DNA from: Polytrichum commune
Lineage: Eukaryota > Streptophyta > Polytrichopsida > Polytrichales > Polytrichaceae
Direction: 5' to 3'
Length of the DNA: 64,000 nucleotides
Assembly (NCBI GenBank): GCA_950295325.1
Contig: OX485808.1
Location: 13,146,501-13,210,500, forward strand
Below are positions 1-64,000 of this stretch, one piece after another. The position numbers were made by a program, and so were the translations under genes. The notes under the pieces were generated by a model. That model was not told the origin of the DNA. It did not search any database and worked only from the letters and a program-made list of their open reading frames with translations. Position 1 is the stretch's first letter. Each line of letters opens with the position of its first letter.

Positions 1-1200
1 ATCCGGTGTCACAAAGCGCAGACTTGGTAGCCACCTGAGGAGTAGCTCATAACTTCTCATCAAAGCAGGCAGAAAAGAAAACCATAAACTTAATGCCACC
101 GTATCGCCTCCATTCTTTGCACCCACAATGTGGCATGAGCATAATAAATTGCTATCCACCAAAATTATTGGGACGTCCTGGCCAAGGCCAGCAGCTGAGA
201 GTGATGATCTTCTTCCCAGGGGTGACTTATTTGACATTATCAAACAACGTGGGGCCAAAGGCATTGTGTATTTTATTCATCGAGCCGATTTTTTTATGAT
301 AATTCTTGGAGGTAAATTAATGTGTAAAATACAGAGAATTGCAGATTATAACAAATGAAGTCTTATGCATAATATGAGCAATTCATTTGTTTTAGATCTA
401 ATCTATCTATCATAATAAAGAATGTATTGTGCACCTTGTAGTACACAATCCATGGATACTATGTGAATATAGGTGATGCATCCATTGTTCCATGACATTT
501 CTTTGTCGTTTGGGCAGGGTTAACTTTGTCATTGGGATGATGGGTTGTTTGGGTAGGGTTATACTTGTGATGATTGGTGCAACTAGTGTTCTTTCAATTT
601 ATCCTTTTACAGAGCCCCCCTAATGAGTCACCACCTCATGGTGAATCTCTAACAGTTTGGTAGGAATTGTCTTGTATATGCACACCCATGGAGGCTCATG
701 AGAAGTTAAGTTCTAAGATGTATTGTCCTTGTCTATTCAAGGCCCAAAGAGGTTTTAAGGCTTCTCCATCCCGGCTCACCACTTGGGCCCATAGCTCCAA
801 TGTCCATGTGCAACAACTTTTAAGAGCATGCATCTTCATGAGACACACACAAGATTTTCATGAATCACTTTTTCACATGTAGGACATTTTTTTGTCCGGG
901 GTCATCATAATTATCTAAGTTCTATTCTACATCATAAATTAATGTTTCGAGAAACACTACATAATATAAATGGGAAGGACATGGTGTTGAAATTCTTTGC
1001 ATTTGATATGGACCCTTCTCCTCTACCATAGAGGAGTAGCAATGGTCATTCTAATGTTATACGCCACACTTATCTCACAAAGGACCCTCCACCTTGACAT
1101 TTGCACTAGCAAGTGAACATTCTCGGGTGGAGATAACCACATAGGCACTCGCAATAATGCTCACTATTGAACCGACTACAATGATATTATATATGTAATG

Positions 1201-1231
<31 letters not shown>

Positions 1232-1410
1232 TATATATGCCTAATCTTAGTGTGACATGTGTCCTTTGGGTGTCCTTTCTTCAATACTAGGCCTGCCATA
1301 TACAAGTTTCCAATTAAGAAGAGCGACCATATGAGGCCCACACACCTTGTATATTACCCTTGTCTATTCTAGCTCGGAACTTGAAGGAAGCAATTTTATA
1401 TAAGATGTAA
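1..1410. other. Intergenic DNA, no gene seen
   Basis: AT-rich sequence in which I can support no gene. The short open frames (under 90 codons) show no recognisable domain. The only internal structure is the AT microsatellite near 1201-1238. Confidence 0.5.
1201..1238. repeat. (TATC)/(AT)n microsatellite
   Basis: A short run of ATATCT units passes into a pure AT dinucleotide tract. It is simple sequence with no coding role. Confidence 0.9.
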
Positions 1411-1414
1411 GGGG

Positions 1415-1568
1415 CACTATGGAATCGCGGTTCCTTACCACTGATCTCTCTTCCAGTAGATGGTATTACGATCTATTACAATTAAAAACTTCCAATCCAA
1501 ATACATAGATTTCAAAAACTTGTTGAGTGGAAGAGAACTAGTGGTAAGGAACCCCGCTTCCTATAGTG
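1415..1568. mobile_element. CACTA-ended mini inverted-repeat element
   Basis: The two ends are inverted repeats of about 40 bp. The left end begins CACTATGGAATCGCGGTTCC and the right end, reverse-complemented, begins CACTATAGGAAGCGGGGTTC; both continue into TTACCACT and TCTCTTCC. The CACTA terminus is typical of non-autonomous CACTA (En/Spm-type) elements. There is no coding capacity in the 154 bp. I see no clear 3-bp target duplication (ggg on the left, gat on the right), so the class is inferred from the termini alone. Confidence 0.65.
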
Positions 1569-2049
1569 GATGCACAACAAGCATATGCGTCCTTGACAAT
1601 TGACATGTATCACTAAAAAACGATATACATCATTTAAAAAAAAAATGTAAATCTACCACAACTCTTGATTTGCGGGAAAAAAATCAGTGACGTAAATCGA
1701 TCATTGCCTAAGACTCATGCGTTGGTAGCGTTGCTGCTTCAGATGTCAATGGCATGTTCATGAGAGACCTAAGAAACTGCCGATGTGCTGACAGTTTGGT
1801 GGTGTTGCAAGTGAGGATTGAAACGCGGGCTTTAATGAGCACCTCCTTTGGTTGGTCGGAGCTTGAGAGGTGTCACGGTTTCAAAAAGCCTCCCTGACAT
1901 ACATCGACCCAAGTATGTGTATACAAGTTTATTGCAACAGACGAGGTCAATGTATCATAATGGTTGGTATGTTTGACTCCACGAACTCTCACCTACCATG
2001 ATATCAGTGTGCACAAATTTATGTGGTTTCTGGCAGCCTTGCTTCAAAC

Positions 2050-2258
2050 CCAGTTTGGGCAAAACTGGTTGAGATCCTAGTAGTGTTTGCAAGTCCAACC
2101 GGTTACATGTTGACGACATCCTCTGGTTTTCCTTTATTAAATTGGGGTATATTCTATAGATTCCTCTAAAACGATCAGTAATTCTCCTGCAGTCTTGAAC
2201 TTCAGCCGGTTATTTCTCAAACTCAACCGGTTCATCTGTAACTAACTGCCGGTTCTCC
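2050..2258 (+). repeat. CCGGTT-rich dispersed repeat, copy 1
   Basis: A block of about 210 bp with several AACCGGTT/CCGGTT words, a central TCCTCTAAAACGATC and the phrase GTCTTGAACTTCA. Related copies lie at 10095-10505 (two in tandem) and 34475-34680 (opposite strand). No coding capacity is visible. Confidence 0.75.
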
Positions 2259-2344
2259 CCCATCATAGAACCCACAGGTCCAACATACTCCACCAAATTC
2301 ACAATTGGATAGTCACGAGGAACTTTTGATGCTATTCAGTTACT

Positions 2345-2645
2345 AAGGTAGACGTGCCTAATTCGGCTACTTATCTTAATCGGACACCTGTATTTGAATG
2401 GTATGTGGTTTGTTGTGGTTCCTTGAACATACATTTAAAAGAACACGTATTCAAAAGAGATTGGATTGCGTGCTCACAAACTGATGTGCATTCTAGATTC
2501 GATAGTCAATGTAATTGGGAGGATCTATATGATCAATTGGATTGCATACTCCAATTTTTTTTGAGAAAAGTGACTATGGCCTTGTTTTGGATTTGCTTAA
2601 CCATTGCATACTAATTGTGTGCTTCATATCTTAGGAGAAATGGTC
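2345..2645 (+). repeat. Dispersed repeat family R1, plus-orientation copy
   Basis: One member of a non-coding family of about 300-350 bp that recurs across the window. Shared landmarks in order are GACGTGCCTAATTC, GAATGGTATGTGGTT, AAAAGAGATTGGATT, CATTCTAGATTCGATAG, GGGAGGATCTATATGATCA, TTTGGATTTGC and CTTCATATC(C/T)TAGGAG. The copies are diverged, so the family is old. Confidence 0.75.
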
Positions 2646-4229
2646 TAGTTGGGAAAAGTAACCATTTAAGACCCATCTACCTAACTTGATGCATAACATT
2701 ATCCAACTCTATGGTTGAGTTCCGTTTCTATATTTAGCATCTGACATGGATCTCCAATGTCTTACATCCATGGAAAGAAACTTAGATGATAGGAAGAAAG
2801 TGGCTCTGGTATGGATAGTATGAATAGTGCCAAAATATTCAATGAATAGCGATGCTATGAATAGTATTCTCAATGAAAAATGTCGGTATGAACAATGTTC
2901 CTATGAATACTGCCAAGATGAACAAATGCTTCATGTGAATAGTGTTGGGACTATAACTCCACTCAAATTTATAAGTGTCAACCTGAATGTACGAATAGTA
3001 ACCAGACATTACTACTTTATGCGCATGGGGGAGGGGGGGTGCATAATATAATTGTTGGTTTCTAGGATTAGTGGAATTGACCCACATGGTTGAATAATGT
3101 TATGTGCCCTACAAGTGTTGAGAAGTCATTTAGAGACTTGACACAACTTATAGTGCAATGATGGTGAAACTCAAGGCTTGATGAATGTTCTCACATGGAT
3201 TGATTTATCGCTAATATAAAAAAATTCTTTCTTTTGTTCATCTAGAATTTACTCCAATCTATTCATATCATTACAAGGAATATGGGTTATTGCCATTGGT
3301 TCTTTGTCACTACAATGTAAATTTTAGGTATCAATTTTTTTTTTTGGTACTAAGAACTAGAGACCTAAAATCTATCTCATAGTGGTAGTGGACATTGTGC
3401 TTCTTACTATGGTGCATGATGTATGATGTGTGTGTGAAATAAATTATGCTTGGTGGGGCTTGGAAGACAAGAAGTAATTATTTCCCTTAGTACCCCTCCA
3501 GTTTTCTGAGTGCGGAATCATTTAGACTAATCAACTTTAGAGCCCCTCCAGGTTTCTGAGTGAGGAATCGTTTAGACTAATCAAATTACTTGTAAGTCTT
3601 GCTTTCTCTTTGATTAAATTGTGAATGCAAATAGTTATTGAGTGATAGTATCTTGCAATAATATACATGATTGTACACCAACATTCCCATCATTATAACA
3701 ATTACCTGACCAACCCTTACGAATCAAGATCAACATGAAACCCCAATAGAATTTTTTGGCAAGTCTGTCGTGGCCTACAAAGTCCAGTCTAGTGCTCCCT
3801 ATATTTTTCAAGTTCCCTCCAAGTTAAAAATTGAACACACACATATTCTTGATGCATCGGTGATCCGAATCGCGTCTCCAATATTGGACTCAAGATTCAC
3901 TATCATGACGGAACCATATTTCAAATATATTCCAATATCATCACCATTATTGTCAATTCAATCTGTTGGAACACTTCAATTAGGACTAAGCAGTGGTTGC
4001 CAAAACGTGGGGTTAAGTACAGAGTACCTCAATGCATGTGCGGAGAACGCCTCGTCAAAGCCTCATCACAACTTCTGAATTCATATTCCAACATTGATGT
4101 CTTATATTTAATCACAACAAACGACAACATTAAATCAATGCCTACCAAATATACGATTGCGATTTTGATATTCTGCAACGACTTTTACATAGTTGCAAGA
4201 GCTAAGAGGTTGAACTCCAATAATCATTC
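2646..4229. other. Intergenic DNA with short local repeats
   Basis: No gene can be supported. Positions 2815-2945 hold an imperfect minisatellite built on ATGAATAGT. Positions 3493-3592 hold two copies of a 50-bp unit beginning CCCCTCCA and containing GGAATC(A/G)TTTAGACTAATC. The 102-codon frame at 3770-4078 has no recognisable domain and I treat it as chance. Confidence 0.5.
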
Positions 4230-4345
4230 AACAAAACCACAAGGACGAACTGGACCTAATTATGGTCGGTTGGGGGAAAAGAACTTGAACCCATGATCTC
4301 ATGGGAAATTTTGTCCAATATCCATTAGAAATACTGTAACCTACA
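4230..4345 (-). repeat. Possible tRNA-derived SINE fragment
   Basis: Read on the minus strand, GGATATTGGAC, then CCCATGAGATCATGG, then GGGTTCAAGTTC resemble the anticodon arm and pol III B-box of a tRNA head. The A-box is weak. The body after it (CCGACCATAATTAGG) is unidentified. The resemblance is to tRNA-related SINE heads in general; I cannot assign a family. Confidence 0.35.
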
Positions 4346-5315
4346 ATGTGGACCTGTGTCAGAATCAAGAGCTGGATTAATATTCAATGAATCGTAATTT
4401 AGCTAAATGTTGAACTAACACTGAACAGAGGTTGATTATTTTGCAAGGTACTACTATATATCAACGCTGACTCAGTTACTGAACATTACACGTCGCTGGT
4501 GGCTTGTAATTTGAGATGCTCTGAAGCCACTAGACTCGAGCTGTGCGAGAGCAATAAAGGCGAAGGTGGTTCATCATTGCACAGAACTTGCATCTAGCAA
4601 ACCATGTGAATTCGGGTGGTTCCAGGTTTGTACGCAGCGTGATTCCAGCACTCAATTATAAGTTAATTATACTCAAAGGACCGAACTCTTCGACGATTGA
4701 ACCTTATGTTGGGACACCTGTGTCCCAAGTAAATCAGAGCCTACTTAATGATTGGTTTTTGTGGTTGTAAGTGTTTGAAAATAAAAACCAACATGTTATT
4801 TCAAACATTAATGTGTGCACAAGTAGTCGAGATAATCTCAACGTTGCTTTGATCGCCTTTAACAGATCATTTTTGATGTTGACACGGGTTTTATGCGAGA
4901 ACCGGTGTATCGTGGGACACCGGTGTCCTGCCAAAAGGTTCATTTGCGGGAATAATAGGATCTCAAGCTTCCCGGCTAAGTAGTGGCTTCATGAGCCTAG
5001 TCACGGGAAAGGAAGAGGTGATATTCACCCTTAAATGCATGGGCGATCACAAACGTGGCCGATTTTTGGTTTAAAGGACAAAATCTTTATTGGAGATACT
5101 CTTTTCACAAGATGTTTGAGTTAGGTTACGATGCATCTTTCGATCGTTGGGATTGAGAAAAAAAAATTCACTTATGTATAGATTCTACACTATTGAGAAT
5201 TTTTTAAAATAAGTGTTCGAAATGCAAACTCAATTTTAGGATGCTTCAATCATGTGCCTCTTGTAACTTTCCCCTGCAACTTTTTACCAAGTATTGAATA
5301 CATGCTATCTCTACC

Positions 5316-5579
5316 ACGATGAAGTTTTGGGTGAAATCTTATGCTTAAAGTGTAATTATTTCCAATTTTATATTTTTTACATGTAAAAAATCATAACTAA
5401 TCCAAATATGGTCTAATCGTGTTGAAGTTTACTCATAGCTTCAATGTACGATGAAGTTTTGGGTGAAATCTTATGCTTAAAGTGTATTTATTTCCAATCT
5501 TATATTTTTTACATGTAAAAAATCATAACTAATCCAAATATGGTCTAATTGTGTTGAAGTTTATTTATAGCATCAATGT
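5316..5579. repeat. Two tandem copies of a 132-bp unit
   Basis: Two adjacent 132-bp units, each starting ACGATGAAGTTTTGGG, differ at about six positions. Each contains the perfect 20-bp palindrome ATTTTTTACATGTAAAAAAT. There is no coding potential. The similarity suggests a recent duplication. Confidence 0.9.
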
Positions 5580-5939
5580 ACATTTTCTTACTTATGTAGG
5601 ATTTTACTTTAGAATTGCACCTCTTCAAGCACCTCTTTCAACTCGACGTCTAGTATGTGATTATTTAAACTTGTCAAGTACTTATAGAAAAAAAATGGGA
5701 GGAAAATCTTCAATTTGAGTTCACCTAACTTTTGCAATCTCATGAGCTTTGATTATGAAACTTGAAAAGATATTAATCCTTGTGATCACTAATTTGCAAT
5801 TAATGAGTGGATGAGACAATTCTTGGTATAATCCAATGGTCAAAATTGTCTACTGGAAGTGCCCACAATTGGGCCACATGTCCTTTAAGTAGGATTTGTT
5901 TAATACAATGTGCAAGTTTTATTGCTCCTTTGGTAAGAT

Positions 5940-6560
5940 GACTTCACAAAACTGCAAACTCAATGTCATGAAGGTTCCAAGCTAGTTCATGAACCTTCCC
6001 ACCAATGTCATTGAAGTGTTCTACCAATTTCATGAGCCTTTTGAATTAGCTCATGGATCTTCTAAACTGACTTGACACCTCAATTTTATGATAGTGGACT
6101 TTTACCTCTAGCAACTTCATGAATCTTTCAAACCAATTTCATAAATCGTTTCTCACTGATATGTGGTTTTTGTGTTCTCAACTTCTCAACTTCTTGCCTC
6201 CTCGTTTCACATTCTTTGCCTTCTCATTGTTCATTGGTTCCTCTTTGTTTTGTGTTCACCTAGAAGCCTCTAGCCTTGACATTGATTTTGGTAGAGCTAG
6301 CCGTGGGGAACAATCAGGAGAATCATATATATATATGATGTGCCATTCTTTGTGAAATAAAAGTATACAATTCATGAAATTGATTTTGTGAAGTTGTGAA
6401 TATGGGTACCAAATCACGACATTGTTCACAACATGTAGTGAAAGTGGTCGAAAGTTCAAGTTAAATTGGTTGTCTATGTAGTGAACTTGGTTCACGATTC
6501 CAATGAAATTGATAGAACTTGCTGCTAAATTGGGCTGTGAAATCATGAAATTGAGTTTGC
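5940..6560 (+). repeat. Repeat block with an inverted partner at 63070-63745
   Basis: Phrases such as GGTTCCAAGCTAGTTCATGA, CACCTCAATTTTATGATAGT, ACCTCTAGCAACTTCATGAA and GAAGCCTCTAGC recur as their reverse complement near the end of the window, in the same relative order. The block has no usable reading frame. It is a degraded dispersed repeat of unknown class. Confidence 0.7.
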
Positions 6561-7314
6561 GCTTCTGTGAATTCATCTTACGAATGGCGTAAATCATGCA
6601 TGACGTTACAAACAAGAGGTATCCAGGGATGAGTGCAGTATGATCCAGATGGTTTGAAGAAGACTGAAACTGGAGACAGTTACATGTACCTTAATAATCA
6701 GCCCCCACTGAGCGTCAGGTCAGCTGCATCAATCCGTCACCATGGAGTCATTTCAGAACATGTCTTCTTGTGAAGCTCATTCAATGCATGGCCAGGCTTC
6801 TGCCGATAAGTAAGTGGAGCCAAAACTTACCACACCCTTTCCGGAAGCCTCTGGCATTCGACCTTCTTAGGGTGAGTTTTTATGTAGGTCGCTCACCCAC
6901 CAAATTCTAGTGTGAATAAGGGTAAACTCGTCCAAATGTAGAGGGAATTTAGTGGGGTAGCGTTTGTATGTGCCAAACTAGCTGCTCCCAACTTCTCAAA
7001 TCATGGCCCACCTATTAACCTCTTCTTCTCAGTTATCAAGGATGGAGTTCTAGACCACCGTTGGTTCTCTTGAGTCTTCAACCGGTATTAATCTTTCATT
7101 GAACAACACTTGTAGGTTTGTGATTCTTTAGTGGGCGCATGGAAGTCTAGCGGCCCGTGTCCATGGCTCTCCACATTCTAGTGGACCGCTAGAACGTGGT
7201 TGGAACACGATATTCAATATTTTGAGAGAGTGGGATCCTCTCAAAATAATATTGGCCATTTGGACACCTAAAAGTCATGTTAGGTTGATAAATACTAGAT
7301 TATACTTCAGACGT
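6561..7314. other. Intergenic DNA, no gene seen
   Basis: No coding frame or RNA gene is recognised. A small hairpin lies near 7206-7255, where ATATTTTGAGAG is followed by CTCTCAAAATAATAT. Confidence 0.5.
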
Positions 7315-7721
7315 GTAGTTTCCATTAAAATGAGAGTATGTTAAGCTGGGAAATTGACTCATTTAGGTTGAGTCGACCTAAATGAGGACAATATTTTGTC
7401 AATTTAGGTTGAGTCGACCTAAATGAGGACATTATGTTGTCAATTTAGGTTGAGTCGACCTAAATGAGGACAATTATGTTAGTCAATTTAGGTTGAGTCG
7501 ACCTAAATGAGGACATTATGTTGTCAATTTAGGTTGATTCGACCTAAATGAGGACAATTATGTTAGTCAATTTAGGTTGAGTCGACCTAAATGAGGACAA
7601 TATGTTAGTCAATTTAGGTTGAGTCGACCTAAACGAGGACAATATGTTGTCAATTTAGGTTGAGTCGACCTAAATGAGTCGATTTCCGAGCTTAACATAC
7701 TCTCATTTTAATGGAAACTAC
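7315..7721. mobile_element. Fold-back element with 53-bp terminal inverted repeats
   Basis: The left arm (7315-7367, starting GTAGTTTCCATTAAAATGAG) and the right arm (7669-7721, ending CTCATTTTAATGGAAACTAC) are inverted copies matching at 51 of 53 positions. Between them is an array of palindromic units, so the whole 407 bp can fold on itself. No reading frame for a transposase is present. I see no convincing target-site duplication, so mobility is inferred from structure only. A transcript crossing it would form a long hairpin. Confidence 0.85.
7362..7676. repeat. Eight tandem palindromic units of 41-43 bp
   Basis: The word TTTAGGTTGAGTCGACCTAA begins at 7362, 7403, 7444, 7487, 7528, 7571, 7613 and 7654. 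Within it TTTAGGT and ACCTAAA pair around a GAGTCGAC core. The units are linked by GAGGACAATATGTT(A)GTCAA-type spacers. Only single-base changes separate the units (GATTCG in unit 5, AAACGAG in unit 7). The spacers are alike, so this is not a CRISPR array. Confidence 0.95.
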
Positions 7722-9335
7722 GGTGGAATTTACGGCGGAAAATCAAATGTTATTTTTTTACTTGTACTCTACAACTTTCCAGTGGTTTTCATTTCATTCT
7801 TGGATTAATAGTTTGCTTTATGTACTCTCAATTCACTGGAAAACTCTCATTTTAATGAATATTGTGTTTTGGATGGTGGCTTGTGCTTAACTACATGTGA
7901 ACACCTCCGACCCACTGGTATCTAGAATCTAGTGGGTGAGTGGCCTACATGGAAACTCACCCTTAGTCAACACAGTAGCCTGGTAACAAAAACTTCGTCC
8001 TAGAAATCAAAATGCCAAAAACATTTTTTTTTGATTGTATGAACTAGAATTTAAAGTAAATATGCACACAAGACTTGTCCAAATTAATAATGCATAGAGA
8101 GTATTTTTTGCACAGTTGAGACACGCACATTGGATAACAAAATATTTCAAAGAAGAAACTAAAAGATTATGATGAAAATCCCAATTATATATATTATTGT
8201 GAGAATCAATATGATCAAATATTCCCTCTAAATATGCATTTCCACACACATGACACTAGTTGCATGCAACTAACACGTGCTACACCAAGAGATGCAATCA
8301 CATCTAGAAGTAGTTGCTGTCATTTCTATCATGGGGTTGATATAAGTGCACATGTAGAATTTTATTTCGTCTAGAACTCGTGAATAAGTATAGGTTTACT
8401 TGAATTATAGTTTATGGCCCCTTTCCACTAGAGCTTGAGTTGAGAGTTCAAACTTGTGATTTTTGCAAGTTTGATGCTTGGATTTGACAAGCTTTCATTC
8501 AAATCTCAAATGTCAGTCTTAATTTTAGGGTATGTATTGGTTTTGAGCAATAGACCTATCAAGTATACTTACTTGGGTGGGAAAAAAATTGGACCATCAT
8601 TGTACCAATCAACATGCCAACAAAATAACAAATAGACCCAGAATTTTACCCCCCCCCCCCCCCCGCCCCGGTTGTTTGGTTACCTATAGGGACTACCTTT
8701 GATAGGAGGCAATAGCACTTATCCCATAGTAAACCTGTCTTGGGTTCACATATGAGCTTGCGGCTATGATAAAGGCGGAATATCTCTCATTCACGCCAAT
8801 CCTAGAAGTTGGTATTGTCTCGCTCTCCAAGAGAGTCCAAAGGGCCTATGAGAACACTTAAAGAGAAAGAGAATTGTTAAAATTCACATGTTTGAATAAC
8901 CTTTGCATCTCCATTCCAAATTGTTCTTGAATTTGAAATGACAACCTTCACTATACAATTTGCAATTGCAAACCACATTCAAGACAATTCCCAACACAAT
9001 CCAACATATGAAGTTGTATGTGGAGTTGGAATTGCCCACAATAGGGCTACCAACTAGTACTTTACATAGTGTTGGTTTTAGGTTATGTGATGGTTTGAGT
9101 ATGCCTAGACCTAAATTAGACATACTTGCTACTTGAGTGGAACAATTAATTATGGATCATCATGTGAGGGGTTGTAAGGTATCATTGGCCCTATTGTGGG
9201 CATTCTTGACTTCCAACTCCACTTAGAACTTTGGCCATTGAATCGGACTTAACTCATCTCATTCAATTTACAATTGCAAGCCACGATTATCATTTCAAGT
9301 TTCAAAATTGGAGTTGAAGTACAAAATCAAGAGAG
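7722..9335. other. Intergenic DNA with repeat fragments
   Basis: No gene is supported. Positions 8418-8530 resemble 62960-63075 (AGCTTGAGTTGAGA, ATTTGACAAGCT, TTTAGGGTAT). A C-homopolymer sits near 8649-8668. Positions 8980-9230 contain phrases (GGAGTTGGAATTGCCCACAA and its near reverse complement) that also occur near 33020 and 49420, so they are dispersed repeats. Confidence 0.5.
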
Positions 9336-10025
9336 GTCAAAGTGAAGATTCTCTTCCTCTTGAAGTGATCACATAGAATCTCCTTTTAATTGTGAACCTA
9401 AAATGTGTCTCTAATTTGAACACATAGTCCAATCTCATTGTCATAAGTGTTGTTTTGTTACCTTGCCATATAGGACTGGGTGTCCAATTAAGAAGAGTTA
9501 GGTTGTTCACCTTTTTGGGGGTTTTGTGGTTCCATTGGGTTTCACCCAAGGGAGTTTCCCCGCTCTCTTTTTCAAGTCCAGGTGGCCTTGTATTTTTTTT
9601 AGGCAATGAAATAGTATCTTGTTTCATTTTCCTCAAGAAAAAATTGAGGTACGCATAAGGTACGCATAAGGTACTTGATGGGTGTTAAATGGTTTATTTT
9701 TCCAACTGGCTTACTTCTTCTAGGATATGGAACACAAGATTAGTACGAGATGGCTAGTAAATATAAATCAAGACCATTGTGACTTTCCTCACAATATCTG
9801 CAGCTCATATGAATATCTTGTTCATAATAAAAGTGAAAATCCCGTGCTCATTTTTAAGTGGTCAATGTATAGGTCCCTCCAACAATGTTCACTATCAAAC
9901 CTAGAACGAAAATTAGATTTAGAACATACAGTCAAATCTCTTTTAAACATATTCCTTTTGGTGTCCATTCTTGAAGCCGCACCAAACCACATACCATTCA
10001 AATGTAGGTGTCATAAAAAAAGGTA
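9336..10025 (-). repeat. Dispersed repeat family R1, two minus-orientation copies
   Basis: Reverse-oriented R1 landmarks occur twice: GAAGATTCTCTTCC, CATAGTCCAATCTC and GTGTCCAATTAAGAAGAG at 9340-9500; then TAGGATATGGAACACAA, CAGCTCATATGAATATCTTG, CACTATCAAACCTAGAA and TGGTGTCCATTCTTGAAG at 9720-10000. A small direct repeat, AGGTACGCATA, lies near 9649-9670. Confidence 0.6.
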
Positions 10026-10094
10026 ACTAAATAATGGTTGTCTACCTTGCTTTCAATAAAAACCTTCAAGCAGTTTCCAAGCCCTTTAGTGGTA

Positions 10095-10505
10095 GGGGAG
10101 ATTTTTGGACATAATCAGTCTAGATCCTAGTGTTTCCAAGTCCAACCACTACACGTTGACATCTTTTGGTTTTTATTGATTTATTTAAGGTATATTCTAT
10201 AAACTCCTCTAAAACGATCCATAAATTTCCTATTGTCCTGAACTTTGAACCAGCTATCCCTCAAACTCATTCAGCTCATCTCTAACTTGCAGTCAGCGCT
10301 CCCCAGTGTCTGGGGAGATTTTTGGGCATAGTCGATCGATATCCTAGTGCTTCCAAGTCGAACCGGTTACGTGTTGACATTGTTCGGTTTTTCTTTTTTA
10401 AATTGAGGTATATTCCCTGGATTCCTCTAAAATGATGGGAAATTTTCCTCAAGTCTTGAACTTCAACCGGTTCATCTGCAGAGTCTAGCAGCCGGTTCTA
10501 CATGG
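10095..10505 (+). repeat. CCGGTT-rich dispersed repeat, two tandem copies
   Basis: Two copies with a period of 217 bp, each starting GGGGAGATTTTTGG. They share GATCCTAGTG/GATATCCTAGTG, TCCAAGTC, TTGACAT, GGTATATTC, TCCTCTAAAA and TTGAACTT with the copies at 2050 and 34475. The second copy ends about 50 bp before the conserved upstream element of the proline-rich gene, so this repeat abuts that gene's promoter. Confidence 0.8.
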
Positions 10506-10560
10506 AACATGGAAGGATGGGTTCATTTGTTCCCCATCCTTCCATGTGGCCATCCTCACT

Positions 10561-10577
10561 GGCGGCAGTTAATGCGT
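10561..10577 (+). promoter_or_regulatory. Candidate shared upstream element of the proline-rich genes
   Basis: GGCGGCAGTTAATGCGT lies 329 bp before the ATG at 10890. The paralogue at 26793 has GGCTGCAGTTAATGAGT 345 bp before its ATG, with 15 of 17 bases identical. The flanking sequence is much less alike, which suggests a retained regulatory site. The binding factor is unknown. Confidence 0.45.
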
Positions 10578-10684
10578 CGAACCACTGGAGCATGCATGAG
10601 CAGCTTCCTCTGCATTGACAGTCACAGATTCAAGGCCAAGTCTAGCTGGGCAGTGAGTGAGGAGCTAGTTTCCACTCCACTGCT

Positions 10685-10694
10685 TATATATATA
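10685..10694 (+). promoter_or_regulatory. TATA box of the first proline-rich gene
   Basis: TATATATATA sits in a C-rich context about 205 bp before the ATG, preceded by TCCACTCCACTGC. Plant transcription usually starts about 30 bp downstream, which would give a 5' leader of roughly 170 bp. Confidence 0.6.
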
Positions 10695-10889
10695 CACATG
10701 AACCTCCACTGCACTTCATCAGCACTTCACCCCACTCCATCCATCGGCAAGTTCAGTGCGAGCTGAACTGAACTGCGCTGATCAGTCGACTTACTTAACT
10801 TCAGCGTCAGTGTGTCGGATCAGTAGCTGCAAGCCAACCGCAGGAGGTGCAGCAAGCAGTAGCAAGGCTAGTTGTGGAATAGAGTACTG

Positions 10890-11588
10890 ATGAAGTCGAC
10901 TATGGCGATGCTCATGGTGGCAGTGGCTGCTCTAATTGTGAGCTCCTGCTTCGTCTCCACCTCGGAGGCTAGCAGGGCAATGTTGCAGCTGCGAGGCTCC
11001 CAGAAGAGCTTGAGCGACTTGCTGCCCAGCTGCTCACCGCCTCCTGCCACCCCAGACTACTCTTCTCCCTCATACTCCCCTCCTGACACATACAGCCCCT
11101 CTTACTCACCCCCAGACAGCAGCTACACACCCCCTGATTCCCCTGTCTACTCCCCTTCCCCAGTTTACCAATCTCCATCTCCAGTATACCAATCCCCATC
11201 CCCAGTTTACCAATCCCCATCTCCAGTTTACCAGTCTCCGCCTGATTCTCCCACATACTCTCCATCCCCAGTGTATGAATCTCCTCCTTCCCCTACTTAC
11301 TCTCCATCTCCAGTTTATGAATCTCCTCCTTCCCCTACTTACTCTCCATCTCCAGTGTATGAATCTCCTTCTCCTACTTACTCTCCTTCTCCAGTTTATG
11401 AGTCTCCTCCTTCCCCCACTTACTCTCCTTCTCCAGTGTACAGTTCTCCATCTCCAGTGTACCAGAGCCCATCACCGGTCTACTCTCCTTCTCCAGTGTA
11501 CAGCTCTCCATCTCCAGTGTACCAGAGCCCATCACCGGTCTACTCTCCTCCATACAGCAGCCCCTCTCCTCCAGCAGGCGGGTACTAG
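10890..11588 (+). CDS. Secreted Pro/Ser/Tyr-rich repeat protein (cell-wall type), 232 aa
   Basis: The first ATG of the frame is at 10890. Residues 1 to about 27 form a signal peptide (MKSTMAMLMVAVAALIVSS core), with likely cleavage near STSEA/SRA. A short linker (SRAMLQLRGSQKSLSDLL) is followed by a long repetitive domain with 15 SPVY motifs in forms such as SPSPVYQ, SPSPVYE and SPPSPTY, ending PPAGGY. The alternating Ser-Pro pattern without SPPPP blocks suggests a proline-rich or arabinogalactan-like wall glycoprotein rather than a classical extensin; Tyr residues could cross-link. It is probably hydroxylated and O-glycosylated, and secreted. The paralogue at 26793-27179 shares the EA(S/A)RA(M/L)LQ start of the mature protein and the C-terminus. 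The gene appears intronless. Internal DNA repeats of 30-42 bp make the length prone to change. The exact function is unknown. Confidence 0.92.
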   Translation: MKSTMAMLMVAVAALIVSSCFVSTSEASRAMLQLRGSQKSLSDLLPSCSPPPATPDYSSPSYSPPDTYSPSYSPPDSSYTPPDSPVYSPSPVYQSPSPVYQSPSPVYQSPSPVYQSPPDSPTYSPSPVYESPPSPTYSPSPVYESPPSPTYSPSPVYESPSPTYSPSPVYESPPSPTYSPSPVYSSPSPVYQSPSPVYSPSPVYSSPSPVYQSPSPVYSPPYSSPSPPAGGY

Positions 11589-11611
11589 GCGGTTCATATT
11601 GTGGGAGTGCT

Positions 11612-12140
11612 GTTACCAGCAGGTAAACTGATCCATGTGGAAGTTTGTGATGAGATTTAAATGTAGGATGGTGGGTGCACATGATTGCAATGTGGTGAAT
11701 CACAGGGCTTCCATATTATTGAGGTTTGCATTAGTTCAGGGTTGTGAGGTGAGAAAGTAGCTGGATTGGGAAAGTTTATGGCGAATTTGTGGGAGGTTCA
11801 GTGCACATTGCAGTGGGTTGACTCTCAGGGTTTAGTCTGATGTTAATATTCAGATTTGCTATCAAAGTTTCCTGTATGGTGAGAAAGTAGCTGGATTGAG
11901 GAAGTTTTTGGTGAATATGTAGGATGTTTAGTGAACACTGCAATGTTACTGATAGATCAGCTTCTCCCATGTTATTCACATTTGCTTTGAGTTCTTTGTA
12001 TGGTGAGAAAGTTGCTGAATTGAGGAAGTTTGTGATGAAATTTATGTATGATGTTGCAGGGTTCACACTGCAATGTGGTGATACTCAGCTTTTCATAAAA
12101 CTCGCATTAGTTTCTTGTAATGTGAGAAATTAGTAGCTGA
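11612..12140 (+). repeat. Four imperfect tandem repeats downstream of the proline-rich gene
   Basis: Units of about 118-130 bp recur from just after the stop codon. The phrase GGTGAGAAAGTAGCTGGATT or a variant begins at 11749, 11879 and 12002, with a weaker version near 12120. Each unit continues with GGAAGTTT, a (G/A)TGTAGGATG-like phrase, CACTGCAATG and a TTTGC(A/T)TT(A/G)GTT-like end. The first unit (11612-11748) is the most diverged. They probably lie in the 3'-UTR and just beyond it. Confidence 0.75.
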
Positions 12141-13341
12141 ACTGTTCCTTAATTATATGGTGTAATTGCCTGTTTCTCCAGATGAAATTGCCTGTGAAGA
12201 TGCAGCAACATCAACTCCTGTGGTCGCAGCTCCTGCATTGATGAACCCATAGTACCGGGTGTAATGCACGCCGGAGATCAACTTCTGCAAGATTTTTGTT
12301 ATTTTAATAGTATATAGATCAGTGGCAACTATCAACCCGTGGGCTGGGAAGCGCAATTATAATTATTACAATGCCGCCAGGTCCATCTACTGCGGTTAAT
12401 TACCTTCAATTAGTGATTGAGAAACATACATATAGTTTCATGCTCTCCGAGTTTTCCACTAGGTGAGGACGACTAGGTGTGAGTAGCAATCCATGGAATA
12501 AAGCATTCAATGCCTCCTTCTGGAATTTTTCTTCAGCAATTTGAGTTGGCACTTCCACTAATTCATATGGGTTTCATCACCTTACCATGTTATGAACTAC
12601 TAATGCCAGCAGGAAATTCTACTTATTCGATCACGTACAAGTAAAAATGAGAACATATACCATAATACCGACATTTTGAGCTTCAATATGAGAGAGCCTT
12701 CGTCACGGCCGTATCAATCCGCCACCAAACTACCGATGCTTGGATCCCGGGGAGGCAAGTATCTGTCACAGCGCTTGCAGGGTTCACCGTCAAGATTAGA
12801 ACTTGGTTTGGAGCTGTTAAACCATTTCTAAGAAGCTTTATTTGGAAGCTACTTTTACATTATAAAATTTCTTAATACTTAACTCAGCACTGAGGGAATT
12901 ATCTGGATGGTGACCCCTGTTCCAGAAGAACTGCTTCTAGTATCTGCTAAAAAAGGCATCTGAGAGTGCAAACCTTTTCTAATTCAGACACAAAACATAT
13001 CAACCGGGTCCTCCCAAATTCCCAATGACCTCTTTCCAAGCTTGTTCTTCTCCTTATGAAAGAACTAATCATCAATTCACTGGAAGTATTAGAAGTGATT
13101 TAGAAGCAACTGTTGTAAAAGGAGAGTTGTCATCCCGGGCCATTAATGCACTCATGTGTCCATGCTGCTTGCTACTACATAGCCAACAGTCAGTTTTCTG
13201 TTGATTTTGATGACCTTCAAGCACATCACAAGAGTTTAACCCACAATAAAGAAGCACATTTGAATAGAGGTGGTGCATGATGACCAATTTTGACGTTGCA
13301 CCACACTTTAACCCATCTGCATCAGTAGTTTCCGATCCCAC
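12141..13341. other. Intergenic DNA, no gene seen
   Basis: No coding frame is supported. From about 13070 onward there are diverged repeated phrases that recur at 13445-13640 and 13972-14040 (CACTAATTCACTAGAA-like, GAATTAGCA, AACAGTCA(A/G)TTT, CTTCAAGCACA), which suggests a rearranged local duplication. Confidence 0.45.
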
Positions 13342-13432
13342 CACTAGTAGGAAAGGTGGGTTTACATGACAGGCCAATCTAACACTTTGTGTTAGATTGG
13401 AGTATCATGTAGACCCACCTTTCCTACTAGTG
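13342..13432. mobile_element. 91-bp CACTA-ended hairpin element
   Basis: The arms start CACTAGTAGGAAAGGTGGG and pair over 28 bp with one mismatch; after four unpaired bases they pair over another 13 bp (CCAATCTAACACA). Almost the whole 91 bp forms one stem. The CACTAGTAGGAAA terminus matches the style of CACTA-derived mini-elements. The flanks are cac and caa, so the 3-bp target duplication is imperfect. Confidence 0.8.
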
Positions 13433-16400
13433 CAACTTGGCTGTCAAGGCAAAAGCACTAATTCACTAGAAATTAACCTACAACAAAAGAAATGAATTAG
13501 CAGGTTTGAATGTAGGTGGTGTGCATAGCAACATGATGATGATGTCTGACACGCACTACACTTAACCCACCTGCATTTGTGCAATCATATGTCTATTCTG
13601 GTTGATATTCCAACAGTCAATTTCCTGCTAATTTGGTAAGCTTCAAGCACAAAATTGCGTACTCTCGTGATACTTGCAAGTTTCCCATGCCTGATGCATT
13701 GATAGATCACTAGTACATATTGATTATGAGGATGCACACCTTCTGAACACCTAATATAGGTCGCCTAAAAAAGCACCTTTAAACCCTTTAGCTTTTGCCT
13801 ACTGTATCCAAACGATGTGTTTTTTGGTGCGGTGGGATCCTCTTGATCTTGCAAACTAGAAATTATACACTTTCAACAATTACATCAACAGAAACTATGC
13901 TCAGTGCGGCTTCTGTCAGTTTCAGGTGTGCTGACCGTACTGATGAATTGGGGATGATTCTCGGAACTCAGTTGTGAAGGCAAAGTGCTAATTATTCACA
14001 AGTAGAAACTTAGTCACAACAAAGAATTAGCAACTCGTGTAGGTAATCAGCAACACTAGCTTGTACTTCACAGCTCCGTTAATGCAAGCTAATCATAATA
14101 CAGTTAGGTACGAGCCTTGCTTCAATGACTTGCTTAGAAGTTAGTCCTGGGAGGGATGAGGAGCTGGTGAAAAACGCGTTGCTGTACTCCGCCTGCAGCT
14201 GCTGCAACTGACTGTAATGAATCATAGTAGCTCCAACATTTGGGTACACATCTGAAAGCCGATTTGATCCATGGGCTGCCTGCAGCTGGATCGTGATCGA
14301 GTTCATGTATGGCCGCCGCGTACATAATGAAGGGTAAATTAAGTGGGAAAATCCATCCTTACCCTCATCAATGTCGGCGGACCCTCGTCGAGCATCGATT
14401 GATGGCCCGATTCGAACCTCCAGCAGGCTACCCAGATGCTCACGGCACCTTCAAATCCAGGGTCCACTTTCCAGGCGGGTTGAGCCAATGCAGATTCAAT
14501 ATTACAGTCATATTGGCAGTTGGAATTGTCCAAAAATCATGCATAAATTCAAATATATTCAAATCCTAGTTCCTAGTCCTTAGGGCATCTCCTAGAACGT
14601 CACCATATCTTCCTCCAATTCCTACTCCAAAGTAACGGGCAAGGATCTTGTGGAATTGTAATACAAGGCGGGCCTTAAGAATGAGGTGATGGAGGCACCA
14701 CTCCTACAACATCAATTGCTACTCTATACATAACATTATAATCCACAAATTTGTAAGATGATAAATTGGCATATGCTAATATCAATGAAGTAACCATGTA
14801 AAGCTACATGTAGACTACGAAGTGTTACAAAGAGCTCTTTCTAGCATTGAAAGTGGTCTTATTAAGGTAGAGGAGTGACTTTTATTTTTACAACAAAATA
14901 GAGTCCCCTTTCCATTTTGGTGCCTCAAAGTCTATGTTAGCTAGTGTAGAGGAAGATATGGTGGGATGTGATGGTGATTGCTATGCCATGTCTCCACTCC
15001 CTCTACATCAGTATGGTGGCAACGGTGGAGAGGCTCTCAGGAGGCCGAATAAAAAAATAAAAACTTGACTGATAAGCTTACTTGCTTAAAGAAGACGTGC
15101 CTAATTCGATGTTTGATCTTGAATGAACACCTATACTTGATTGGTCTATGGTTGGGTGTGAATATAAAACAAACATGAGATTGCAAAATTATACAAATAT
15201 GGTGTTGTGAACCCCTAAAGTGGTCCACCACTTCGCGGGATCATTTTTAGTTAGGATGCTAGCATTAAAATTTAGAATTGATAAGGAATTTAGGGAAAAT
15301 TAGTTCATTTAGCATTTAGCCTAGAATAAGGAAGGTGAATTACCGAGGACTTCGGGCCTTCAGCCGGAAGAAACAAAAATCTAGTGAATGGTAAGGTTGG
15401 CCAAAATGAAAACTAAGTGGTGCTAGAAAATAACGAAGTAGAAAAAAATGCTAGCTAGTAAAAATAACTATTTAATATTTAAATTAGTAGATGTTAGCTA
15501 AGAAAATGTTATTTTATTAATTAATATTGGCCACATAAGACAATTGAAGGTGTTTGGCGTAAGAAGGCGAAATTGACATGAACATTTTAAAAAAAACAAT
15601 GGACTACTTGCCCACTTGCTCCGTTATCAATTCGATGGCAAAAATTTAGAAATATTTTTAAAGTCTCCCATCGCAGCCACCTCGGCGAGAGGATAACAAT
15701 CTCAACCGGGAAAACCCCTGAGCCTAAATTTTGTGGAAGGATTCAAAAAATGGAACCGGTGGCAGAGGGTCCAACCATTTTTTGAGAGGCTTTAAAAATC
15801 CTTCATTCCACTCTGTACTATCTATCTTCTTCTAAATGCTTGGGCGAAGCCTTGTTTCTATGTAGTTAGGAAAAAACTTCTATTTTGCCTTCTCAATGGC
15901 CTAATAACAAGGCTTGAATAAATCCTCTACTATCTTTTCTAGTTAGAATGTCTCTTTGTTAATATACAAAAAATTCTTCATTTCTTTTGTAGAGGTAGAT
16001 TAAATTATATAATTGTAAATGGAGGCAATATAAATCTCAGCCGCCGATGGTTTGAACATTTAGCTCATGTTCTTAAACTAAATAATTATCATTCTTCTCT
16101 TCTAGAAATTTTTTATAACTATCTATAGCCGTTTTCCATTTGTGATTTAGTCAAGATAGCAATTAGTTATGAATTTTTAAAAATGGAATAGATAAATAGG
16201 GTGTTCCTTCGGGTAGCGGCTATTGGATCAGACCTGCTAGCCCAATAAAAGTTTAAATTTTGAAATTTAATATTTCTTCTAAATACATATTTTGTCTAGT
16301 TTATTAAGGTTATTTAGAAAGAATGATTTGAATATAAAAAATTGAATTAGATATAAATTTCTAAAGATGGGATACGTAGTTTAAGACTTCTGTGTTGACT

Positions 16401-18517
16401 GTTGTATTACAAGGACTCTGCTGGATTCATCTTGGCTTAACTTGTTGATATCATATTTTTTTCAATTAAGCATTTTTAATAACTTTCCAATGGTGTATGG
16501 AAAAGCCCAGATCCAAATAGTAATGAATTTATTATAATTTTTTGTAGGTGGAAGTTGGATAGGTGGGTTGGAAGGATCGGTTGAATCGACCTCGCACCTC
16601 CAACTCTCATAACTTTTGCATTTCTCATCCGATTAAAGTGATTTTTAGACCGTTAGAAAGATAATTATGTGCACTAAGTAAATTTATTATGCTTATAAAT
16701 TACAATGCAAAAAAGTAATATTTTAATTATTAACTAATATAAGTTTTATAATCAAACTAGCTACAAGGAAGAATGTGTCTGATAAATAAAACAAAGAAGG
16801 AGGTAGCGGCTCGTCCTACATCCAGCCCAATGAACCGAGGAGAATTGAGGTAAATTAACTAATTCTAGCCTTCCAGTTAGGGTTGGAAGGAGCGCGGCCA
16901 AAATATGCATCCCTAAACCCACTCGCCTATCTCGTAAGGTCAAGTTGCTTGACCACTTGACCGCCAAGGGGATATTCAACTTGATTGTTCTCGGCCCCCT
17001 TTGGTATGTTTTGTGGTAGTAGTTTTATTTATTAGCTAGTTCCGTATATGATAAGTCGGATTAATTACCGACACGACCACTCTGAATGTTGTTGGTGGAA
17101 ATGTGAAATTAATGACCCGCGAATCCATTATTATGTTGTTGGCCCCATAAATTAGGAGTAATAGCTCGAATTTATGAAAATTATGCAACAGGTTGAACCT
17201 ACAGGTTGTCCATTACCCTAGTCCCATTAAGTTGCATTTCATGGTCTATCCAGTGTCAATACGCGTAACAATTAAAAACATACAAAACAAATCGTAAACC
17301 CTTGTTAGCAAGAAACCTAAATCGGAAACTTAATTCGGTAGGGTGACATCACCCTTCGGACCGTTGAAGTCCGATGGGTTTGAGATGTTACTCGACCTTA
17401 AAAAAAACCTCAACGAGGCCTTAGAAGGTTCCGAGCTAAGGGGTGATACCTAATATATGAATATAGTAAGGTATGATGTATAAATAAAATTAGCTAAATA
17501 AGAAGGAATGTATGTAAAGGGTGCGACTTAGTCAAGTCCTTCTTCTTAGGAAATAAAATATAATCAAGTAAAGAAATAAGAAAAAATTGAATGGTCTATC
17601 AAATCGTCGTTATTCCGTTCATTGAGCTAGGGGTGATATGAGTCATACCCGGTTGGTGTGTATCAGAGTCATGTCAATATACAACTTAGGATTGTTTTGG
17701 TTCCAAGGCTAATGCATCTACGCTTAGAATAGGTTGTAGGTTTAGGTTAGAACTAGATATGAAATTGATTCGTGGGGTTTATGACCACAATAGTAAAAAA
17801 CTAAGGTCCAACCTCCGAAGGTACTACAACGCATATTTAATTACCCTCTAAAAATCTAAGTACTCATGTTATCTCGGGGAGGACACTTAGGAAAATTAGT
17901 AAATATGGCGCGTTAAAATATAGGGTATATTTTATTCATGAGCAATAAAATTTAGAAAAAAATAGATTTAATATAGGATGCTTAAAATTCAAGTAAGGAA
18001 TAATTAGAAAATATACCAAGAATACACCTGAAATGTTTGAGAATATTTGAGAATATACCTCAAATATTCCAATTATGTGATAGCCTCATTTAAATACCCC
18101 TTTAACACACGTGTTCACACAAAGTATAGTGAAGTGCCCCCCCCGAGCACGTTATACACCTATCATCTGGGTTTGGTTTGGGCACCTGCAAGTATAGGCC
18201 ACCTTCATCGAAGGGCTTGTGTGATATTTTTAGGCTCTCTCGGAAGGGGGTGGCCCAAAAGCGCCACATGTGGTTGATGAACTTGGACTACAAACATTCA
18301 AAGTTATGATTGTTGTGTTGTTGTTATTTGATGTTTTTTTTTCCCATGAGTACACATCCCTTATTATTTTTGGACAAGTGGTTTTTTCCAAATTATATAC
18401 TTGACTATCAGTTTAGTTCCATGACCATAAAATTGTGAGGGCTCTTGAAACTAATCCAAAGTTTGCATAAAATTTCTCAAATGTAGGTTGATGCATTATA
18501 GGCTGGGAACTCTCTTT
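13433..18517. other. Gene-free AT-rich DNA, probably old retroelement debris in part
   Basis: No gene is supported over about 5 kb. Positions 15090-15200 hold a truncated R1 copy. From about 15300 to 17950 the base use changes. Phrases such as CTCATAACTTTTGCATTTCT with ATCCGATTAAAGTGATTT near 16607-16650 resemble non-coding parts of plant LTR retrotransposons, but I find no LTR pair, primer site or polymerase frame. Treat the retroelement label as a guess. A C-rich tract is at 18138. Confidence 0.35.
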
Positions 18518-19640
18518 CTTTCTTTCTCTCTCTCTCTCTCTTCAATACCATGATTTTAAGTGTTATAAATATGAACCTTCAAAATATTCACTTAGCAAAA
18601 GTCATCTTTACAAAAAGACGACTATAAGTACATGATATCCTTAATATACATGTATGGAAAGTGATCATGCTTACCATACTAAAAAGGTAATAAGGTTATG
18701 AAGGAATAGGGTAATGTAACCACAGTTACTGATGTAACTCACATCTTTAAGTCATGGTTAAAATAGGGTTTAGAAGAACTTACTGCAGGTAAGAACTCCA
18801 ATATAAACCCTTAACCCTAAAATGAGCCTCTCTTCTACCATTCATACAAACGCAAGGTGAGGTAACTCTTGGAGTACTCACCAAAGGGGTAGATACGTGA
18901 GGAAGGTGAAGGAAACTTGGGCTAATCACCAAGAGGAGTATTCTACTTGGGGTGACTCAATCATGGCTAAGGAACAGGTTTGAACACCCATTTGTCATTT
19001 TGCAATGAGTGTTACATTTTGAAAAACTGCTATGCATTTGATGAAACATAAAGGTGTGTGACATGGATAACAAGTGGGTCCTGTTGTTATTTACCTCGTG
19101 TACGTAACTAATCCTCAAATGTTTGTTGGTTGGTTGCATATATGGGCTCAGGTGAGGTAGGCCCTTCACACTTACAATACGATGGTGTATTGGGATTATG
19201 ACATTTTATGCATATCTTGTGGTTGATGTTACTAGGAATGTTTCCCTTGTAAGCACTCCATATATAGAGCATATGAGGTATACATACCCTAGGGTAAAAG
19301 CATGAGGATAGTAGGTTAAACTTGCAAGGTATGGGGTAGTCAAGAACAATGGTTTGGTATAGGATACAATTAGATGATAGAAACCCTAAGTATGGCATAT
19401 ACTCTTGCAAAGCAAAATAAGTTGTGGTACAACAAGTCTATACTATACAACATATTGTGTTAGACTTGAGGACAAACAACTTCATCATGCAAAAATGATA
19501 TTGTGTAAATCAGTAAGGAAATGCATTAGTGGTAGAAAGAGTTATGTCAAAGTTCCCACCCGCCCACCTTTGTATAGCAATAAGGAAGATTTTGAAGGAT
19601 TTGGCCTCTGAAAAGAGGCAATGAGAGCCTCCTTTCGTAG
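18518..19640 (+). repeat. Segmental repeat unit A
   Basis: The first of three related blocks. It starts in a CT tract and contains CTTAGCAAAAGTCA, CCCTTAACCCTAAAA, GGTTTGAACACCCAT, then GACATGGATAACAA with TTATTTACCTCGTGTACGTA, and ends with TTTGGCCTCTGAAAAGAGG. Unit C (20418-21500) has the same order of landmarks and unit B (19750-20360) a shorter set. No coding frame. Confidence 0.75.
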
Positions 19641-19749
19641 GTTAAATTGCATGTGGTAGTTTACCCTAAGTAACTTCCGTGTTTAGTGAGATTTGTCCAA
19701 ACTAATTTTGGTGGAAAATGTGTGTGACTTACCTCTATTTCCAACCGCA

Positions 19750-20360
19750 CAAGGTTCAAATGGCAAAGGATCATGTAGAATACTCTATGGCAGTATAAAT
19801 ATTCAGTGATTCAAAATGTATGGTTATGCTCTAAATAATTGTTTGACATAGATAATAATTGGATTTCTGTTGTTATTTACCTCGTGTACGTTACTAACCC
19901 TCTCTTTGAATTTGGTTGGTGGAAAGGGCACAAGTGAGGCAAACCCTTCACAAATTTGACAGTATACTTAGGTTTTGCATTTCATCTTTGATTAAGTAAA
20001 GTATGTGCATTATGCTTATGTATTCCGTAGATATGAGGAATGCATAACATACTTTGGCTTATGATAGAACTTTGAAGTATTGTTGAGTATGTCTTATACC
20101 TTTTTTAATTTGATTTGGTAAACTATGGATATGAGGTACATTTTTTCTACTTAAGTGATATAGAGGGTAAAATTTTAGGTAGTGTAGACTTCTTAAATGT
20201 TGTAACACCTTCTTAGATACATGCAATGAGGAAACATTGACTATGGTGAGAGGATAGTAATGCAAAAGTATTATGATGGTCATGATGCTTGCTCCCACCC
20301 ACCCTCCCGGGTTTCAGAAGGTACATCGATATATAGAAGAATGACTTGGCCTCTAAATCA
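19750..20360 (+). repeat. Segmental repeat unit B (shorter)
   Basis: Carries the landmark TTATTTACCTCGTGTACGTT, the GAGGCAAACCCTTCACA phrase and the terminal CCCACCCACCCTCCCGGG with TTGGCCTCTAAA of the three-fold repeat, but lacks the leading half. Confidence 0.6.
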
Positions 20361-20413
20361 AAGGATGTTGTATGAATGGACTAAGCTTGAAAGTAAGCAT
20401 AGAACGGATCAAG

Positions 20414-20417
<4 letters not shown>

Positions 20418-20459
<42 letters not shown>

Positions 20460-21500
20460 CTAGTTCTTGATTAATGCCATGTTACATAAAAATTCAAGTT
20501 TGAACTCTTACATTAATAGACTTAGCAAAGGTCACCTATGTAAAACAAATGATATAAACTCTGATAATACTATATCTACACACATGGAAAGAAATCATAC
20601 TTACCATGGAATGGATGTAACAGAGATATAGATGAATGAAGTAAAAATAGGGTTACGAGAACTTACCATACGTAAATACTACAATATAAGCCCTTAACCC
20701 TAAAAAATACCTCTTTTTTATCATTCACGCAAGTGAGAGGTGCGGCGAACTTTGTGTATACACATTAGGGTAATAGATAAGTGCTTGAAGTAAGAGTAAC
20801 TAGGGTTCATCACCAAGAGGAGTTTTCTACTTGGAGTAACCCAATCATGGCCAAAGAACAGGTTTGAACACCCATATGTTGTTTTATAATGAGTGACGGA
20901 GGTTGAAATATTCTGGTGCATTTGAAATGAACTAAGTGTGTGCGACATGGATAACAACTGGGTCCTGTTGTTATTTACCTCGTGTACGTAACTAATCCTC
21001 AATTGTTTGTTGGTTGGGCACATGTGAGGCATGCCCTTCACACAGTCAATGCAGTGATGTATTATGATTATGACATTTTATGCACAGATATTGGTTGAGG
21101 TTACTAGGTACATCTCCTTAGTAAGTACAACATACATGTGGTGTTATAGTTAGACGTACTTGATAAAGAGGCAAGAAGGTGGCAATTAGTTTCCAAAGCA
21201 TGGGATGGTTAAAATCATACATGGGGAGATGAATACCATATGATAGCAAAAAAACCAAATAAGGTATGTATTCTTGCAAGGCAAACTAGGTATGCAAGGT
21301 GTATATGTGTAGTAGAACACATACTATGAGACATTAGGCAAATGACTCTATTATGCAATGTGGTACTATACTATCAAATAGGAAAAGGCAAGAAACATAT
21401 AGAGAGAGTCTTGTGGATGTTCCCACCCACCCACCCACCCTTGTATTGCAAAGAGGAAGAAATTGAAGGATTTGGCCTCTGAAAAGAGGAAGTTCAAACT
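20418..21500 (+). repeat. Segmental repeat unit C with a CT microsatellite
   Basis: Begins with a (CT)n tract at 20418-20456. It repeats unit A in order: CTTAGCAAAGGTCA, CCCTTAACCCTAAAA, GGTTTGAACACCCATA, GACATGGATAACAA with TTATTTACCTCGTGTACGTA, a run of CCCA units at 21420-21439, and GGATTTGGCCTCTGAAAAGA. No coding frame. Confidence 0.75.
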
Positions 21501-23499
21501 TTGTAAAAGTTTTGAAAAGTCAACTATATATATAGATTGCATTATGCTAATGGGATATTCAAGCCCTGATACTACAATATATTGAGAAAAGCCAATTGTA
21601 AGGCCCCATGCATCAATCGGAGGTGTTGACTTTTGTTTTGGCCTAGTGCCATTATTAGGACATTTTTGCAATGCACTTCAAAACAGGGATTTCACATCAC
21701 AACTTGTGATGGAGACATGACTTTGGACCCACAACTATCGTTGGAGGGGGGGGATAACTCTGACAGTTTACCAAGAGGTAGATTAACGCAATCAACCCCT
21801 AGTCAACAGTCTAGTCGACATAGTAGTTGGCTACAAAGAAAAAACAAGTTCCAAAACTCCAAAAAAATCTAGACCGTTAGATCTTGCAGCTAACAAGTTC
21901 CAACGGTATGACAAAATTTTGGAGCTTTGCTTTATATTTTAATTTTTTTGTAGCAATTGACTGAAGTAGTTAACCAAAAAAAAATTCTTTCGTTATAATC
22001 ATTATTACAGTATAAAATATTACCATGTCGGGGGCGTCACGTCCCCACATGATGCAACGCGATGGCAGTCCAACCTTTGAAAAGTGAAGGTTTAACAATG
22101 CCAACTCTTCAATAAGCACAACCTCCTCAAAAATCCCCGCCCCCCCCCCCCTTTTACCCATTAGCGGTTCTATCTCCACTTTTAACCTCAACCTCCTAAC
22201 TTATTATTGTGCCTCATTAATATCATGGATGAGTCACTAGAACAATGCCGCAAAGTAAGCTTAGTCAATGTGCCCCACATCTACCTTAGAACTTGGGCTT
22301 CCACCACACCCTCCTTTAAGCTCCAAAACTATATCCACCACCCTTTTTTGGTGACTCCCAAACTGCAACCTTCTTTGTCTTCAAGCTCTAGACTCCTCAA
22401 CTCATGCATCGCTCTGAGGCAACCTACATGCTACTAGGCATCTTTAAGGGAGTCAAGGAGTATGAGAAAACAATGAATTGCATTCCCTAGGGTGGTTGAG
22501 TCTTTATACCACATACGAACTCAGGTGAGTGTAGAAAGTTGTATAATTTGAGGCAGTAGCTTACATAATATACGTAAGGGAGTGGTAACTTTTTTCCTCT
22601 GTTCCGTATATTTATAAAGGCTCTTAATTTTTTTGAAGTAAAGGTAGATGTATAAAAGAGGGCCTTAAGGTTTAGAGAGAAAAAAAATTTGACAACATAT
22701 GTGATAATTTAATCCAATTTACATTTTCTTTCATTGTTGTCAAATTATAATCAGCATCCATGCTAACGTTGTTAGCATTAAATCTTGGTTATATCACCAC
22801 AAATCTTGAACCAAGTGTTCAAGGATCGTGCTATCACTCTTAACATTCTCACAGTGGTTCTTCAATTTGGAGTGTGCATGTGATACTAACAAGATAGATT
22901 ACCTTTTGTTGCTTGTTTAGGTTGGAATGGTTGAGCTCACATGCATGGCCATGTTCAAGCAAGCTTGAGGTTTTAAAACCTTCAAAAGGTTGGATAGTTG
23001 GTGCTAATGGATAGCATTTCTTACAAAGTTATTGGAATTGGTATACGGTAACTCATATATGTCCATCAACTAGACATTACAAAATTAATAAGAGTGTTTG
23101 TTGTTAGTATCAAGCCATTCATCAATGATCTTCTTCATGCACATTTAGAACATTGAGAGTTTTGCAACCCATGTTTACCGGATACGTTTATATAGAAATT
23201 TGCTTCTGAGTGAGCTTCAAAAAGAAAGGAAGAAAGCAAGCAAGAAAGACAGAAATAAAGAATCTAGTACCTATATTATTTGTCAATAATAACGTGTATA
23301 CAAAGTTTGTTTGCCTTGCAAACGCAAGTTGACTCACATCATCACCAACATAGAAGTCTCAAAGCACATGTCCCACACAAATGAAAATTTCACAAAATTT
23401 ATCCTAATGATAAGGGATGATAGATTTGCAATTTTTCCAATAACACATGTTGTGTCCTTCAATGGCTCACATGTTGGTAATGAATGCTACCTCATTTTA
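21501..23499. other. Intergenic DNA, no gene seen
   Basis: No gene is supported. A C-homopolymer lies near 22138-22150. The phrase ACCGTTAGATCTTGCAGC near 21873 looks like retroelement-type non-coding sequence, but no element boundaries are visible. Confidence 0.45.
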
Positions 23500-23865
23500 A
23501 AGTATACACCCCTTACTCAGTTACTTTCTTTAATCGGCACCTACATTTGAATGGAATGTGGTTAGGTGTGACTCCAAGAGTGGATACCTAAAGGACATGT
23601 GTTTAAAAGAGATTGGACTACAAGCTCAAAATATAATACTCATTCTAGGCTCAATAGCCAACATGATTGGGGGTTTGAACCTATATGACCATTCAATGAG
23701 CACGAGAATCCTCACTCCACTAATAAATAAGATGTTCATATGGGTTTTGCGAATTATAAGAAAAATACCCGTGGCCTCAATTTGGATTTGCTAACCATCT
23801 CATAATAATCATCTGCTTCATATCCTAGGAGTGGTGGGCTCGTTTAAAAAAGTAAACATTTAAGA
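23500..23865 (+). repeat. Dispersed repeat family R1, plus-orientation copy
   Basis: One of the fuller copies. It has GAATGGAATGTGGTTAGGTG, AAAAGAGATTGGACTA, CATTCTAGGCTCAATAG, ACATGATTGGG, CTATATGACCATTCAATGA, CCTCAATTTGGATTTGC and GCTTCATATCCTAGGAG in order. Confidence 0.8.
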
Positions 23866-26447
23866 CCAATCTACCTTAGTAGTGATCTTCAATGTTAGCA
23901 TTACATGGGTTCGTACATATGCACATTGCAAAATTTCATGATGGCTACATCACGTGTCTTAATTATGTCACCATATTTGGTGAAATGCGCTTGTTGTCAA
24001 GGTTAAAGTGAGGGTTAGTTGAAGAGCAAGCCGCGAGGGCAAATTAAAGCAGCTAATTAAGTGGTTACATATGAAAGCGTCAACTTTGGCAGTTGGGATT
24101 CACAAAGATTAAGAAACTGTCTTATTACCTATCACTTTGTACAGTCATCCAAAAAGAAGTTCTAATGATTTATGTTTGCCATAACTGCTCCAATCAATTA
24201 CACACTGACAACCACAGCTTGAAACCTTTTGAATTTGTTGGCCATGTCCAGTGACAAAGGCCAGCCACAAAATGTACACCTTGGCTGTATTTTATTCATC
24301 TTCTACTATAATTTTATTCCTGCTGCCCAGAGCAAGTGACAAGAAGACTGAGCCTTAAGTTAGTACAAAAAGGTACCCATCTGCATATACATATATATAA
24401 AATAAAAATTTCAAGCCAATTTCCAGTGACAGGAAAGTCTCTGCATGAAAACTTGGACACGAAACTGCCTGCCTGCAACTGTAAATTGTGACACATTTAT
24501 GTAACGATATGTACGTGGGCCTTATGTGGTCAATTTTCTTAACCCCTAAATAAGTCCCAAGCAATCAATTTCTGGTTGATGGATGATTTCTTTCCTTCAT
24601 TAACGCCACCTAACTCATTCATCCACAATCAAAATAAACTGTAAACATCAAGTCAACATGGAAATCTACGCATAGGCGCATGAGCTGTGCAATTTGTAGA
24701 TTGATAAAACATGGCATTTTCCTGTGCATAAACTTCTTTCAATTGCTATAATCTAACATTCCCGACTTTTTCCTTGTTGTAGCTCAGCTCTCATGTTTCA
24801 AGATCCTACGAACAAATCCCATTTTAATCTCAAAACAACCCTTTCATGGGCATGGGAAGTTAAGGGTTAATTAAACCCTTATATTTGATTGGTGTCTAAA
24901 AAGGCTTGTAATCAAGAACAGACACCAAAACGATATGTGTCATGATGAGATCAATGCACTATGTACTCAAAAATCTAGACATCATTTAGCTAGATTCAAT
25001 ACTTTACACAATTTGAAAGCATAGTAATTGATTGGAACAAAAACAAATAACTTGAATCTTCAATTGGACCACAATAGGGCCAAATACCAAATGAGACCTT
25101 ATCTAGCTTTTATTTTACATACCCATTACATATGTGAAAAGTTAAGTAGCAGACCTAACTTTGGGACTTATCTTAAGCAAACACCTATATTAGAGTGCTA
25201 GGTTTGGCACTAAAAATGTCCACCAATAAAAAAAAAAATTTTAATTTTAAAAATTAGACAACAAAGTGCTCCAAATTTCTTAAGTACTCTAAGTTCAATA
25301 GTCAACATCATTGGGGAAGCTATGTATGATCATTTGAGGAAGGAAGATTATGATTATGATATTCATACGAGCTCCAAAAATAATGAAGAAAGTGGCTTTA
25401 GCCTCAATTTAGATTAAATGCAAGCCATCTCATACTAACCACGTGTTTTCATATTCTAAGAGAAGTGGGCTAGTAACTAACTCTTAAACCCTCCCAAGGT
25501 GACAACAACAGGGATTATAATACATAATTATGAAATAGTATATCACTTTATAATGGTATCAATATGATTATTAATTAGCATTTTTATATGTTGATGGAGA
25601 GAAACTCAAGACGAATCCAACGGCATCAAATTTAATGTAAATAAAACAAGCCGTTATATAAAATGCCATGGTTTAAAGTTGTATAATAAGGTATTTTTAT
25701 ATTACAGGGGTCTTAGTCCAAACCTTAGGATTCACTTGCATCTTATTAATAATTATAATAAGATCATATAATAGAAATTAAGTAATATAGTAGATTGTAC
25801 AAGCATTATAGTATTTTTCAATCCAACTCTTGTTTTCAAGTCTTCTATAACACATTAGCATAGAACCATTATCAGCTCTCAAATGACCTTATTATCCGAA
25901 GACCCCGGCAATATATCTCAATTGTTGCCACCCCATGTAACCCAATAACCCAAAAAACCGAGGCGGACGTTTTGATCCGGACAATGATCACTTCTGGCCA
26001 ACAACACCAGCTAACACGTTTATGTCATAATCTTGCAATGTTGGACACGCAAACAAACGGCTCAATCTCGGTGTGAAACAATCTCAACTCTACAAGCCTT
26101 CCATCCATACAGTTAGATTCAACCACAAGGGGTGCCGATTTTCTTCAGTGACACATCTACCTTACCGTATGGTAGTACTCCAAGTTGCTAGACTGCGAGG
26201 TATGATGATTTGAGGGAAGCAGACAGATGAGCCCGGGAGTCAACAGACACAACCTGCAGCGATTCCTGCAGCGATCTCGACGGACGGACACCCACCCATC
26301 TCCTCCTCAACAACCACTCGTCCGCATTCTCCACTCAATTATCACCGAAATCGGTACTCGATGCGATGCAACATGTCAGTTAGAATAGTCCCTCCTGGAC
26401 TCGCTTGTGTTTATTCTGGCTGCTGGCACGTCCGCCTGGCCGTGGCT
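23866..26447. other. Intergenic DNA with one R1 copy
   Basis: No gene is supported. A diverged plus-orientation R1 copy lies at about 25140-25470 (CAATAGTCAACATCATTGGG, TATGTATGATCATTTGAG, TTTCATATTCTAAGAGA). From about 25900 the composition becomes more GC-rich towards the next gene, as expected for its upstream region. Confidence 0.5.
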
Positions 26448-26464
26448 GGCTGCAGTTAATGAGT
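26448..26464 (+). promoter_or_regulatory. Candidate shared upstream element, second proline-rich gene
   Basis: GGCTGCAGTTAATGAGT, matching 15 of 17 bases of the element at 10561-10577. It lies 345 bp before the ATG at 26793, against 329 bp in the paralogue. Confidence 0.45.
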
Positions 26465-26608
26465 ACTCCACTCTCTCAAGTCTGTCACTGCCCATCAATT
26501 AACCCACTGGCACAGGTACTGATGAGCTAGACAGATCGCACAAACACAAACACACACGGACAAGACACAGATGCAGTTTCCACTCGCTTTCCATTCCCCA
26601 GCCACACC

Positions 26609-26614
26609 TATATC
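26609..26614 (+). promoter_or_regulatory. Probable TATA box of the second proline-rich gene
   Basis: TATATC sits in a C-rich context (CCACACCTATATCATCCCCC) 184 bp before the ATG, a spacing close to that of the paralogue (205 bp). Confidence 0.5.
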
Positions 26615-26792
26615 ATCCCCCTCCACCACCAATAGTTCCCACATCACAAACTTCTCCCCGGCTTCTCAGATCAGCAGCGCCCTTCTCAGGTCATCAGCAG
26701 CAGGAGGAGCCAGGAGGACATAGATCGATCGATCGAGCATCAGCAAACAATCAGACTGGTCCACGCTGTGGGTACTTTTGAGCGATACGGGG

Positions 26793-27179
26793 ATGTCGGT
26801 GATGAAGTTGAGGCAAGGATCGTCGATGGCAATGGCGATGGTGCAGGTGCAGGTGGTGGTCGCCATGGTGATGTTGATGAGTAGCTCCAGCTTGTTCATC
26901 AGCCCTTCGGAGGCAGCAAGGGCACTGCTGCAAGGCAGCTATGGATACGACACACCTTCTTCCCCTGCGTATGCATCCCCTGCTCCAGTGTACCAGTCTC
27001 CAGCTCCTGTTGTTTATAACTCGCCCTCCCCTGTCTATGCTAGTCCTTCCCCAGTCTATGCTTCTCCTGCCCCAGTCTATCAGTCTCCCGCAGCTCCAGT
27101 CTATGTCTCTCCTTCCCCAGTTTACTACTCTCCTCCGGCTTATGTTACACCGTCACCTCCGCCAGCGGGCGGGTACTAG
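26793..27179 (+). CDS. Secreted Pro/Ser/Ala/Tyr-rich protein (cell-wall type), 128 aa
   Basis: The first ATG of the frame is at 26793 (MSVMKLRQGSS). A second in-frame Met cluster follows at SSMAMAMVQV, so initiation could be slightly later. A hydrophobic stretch (VQVVVAMVMLMSSSSLF) is the signal core, with cleavage probably near SPSEA/ARA. The mature part starts ARALLQGSYGYD and contains PVY repeats (SPAPVYQ, SPSPVYA, SPSPVYY), ending SPPPAGGY. The start of the mature protein and the C-terminus match the 232-aa protein at 10890, so the two are paralogues; this one has fewer repeats and more Ala-Pro. It is probably a glycosylated extracellular-matrix protein with no enzymatic domain. The gene appears intronless. 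Confidence 0.9.
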   Translation: MSVMKLRQGSSMAMAMVQVQVVVAMVMLMSSSSLFISPSEAARALLQGSYGYDTPSSPAYASPAPVYQSPAPVVYNSPSPVYASPSPVYASPAPVYQSPAAPVYVSPSPVYYSPPAYVTPSPPPAGGY

Positions 27180-28667
27180 CTTAGATCGATGCTTTCTTGA
27201 AGGGGGCCAAGGTCATCAGTAGCAACCTCTGCAGGTCCAGTGGCTGCCTCAGTGAACCGGGCTGATCACATGGGGCTCACATTTGAGTAGAGACAATTCC
27301 CAAGGTTGACGGCAGCGTCTCTTAATCATGTCTTTGAGGATTAAGACATCCACTGGATGCGGTGGGATCAGCTGGTGCATGCTAAGAGTCTTCTTCTTTT
27401 TTTGGCTTTGATGCTCTTTGGATTGTCTCTTTTGGAGCTTCTAGATTGACAGGATAATTTATCGATGCCGAGCTAGCTGGATTAAGGAATACTTCTGCTC
27501 GCCATTTAGTTTAAGGATATTGGGTATGCATCAGCTGGTAGATCATTGGTATTTTTGGAACAGTAATCTTGTTCAGATTGAACATTGGTTAGTTCTACAA
27601 TTACAGCTACAAGTTACTATTTGTAGCTGCGTTAGTGAATAAATGTGGGCACAAGCCCGATTCACTTCCACACCATTGAAGTTGGTAAAGCCTTCAATAA
27701 ATGACAATATTTGTGTATTAGGAGCTCGTCCGACTTGCAAGCGGGAATCTGAATGACTGACGTTGTTACGACACATTGTAACACTTACGTGGCTCCTGTC
27801 TTGAGTAATTATATAGAGTCTTTCTTGTTGAAAATTTGTTCTCTCCTGTTTCTTCTGCTCTGATGATATTGATTTGACTTTATCAATGGCGTTGTCAACA
27901 TGAAACGGCGAATGGAGATTTCGTTTATGTAAACCCCTGGAAAGGGAGGCTCCTTGGGTATGTCTAGTTTCTTATTGCAATGTCGACTTGCTGCACTAAA
28001 TACCAGCTCCCACGCATTGAAGGTCTGTGCATAACAACAGGTGCTAGATGTTTTCTTTACTTTAAATTCCACTCAAGCTAGATTGTTGTGCCCACAACCT
28101 GAATATTCAATAACGGTTGTACTCTGTATACTCAATAATTGACAAGATCATGCCATCCTGTAACTTTATAATTCTTGTCGGTAATGAGAATGCTGAGGGA
28201 AAGAGGGTTGCCATGAATGTTGCACTGATTTGAATTTATAACCGATGTTGGAGTCTGGTGGAGGATTGAAATGCTACAGCATGTACAGCAATGTGTAGCT
28301 CTCACCCCTCCCATCTTATACAAAACTGATAGAATCTATATAATACATAAGACAACCACCTGATAATACCCTAGCATCTGAGATGTTCATTTCAAAGTGA
28401 AAAATTCTGTTATCCGTAACATACACAAGGGCTGCCAAGGACTAACCATGGACAGGTTCAATATGTTATACTCAATGCATATCGTCATAGTGTACAAGTA
28501 TATCAGTTTCAGATTTCACGTTGTTTATCACCATTTGGTGAGGGTAGGCATGCAACTCATGGATCCAATCACTATGATTTTGGAAGGATCAACCTATATC
28601 TAGCCACTTCTATTTTCTAAAGTCATCAACAACACTGGGTAATGTGTACCTCAAGCACATAAGACAC
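27180..28667. other. Region between two convergent genes
   Basis: Holds the 3' sequences of the plus-strand proline-rich gene and of the minus-strand ET gene, whose stop codon is at 28668. I see no further gene and no strong repeat. The frames in it (for example 27809-28072 on the minus strand) show no domain. Confidence 0.5.
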
Positions 28668-31600
28668 CTACATCTGATTTCTACCACCTCTTATATGGCC
28701 ATCTGTCGGATGATAATGTCTGGAACTACTTTTAGTTTGTAAAGAATTAGTACGCCTAGGTTTTGAACTATTATGCACTCGTGTTCTCCCCTCGGAATCC
28801 AACTTGACCCAAGAATTGAATGATAGACTTTTTGGGCGCTTACCTTCTCCATTTTCTACCATCTCCGCTTTACCATCTTTCTTGGTATTGAGTGAGAAAG
28901 TCCTTCCAAATAGTAAGCCTCTTGGTAAGCAAACCGCCCCTTGATCGCTTACTTTTACAACTTCCCGCCTCGTGTCGATCTCATTCAAAGCACCTGCAGT
29001 GATTTGGCTTGTTACAGGTAGCAAGGTAGCAGGGGTCCCTCTCACTCTCATTCCTTTGTGAACCAAGCATCTCTTCCGGCCTTTCACAGGAAGAGCATTG
29101 CAAGGAACGCCTTTCTCAGTTAGCACTCCGCACCTCACCCCGGTAAATTCCAGTGTTGTGAACTCAGCAGATTGTCGGGCAGATTGTACAGTTGCAGCTA
29201 AAACCTCATGTGGTTGCTTTTTCAGAAAATACCAAAAGTTGCCTACCTTGCTTTTCTCTGATCTTGAAAAGTTACTATGATCTTCAGGTCTCCAAGCTTC
29301 CACAGTAATCCCCACTCGCTTCGTTCCAAAAAGCATCAACCTTTTGCCTGAGGAGGAGCTTCGGGTGCACAAATTAGTTCTATCTGCTGCAGGCCAGTCC
29401 TTGATAAGTTTGGCAAGGATGTCAGGAGATCGGCGAGCCCCGTTGCCACCTTTGTTCCACGCATAATCGAAGACAGATAGCAGATCTCCTTCCACTTTCT
29501 GTGCCATAGCTTTACTGTCCGTCTGTAATACCAATATTAGGATGTCAAGGTAATCTGTTTGTAAAGAGAAAGAAAAAGAAAGCAGAATTTGCCTCCGACA
29601 TGAATTATGGTGTTGCTTCATTCTTCAAGTTGGTCTATCTCTCTATGTAATCCTGAAATGGGCAGCACGAGGATTAAGAGAGCCCTCCAAGAATATTGCA
29701 GCCTTTTGAAGGTCAACACCTTACAAGCCGGCCTGCACCTATCTCCCCCCAAGGGCAAAGCCCCTAGATACCAACATGGTTGATTGAAAATATCCAGTTC
29801 ACCCAAATACCCCCACTATGATATGGGTGGAAACTGGAAATCAATTGCTAGGAAGGTCACCCATCCGGGCATTATTCCCACCTTAGGTGGCATAACCTCT
29901 AACCTCAGATTTCCCATGGGATCCGTGCTAAGGCCTTGGGATTAAACCACCCTATGCTTTTCGTAACAACTAGATAAAGTTCAGAGTACGCAGTGCCACT
30001 GAAATAAAACCACAAGGAAGTGCAGGTCCAAAGCCAAACATCAATCACACATTTTGTAGAGTTAATAGAGGTATCACAACGGGACTTTTGGTCAGGAGTT
30101 GGTTGTTTTGTATACAATACTTTCCATGTTGGTAAGTATTCGGTGAATGCTCGAAGGTAGTGTGGAGGTTTAAATGTAATTCATTCTTTGTTGGTTCATT
30201 TGAGGGTCAAACTCATTTTGGCATGCCAAGAGGTGCTAAAATGAGTTTGGCCCCTTTATAAACCAAAATAGGTTTTTCTTCATTCAAATTCAAACAGTAC
30301 CTCCACACATGAACCATAAGTGGAAATAAATTATTGACTTATGTACAAAACAACCAACGGGAAATCATAAGGGACCGTCTCCCAACCAAAAAGAGTCCCA
30401 TTGAATTGAAGGATAACTCTAACATGGAAGACAATCCTTTCAATGTATGGATACATATGTAGAAGAGATTGCTTCAGTTTGGGTAAACTTTTACCTTTGC
30501 CCACCGAAAGGCAATGGAACTTCCAAGTGCAAACACCTCTGAAAAGAGGCTTGGTCCTCCGTTCTGTAATTTGCCTCCACTCTGATGCTGCTCCAAGGCA
30601 ACCTCTCTACTACTCCAGTATCCTCCACGTGTCTGACAGCTGCGGGTTGGGCTGCCACAGGATATCATCTCATTCTTCGAAGAATTCGGCCGACTAGATA
30701 TTGAGGATCTGCAATGTAACATGCACAACCTTTTTAGATTTATTGCCTCTCCTTCACTCAAGCTTGCAGTGTTGTGGGTGAGGGTGCTTGAAATCAAGAG
30801 GCCAGAAAAGCTCGACAAATTGAGTGAAAATATGGCAGCCCATCACCATGACATTTTAGTCGAGCTGCACACAATCGTCAATCAGTCTGTCTTTATCAAA
30901 GAATGCACCCAGTATATTCAAAAGCACATGAAAGGTACGTGTACCCCAAATCAACATAAAACCTAAAATCACCACTATTTACCATGATCATACATTCGTG
31001 GGTTAAAGTTGTACGACCATGGTACATAATGTTGGTTTCAGGTTATGTGTTGGTTTTGGGTATGCTTACCTTAACTCGCAACATTTTTGTAAGTTTGCAG
31101 TTGGCTATAAGTGTATGTCCAAGTATAAAACCACCTAATCCAAGTAGGACTTTTTGTGAATTTGGTCACGAGGAAACACCCAGAACTCCACCTTTCAATT
31201 CACCTCCATTGGAATTAAGAGGTCCGAAGAGCTCGACAATTTGGGTGAAAAAATGACAGACTATCTCAACGACATTTAGTTAAACCTGGGCACAACAGTC
31301 AATTAGTCTGTCCTTGGCAAAGAGTGCACGCACTGTTTTCATACACGCATGTAATAACTCACCATCTGTTGTAACTTTGCAGTTGGCTCCATATATTCAC
31401 ATACAAAAAAAACACAAAGAGACTTTCTGTAAAATTGTTCTAGAGACAACACCCGGTAAATGCACCTTCCAGTTATTTCTTCTCCATTTGACATGGAAAA
31501 GGTCAAATTTGAAATTCTAGTAAGTTTTCAAAGTTGGTGTTCGGTGCAATATTTGCAACACCTGAATGTGATACTTTCCTCTCATAGTCAGTATGGATGT

Positions 31601-33381
31601 GCTTATCAAAACCTAACTGCGTTTTGTTTGACCTTACGATCAGATTGGCAATTGTCACATCTGGTTAGCAATTGCAATCCCGTAGCTTGTCAATTCAAGT
31701 TTCACAAGCAGAGTTTCACAAGATGCAAAAGACATAGGTCCAGATCAAAGTGAAGATCCTCTTCCTCTTTAAGTGATCACAGAGGCCCTCTCAATCGTGT
31801 TAAGAATGGCTGATATATTATGAGCAGAGAGTCCAATCTCATATGTAATAGACATGTCTTTTTGGTGTCCATTCTTAATTACAGAAGAAACAAATAGCAC
31901 TGAATTACTATGATGTCATAAATTACCTGGACCCTTCAAGATGTCCACCCGCATGTCCATATTGTTGAAGACGTTCACGGATGTTGTTGGCTTGGCCAAC
32001 ATAGACCACAGCCACATCCTGTCGTTTCAGAATACGTGCTGGCTGGTTGTGGTTGTTGTGTGCAGGATTCAATATATAAGACGGCGCTGTAACTCCAAGC
32101 TCATAAACTCCTGGCCCAAAATGGTGACCTGGGAGATTATGGAAATGGTATCTGTCTACTCCTTCCTTCCCTGAAGCATGTTCAATCCAATCCGAAGGCC
32201 CAACCAGTATCTACGCCCCAAAACCATCTCGTTTAGTGCCCAGAAACGTTCAACTATTAAGGTAGATGTGCCTAAATCCAACATAGCAATAATTTGGACA
32301 CCTATATTTGAGTGGAAAGTAGTTAGGTGTGATCTAAGAATGGACAACTAAAAGACATATCTTGAATAGAGATTGGACTAGGTGCTCAAAATATGCTAGC
32401 CATTCTAGGCGCAGTAGTGAACATGATTGGGAAGACCTATATGACCACTCAATGTGCACAAGAATCTTCACTTTGATAAAGCATAAATCATTCATATGAG
32501 CTCCAAAAATTATGAGGCAAAAGGGTTACGGGCACAATTTGGATTTGCTAATCATCTTGCACTAATTGTATGTTTCGTATCCTACGAGATGTGGGTGCAG
32601 AGAGAAATGTATCCGAATAACAAACGTCTACATTAGTAGAAAATAGAATTGTTTCTAATCAGGATGTTTGAATCAATGACTGGAGTGAAGTAACCCTAAC
32701 TGGAGTTACAGCGCTATCACGCCCATCAGCTGAAACTTGTTGAGATATGTGGGCCTTACGAATCACTCTTCGTATTCGACACCAAAAAGACAAATGAGAT
32801 TGGATTCTGTGCTTCAAATATACATTAGCCATTCTAGACTCAATTGTGTTAGGCGTATGTGATCACTGATCACTTAAAGAAAAAGAAAAAATCTTCACTT
32901 TGACCTCCTATACCTTTTCCATCTCAACTCCGTTTACGAAACTTGAAATGACATACTAAGTGATTCGCAAACATCTAACTGTATGTGACAAATCCCACTT
33001 TGATACAAATGACACAACCAAAATTGTCTTTGGAGTTGGAAGTGCACATAATTCGGCCACAACCCTTACACCGAATTGAGTTTGGAATACCTCAAACTTT
33101 CAAACATCATCTCCGACTTCGGAAAAGATTCTCAATTGTAACAAAAAATAAAAAATACAGTACAGAAAGTAACGTGATGAAATTGAACATCTTTGCAGAA
33201 TGGAAAAAGATAAAGGGGATGGTAAAGCTCAAGACGAAGATGGCCAAGTTGATGTTATCACCTTCCAGTTGGAGAATAGCTTGTCATGTTTGACGAATTC
33301 GCAATCCTCTCGTTTCAAACGACCTTTCGATGGCTCGATCACAAAATCCTCACTGGTGCAACTATTAAATAGGAAGCCCAT
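28668..33381 (-). CDS. ET: EFFECTOR OF TRANSCRIPTION-type protein, four exons, about 490 aa
   Basis: Exons on the minus strand: 33381-33262, 32210-31927, 30708-30495 and 29522-28668. All introns are GT-AG and the joins agree in phase (0, 2, 0). Exon 1 has RLKREDCEFVKHDKLF then NWK. Exon 2 continues ILVGPSDW, HNLP, GVYELGV (74-80) and VVYVGQANNIRERL (YVG at 110-112), the two strands and Arg of a GIY-YIG-like fold. Exon 3 ends LFSEVF and IAFRWAK. Exon 4 has VEGDLL (Glu217), FDYAWNKGGNGARR and one ET finger, Cys337-x9-Cys347-x10-Cys358-x2-His361 (PVKGRKRCLVHKG). This order matches plant ET2/HRT proteins, described as nuclear regulators linked to gibberellin response and differentiation. The start is set at ATG 33381 because the duplicate at 53662 has its ATG at the same place. 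The C-terminal 110 residues are basic and unrecognised; further 3' exons cannot be excluded. Confidence 0.88.
29848..29940 (-). repeat. 5S-rRNA-like segment in ET intron 3
   Basis: Read on the minus strand, GCACGGATCCCAT, then GAGGTTAGAGG, then GGATGGGTGACCTTCC line up in order with the 5S rRNA words GCACCGGATCCCAT, GAAGTTAAGCG and GGATGGGTGACCTCC, with similar spacing. The internal control region is degenerate, so this is a relic and not a working 5S gene. 5S-derived SINEs and Cassandra-type TRIM LTRs in plants carry such sequence; which applies here is not decided. Confidence 0.5.
30770..30935 (+). pseudogene. Unidentified exon-like relic inside ET intron 2 (antisense)
   Basis: The plus strand encodes about 55 residues with coding-like composition (LEIKRPEKLDKLSENMA, then HHHDILVELHTIVNQSVF, then IKECTQYIQKHMK), ending at a possible splice donor (AAAG/GTACGTG). 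A second copy at about 31190-31335 aligns base for base over more than 130 bp but has a frameshift after TTGGAATTAAGAGGTCC and stop codons. A third, partial copy of the sequence just upstream lies at about 31417-31480. I do not recognise the family. These look like fragments of a gene or element inserted in the intron; expression is not implied. Confidence 0.45.
32262..32592 (+). repeat. Dispersed repeat family R1 inside ET intron 1
   Basis: A full-length-looking copy: GTAGATGTGCCTAAATCC, GAGTGGAAAGTAGTTAGGTG, TAGAGATTGGACTAGGTGCT, CATTCTAGGCGCAGTAG, ACATGATTGGGAAGACC, ATGACCACTCAATG, ACAATTTGGATTTGCTAATC, TTTCGTATCCTACGAGA. It is antisense to the host gene. A second, shorter fragment follows at about 32790-32880. 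Confidence 0.8.
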
Positions 33382-34180
33382 TCTCCAAGAAAAATCCTCC
33401 ACCCTCGAGTGCCAAAAATGTTGAAGGTGCACCAAATTGCGTCTCGGCCAGTGCTAAGAAAACCTTCCAAAAACTTCTCTCTTCTAACCAGAAAATTCCC
33501 ATCCACTAGCTAACCATTCAAAAATTCCTCGATTTCTTCAATTGCATCTGTGGCAGGTGGACTACTCTACTCTACTCCTAAGCTTCTCAAAATCGACACA
33601 ACACGCTCTCTCGTCCTGTTGTTTAATTCCTCCCACTCCTCTCCACACGCTCTGCCACTACTCTATTCTCTACTCAATCCATTCACAACCATGGGTCGCT
33701 CTCAGCTGCAAAGCAATTAATTAAACACAATACTTTGATACAAAGCTCGCAATTTACTTGTATTCATTGCACTCATCCGCCACTCGATCAACCATCGTAT
33801 CGAACACAAATGACTAACTCACTTCTCAATCCCGTAAGGAAATTTCCAACTGCCCCAAGCTCCAATCTCCAAGCTCCTCTCACGGACTCTCTCACCGAAC
33901 TTACTGCGAACTGTTAAGCTAACCTTTCCGAACCTGTTTTGTAGCCCCCAGTGCATCGTTTCTGCAAAGCTCGGGCTCTAGGAAGAAGAGAAATCTCTTG
34001 TGGGCGCAATGGTGATGTACGAGAGAGGATTAAAGAGCACGTAGATCGCGGAGAGAGAGTTGCGGAGCGGTCGTCGAAATGGTGGGAAGTGTTTCCTTGA
34101 GTATCCGTGAAGCCGAGCAACCGCTCCGAGGAGAATGGAGAATACGGTACGTATATCTCCCGGTGAGTATCGTATTTGTA
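33262..34180 (-). repeat. ET first exon, leader and promoter: source half of a segmental duplication
   Basis: This stretch aligns with 53524-54430. Shared landmarks include TTGTGATCGAGC in exon 1, TTCTTCAATTGCATCTGTG, GGTGGACTACTCTACT, CTCCTAAGCTTCTCAAAATC, TTTTGTAGCCCCC(A/G)GTGCATC and TCTTGTGG(G/A)CGCA. The region upstream of the ATG at 33381 is rich in CTCT/TCC and is the likely promoter and 5'-UTR of the ET gene. The open frames in it are not conserved between the copies. Confidence 0.75.
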
Positions 34181-34257
34181 TTTTTCGAGAAATACGATTG
34201 CGAGATCCGTATAGTATTCGTACATTCCATTTCCTACCCAAAGTGAGTTAAAGAATA

Positions 34258-34350
34258 GCACATGAAATATGGTATGTAGTGTCACCAATTCTATTTGTCT
34301 TTTGCTCAAGACTAATTGTAAACCGCCCGTGTAGTGTTACCAACACTACA
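34258..34350 (+). mobile_element. End fragment of the TA-flanked mini-element family
   Basis: ATGGTATGTAGTGTCACCAA, then TCTATTTG, then CTCAAGACTAATTGTAAACC and GTGTAGTGTTACCAA match the left end of the element at 46431-46805. Only one end is visible, so it is a fragment just upstream of the ET promoter region. Confidence 0.5.
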
Positions 34351-37324
34351 AATTGAATTCATTTGAAGGTGGAACTAAAGTTTGCCAAATAGAACGTCCC
34401 AATAGTGGCATAACATTAAGCATCTCCTTGGCTGCATTCCGTGGGACCATGTATCACATGAACTTATGTCTGGGAAGAACCGGCGGTTAGTTGCAGATGA
34501 ACCAGTTGAGTTCGAAAAATAACCGGTTGAAGTTGAGGACTTCAGGAAATTTACCGATTTTTTTAGAAGAATCTATAGAATATATCTCAAATGAATAAAG
34601 CAAAACCGGAAGATGTCAACATGTAACCAGTTGGATTTAGAATCACTAGAATCTTGACCGACTGCCCAAAAACTTCTTGGGCACTGATATGAACATACTT
34701 CTTTAATTCCGGAATTCCATGTTTATGAGGAGCACTCAAGTTCTGTACTACAAACATTTCGACAAGCAACTCTAAATTATCGTAGTTCTTTAATCATAAC
34801 ATTTTTTTTTAAAGAGACCATCATGTAGTTGCTTAGTAATGTTATGGGGTTCCTCAAGTGATTAAGGGTTGAAAGTAGGGGATTGTTAAATCAACCACAT
34901 AGTGTATTAAAATGAGCATAGAGACGCATCGTGTGGTCACATGACCTGTTAAAATTTAATTTTTCATCACACATGAAGAGGAGCAAGGTGTTAACTTTGT
35001 GTTATAATTAATAAACTTGACCCAACACTTCTGTATGCATCTCTATGGTCATTTTAACCAGTGTGTGGTTAATTTAACAAACCCCCAAAAAAACCATATC
35101 AATGTTGTCCATGTATGAGTTTTAATATATAATATATCATCAATGCGGAAAGTTTATATTGAAAGTGAACTTAGAACTAGATACTCGGTGGGTTCATGGC
35201 ATTGATGAGTAACAATATTTGTAAATGTCCAAGGATGTGTATATACAGAAATTGGTATTATGGAATGTCATAATGGCATATGTGTAAATAGCAAGATCCA
35301 CATCATTATTGTTCTTGGATGCATGATTCATGGACCCACCCAAGGTGTTGCAATCTTCTTGCATAAGGTAGAAAATGGAAACAGTGAATGACCACTACTG
35401 GTGCACTAGATTAGGAGTAGAATGGTTCTTGTGTGGACTCAAAGTGGCTAAGTGTAAAGGTGGTGGTCCAAAAAGGACGTACAGTTGGGTTGGATGCAAT
35501 GATTGGCTAGATAGGTCATGTTTCACACCACTTGGGATCACTTTTGGGTGCCATTGAGTTAACGCTTTATGTCCATTCGTATGCAAACAAAGATATTTTG
35601 ATGCTCAAGTTTGGGAGACTCTACTATACAAGTAGAGGGTTCGACTTCCTTACCTCCTTGAAAAAAATGTAACTAATTATTTACATGGACTTTAAAATTA
35701 TGAAACAACCTGCACTCCTCATCATTTCCTTTGCTTCATCTCTGAAAAATATTGCACAAATTCCAAGCCACTCTTTCTAGCCAAATCAACTTATTTTCAC
35801 CATTTTTGTTTTTCTACCTTAGTGTGCAAATTTTATCGCCTTCAACACACGGCTATCTTTTAGAAATAAATACAAGGTCTTTTTGAAGGTATATATGAAT
35901 GTTAGATTCAAGACCCTAAAAGGGCTAATGAAAAATTTGCAATGAGTAAATTTTACCCGTTCTCAACATCAAGGAAAAGTAGCCGCCATTGTGAAATATT
36001 TGGCACAATGATTTATATCATAATTGAATGTCGCATACAATTTCTTTTTCCCCATGAATCATTAGGTTCATTTGTTCACACCGTTCATTTGTTGTTGAGA
36101 CAACTTATTTGGGTTGTTTCACCGCAAACGTTGGATGACCACCAAACATTGTCCATTTCAAATTATGTGTTATTTAACGTCCCTTTCCCATCCATTCTTT
36201 GATATGGTCAAACTTCTCTTGGATGACATTGTGAGCAACAGATTGGGACCGCCACACATCACTTTAACCAACGAGAGAACTTAGAAAGCAACAATCTCAG
36301 TCCTTGGTTAGTAGTGTAAACATGGCCTTAGTGTAGCCTAGGGCCCACATTAATCATGAATGAGCAAAATGAAAATACTTAATTATAAATAACCACACCA
36401 ATTATGAATGCCTTTAGGTGTTGTGGTGCATGCTATTTGTTAATTCAAAAGAATAGAGTGGATCTTTATAACATAAGCATATCGAACATAATAATTCTTG
36501 GTCCAAACATAGCAGTGCCTTAATATATTATTAAAAAATTAATCAATTACAATCAGTTATTAACAAGTTTAGAATTAGAGTGAGTTACTCCATGAGATAA
36601 GTAACACTAATTGTTGACCAATATTTAACCACTTCCCTAGAAACAATATCCTACAAGCAAACCCCCAAACCATATGGTGGCCCATAAATGCACACAAAAC
36701 AAAGCCATCGTAGGGGGTTCTCATTTTAATATATAGCCACGTGTCAGTCCTACATAGGTTGAGACTTCTTGAATCCCACATGAAAACTGCATTCTGGCAC
36801 TAAGTAAAGATGAAATAGAGTGCCCTCTACAATATCACCTCATGCACATCTTCACACTCAACCTCAATTCTCTCTCTCAACCTACTAGGTAGTAAGAAAT
36901 CATGTTTGTAGGCCCTCATCCCAAGCAAACCGCCCATACGCAATACTAACAACACGCATAATTCAGCTTATCCTACAAAGACAACACTAGACTTGGACCA
37001 CATCACATGACATCACACTAAGTTACACAAAATATGGGTGCACACCAACATGTTGGGCACTAGATTTGGGCTAACCAACTGATACACTCGTTCCTTGTTG
37101 GATGCTTAAACCCTTGCCTCCAAGGAACCAGTGTATAGGTTGGTTTGCCCCAGCCTTGGGCACTAATAAACAAGCTAACAAAACTCGATAGAATTGGGCC
37201 CACCAACTCCAATCCAAAACATTTGACATTCAACGCCATATGTGAGAAAATGTTGTTCTCACAACCATTTTTGATTGTGGGCAGCTATTGGGGAGGGGAA
37301 GACAAGTATAATGAACTATGTAAG
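34351..37324. other. Intergenic DNA with one CCGGTT repeat copy
   Basis: Positions 34475-34680 hold the CCGGTT-rich repeat in reverse orientation (AGAACCGGCGGTTAGTTGCA, AACCGGTTGAAGTTGAGGAC, CGGAAGATGTCAACATGTAA). The rest shows no gene. Phrases such as GTGTGGTTAATTTAACA with its near inverse occur at about 34880-35090 and suggest another decayed inverted-repeat element. Confidence 0.5.
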
Positions 37325-37580
37325 GACCCCTATATTTGATTGGCATGTGGTTCAGCAAGGATCACAAAGCAAACATCATAAAGAGACATGCTGAAAAGAG
37401 ATTGGACTAAATTTTCAAATATTGATAAATACTATAAATTTAATAGTGAAAACAATCGGGAGGACCTATGTAACAAGTTAAGAAATTAACGAACATGCAC
37501 TTCCGATAATTATAACTAAATCAAGGTGATCCAATTTTTGCAACTGTCTCATTGTAGATTTGCTAATGCAAGATGAGTTT
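37325..37580 (+). repeat. Dispersed repeat family R1, diverged copy
   Basis: Retains CCCCTATATTTGATTGGCAT, AAAAGAGATTGGACTAAATT, AATTTAATAGTGAAAACAAT, GGGAGGACCTATGTAACA and a TTGTAGATTTGCTAATG end. Confidence 0.55.
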
Positions 37581-37673
37581 TGTTGTGTAAATCTATTCGG
37601 TAGAAGTTGGAGAATGTGAAAAACGAACCAAATAACACCCACATACCATAAGTATCATGTAGAATTGAGTTTA

Positions 37674-38012
37674 GTGCCACTTCACACACAAGACTGAAGA
37701 CTTGTGACCATTGTATTCTAAGATCTCTCATTGGTCAAAAAGGTGAAGACCGTCCAAGTTCAGTTCACACACTAGAAGGTGAAGGCCTAAGGGTCCAAAC
37801 AAATTATCGTGGATGAAAAGTCTACATGGATTCATACTTGGCATCTTATGAATCATGTTTCATAGCCCGTCCGAATTTGCGGCAAGCCCACCTTCAAGAG
37901 TTGGGCTTGACGCAAATCCGGCAGACCATGTCAATGGTATGGCCTTTGGATGAGAATCAAGGGCGATCACAACTACATGATCACAACCCTTGGCTTGTGT
38001 GTGAAGTGGCCC
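37674..38012. mobile_element. TIR mini-element flanked by TTA, copy 1
   Basis: The ends are inverted repeats (GTGCCACTTCACACACAAG and, reverse-complemented from the right, GGGCCACTTCACACACAAGC). TTA lies directly outside both ends. A 3-bp TTA/TAA duplication and GGCC-type termini fit PIF/Harbinger (Tourist-like) mini-elements. The interior (TACATGGATTCATACTTGGC, GAATCATGTTTCAT) is shared with the copy at 46916-47366. Non-coding. Confidence 0.75.
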
Positions 38013-38780
38013 TTAAAGGCTTAAAGACCTAAACATCACATTGAGATTCTTGATTCAAGTGGATAGATCTTGCTCAAAAAAGGGCTAAAGTTTAGAGAAT
38101 TTATAACAATCTCCTTCTCACATGCCTATCACCTTTAGGAGATTGATCGTATAGAAAAAGCAAACATTATTGAATCAATGGTCATCTTCAAACTATGTTT
38201 CATTGAGTGTTCACACCTCACAAGATATTTTGATTCTTCTACCACTTGAGGACTATGATGTGTGCATGCTTACCACTTTAGCCAATCTTGTCAAAACAAT
38301 GAGATTTTATTTATGATGAATGCTTGAAGAAATTACCTCTAGAATCAATATGGAAATACCAAACGCACTTCTATGAATTTTTACAATATGAATGTAATCC
38401 TTTGATGATGCCTCATACCTCTCTCTTTGTGAAAATTCCAAATTTTCTCCAAGTTTGCACCTCACATGTAAGGCCCCAAGGTTTTGTCATAAGTTGGTTG
38501 ATCTTTAAGAATCCAAACAAAAGTTTGCTACTAAAGATTCATTGGAATTGGCAAGGACTAAACTTTTGCTTGCAAGGTGCCTATATAAGCTAATCCTAAA
38601 TAAGAGACTAGGATGCACATAATGGAGTATCCTCCGTCATCAACACTTTTCAAACTAATTTCTATGTCTCATATGTGTCCTTGTTTTGAAATTTTGGTGT
38701 TTACACAAAAAAATTCCAACGTGACCTAGAAAGCTCTTTTTACTTGTCTTTCAGAGTAAGCTCTTAATTGTAAGGAAGGC
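38013..38780. other. Intergenic DNA, no gene seen
   Basis: No coding frame or repeat that I can identify. The 89-codon frame at 38324-38593 has no domain. Confidence 0.45.
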
Positions 38781-38853
38781 TATCCCTTATGGGTTTCGAA
38801 CCCGTGTTCACGCCATGAAAAGACGATGTCCTATACCCCTAGACAAAAGGGAC
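38781..38853 (-). tRNA. tRNA-Glu (UUC), mitochondrial type, probably a transferred copy
   Basis: On the minus strand, GTCCCTT pairs with AAGGGAT as a 7-bp acceptor stem (with a terminal G-U), followed by discriminator A. The D arm is GTCT/GGAC, the anticodon loop is TTTTCAT (anticodon TTC) and the T arm is ACGGG-TTCGAAA-CCCAT. The words GGACATCGTC with TTTTCATG, and CACGGGTTCGA, are those of plant mitochondrial tRNA-Glu. There is a mismatch in the T stem (C-A) and one at the base of the anticodon stem, and no CCA is encoded. This points to a nuclear copy of mitochondrial origin that may not work. The flanks are not obviously mitochondrial. Confidence 0.65.
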
Positions 38854-41800
38854 AAAGTTACTTCAAATAAAAATGTGTATGCTTAATGGCATCTTGCATA
38901 ATACGGGCCTATGTTAAACAACCTATGTCATTTATACATATTTCACAAACATGATTTTCATCGGAAGACATTTTTTTTTCTTTGTTAAAGAGTTGACTAT
39001 ATGGGATATGTATCAATGAATTTCATTGAAACCAATCAAACCTCAACTGATTTCATGTATATGTTAATTTTCTTTTGCATTTTTTTTTAATGAACAAGAT
39101 AAATTGGGTGGAGATCAAGGACATGAACACTAGGGTTAAGTTAGAGATGACGTCGTCCGCTATTGGACAGCTAGTGTTTGTCTTGATCTGTTAGAGTATC
39201 TATAATGAGGGTTTGCGTTTTTGGGTACCATATGGGTATGGATATTTGATGCTATCTAAGTTTTAGATACATGGTTGTAGTACCATTCAAAGCTATATAC
39301 CATGCAAGAAACTTCATATATAGGTAAAATTGTTGTAGTCCCAATACGGTTTTAAATGGTTCTGATCCAAATAACAACTTAGTTATACAAAGATTCTCTC
39401 ACCTTGACATACCCATCAATTTAGTATTTGACTACATCGATTATCCAAATTAATGTGTGTTACTATTCGAAGTTGTGCAGTGCTATAACTATTTGATGAA
39501 ATGTAATATTTTGCCAAGCAACGTCATTTATGTTCTATAATGTCCGAACAACCGATTGAATCTTCGTTAATAAAAATTAAAACTCCTGAGTAAGACTCCT
39601 TAATATTGCATTGTGTAACACACATGAATTGGGATAATCAATGTAATATTATAATAACCACATGTAGATTTTTTGATGTCATTATTGATGTTGATTCTTG
39701 ATACCCATACATTTCGTTTATATAGAGTAGAGGCGCCCATAACCAATCACTTCAGAGATTTTGCACCAGATAAGGAGAAGGATAAGGTAGTTAAAACTCT
39801 TCCCATGTAGAAAGATAGACATTAGGGGGATTGTAATTATTATTTTAAATTTTTATTCCTCAAATTGAATTTACAATGAATTTTTGAACCAAAAGTTGAC
39901 CAAACATATTACCAATGTTTACAATCTGCCATAACCGCTCATTCTTCCTCACTTTAACACTCAAAACCATGACATATATATCATGACCTATTGGTTACAG
40001 CCTAATCGAAATTCAGTCCCAGCATGATCGAAATTTTGGTTACCTATAGATTGTCGATGGAATCCTAATCGGGAATAGGCACCTCCACTATACTAGTCCA
40101 ACATTTGGTCTTTCACCCAACACGGCTTTACAAGCCAACAACAAGCCAACAACGTAGTAAGCCAACTTGGCAAGGCTTTCATCGCTTTATGGATTGTGTC
40201 CAAAAGGACGTTGAGTTATGTAATGATATGCTCCTATATAGAGAATATCAAATCAACCCAAGGATCGTTTCCTTTTGCTTTTCCTTGATAAATGAGAAAA
40301 CATCATGTCCCACAAATAACTCCTATGTACTATACGACGATATTTGTGTATTCTCGCAATAAATGATGTACTACTGAATTGCTTCCATCCACAAGAATAC
40401 AAAACTAAATAAATAAAATAAAATCACACGGTTCTTTAAACCAACTTCACATATTTCATATGTGTGTGTACATGTACGGTACTATACCTAGATAATACAT
40501 CAAAGTTGATGCGTGAAAGAATTTACCTACCTACCAACCTTTAACTTGGAGTTTAGGTTGTATTGTACTAGCATAGAGAGTTCTCTATTCCAACCTAAAA
40601 TAATTATTTTTTCTCTTAATTTTGCCGTCTGTCATCCGCACAATCGCCAACACCACTTCTATCCTACATGCAAATTGCATTATGACACATGTAAAGATAA
40701 AATAAAGAGCTACAATATTTATGTCAAAGTGTGATATTTTTGACACCTTTTATTAAAGGTGTCAAAATGTGATATCCACTTGGGATATATTTTGTGGACA
40801 TATATTTGAGAGAGGAGTTGACGTCAGTGAGAGATGCTTCAAGCTTGATAAAAGCCACAAACTCAAATGTAAATCCGAAGTAGGTCTCTATAGGGTGTTG
40901 ATGGGACAAAGACTACTACCTCTAGTAACATATCTTTGATAAAATTTGAAATAACCAACTATGACATCCTTGCAATGTGTAGGTGCCATAGCACCATGAT
41001 GGTTTCGGCATTTATTATATTATTTGGAATTTTTTCTCCACATACAACTTGATGTCTATAAAGGTAATTGAAAATCCAGTAGGATATTATATTTCTCATA
41101 ATGAAATAACTAAAATAATATGTCAACATTGAGATCCCTTAGAAACCATCATGGGAATAGGGTGTAGGATAAACAAAATGAACACAACATCCCCAAGTTC
41201 GTACCTGAGAAATTACCCTTGTTACAACCCCATCCCTCAAAGAATGTTATGCTACCCCTATGTTGGTATTTAAGAATTAGCAAATTCAAAGTCATTTGTC
41301 AAGCAATCCAATATGAATTTGAGCCCATTGGCCCTACCTTGCCTAAGAGCCCCCTTGGTTATAATGTTATATGTGTCATTTACTGACTAAAGCAATTGAC
41401 TACTTGTTTTCCAGATGGTCTAGATGAATAGCATGTCCCAGACAATAAGAAATAGCAAGCAACCCTAAAGAGCTCACAACAAGTAAACAACATGCTACAA
41501 CAAACCCCACATGCACACAAACCTTGACACAAATTGGGGAATGCTACCATACGAGCGGTAACTTATAAGCAATAAACGATAAAATATCAATGATAAAACA
41601 TGCACTAACAACTAACCTTGTAGCCGTGGTATTTTTGCATAGAAAGCGTACCTGGTCGCATGATAAATGATAGATTACGCAATAGATATACTCATAATTA
41701 TAAAATATGTTCCTTTTAGGCACGCATTCTCAAATTGACCTCATTGTCTTTGAAACATAACTAGTGAGCCCCTCAAGATTCATAAGTGCAATCCTAACAC

Positions 41801-43033
41801 ATTGCAACCACCAAAAGTGCATTTAAACATCATAGGACTTGGCCAAATGATATGAATTAAATGTTGTAACAAACGGCCCTGAAATTGTGCACACATAACC
41901 ACGTTCACTGATCATGGTTTACCAAAACAAAGTAAGACATTCAAAACCAAATCAACATCCTCTTTATGACCTTCAATGAATCATCACATCATCTTCATTC
42001 CCTCCTCCGCCTCGCCATTTACAAATGGGTTACAAACCCACCGTTAGGATCTTCAAGGACATGTGTCGAGGTGGTTGCCATAACCTTAGCAACACCCTCT
42101 GTATATGAAGGAAACAACATCCAGTTGGAAGGTGATGACACTTTTGCTAACATGCTTTTGTTAGCACCAAACTAAATGGTTAGATACATGACTCCATCAA
42201 ACAATACATGATATGGAATTCAACACACACCATGTTGGGAGCTAAAATTTCCTAAGCTTAGGCAATTTAGCCTCAAATGCACATGAGATCTTAATTATAG
42301 CCTTGGTTTAAACCGCCTTTTTATAAAACAACATGTACATCCAACTGCCTTTGGTAAAGTTGTGTTGTCACTGGTAAAGCACACTGTAGCATAGCTCTTG
42401 TTTATTTATTTATTTCTTTGAAAAAGGTTAATCAAAAGTTAACCATGCGGACTAACAAGAATGGATCCATTGGTTTTTTTGTGTTAAATGGAAATATGGT
42501 TTAACCCCAACCCTCTTTGGTAAAGTGATGTTGGGTCCCATCGTATCTATAGACGAACCACCACATGAGAACCCCAATTTCATACACTTACCCTCGTGGA
42601 ACATCATGCATTCACCCAACACTAATACCACTATTTGGTTTATTGAATCAATCTACTATGATTTGAGAATTTTGTCGTCATTATCATTGCCCTCAAACAT
42701 TACAAATATGATGTTTTTGACAAATTTTCAAGGAAACAATAAATTGATCCACCATTCCCCAACTTACAACACATGGAAATCCGTAAGTCTAAGATTAAAA
42801 ATGTGATGGAAACTTTCATACAAATTGCAATCGAGGGCCAATCAAAGCATCTCGCGTTTATTATCCTCAACAAAAGAAAACATGTGAAAAACCAAAGCCC
42901 CAATAATGTTAGATAAACTCATACTCTTTTTTTTTTCCTCTTCCATTGCCCAAAGGATGATGGAGAGAAAGATTCCACCAAAAGATAGGAAGCAAAGGGA
43001 AAGGCATGGCGGATGCATGCCATGTCATAACTT
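38854..43033. other. Gene-free stretch of about 4 kb
   Basis: No supportable gene. A tight hairpin lies at 40736-40768 (TTTTGACACCTTT, loop TATT, AAAGGTGTCAAAA). Around 42300-42530 the phrases TTTGGTAAAGTTGTGTTG and TTTGGTAAAGTGATGTTG form a small direct repeat. The rest is unrecognised AT-rich sequence. Confidence 0.45.
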
Positions 43034-43078
43034 GCATGGGGTCCATGGGGTCCATGGGGTCCATGGATGCATGCATGC
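43034..43078. repeat. GGGGTCCAT minisatellite
   Basis: Three direct GGGGTCCAT units followed by GGATGCATGCATGCC. Simple sequence. A C-homopolymer follows at about 43272-43283. Confidence 0.85.
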
Positions 43079-43526
43079 CAACTTGGGAATACGTTATGAG
43101 TTTATAGAGAGGCCCTTCACCATGCTTGCTCCAATAGGACTAGACGTTCAAATACATCTTTTTGACCTAAAAAACTGGTGGTTTGGTATTGATATGATAG
43201 TAGATGGAGGTTAGATTAATATGACCTATGACCTATGCCCTATGCTAGGTTGTAGTGGTCATGAAAAATAACCCCCCCCCCCCTCGCTTGTGCCTTACCA
43301 TGTTGAAAGATGATGGACAACTAAAAAGAAAGTACCTAAACAAGTGTTCTTATGAAAGATTGCATCATAGGCACCCCGATTACGGCAAAATTCACATTCA
43401 CAAAGCCATGTCAATCTTGAAGTAGATCTCTTTGAATTTACATATTGTAATGACCGATTCCCCGAAGTTGTCAAAATCAAAAAATCAAAAAAATACACCT
43501 GACTCAATCCCTTACTAACCCAACTA

Positions 43527-43840
43527 CACTAAATATGCTATTAAGTGTCGTATGGTATTTTATGTGACTATGGTAACTTTTCGGTTGACACTTCTTATGA
43601 ATAAGTGAACAAATATTGTCATAGATGATGGATGAGTTCATCCATTGGCCACAACCCTACCTTCCCTTGTCAGCAACTTGTGATGAAAGATTGTTATGGA
43701 TGGTTGTATTTTGGATGAACAATCACTTGGTAAGTGACAGCATTTGCAACGTTGTAAATCTATAATTGCCCAAAAACTTTACAAGGAATGACTAATGATG
43801 TTGGGTTAACAATTAGTGACACTAAATACCATACTTAATG
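43527..43840 (+). mobile_element. TA-flanked TIR mini-element, copy 1
   Basis: The left end CACTAAATATGCTATTAAGT and right end CACTAAATACCATACTTAAT form imperfect terminal inverted repeats, with TA just outside both. The interior (CATAGATGATGGATGAGTTC, CACTTGGTAAGTGACA, ATGATGTTGGGTTAA) is the reverse complement of the element at 46431-46805. TA flanks suggest a mariner/Stowaway-type non-autonomous element. No coding capacity. Confidence 0.65.
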
Positions 43841-44754
43841 TAGTTACCTCACCACATAGTCCACCTTACCACAAGTAAGCAATAAGCCAAACTCTTTCCC
43901 CCCGCCCATGACCACATGGTCATGGGTAGGGATTGATCAATGGACATCACATATCCGTTTAAAAAAAATAAGAACAAAAAGCTCTATTACTTATTTCTTT
44001 CTTTCTTTCTTTCTTAAAGAACTTGAAAGTGTGGGAGAGGGTTGGGGACTTGGAGTTCCATGTGTCATATATGAATCTCAATAAAGATATATTACATGCA
44101 TGGTAAACCCATAAGCTATTCGAGCCTCTCTCAATTTTGTTACTTATAAGAAAGCCACAATATTTTGTTCTACATGACTTATTTTTTACCACCCTAAAAT
44201 CAAGGATATAATGGACACAAAGTAGTAGACGTGTTTAGTTTGATGTCTAATAAAACAAAGAAATACAAAGTAACAAATGGAGGCATATTATAACTATGTG
44301 CATTGTGGACACATGGACTATCCACCATGTAGGACACTATAATCGTGAGTAGCGGCTCCACCATGCCATGCACATTTCAATTATTAATTGCAAGTAATAA
44401 ATTTCTTATCAAATCCAAAAAGTGACATGGCGTGTCAACTTGATTGTGGTCCCACACTTCACAACCATGAGTTTCTCGGAAAGGTCATCAATACATTATC
44501 CAAGAAACATTTTATTCCACATGACAAAAGATGGGTGTGAGGAGCTCAAACAACCGGTCTAACATGACCATAATGGCATTCAAAATATGTCGAATTGGAT
44601 AGTTTATAAAAAATCAAGCTATGGTTCAAAAAAATTGAGTTGAGCGAATTCTAAATCCCAAACAATGTAATTGACACTTGAATTAAATCACTCTAAGTAC
44701 TGTAACTCGTCAAAGTGTTGGGAATAGGTGAAATCGTAACATCATTTGAAGACG
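43841..44754. other. Intergenic DNA, no gene seen
   Basis: No gene is supported. A TTTC microsatellite lies near 43996-44015. Confidence 0.45.
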
Positions 44755-45095
44755 TAATGTAGACGTGACTAATTTAGATCTTGAACACTCACATGTATTG
44801 AATGGTGTATGGTTGTGTCTAAGAATGGACGCTTAAAAGACATTCGTTGAGAAGAGATGGACAAAGTGCTCAAAATCTGCAATCATCCTAGACAAAAAAA
44901 GAAGACATTATCAACATGATTCGGGGAGAGGGGGGGACCTATATGATCATTTATGAACTCATAGAACCTCACTTTGACAAGAAATAAGATATATCCACAA
45001 GAGCTCTAGAAACTACAAGGAAAGTGGCCACATGCACAATTTGGATCTTGCTAATCATCTTGCACTAATTGCGTGTTTCATCATATCCTACAATA
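44755..45095 (+). repeat. Dispersed repeat family R1, plus-orientation copy
   Basis: Landmarks in order: GTAGACGTGACTAATTTAG, GAATGGTGTATGGTTGTGTC, TAAGAATGGACGC, GAGATGGACAAAGTGCTCAA, GACCTATATGATCATTTATG, CTCACTTTGACAAGAAATAA, ACAATTTGGATCTTGCTAAT and GTTTCATCATATCCTACAA. Confidence 0.75.
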
Positions 45096-46430
45096 AGCAT
45101 AATATTATTACTTAGCGTTGGGGTGGTGCACTTGTGGTGTGGGAAATAAAACTCTATATACTCCCACCCTTAATATTCCTTAGGTGCCCCCCAATTTTGT
45201 GTAGCAGATTGTAGAGTGTAGAATTAGCCGATGCTTTCATGAAATTCCTATACCAGTTATAGTATTATTCTTCATCATAAGACACTGCAAGTGGGAAATC
45301 CATGCCACATGTAGAGTAGACAAACCCATTTCCGATAACTTAAGCAATTTCTCATAAGTGTAGTACATGTGTGATATTGGGGTGATTTTTCATGTGTCTA
45401 GAAATTGATAACACAACGTCTACAAAAGAAATCACAATTTATGTCCAAGTTTTGAAATCACCATAAATGTTCAAAGGCGAGATTCTCTCCCAGCCCATAT
45501 TCATAGCATAAGTCGACCCAATTCTGGTAATTAGGAGATGAAAACTTGAGTACAATTTGTGCTCTTTTCAAGGAACCTAAATATGTGTTTTGTTAGCTTA
45601 CTTTTTTCATCACACATGATATGAAGGCTACATGTGTGATTCTTTATGACTTTTTCCATCACATTAGTAAATGACAATTGCATGTGTGGGGCTTCACAAC
45701 TTTAAGGGACTCTATATAGTAAGGATTTTTTTTTTGGGGGGGGGGGGTATTGGAAATGTGTTTCTGTACTTTAATGGGAGAATTACCAGCCCACACAAGG
45801 GCGCACAAATCTTCACTATTTCCACCTCTAAATTAAGAAAGGTTTTGAGGATCTCTTGCTTAGTAATGTTACAAGTGGGTTTAAAGAGAAAAATGTCTAT
45901 TTAAGACATGCTTGCCTTAGGGGCTGACATCGATATTCCATCATTCACAAGCCATGATTTTGTATTCTAATGATCTTACCATGTATGATACACACAAAAG
46001 TTGGATGAGTCTAGAGACAATAGTAGTACACATTAGAGTTAGCCAAAAGTCACCAAAAGTGGGGACCAACTCAATTTCTTTTTATTAGCTCTCCCATATT
46101 TGCCACTTTCAACACTTATTTCCTTAACCTAAAAATAAGAGTAGGGAGGGGAGTCACCATTTTGCTTTGTTTCAAGCAAAATTAAATTGAGAATTTTTTG
46201 AGTTCTATCTTAATTTTGATTCTATTTCAGGAGCACACATGTGATGGGAGGAGCAATGAGACACATGTGCACATAGTTGACAAATATAAATAAATAAACA
46301 TATTAGTTAAATAAGACTCAAACTCAAAGGAACCCTCCAAGACTTCTGGTTCCACTCAAACAAGGGATCATTAAGGCGGTTTAACCCCAATCAATCCCCA
46401 TACTTTTTTATTACCACTATTGTGGAAGTA
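45096..46430. other. Intergenic DNA, no gene seen
   Basis: A T/G homopolymer run lies near 45727-45748. No coding frame or further repeat is recognised. Confidence 0.45.
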
Positions 46431-46805
46431 CACTAAATATGATATTTAGTGTCACCAACTCTACTTGCCTTGCTCAATTCTAATTGTAAACCGCGGTATA
46501 GTGTCACCAAACATTGAAGATTAACCCAACATTATTTTTCATTCCTCGTAAATTTTTTGGGGGATTATAGATTTACAATGTTGCAATTAGTGTCACTTAC
46601 CAATTGATTTTTCATCCAAATTTCAATCATCCGTGACAATATTCCATCACAAGTTGTTGACAAGAGAAGGTAGGGTTTCTTTGCCAATGGATGAACTCAT
46701 CCATCATCCATAACAATATTCGTTCACTTATTCCTAAGAGGTGTCATCCAAAAAGTTACCGTAGTGACATAAAATGCCATATGACATTAAATATCATATG
46801 TAGTG
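46431..46805 (-). mobile_element. TA-flanked TIR mini-element, copy 2
   Basis: The ends CACTAAATATGATATTTAGT and (reverse complement of the right end) CACTACATATGATATTTAAT are terminal inverted repeats with TA outside both. It is in the opposite orientation to the copy at 43527-43840, with shared interior words CCAATGGATGAACTCATCCA, TTCACTTATTCCTAAGA and ATCACAAGTTGTTGACAAG. 375 bp, non-coding. Confidence 0.7.
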
Positions 46806-46915
46806 TAATTTATATATGATATCCGGGCTTTGAAAAGGGGGCCCATAGCAAGATTCACAGGCTTCAAGAATCAAGAACCCTTTACATTGACTTCTACATA
46901 CCTAAAGGGCCACTT

Positions 46916-47366
46916 CACACACGAGACTGAGAGCCCGTGACCATTTCACATCAAGCACTCTCATTGGTGAAAAAGGCGGAGCCGGTCCAAGTTCACTTCA
47001 CACCATGCTCGAGGGATCAACGGAGTATGTGAATGCAAGATGGATGTAAAGCCTACATGGATTCCTACATGGCATCGAATGAATCATGTTTCATGGTCAC
47101 TTGGATTATTTTCTAAAACCACCTCTTGGAGATAGGCCTAACACAACAGCGGGAGACCATGGCACTCCGAACGCTCACAACCATTGGTTTATTTTATTTT
47201 ATCATGTTCGAAGACCCGCATGAATAGAAATTCATTGAAATAGCATTTGGTTGAGGGACCCGTCACATATGGCTTCACACTACACTTGAGGGTCCGTGAC
47301 CACACGACACGATTGGGCTCTCACAATTTCATGGTCATGGCTCTTGGCTCGTGTGTGAAGCGGCCT
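46916..47366. mobile_element. TIR mini-element flanked by TAA, copy 2
   Basis: The ends AGGGCCACTTCACACACGAG and (right end reversed) AGGCCGCTTCACACACGAGC pair. TAA lies directly outside both ends. The interior shares CTACATGGATTCCTACATGG and GAATGAATCATGTTTCATGG with the copy at 37674-38012, and an internal stretch (47250-47330) holds an additional diverged inverted end, so a nested insertion is possible. Confidence 0.75.
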
Positions 47367-50300
47367 TAAGTAGTTTTGAAACAACTAAAGTTGCATCGTT
47401 GATGTGTCACGACATGTTTCCAAAATGATGAATACGTTACCCTCGTACTTTTTTACGAGTATTAGCGGCGTCCAAAAGTTACATAAACCAAATTTTGTTT
47501 GACATATCTCACTCTTTCTTGCCTTGTCCAACAATGACCGATTGTCGGTGCTTTAACTTTAACCCTCCCATGATGTCTTGATTGCCAGCTCTCAATGCAC
47601 GTGGGTCCCCATGTATGTAGCCCGACAAAAGGGAACTCTTGTATACTAATAACCGGGGGAATTTAAAATATTGAGGTTTAAGTGGGGCTAGAGCTTGTGG
47701 ACTCCCGTGAACTTGGCATCCAATTTGGTTGGTGATCTAACGCATTGTTTTGAATCGTTTCATAGAAATAGACCGGCACTAGGTTAGGTCATTAGGAGGG
47801 GACCACATTGATTCAAAGAATCCACAATAGTTTCTTACATTGGACCACACCAAATGTTTGTTCAAAATACCTCTTTTTCCAACGATCGAATGCGGAGTGT
47901 CTTAATTTTCCTACTTTCAAAAACATGGGTGATATAGTCATTTTAAGTGGAGTTTCATAACATTGCTTCCGATGCTACACGTGTTCAAGGTTCAAAAATA
48001 TAAAGCAGTGAGATTACGGTTGATATGTGCCAATTTTGGGCTGATAGTCGGAGAATAAGGGCATCACATGGTATTGTTCGAGAATACTATGGCCCCGTTG
48101 AATAACCCAACCCCATTTGAGATATGTTGTGTTCAGGGTTAATAACATGAGTTTTGATGTTCCACAAACAATAGGTCTGGAAGAAGAGCGGACAAGACAT
48201 CTCCTACCCTATTGATGAACGTAAATGTAGAGGAGCCGATAGGGCACCTTATTTTTGGAATAAGATAAGACCAATTAATTGAAAGGGAAATTTTATTTTA
48301 GAATGCAAGTCTTGGATTTCCAAAGATCTCTCATTTGTAAACAATCTAATATTACATGTATATTATGGTGGTGGTTAATAGTCGTTGTGGTCAAAAAATA
48401 AAAAAGCAACATTAGGGAGTTCCCAATAGAATAATCACAAAGGCCCTCAAAGAAGGATGAATTGTGGGTTTGATCCTTCTTCAAGAAAATTTTATATTAA
48501 AAGCTCGTTCGCTTGTGTGCATTGGAGCCTATTTTGAAAGTTGGGCAAAACTTTTGGAATCTCCACTTTTTGCCTCAAAAAATGAGATAAATTTAGTTTG
48601 TAAAATAGGGTATGTGCATGGGACCTACTATCCTAAATCATGGATTGGCCTATGCAAGGTTAAGGTGGCCCACCCATCTTAGTAAGACAAACTAGAAAAT
48701 TGGTTTTTAATCGCCCAACACCACTCTTTGTGTATGATAATTGAAGCATTAATAAAACTTAGATGGCTTTGTGTTAAATTATTCACATAAACTCAAAGAC
48801 TGAGACTACACCTATGGTATCATTTGCTTTACTTTATAGATAACTCTAACATGTACTAATGTGCCTATAATTTAGAAGAATTTAGAATATAATAAATGGC
48901 TATTAATATGACCGTGAACAAGAAACATACATGGTATTCTACATGGCATGCCCAAAGTACAAGGCAAGTGGGATGTATTTTGGGCATGTCATGAGATTTG
49001 AAGACTATGACACCGGAGATATAAAGATGACCTCTGTAGCTAGTCATAAAGCATTGTTATGACAAATGATGTTTTTTAAATTCATGGAAAGAGGTGGTCC
49101 TATTAATTGGCCTTGTCCCCTTGTCTTGAGCAAACCTACTAATCAAGCGACCAAGGACATGGTCACATGTAGAGTCGATGTTTCTTCATTGGCGAAATAT
49201 ATCCAAAAGGTGTTTTTCTTTTTCTCTCTCTCCTTTCATTCTTTCTTCCAATATATGCATACTATTGTCTAAAAAAAAATCTTAAAAAAAACTCACACCT
49301 AATGTTCTCAATATCCTTGAATTGCACACGAATCATGAGTTACTTGTAATGAACCATATAGATGAGGGATGAAGGATGGCAACATTTTGCCCTATCAAGG
49401 TGTGTGCTAAGCTCTTTGGCCTAATTGTGGGCACATTCAACTCCACAAACACTGTTGGATTGAACAAGGAGTTGTCTCATCTTAACACTTGTCTGTTTTT
49501 TTTTGTAGTCATACCTATAAACCTTGCCATAGCAACCACTCAAATATTGGTGTTTGATTAAGAAGAGTGATTGCACAAGATTCACAAACCTTGTTAGGGT
49601 GCTACTTACATGTCTATAGATCTTAAAATCTTGCACACTCAAGCACACTAGAAGTTCACATTGCAAGATAGCAATGTAATATTCTAAAACACTTATTGTA
49701 TAAGTTATAGACACCGTGATGTCTCTCAATAGTTGGTAAAGGAAATTGAAAGTAAGATCAATACACATGAGCCAAGGCACGGCTAATCACTACACCGTTT
49801 ACACCTATTATTGTGGTTTGAAGCTAGCATGGGTAGAAAATCTTGAGGCCCACTATATCTTATGTGTGAGTTGAAAATTAAGGTGGCTTATAAATTGATA
49901 AAAATTTATTAGTATAATATGAAATGAAAATGTTAGCATAATACTATTATTTTAATATTACATTGATATCATATTTTAAAACCGACAATAATTTGCATTC
50001 TTGTAAAAATATCGATTCCATATTCCTAGTTTTGAACATATGATTCTATGTGATAAAAGATGGTGAATGTCAAGAAAAGTTATACTGACCAAAACTAGCA
50101 TGGAGTGACAAAATTATAATGGACAAAATAATAGGTGTAGAAGGTGTAATCCCAAGATCTGTATCTACATTTCTAATCAGCTATCACCCTATGGTCTAGC
50201 TTGAAGACAAATAACCAAGAAGCAAGGAATTAAATTCTAGGCCAAAGCTGGAAAATGGCAAGAGAATTTCCACGCCAAACCCACTTCGTGTATTTAAGTG

Positions 50301-51409
50301 TCATACTATTTGCTTCCAAAATGGTTTGATTTCTCCCTGCTTACTTGTTCAGACCCAAGAAATGTAGATCCAGATGTTGGGATGACTGGCCATGCCCTAG
50401 CCATTCTACCAAATTCGATTCCGTCTTCCTTTTATCTACAAATCACCATTTAGAACAATCATTCACACAAAATTTTGATTCATGTAGGACTAATAGCCCT
50501 CTCCCATGCCAAAACTAGATGTGTGCATCCCAACTTTACAAATCAAGATTGGATCAAGGTTTCTTGGCTTGTTTTAACCTCCCTCTTCTTGTAGTTTCAA
50601 TTACAAAGTCAAGCATACAAGAACCTCCAACTTATTCCATTTTCAAAAGGAAAATCTTATTCAACTTGGGATCAAGTACCGAACCCAACATTAGGGCTCC
50701 CGTCCCTTAGTTGGTATGATAAAAAGTTAACAAGTTGGGGACGACAAAAACAAAGAGGTCCACGTCATGATTAAATATAATATTCCCTAATTAAATGGTT
50801 TAATTAGAAACTTGTGATTACATCAGTGCAACAAAGAAGTCATGAGTCCAAAAGAAGGTTCCTCTACATGTGCACAGAATTGTTTTATGATTCTGAAGCA
50901 TTTGAGAGATGAGGCAACTAGTTCCTCCTTGGGATTCGTTGTCCCCACTCACTACAAACAACTCTCCATATTTCAATTCAAGCTAACCTACAAGTGACGC
51001 TTCCACCTTGTGGTTCACATGGTTAAAATGAACCAATAGCCAATAGGAGATTGCTTTTATCTCCATCTCTAGCTAGTGGCCCATTACAATTACCCCATCC
51101 CACAAATTTGAGACTGCAACTAGTAGTAGAAGTTCTCTTTCTAATTACATAGCGTAGCTAAAAGTAATAAAAGTTTAGGTCTGCAGCAATGAAAATTGAT
51201 TTGACGAAATTGCGCAAAATGTCTACCTCAAAACTCAATCGTTAGTAAAATATAGGATGAATGTCACATTAGAGCTAAATCAAACGTGCATTTGATTTCC
51301 GGTGCACGCCACGGAGAAGGCATGCAGATTAGTAATGCTATGATGCTCATCTGACGGATTTTGCAGTAAGAAACTTGGATTAGTTGCGGGGAAACGTGGA
51401 CTCACGTGT
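47367..51409. other. Gene-free stretch of about 4 kb
   Basis: No supportable gene. Positions 47480-48200 have unrecognised, possibly retroelement-derived sequence. Positions 49390-49580 share GGCCTAATTGTGGGCAC and AACTCCAC phrases with repeats near 9000 and 33030. The open frames here show no domain. Confidence 0.45.
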
Positions 51410-53131
51410 TCATTCTTTGAGAGTTGACAGGTGCGGTCGCCATATCGGTCCCCTCAAGCGGCGCTTCATCCTGCGCCGAGGGATATGTTTTTGAAAGGAT
51501 GCACACGGCCGTGGTGACCTTGCAGGTAGCTTGTAATCCTGCTCTGGCAGTTGATAACTCTCAAGCTTCCCGATAGGCAAGGAACCTTTGGCCATTGTGT
51601 CGTCCTTAACGGTTGAAAGTTTCTCGTAAGCTAGGGTTTGAAGAGCTGTCCTCTTTAAAACCGGCAAGCAGATGGGATCAATATGAGGTTGCTGGACTCG
51701 ACGACTCCGGCGGCAATCGTTGTACTCGGACTCGATGCGTAATTTGGAGTTTACCGCATCTTCGCGTGAATGATGCACTACAAAGATATTGTGCTTCGTC
51801 TCCACGTGAAATACATGCTCCGAAGAAACCGAAGGATCTATTTTCGAGAAAGCCAGGACTCCTCCTAGGCTACTCTTTTTAATAATGTCTATTCTTGGAG
51901 AAACGGAAGCGATGCGGCCGTCGCGATGCTCGTGCTGATCCGCAAACACTAACTCATTAACTCGGTCCGCATCGTGTACCTTCAAGATTGCAGCAGCAGC
52001 AGCAGCAGCTACAGGCCGGTGTAATTGCCCCAGCTCCTCTAATCTTGGACCACGATCTCTCGTTTCGAGGATGCAGGACCTACGATCAATACACCTTGTC
52101 TGCTTTGAAACCTTCCTCTCTGAGATGCCTGTATCTGACGTACAGTTAATTCTGGTGGTCCAATTCCCACGATGACTCTTCTGCTGCTTAATACTCGAGT
52201 CGACTCCAGCGGACTTTCTAAAATCGCCGGAGATGTCTTTTGTCCCGTTGACAAGGCCTTTCGAGAAACTATAATCCCCCGTGACGCATGTTTGGAGTTT
52301 CTGCGTTCGCTCTTGAAGGTTGTGCAAGTTCAATTGCTCACCGGCGCACCTGTCCAGTGCTGCACGTGACTCTTGACATCTTCGACTAATTCGATCAGCA
52401 GGTGATACCCTCGGTGATGCTCCGCATAGAAGAGTGGTTTTCAAGCCACGTTTCGGTCTCCGGACATGTTGAAACTTATCTCGAGAATTAACCCGAGGTT
52501 GATCTGGTATTATCGTCCCTTGTTTAAACCCCTGGTCGTTTGTAACAGATATCCTCGTCGACAGCGCTACTGATGATTTGCACTCCATCTTACTTCTGTT
52601 GGTGGTTATAGACTCTCCCTCTACATAAAGTTGACTCCCTTCAGCCACACGTGCTGTTCTTCCAGGTGGTAAGAAGCAGAGAAGATTTCTGCTCCTTCGG
52701 TGAAACAGTGACTCATTGACAAAGAACTCCTCATGCACTTCTTCTCTCTCTGAAATTGCTGAGAGGCAGGTTTTTGCGTATAACCCACGGTCACGTCGAT
52801 GTCTATTCTTCGCGGAATTACTTTTAACTACACCCATTGAGGAATAGACTGGACGTCGGGGCGTTCGACTTGCTAATCCAACGCCGACGCCATGATCAGC
52901 ACAGCTGTGATAATGATCAGTGTGCACTGTGCCTTTGGAACTAGACGCAGCTGATCTTGATGACTTCCGCACATGAACGCAACGTTTAACTGAAGTGGCA
53001 GATGAACCATGACAGCAATGGTGGCGAAGAATGCCTGAGAGTGAATTTAAAGGTAAAAGGAGGAACCTGTTGCCAGGCATCAACATCACATTTGGAGCAC
53101 CTGGAACGTCGTAGTGTCGAGGATTCTTCAT
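51410..53131 (-). CDS. Orphan basic protein of about 573 aa, function unknown
   Basis: By far the longest uninterrupted frame in the window, in locally GC-richer DNA, so chance is unlikely. I recognise no domain. It is rich in Arg, Lys, Ser and His. It has no signal peptide or membrane span, a run of seven Ala at about residues 373-380 from a GCA/GCT repeat, and a basic C-terminus (PRRRMKRRLRGPIWRP) that could be a nuclear signal. The start is uncertain: ATG at 53131 is the first in this frame, but an overlapping frame starts MKKRFRDEESSTLRRSRC at 53150, just after a good acceptor (CTTTTCCGCAG, exon from 53182). The real N-terminus may therefore join that frame to this one by an intron. Upstream lies the decayed copy of the ET first exon and promoter, same strand. 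No ET finger or GIY-YIG motif is present, so it is not an ET paralogue as far as I can see. Confidence 0.7.
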   Translation of the reverse strand: MKNPRHYDVPGAPNVMLMPGNRFLLLPLNSLSGILRHHCCHGSSATSVKRCVHVRKSSRSAASSSKGTVHTDHYHSCADHGVGVGLASRTPRRPVYSSMGVVKSNSAKNRHRRDRGLYAKTCLSAISEREEVHEEFFVNESLFHRRSRNLLCFLPPGRTARVAEGSQLYVEGESITTNRSKMECKSSVALSTRISVTNDQGFKQGTIIPDQPRVNSRDKFQHVRRPKRGLKTTLLCGASPRVSPADRISRRCQESRAALDRCAGEQLNLHNLQERTQKLQTCVTGDYSFSKGLVNGTKDISGDFRKSAGVDSSIKQQKSHRGNWTTRINCTSDTGISERKVSKQTRCIDRRSCILETRDRGPRLEELGQLHRPVAAAAAAAILKVHDADRVNELVFADQHEHRDGRIASVSPRIDIIKKSSLGGVLAFSKIDPSVSSEHVFHVETKHNIFVVHHSREDAVNSKLRIESEYNDCRRSRRVQQPHIDPICLPVLKRTALQTLAYEKLSTVKDDTMAKGSLPIGKLESYQLPEQDYKLPARSPRPCASFQKHIPRRRMKRRLRGPIWRPHLSTLKE

Positions 53132-53523
53132 CACGAAATCGTTTCTTCATTCGTTGCGAATCAAAAACTCTATAGCTGTTATCTGCGGAAAAGAGAAGTC
53201 TAACTTGAACAGCACACAATACAATCTGATATCAAATACTCTCAATGGAAGTCAATGACGTCAGTTCTCTTCTCTTTCGGAAGTGCAGATTCTTCATCTG
53301 TGAAATAGTGTCCACTAGAGGAATTCTGGAGCACTCAAACTTTGCTCTCCAACTACTACAGAACTGTCGATGAACACTTTCTGAACTATCGATTCAGACC
53401 AAGTGCTCGCTGGTTGTCTGGATTCATCAAAACCCGTGCTGGCACTGTAACTAGAAGTTTATAATAAGTTCCTGGCTGAAAGATTACAAATGACAGGATA
53501 AAGGTCAAGATGATGGCTACCAC

Positions 53524-53662
53524 CTGCGAGTCGGAGAGGAGCTTGTCGTGTTTGAACGCTTGTGTTGTTTTGTTGCAACTATAGTCCTCTTGTTGCAACG
53601 AACTTTTGATTGCTCGATCACATAGTTTGCAGTAGTACTATAGCTATCATTCGGAACGCCAT
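53524..53662 (-). pseudogene. Broken copy of the ET first exon
   Basis: It aligns with ET exon 1 (33381-33262), including the ATG at the same place, the word TGTGATCGAGC(A/C)ATC, the AAACA(C/T)GACAAGCT word and the splice donor (CAG/GTGGTAG against AAG/GTGATAA). A one-base loss in the GTTCGTT region and an extra segment of about 20 bp break the frame; read from the ATG it stops after 14 codons. The remains of the ET motif are visible in another frame (QQEDYSC, FKHDKLLSDSQ). It may still serve as a non-coding leader exon for the gene downstream. Confidence 0.7.
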
Positions 53663-54430
53663 TCCTGGAGTGTGCGCGCTCCAGCAGCTCAACCATGGCG
53701 GTTGGATCTCTCCTCCCACGTTATCTACAATCTCTAAGGATCCTCCACCCTTGCATGATAAAGAGGTCGAAGGTGCGCCCGATGGCTTCTCAACCAGTAA
53801 TTTATAACATAACCTTCATTGCTGCGGAAAGTCCCGTCTACTAGCCATTCAGAACTTCTTCCATTTCTTCAATTGCATCTGTGACAGGTGGACTACTCTA
53901 CTCCTAAGCTTCTCAAAATCGACACAGACACGCTCTCTCCCTCTAGTTGTTCAATTTTCCAACCCCTCTCCGCCACTACTCAATCCCCTATTTTATTCGA
54001 ACAACAACCATGCGTCTCTCTCGGCTGCAAAGAAATTGAACAAAGCTCCTTAACCTCGCAAGAACCACTTGTTGCCTTCATCACGCACTCGATCAACCAC
54101 CGCCTCCACCAGCAACACGCCTCTCACTCCTGTAAGCAAATTTCCACACACGCATTGCTTCAAGCTCTCCACATACTCTCCACTTATTTATTGCGAACTG
54201 TTGAGCCAACCTTTCTGAAACTTTTTTTGTAGCCCCCGGTGCATCAATTTCGGAAAACTCAAGCTCTAAGAAGAGGAGGAAGTTCTTGTGGACGCAGTGA
54301 CCATGTGAAAGTGAGGTGTTAAGAGCATGTAGCTTAGGTTGCGGGAGAGGGTTTCGGATCGGTTGTCGAGATGGTCCCGGAAATGATTCTGAGCGTTTGT
54401 AGAGAGCGAGAAACACAGGCTCCTTAGAGT
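53524..54430 (-). repeat. Duplicated ET promoter, leader and first exon
   Basis: The second copy of the segment at 33262-34180, about 20 kb away and in the same orientation. It shares CATTTCTTCAATTGCATCTG, CAGGTGGACTACTCTACTCC, TAAGCTTCTCAAAATCGACA and TTTTGTAGCCCCCGGTGCAT. The 3' part of the ET gene is not duplicated; the copy is followed instead by the orphan gene at 51410-53131. It is probably the promoter region for that gene. Confidence 0.75.
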
Positions 54431-57110
54431 GTACGATATCTTCAACATAAAATCTACTTATACGTATGAAAGGTGATAATGTACACCGGGCGTACATATG
54501 GACACGAATTCGTGGCTACCAGAACTTCGTGGTGTTAAGGTAAACTTGTCATTGGGAAAGTGAAAGGCACCCTTGCTTGGAAATATAATGACAGTGACAC
54601 GTGTCGCATGTTTATTGGTTGAACCCATGCCAACGTTGACATGGAACAAAAATAGATTACGAATCGACATGCAAAGTTTTGACCCTGTCATCATGGGCAC
54701 TAGAGTAGAGATGGCATGGAGTTGGGTTCCTTGAAAAGGGTACTAATTGTACTCAAGTTTTTGTCTCCCAGCTATCAAAAATAGGTCGACCCATGCTGTG
54801 AATATGGGTTAGCAAAGAATCTTGCCATTGGAAATTACACAAATTTCAAAACTTGGAAATAAATTAAGTTTTTTGGGGTTAAATGTTGTGATATCAATTT
54901 CCATGCATGTGAAAAATGGCCCCAATATCACACTTGTACTACAATGATGCAAAATTGCTTAAAGTTAACGGAAATAGGCCTATCTACTCTGAATTGTTTA
55001 TGGTTGATATTGTGGGAAAATTTATAGTGTCACTTGCCCTTTGATGCATTATGGTGTGGACCACAATATACACCATCACATACTAATTAGTGTGGAATCT
55101 TATCCTTGAGGGTTTTCTTTTTTTCTTTTTTTCTATTTGCATCATGTTTCACATACCTAGAGTCTTATCTAGGTGATTTCCATGGAGATTATAATATTAT
55201 GGAAACTACCAAAGTTTGCATAAATTATTTCGATAAATAGCATTCAACAACTTAGGATTTTGAAAATCACGATTTTCACTTTGTTGGGGCTTATTTAAAG
55301 AAAGAAGTTAGATATTCGAATCTTAGATTGGAAACCTCTCAAGTAGGACAGGTTTGAAGTGGATCTCACTTTGTTGCAAGTATCTCAATTCCATATTAAT
55401 TTTTTATCTACTGAAAAATATTGTAACCTATAACCTAGTCCTCCAATGTTATATATTGTGGGTTATATATTTAGTATCCACAATAAAATACCCAATGTTT
55501 TTAGTGTTGCTTTCGTTGTTTATAGTGTAGCCCACAGTAGTTACCATAAATAGTGTAATTGTAGTATGGAATTCACTATTTTATGTTTAAAGTGGCATTA
55601 AAGGACCCAAAGTTATTGTATTGGGGCCGATTGAGAATTATTGGTTGGGCCCTAGTTTTTAGGGGTTTGTTTTCCTTTTGTTTTTGCTAGAGTCCATTCA
55701 TCCACGTTGGTTAGCTAAGAGTTTACCTAGATGGCCATGTAATTTGACACCGGAGTTTTATGATGTCTAAGTAACTCATCCCATTTGGATGGGGAGGGGG
55801 TGAACTCTTCATTAAGGGAGCAACATGCGTGCATGACCCCATATTCAAATTCCCTATATACATAATTTTTATCATGAAATGAAGACTACCTATACATATA
55901 ATCATATACTATATAATTGTCACTTTGTATGTATACATCAATTCGCAACTTCTACAATAAATTGTTTCAACTATATAAACAAAATATAAACAGTTGAAAA
56001 CAGTTGAAAACAAATAGGCATTCCTTGAATATGTGTTCGTAAATCACTTTCCATTGACAAAGGTAATGAAGTATGACACAAGGAACGACAAGTATAATTG
56101 CTCCATGTGAAGATGAGATGTCATTATTGGATTTAAGAATGCAACAAGTATCACCAAAGTTTTGTGAGAGAAAGAGCAAGAGAGGGGTCCTTGGGGGCAA
56201 TAAAGGGTTAAAACGCAAGTGTGCATGTTATGATGGCTCCCCCACCAACTTAGCATACTTGCCATCTTATAGAATTACCAATGGGTGTGAAATTGACAAA
56301 TTGCATGGGAGCACCAATACTAACTAAGATGGGAGTATATATTGGAGAACAACAAAGTCTCGACACAGACCTTGCTTGCACTACAAGCATGTGAATCATG
56401 GGTAGTTGTTCCACATCCCTAAAAGATTGTCTTGTGTGACTAGGAAATTTGTAAATCTACCATTGTAATAGATTTGTATAATTCTTCACCGATCCAAGAC
56501 GATTGCCATAGGACTCAAATGTTGGTAGTGTTGGTCACCAAAATGATACACGTATGGCATCTGCAATATCTTGCATGTTGCAAGGTCCAATTAAGCCATT
56601 TGTTCTAGGCCTTCCATATGCCAAACAACCAATCTAGAGAGTGTAACCTACATCATAACATAACCTAATCCCAGATCATATATAGAGGCAAACATGTGAA
56701 GATCTAAATACAAGATTTGGGGAGGGGCTTTGTGATCGCCCTCCTAACATTTGAAAACTCCAAGACTCATGTTAAGTAAGTACTTTGGCCTTCTACCGAC
56801 ATAATAACTTGGGGTGAGCTTTGAAAGCGCTTTTTCCCGGGGCGTTGAACCACTTTAGTGCTAGCCACAGAAGGTATTCAAGTGTTTGGAATGTTAAGGT
56901 ACATGCCAATCTTATTTCTAGATGTCAATGTAGAGTTCTAAGTGGACAAATAATCTAATAAGAGTGGGCCACACTAGGTATTCATCATCATGCTATACAT
57001 GCACGCATGCACCACTTCCTACTGGATTGTATGATATGGGCCACAATCAATTCCAAAAAGGTGTTGGAATTGAACTTTCGGGTATGATTATAGTGTGGAC
57101 CGCATCATTA
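54431..57110. other. Intergenic DNA, no gene seen
   Basis: No gene is supported. Positions 56395-56530 resemble 57530-57660 (AAAGATTGTCTTGTGTGACT, AGGAAATTTGTAAATCTACC, GGACTCA(A/T)(A/G)TG), forming direct repeats on either side of the CACTA element at 57111. Confidence 0.45.
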
Positions 57111-57363
57111 CACTAGAAGAAAACTTGTCCATTAAGTTACAATCATCCATTGTGACTTGTCCATTTTGTGACTCATGGCAAGAAAATACATAAATCGATC
57201 ATTTTTGTTGCCAATGAAAGGTTTTTGGCTTTAGTTTTTGGACAATGAGTAACCAAAACCCTTTGATTGATGACCAAAATTATTTATTTATGCGTGTTCT
57301 TGCCATGAGTTGCAATAGCCAAGTTGCAATAGCCGATTGCAAGGAACAATTTTTCTTCTAGTG
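57111..57363. mobile_element. CACTA-ended mini-element with a TTA target duplication
   Basis: The left end CACTAGAAGAAAACTTGTCC and right end (reversed) CACTAGAAGAAAAATTGTTC pair. The trinucleotide TTA is repeated immediately outside both ends, as expected for the 3-bp target duplication of CACTA transposons. The interior has further inverted words (CATGGCAAGA near 57174 and CTTGCCATGAG near 57299). 253 bp, no transposase frame. Confidence 0.8.
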
Positions 57364-59958
57364 TTACTACACGAGCCTAGACCAAAACAACTCTTGACAA
57401 GGACAAAGTCACCAACTCATACTCCGTTAGAAGCAGCATCATTCAAGCATACCAAAACATCCAAAATTAAGAATCTTATTACATGGAAGACACTATGTGG
57501 CAAGGAAAGCACATTACAAACATATGAGTTTTGGATAATTGTCATGCATCAATAGGAGATTGTCTTGGATCACTAGGAAATCCATAAATCTACCATAGTG
57601 GTAGATTTGCATCTTTTTTTCACTCAAGCAACACGATTATCTAGGACTCATGTGCAGATATTGGCAAGAGCATTTACATAGGAAAACACACACACATTGA
57701 TATATATATAGCATGAGAGGAAGAAAAATCCAACAACAAAAGTGAGTCACTTCAATTTTCCAAGCTTGGTGCACTCTAGGTGTAGTGTAATGTGGCTAGA
57801 GGAGAACCTACATGACGTCGAGGGAAAAAAACATTGTAAACTTTGAGGCATTGAGTTAGTTACTTGGAAATCCAAATTTCAACAAGACGGGATAAACCGT
57901 TCATGTTTTGAGCAGTTTGTGAATCTTTCCTGCTTGATGGAGTTCTTTGTTGGAAGCTTTCAATCATGCAGTCATGTAATGCCCTAAGAACTTGAATCCC
58001 ACCCGCTCCAAAATTCGTATCACTAGACATTTAATACGGATGAATAATGAACGTTTTGTGGGGAAATACGTTGAGAGGGCTCCCAGCCATCTCCGTATCC
58101 ATAAGTAGCACGATTTGCACATTCAAAATGACAAAGCTAATTGGACTTCATTGTAATATGGAGACAAGTAAAGGAATATATGACCATCAAAAATGAAATA
58201 AATTTATAATGATAGAAAGTGAGTATGACTAGGTTCATATAGTAATACACACATCATGTATGTGAACATTTCATAAAACAACGCAAAATTCATTGTCAAA
58301 CAGATCATAATATTACTCAACATTCAACTCTTGTTCAGTGGACCCTCATAATACAATAGTCATGTGTTCGAAAAATTATGCAGGATGACTCAAATTCAGA
58401 TCGTGCTCCCAACATCCCCACTAGTACATTATGAAGGCCGACATTGTTGAGTAATGTTATGGTAAAAATATATTCCTTGATTCAAAAATTAATCTAAGTT
58501 TTTTTTATGATAAAACAACTCAAGAATTTATATGTCACTTTGTTTAGGTCTAAGTGCTACAAGATTACCCATGATGGACCTCTCCACATTGAGGGGTTTC
58601 AAAGATTCTATGAAGCTTTGCAAGAAAACCTAACACACGTATTCATTTCTTTCACTCTAAAAATTTGCACATGTGAAGTACTTTTAAGGAATCGAATAAA
58701 TGTAAATTACTTGTGCAATACCATAAAATCAGAGAACATGAGATGCAGAAGCTATTGGACTCTGAGTGAAGATTTTCTTACTCTCTTTATGATCACAATG
58801 TTCAATGTGTATGTTTAACAAATGTTATTTGAACGTTCAACTTCAAATCCAAAGTGTCCCGTGACATTTTCAAAGACAAAAATGAATGTCAATTGACATC
58901 TATATTTTTTTCTTTCTAAAATGTGACCTCAATGTCACATGCCTAGTAGTACATGTCATCTCAATTTGTAACGTGTCAATTGACATGTGGTTTTTTTCTT
59001 CACAAGTCCCACTACATGCCAAATTCTAACTTGTGCGTGTCAATTGACGTGCATCTTTTCAGGGTGCAAGTTTTTGCATGTCAAATGTCAAAAACTTGCA
59101 AAAACGTTGTCCAAAATACACACTCACAAAGGTTTCCCTATTTGTGTTCATTATTGAATTTAGAATGATGTCTATATAACGATCACATAATCTAATTGCA
59201 TCATATCATGTGTCTTTTTGGTGTTCATTCTAAACTACAAGTCTTGTTATACATGCTCACACCTTAGGTGTCCAATGAAGAAGAGTAGCCCCCACATAAA
59301 GTAGGCATGCCTTAGATGGGTATATTACTCTTTGCACCCACCTCTCGTAGGATATGAAATACGCAATTAGTGTGAGGTCATTAGCAAATCCTAATCGTGC
59401 CCACAACCATTTGCCTCATTATTTTTGGAGCTCATGTGAATATCTTATTTGTTATCAAAGTGGAGATTCTCGTATTGACTTAAGATCCTTCAATCATGTT
59501 GACTATCAAGCCTAGAATATTTAGCATATTTTGAGCATATAGTCCAATCATTTTAAGCATGTGCCTTTTTGGTTCTAGTTCTTAGATCCATCCCTAACCA
59601 CGTACCACTCAAATGTGAATGTCCAAATCTATGTTTTGTTGGATGTAGGCATGTCTACCTTGCCTTATACGGTATAAATTCTCTTAACCAACACATAACC
59701 TAAAACTAACACTCTGATGTACACTAGACACCAAAGCACCCCCAATAAGCTTCTAAATAAAGGGGTCACATGATAGGATAAGGGCCAAGGCCCATAACTT
59801 GCAACCCTCAAGCAATTTCAAAAAACATTTTTGAACATGACCGGAAAATGTTGCCCACCTCATTCGACTTCAAAATAAAGTTGTCCGTACATTCTTGAAG
59901 GCCGCCTAGTCCATAAAACCCATATTTGGATGCACCTCGACTTCAAGGCCCAAAATCT

Positions 59959-59991
<33 letters not shown>

Positions 59992-60600
59992 CCACTTAAT
60001 AAATAAGCAATTGATTTGAGTTGCATTTCCAAAGTGAAACCGTCATTAAAGTATGTAGGTAACTTGAAAGTTAAAGATATGACAATTCCTCATTTGCATT
60101 GAAGGGATAATTTTTGTGGCTCATCATTTGAAAGGGCCTTTGTCATTTCTAGACATATCTTCAATTTATTTTCTAAATTTAGCTGATGCAAATTATAATG
60201 TTTTCCTAATGTTTTTTTCCCTTTCACGAGTATTTACAAGTATTCACACACATTCAAGCTAATTAAACATAATCAAATTATGTATATGGTCATGAAATTG
60301 AGGAGTTAAAACCTATAATTGTGTTGCATACCTAATAAGATAAAACCAAGTCAGGCTTCACTTATGATTGCCAAATCTATTAAAGAGAAACCATTATAAT
60401 TTTTTATTTTTTAGAAGAAAAAAAAACAATTCGAAGATGGTCACTTTCTTGTGTGAGTCGTGCATTATATGCATCAAGAAGAAGAATAGCTTCTATGATT
60501 TGAACTAATTTCCATCTTGTAAGGTTTCAACAAGTATTCTAGTAAAATTGGATTTTCTTGGATGAAAAGTTAGATGCATTAGAGCAGCATTAACATGTAA
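57364..60600. other. Intergenic DNA with repeats, no gene seen
   Basis: Contains three TGTCAATTGAC(A/G) palindromes at 58887, 58974 and 59038, minus-orientation R1 copies at about 59150-59290 and 59335-59660 (CACAATTAGTGTGAGGTCAT, GAGCTCATGTGAATATCTTA, TGTTGACTATCAAGCCTAGA), and a TA microsatellite at about 59958-59986. The 103-codon frame at 58507-58818 has no recognisable domain. Confidence 0.5.
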
Positions 60601-60893
60601 AGACAAAAATAAGAGATGGGTTAGTGATTAGAATGAGGAGATGGAATAGTTTTGAATTGAAAACACACGGGTTCAAAATCTGTCGTGCACAAGAGAAACT
60701 AAACATGGGTAATATAATCTTTGAAAACTCTCGCGTGTGACAAAAGCTAAACATGGTAAATAAATCTCGATGGTTATATTACTCATGTTTAGCTTCTCTT
60801 GTGCACGACGGATTTTAAACTCACGTCTCTTTAGTTGACAATTACTCCGTCTCCTCCCTCTAACCACTAATCCGTCAATTGTTTTTGTTCTTA
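60601..60893. repeat. Inverted pair of tRNA-derived SINE-like units (fold-back)
   Basis: Two arms of about 105 bp are inverted repeats around 60715-60775 (shared core CGTGCACAAGAGAA and TAAACATG(G/A)GTAATATAA). Each arm, read from its outer end, begins like a tRNA head: an A-box-like TTAGTGATTAGA or TTAGTGGTTAGAG, then a B-box-like GGGTTCAAAATC or GAGTTTAAAATCC about 50 bp on. Two copies of a SINE-like unit in inverted orientation would explain this. An ordinary long-TIR element is the alternative. Confidence 0.6.
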
Positions 60894-63069
60894 CTTATTA
60901 ATATTGTTTTAATGTATCTAAGGCCAAGGCCTTCTACAGCCTCACCATTCAACTTGCATATTATTACATACTACCTCATACATCCGTATTCAACCTCATG
61001 CAATGGTGATTTTTTGTAAAAAAATCGTACTAACATATTCTAAGAATTAATCATGTTTATTAAAAAAATTGATGCTAAAAATTTACTTAATTTGTTTGTT
61101 TTTTTGCAAGTTCCTCGTCCATCTCGCCTCGAATAGCAATGAGGTGATGCACTTTAAAAAAAATCCACTTCATGATTGTTATATCTTCTTCTTTGGATTC
61201 GCCTACGTCACTGACATCCTTATTGATTTTCTTCACCTTCTTCGCTTCCTCTTTTATTGATCGCCTTCTCTCCTTTTCATGTAGTTGTTTCTTTGTTGTT
61301 GCTATTGATGTTGTTGTTGTTGCTGCTGCCACTTCTTCCGGTCCTTGGAGGAATCAAACTCCATGAGAATTCTCTATTTGTCTTTCTTATAGAAAATTGA
61401 AGATGGGTATAATTGGCGGAAGGCAAAATTCATTAGAAGGAGAGAGAAGTAGATTAAGACCATTCAACATTTGAAAAATCAACGATTGGTTCCTCTTGAG
61501 AATTAGAGTTGTCTTTTTTTGCATCCATTATGAATTATATGATCACTTTCTTTGCGTCTATCTACGTGACTCATTATCAACTATATATCATTTCATGATT
61601 GTAAAAAAGAAAATGCACACACTACTACCCAAACTATGTCACGACAAGGATGCAACAAAAATAAATAAAAAGTGCTAGAAAATATACCGTGGTTTCAAAA
61701 TATAACATTATTTTGTAATGAAGGGAAGCCTCCATTTTTTCTATTGCCCCTAAAAAAATTCATCAAAAAAATATTATAACGGCATTCTTGTGTCATGAGC
61801 CCCTTCCTTTTTTACTACCAACCCGCCTCTTTTGCCTCTTTTATTGCAAAACCCGTTGGATCATGTAAGTGGATTATGTAAGCCTTAAAATATATCTTTT
61901 GGGGACCTCGACCTCCATGATCACTCTGACATTTTTTCCTTGGTGTAAACCGAAATAGTCCAGGGACGAGTTCAACAAGCAATCAACGCTTTTACAACAC
62001 CTTGGGACCACTTCATGGTCCATGGTGTAAACCAACCCTAACCGTATAGGTAGTTGATTGTTCATGGTTACAATGGTTAGAAAGTATATACCTTATAATT
62101 GAGATGGTAGCCTACACGAGAACAACCCCATAACCATACTTGATGGGAAGCATACATGTTGTTGTTGTTTTTTGTTTATTTTTTTCATTTTTTGGTTGGA
62201 GGCTTTCTAACAACCCGGTTCCCAAGACATGTGATTGCATTTTGTACTTTCCTCGGAGAATCAAAGTCATTGTATTCTCAAACATTTCGGTTGGTCTTTA
62301 AAGGTACCACAAAGCTTACATAGGAATGCTTGTTTCAACATGTTTATTGAATCGTGTCTTTTGTCAAGGACTAAGCATTCTTTGAAGTAATCCACTAGCA
62401 AGGATTTATGTTTTCTATGTAGTAGGTTTTATCTAGAAGTAAACCTTTATCATCTCGACCTTGACCATGTTTCTCATGCCCTCTTCACACTAGAGAAGTG
62501 GAGTCGGGTCGACAAAGCATGATAAAAGGAGCTCCATGTTAATGAAAAGGCTCCTTCTCTTCTTGCTCTCGATCTTTCAAATTTCAATCCACATTAGATG
62601 TTTCAAGTTGAGATCTCAAACTTTACATAGTTTACAACAACTTAGAGGGTGGCCTTGATGGGTCCTATGTGGTGCATCCACGATAAGTTCTTGGTCAATA
62701 TCTTAACCTACCTCATGGGGATCACTTGGGGTTTGTGAAGAGCTTGAGCTCCCCAAACCAATGAATGTTCAATCATATTTTTGTTTGTCGTGACATGTTT
62801 GTTGTTCAAGACAATTTGTTCCCTTGGCATCTCCCTTTCCGGATGGTCACTTTACACTTGGGTCATTTTGGGCTCCCGAAACTTGAACGTTGGGTGAAAG
62901 CTTAAAATCCACCTTGAACTCTTGAACTTTGCTCTTACCTATGGTAACAAGGGGGCCTCATGTTGGGAGCTTGAGTTGAGATCCAAAACTTGCAAAGTTC
63001 GGGAGTTTAATATCGCGATTTGACAAGCTCTCATCTAGAGCTCAAGCAATTGGGAATTTTATGTTTAGG
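60894..63069. other. Intergenic DNA, no gene seen
   Basis: A minus-strand frame at 61332-61087 (KKQLHEKERRRSIKEEAKK) is Lys/Glu-rich and preceded by CAA/CAG repeats in another frame. It could be the tail of a decayed gene or transposon protein but I cannot support it. Nothing else is recognised. Confidence 0.4.
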
Positions 63070-63745
63070 GTATCCATGTTCTACATGTTGTCAACAATTT
63101 CATGATTTGGTATCCATGTTCACAACTTCACAAAATCAATTTCCTGAATTGTATTTCACAATGAGCAATACATCATGTATAAGATTCTCCTAATCACTCC
63201 TCACAACTAGGTCTACCAAATTTTTGATTGACCTCTCGTATCCAACCTCGGACCATGTTTGCAGTGATTGCTTGTACATCATCATTAATGCGAGCATGTT
63301 GCATGATTTTGGAGATTGTTCCATCAGACGTGGCAATCGATGTACAATAAACAACGACCAAAGGGGGATTGTTTGCTTCCAGCTACGAGGTATTGTAATG
63401 AAAGACGAAAGAAAAATCGACGTCAAAGCTAGAGGCTTCCATGTAAATGCATAACAAAGAGGAACCAATGAACAATGAGAAGTCACATAATGCGAATGAG
63501 AAGTTGAGAAGTTGAGATTACGAAAACCACAGAGTGCGAAAAGAGTTATGAAATTGGTTTGGAATATTCATGAAGTTGCTAGAGGTAGAAGTCCACTATC
63601 ATAAAATTGAGGTGTGCCAAATGTCAAGTTGGTTTAGAATAATCATGAACTAATTTGGAAAGGTTCATGAAGTTTGTAGAACACTCCGGTCACGTTGTTT
63701 GGAAGGTTCATGAACTAGCTTGGAACCTTCATGGAAGGTATGTGG
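63070..63745 (-). repeat. Inverted partner of the repeat block at 5940-6560
   Basis: The reverse complement carries the same landmarks in the same order as 5940-6560: CATGAAGGTTCCAAGCTAGT, CTCAATTTTATGATAGTGGA, CCTCTAGCAACTTCATGAA, GAAGCCTCTAGC, and then CACAACTTCACAAAATCAAT-type words. The frames on either strand are not conserved. Confidence 0.7.
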
Positions 63746-63904
63746 GTGTTATTTGGTTTTTTTTTCATGTTCTCCAACTCTTACCAACTAGATTACACAA
63801 CAAAACTAGTTTTGCATTTCTACGATGAAAAACCTGCAAAAACCAGATTGAAAATCAGACCTAGCATGATTTAGTTATGGTTGTCGGAAGTGCATATTTG
63901 TTGA

Positions 63905-64000
63905 TTACTTGACTAGATATAGAAGTCCTCCCAATCATGTTCACTATTGAATGTAGAATAGAGATTAATATTTGAAGATGTAGTCCCGTCTCTTGTAAAC
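63905..64000 (-). repeat. Dispersed repeat family R1, copy cut by the window end
   Basis: CCTCCCAATCATGTTCACTA, then TTGAATGTAGAATAG, then GATGTAGTCCCGTCTC match the reverse complement of R1. The copy runs off the end of the window. Confidence 0.6.

Follow-up and report, generated by a model that had tools for sequence, protein, structure and literature searches.

A 407-bp fold-back element built around eight co-oriented palindromic cores in Polytrichum commune, a probable non-autonomous DNA transposon

The element at positions 7315-7721 (407 bp) of the analyzed window, a 64,000-nucleotide stretch of Polytrichum commune DNA, consists of mirrored arms around eight palindromic cores. Judging from its sequence, we interpret it as a short non-autonomous DNA transposon, namely a fold-back MITE of about 401 bp between TA dinucleotides, whose core was multiplied through slippage or unequal exchange; the probability that we assign to this interpretation is roughly 0.6. 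The element has the short terminal inverted repeats and the small non-coding size (401 bp) that characterize MITEs, and no stop-to-stop ORF of at least 90 aa was found to overlap the enclosing region 6870-7962. No transposase was detected by Pfam in the 30 ORFs that were scanned out of the 56 ORFs of this kind; the matches obtained for these 30 ORFs include two to PF19239 and two that fall below the Pfam cut-off (Cuticle_3 and PADRE).

The inverted arms (7315-7367 and 7669-7721) are identical at 51 of 53 positions, exactly as claimed in an earlier note on this DNA. The last 7 bp of the left arm (7361-7367) are already part of the first core, and the arm proper comprises 46 bp (7315-7360), 44 of which match the right arm. 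The left terminal inverted repeat proper, GTTTCCATTAAAATGAGAG...GACTC, occupies positions 7318-7360 on the plus strand, and its right counterpart, as delimited by the arm comparison, occupies positions 7679-7718 on the minus strand. The alignment of the element with its own reverse complement covers the full element length (393 aligned positions with 324 identities, and a further 28 positions in gaps), and the corresponding blastn self-match begins and ends exactly at 7315 and 7721. The element reaches a fold-back score of 199, compared with best scores of 19-26 in 20 first-order Markov controls of the window; a chance palindrome is ruled out by these controls and by shuffles. Four other long inverted repeats in the window score 148, 100, 78, and 69, and thus fold-back sequences are common in it.

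The array between the arms (7361-7678, plus strand) is formed by eight 26-bp palindromic cores, starting at 7361, 7402, 7443, 7486, 7527, 7570, 7612, and 7653, and by seven linkers of 15-17 bp. The core-to-core spacings (41, 41, 43, 41, 43, 42, and 41 bp) bear out the earlier description of eight near-identical palindromic units of 41-43 bp. Six of the eight cores are identical over 26 bp and the other two carry one base change each, with the average being 0.5 mismatch per pair. The pattern TTTAGGTTGAGTCGACCTAAAT, allowing up to three mismatches, was matched 16 times in a scan of the whole window (eight sites on both strands, 0.00 expected), and all 16 matches fall inside the array. Each core contains a 21-bp dyad centered on the middle G of TTGAGTCGA, which is replaced by T in core 5. 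The dyad is interrupted by a single T/C break that is identical in all eight cores, the left half of each carrying T where perfect symmetry needs C. The linkers are imperfect dyads as well (GACAATATGTTGTC-like), and all seven read in one direction. Since every core has its symmetry break on the same side and the linkers are co-oriented, the array is a head-to-tail tandem repeat in which each unit is a palindrome. The mirror symmetry of the array stems from the units themselves and not from inverted duplication; the origin of the array via inverted duplications is ruled out by the orientation shared by eight of eight cores. The linkers bear no resemblance to the arms, which leaves the birth of the array unexplained.

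As judged from the comparison of units, the repeat grew in blocks, with at least one step involving two units (84 bp). The two-unit block at 7402-7485 is repeated at 7486-7569 (7402-7569 in total, plus strand): the second core with its linker equals the fourth at 41 of 41 positions, and the third core with its linker differs from the fifth at one position in 43. An 84-nt repeat family is found within the array at 98%, and TRF gives periods of 84 and 126 at 95% (scores 567 and 583, respectively) versus period 41 at 91% (score 521). The recent amplification or homogenization claimed in the earlier note is thus supported by the sequence; it came after the T change, since the T is common to all cores. 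Deamination of a methylated CpG would turn TCGA into TTGA, and the left arm, similar to the core break, has TTGA where the right arm has TCGA. Methylated-CpG deamination is a possible source of the T break, as suggested by one founder position and the similar difference in the left arm.

Under the preferred interpretation, the center of the element would have begun as one palindromic core, or a few, the dyad halves of which diverged first (TTGA versus TCGA), before multiplication. The core would then have been copied head to tail, through replication slippage or unequal exchange and with the 84-bp step included, and this expansion would have occurred after movement or already in a parental copy. 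Because each unit is nearly palindromic, the element stays self-complementary at any unit number. Mobilization would be provided by a transposase from elsewhere that recognizes the outer inverted repeats, and a transcript reading through the element would fold into a long, imperfect hairpin, a potential source of small RNAs. Hairpin-forming units favor slippage and unequal exchange. The growth of the array via slippage would be paralleled by tandem MITE arrays in corals, which were put down to slippage since both the units and the spacers are alike (PMC2872659).

The ends of the element can be read as TA-GTTTCC...GGAAAC-TA, with the putative target-site duplication at 7316-7317 and 7719-7720. 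This TA on both sides bears on the earlier statement that no target duplication is visible. No perfect direct repeat of 7-10 bp was found near the ends with boundaries shifted by up to 6 bp (676 shifted-boundary comparisons for each of two assumed ends). The best imperfect repeat, GTGTAGTTT/GTGGAATTT, matches at seven of nine positions and requires each of the two boundaries to be moved by 4 bp; with no perfect repeat and this best match, a Mutator-like target duplication of 7-10 bp was rejected. A TA duplication fits, albeit weakly, because TA is itself palindromic, and a 2-bp duplication of this kind is indistinguishable from a slightly longer inverted repeat. The inverted match extends one base (G/C) past the TA. 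The GTTTCC end was matched to no named family, and scanning the 64 kb with GTTTCCATTAAAATGAGAG returned the two arms and one site at 7844 with three mismatches. An exact 15-nt copy of the end of the arm (ACTCTCATTTTAATG) is located at 7843-7857, approximately 120 bp beyond the element (blastn E 0.26); it may be a remnant and is probably due to chance.

A second inverted pair encloses the element, with the left repeat (GGGTGAGTTT...) at 6870-6910 on the plus strand and the right repeat at 7922-7962 on the minus strand, and would delimit a possible surrounding element of 1,093 bp. The two repeats are identical at 35 of 41 positions and give a blastn self-match of 45 bp (6866-6910, 84%, E 8e-8). 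This outer pair itself is solid, whereas its TTA flank (6867-6869 before the left repeat and 7963-7965 after the right one) is weak. Identical TTA or TAA outside was observed for 2 of the 422 inverted 10-mer pairs spaced by 50-1500 bp in the window, namely the outer pair and the hairpin at 57111-57363, with 0.71 expected from base composition. None of the 216 outward-maximal inverted pairs has the TTA flank, in a test that is blind to it, because TTA/TTA always lengthens the inverted match by one base. The outer blastn match extends beyond the assumed end by four bases, one of which is a mismatch. The hallmarks of Tourist elements are a TWA target and a G-rich end. By its TTA at both outsides and its GGGTGAGTTT end, the outer pair resembles Tourist/PIF-Harbinger MITEs and may represent a 1,093-bp element of this kind, perhaps an older one. 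It differs from them in having neither a transposase nor a second copy, since the within-window blastn matches include no second copy of its ends, and this placement by target site and end is a weak one. The inner element may be nested in the outer one, the order of insertion being suggested by position. The observed-to-expected CpG ratio is 0.91 in the inner element, higher than in the window as a whole (0.51) or in the parts of the outer element that flank it on either side (0.59 and 0.34); the ratio of 0.91 fits a young sequence, with the amplified units sharing one CpG and hence being non-independent.

Among the known elements compared, Stowaway-type MITEs are similar in that the element is short and non-coding and has inverted ends with TA on both sides. 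As possible differences, its end reads GTTTCC (GTTTCCATTAAAATGAGAG) and the Stowaway end CTCCCTCC, and a central array of palindromic units presumably lies outside the Stowaway definition. The preference for a TA target is reported for Stowaway-type MITEs (PMC6200218). The new type of fold-back element suggested in the earlier note has precedents with internal tandem repeats, as described for Tetris, Galileo, and the MITEs of a table of satellite-bearing elements (PMC9659126). Tandem repeats inside transposons are thus already known, and the principle is shared by all of these elements; nothing supports a new element class, and a palindromic-unit center in a plant MITE would be a variant at most. 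The short arms, the central position of the array, and the palindromic units set the element apart from these precedents.

Tetris of Drosophila virilis is described as a fold-back element that is non-autonomous, carries tandem repeats internally, and is tied to satellite formation; its inverted repeats reach 1,735 bp and contain repeats of approximately 220 bp, and its target duplications are 8-10 bp long (PMC4079207). The element considered here is likewise a fold-back element with internal tandem repeats, but its arms are short, its repeats are 41-43 bp long, palindromic, and central, and it has no convincing 7-10-bp duplication. It was not filed under Tetris-type (Mutator-type) Foldback elements after two features had been tested: for the 8-10-bp target duplication the best match is 7/9, and instead of tandem repeats in each inverted repeat there is one central block with co-oriented cores. 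Galileo, a Foldback-like transposon of the P superfamily, carries tandem repeats of varying number in an inverted-repeat transposon, including direct repeats of approximately 140 bp within the long inverted repeats of the single D. willistoni copy in which they occur, and it has coding relatives and a 7-bp target duplication (PMC4168063). The internal tandem repeats are common to both, whereas the approximately 140-bp repeats of Galileo lie within long inverted repeats and those of our element are central, palindromic, and 41-43 bp long. Tandem arrays inside MITEs are also described for Xmix/Xstir and miDNA4 in Xenopus, Pearl/CvA in bivalves, and BrickBuilt in Porphyromonas (PMC9659126, PMC4596501). 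Compared by description only, they share with the element a tandem array carried within a MITE and differ from it in that they come from other organisms and in that their units are not termed palindromic in the excerpts of these two papers. Among the titles and opening abstracts listed from the open-licence literature, we noticed none on a plant MITE that has palindromic units arrayed at its center.

An unlikely but possible non-transposon origin is that palindromic units expanded in place as a local tandem repeat and that a local inverted duplication gave rise to the arms. The single copy within the 64-kb window agrees with it, as do the units, whose behavior, with a period of two units, is that of an ordinary tandem repeat, and the TA and TTA flanks, both of which are weak as insertion evidence. 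However, the arms proper (44/46) lie outside the repeat unit and yet are symmetric and readable as ending at TA, and the window contains other inverted repeats without a long tandem core.

We consider it improbable that the array is in essence a repeated protein-binding site, in which the TGAGTCGA of each core would be a candidate site for a transposase or a host bZIP-type factor; the bZIP-type site TGAGTCA resembles TGAGTCGA. All eight TGAGTCGA sites found in the 64 kb on both strands are located inside the element, in seven cores and at the right arm junction, but such clustering is an automatic outcome of tandem amplification, and core 5 carries TGATTCGA in place of TGAGTCGA. Moreover, half of the TGAGTCGA copy at the right junction is core sequence (TGAG, 4/8 bases), which leaves four bases for the part shared with the arm, and TGAGTCGA as a binding site common to the arm and the cores was downgraded for this reason. 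A precedent is provided by the THAP domains of Galileo, which are described as binding to sites in tandem repeats within the long inverted repeats (PMC3688188). By analogy with the proposal made for Galileo, more units would mean stronger binding, which would be compatible with the MITE interpretation. The array may serve to supply extra binding sites or a stronger hairpin RNA; both roles are rated below plain amplification.

The predicted RNA fold of the element has an energy of -242.5 kcal/mol (z = -25.9), a value that none of 100 shuffles equalled; in the plus strand, 354 of the 407 bases are paired and helices 33 and 23 bp long are formed, and the minus strand folds more weakly (-178.2 kcal/mol). 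The long hairpin that the earlier note expected from a transcript is therefore physically plausible. It is very doubtful that the locus has been retained as a long hairpin that yields small RNAs (in the manner of a young MIR-like or siRNA locus), for although the plus-strand fold is strong and tolerates the T/C break as a G-U wobble while the minus strand folds less well, any palindromic MITE would give such a fold, the wobble traces to one founder change and so does not indicate selection, and no Rfam match was found at the element, the one Rfam match of the window being a tRNA.

A family of plant MITEs centered on an array of palindromic units, which gain and lose units head to tail with the fold-back kept, is conceivable but unlikely. 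Such a family would be a hybrid of satellite and hairpin with copy-number alleles and with tunable double-stranded RNA or multiplied binding sites. Tandem arrays in transposons are one accepted origin of new satellites. Copies of differing unit number, if they exist, would display palindromic units multiplying with the transposon symmetry intact, and the effect of unit number on small-RNA output or mobility would become askable; as a single copy, the element is chiefly a tidy example. Exact scans for the core gave no match in viral contigs or prokaryote genomes, an exact scan for the arm gave none in prokaryote genomes, and blastn of 7300-7740 against plasmids gave none; these collections are not of plants, and the null scans are no evidence of uniqueness.

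With respect to the surrounding genes, the element sits 3,151 bp before a proline-rich extensin-like ORF (10872-11588); another such ORF is located at 26724-27179, both having been named by eye with no Pfam match to extensin. The two PF19239 matches belong to a split GIY-YIG gene at 28668-32210 on the minus strand, with the two matched ORFs approximately 2.3 kb apart, which we take to be EFFECTOR OF TRANSCRIPTION-like, the family link being our own reading; on this basis, the window has the look of land-plant DNA. The EFFECTOR OF TRANSCRIPTION gene family is described as plant-specific and as having a GIY-YIG domain (PMC6585611).

Several other self-complementary sequences are present in the window. 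The hairpin at 57111-57363 (253 bp, approximately 57110-57364) has the ends CACTAGAAGA...TCTTCTAGTG with TTA on both sides and is perhaps a CACTA-like palindromic MITE; TRF lists an array of a 14-bp unit in it (2.6 copies, 57308-57342). The 352-bp fold-back at 60570-60921 has 155-nt arms that are 77% complementary (TTAGATGCATTA...), and no target duplication was seen by eye. The 91-bp palindrome at 13342-13432 is 88% self-complementary with CACTAGTAGG ends; no TRF arrays are listed in either of these two hairpins. Weaker self-complementary stretches are located at 34878-35085 (65%, GGGGATTGTT ends) and 30098-30358 (61%, GTTGGTTGTTTT ends). One dispersed repeat is present in inverted copies near the window ends (5967-6438 and 63081-63733), which are 85-93% alike in pieces. 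Further dispersed repeat pieces, from one or more families, are found at 2115-2519, 9876-10472, 23538-23765, 32258-32521, 34465-34663, and 59297-59549 and are linked pairwise at approximately 60-86% identity.
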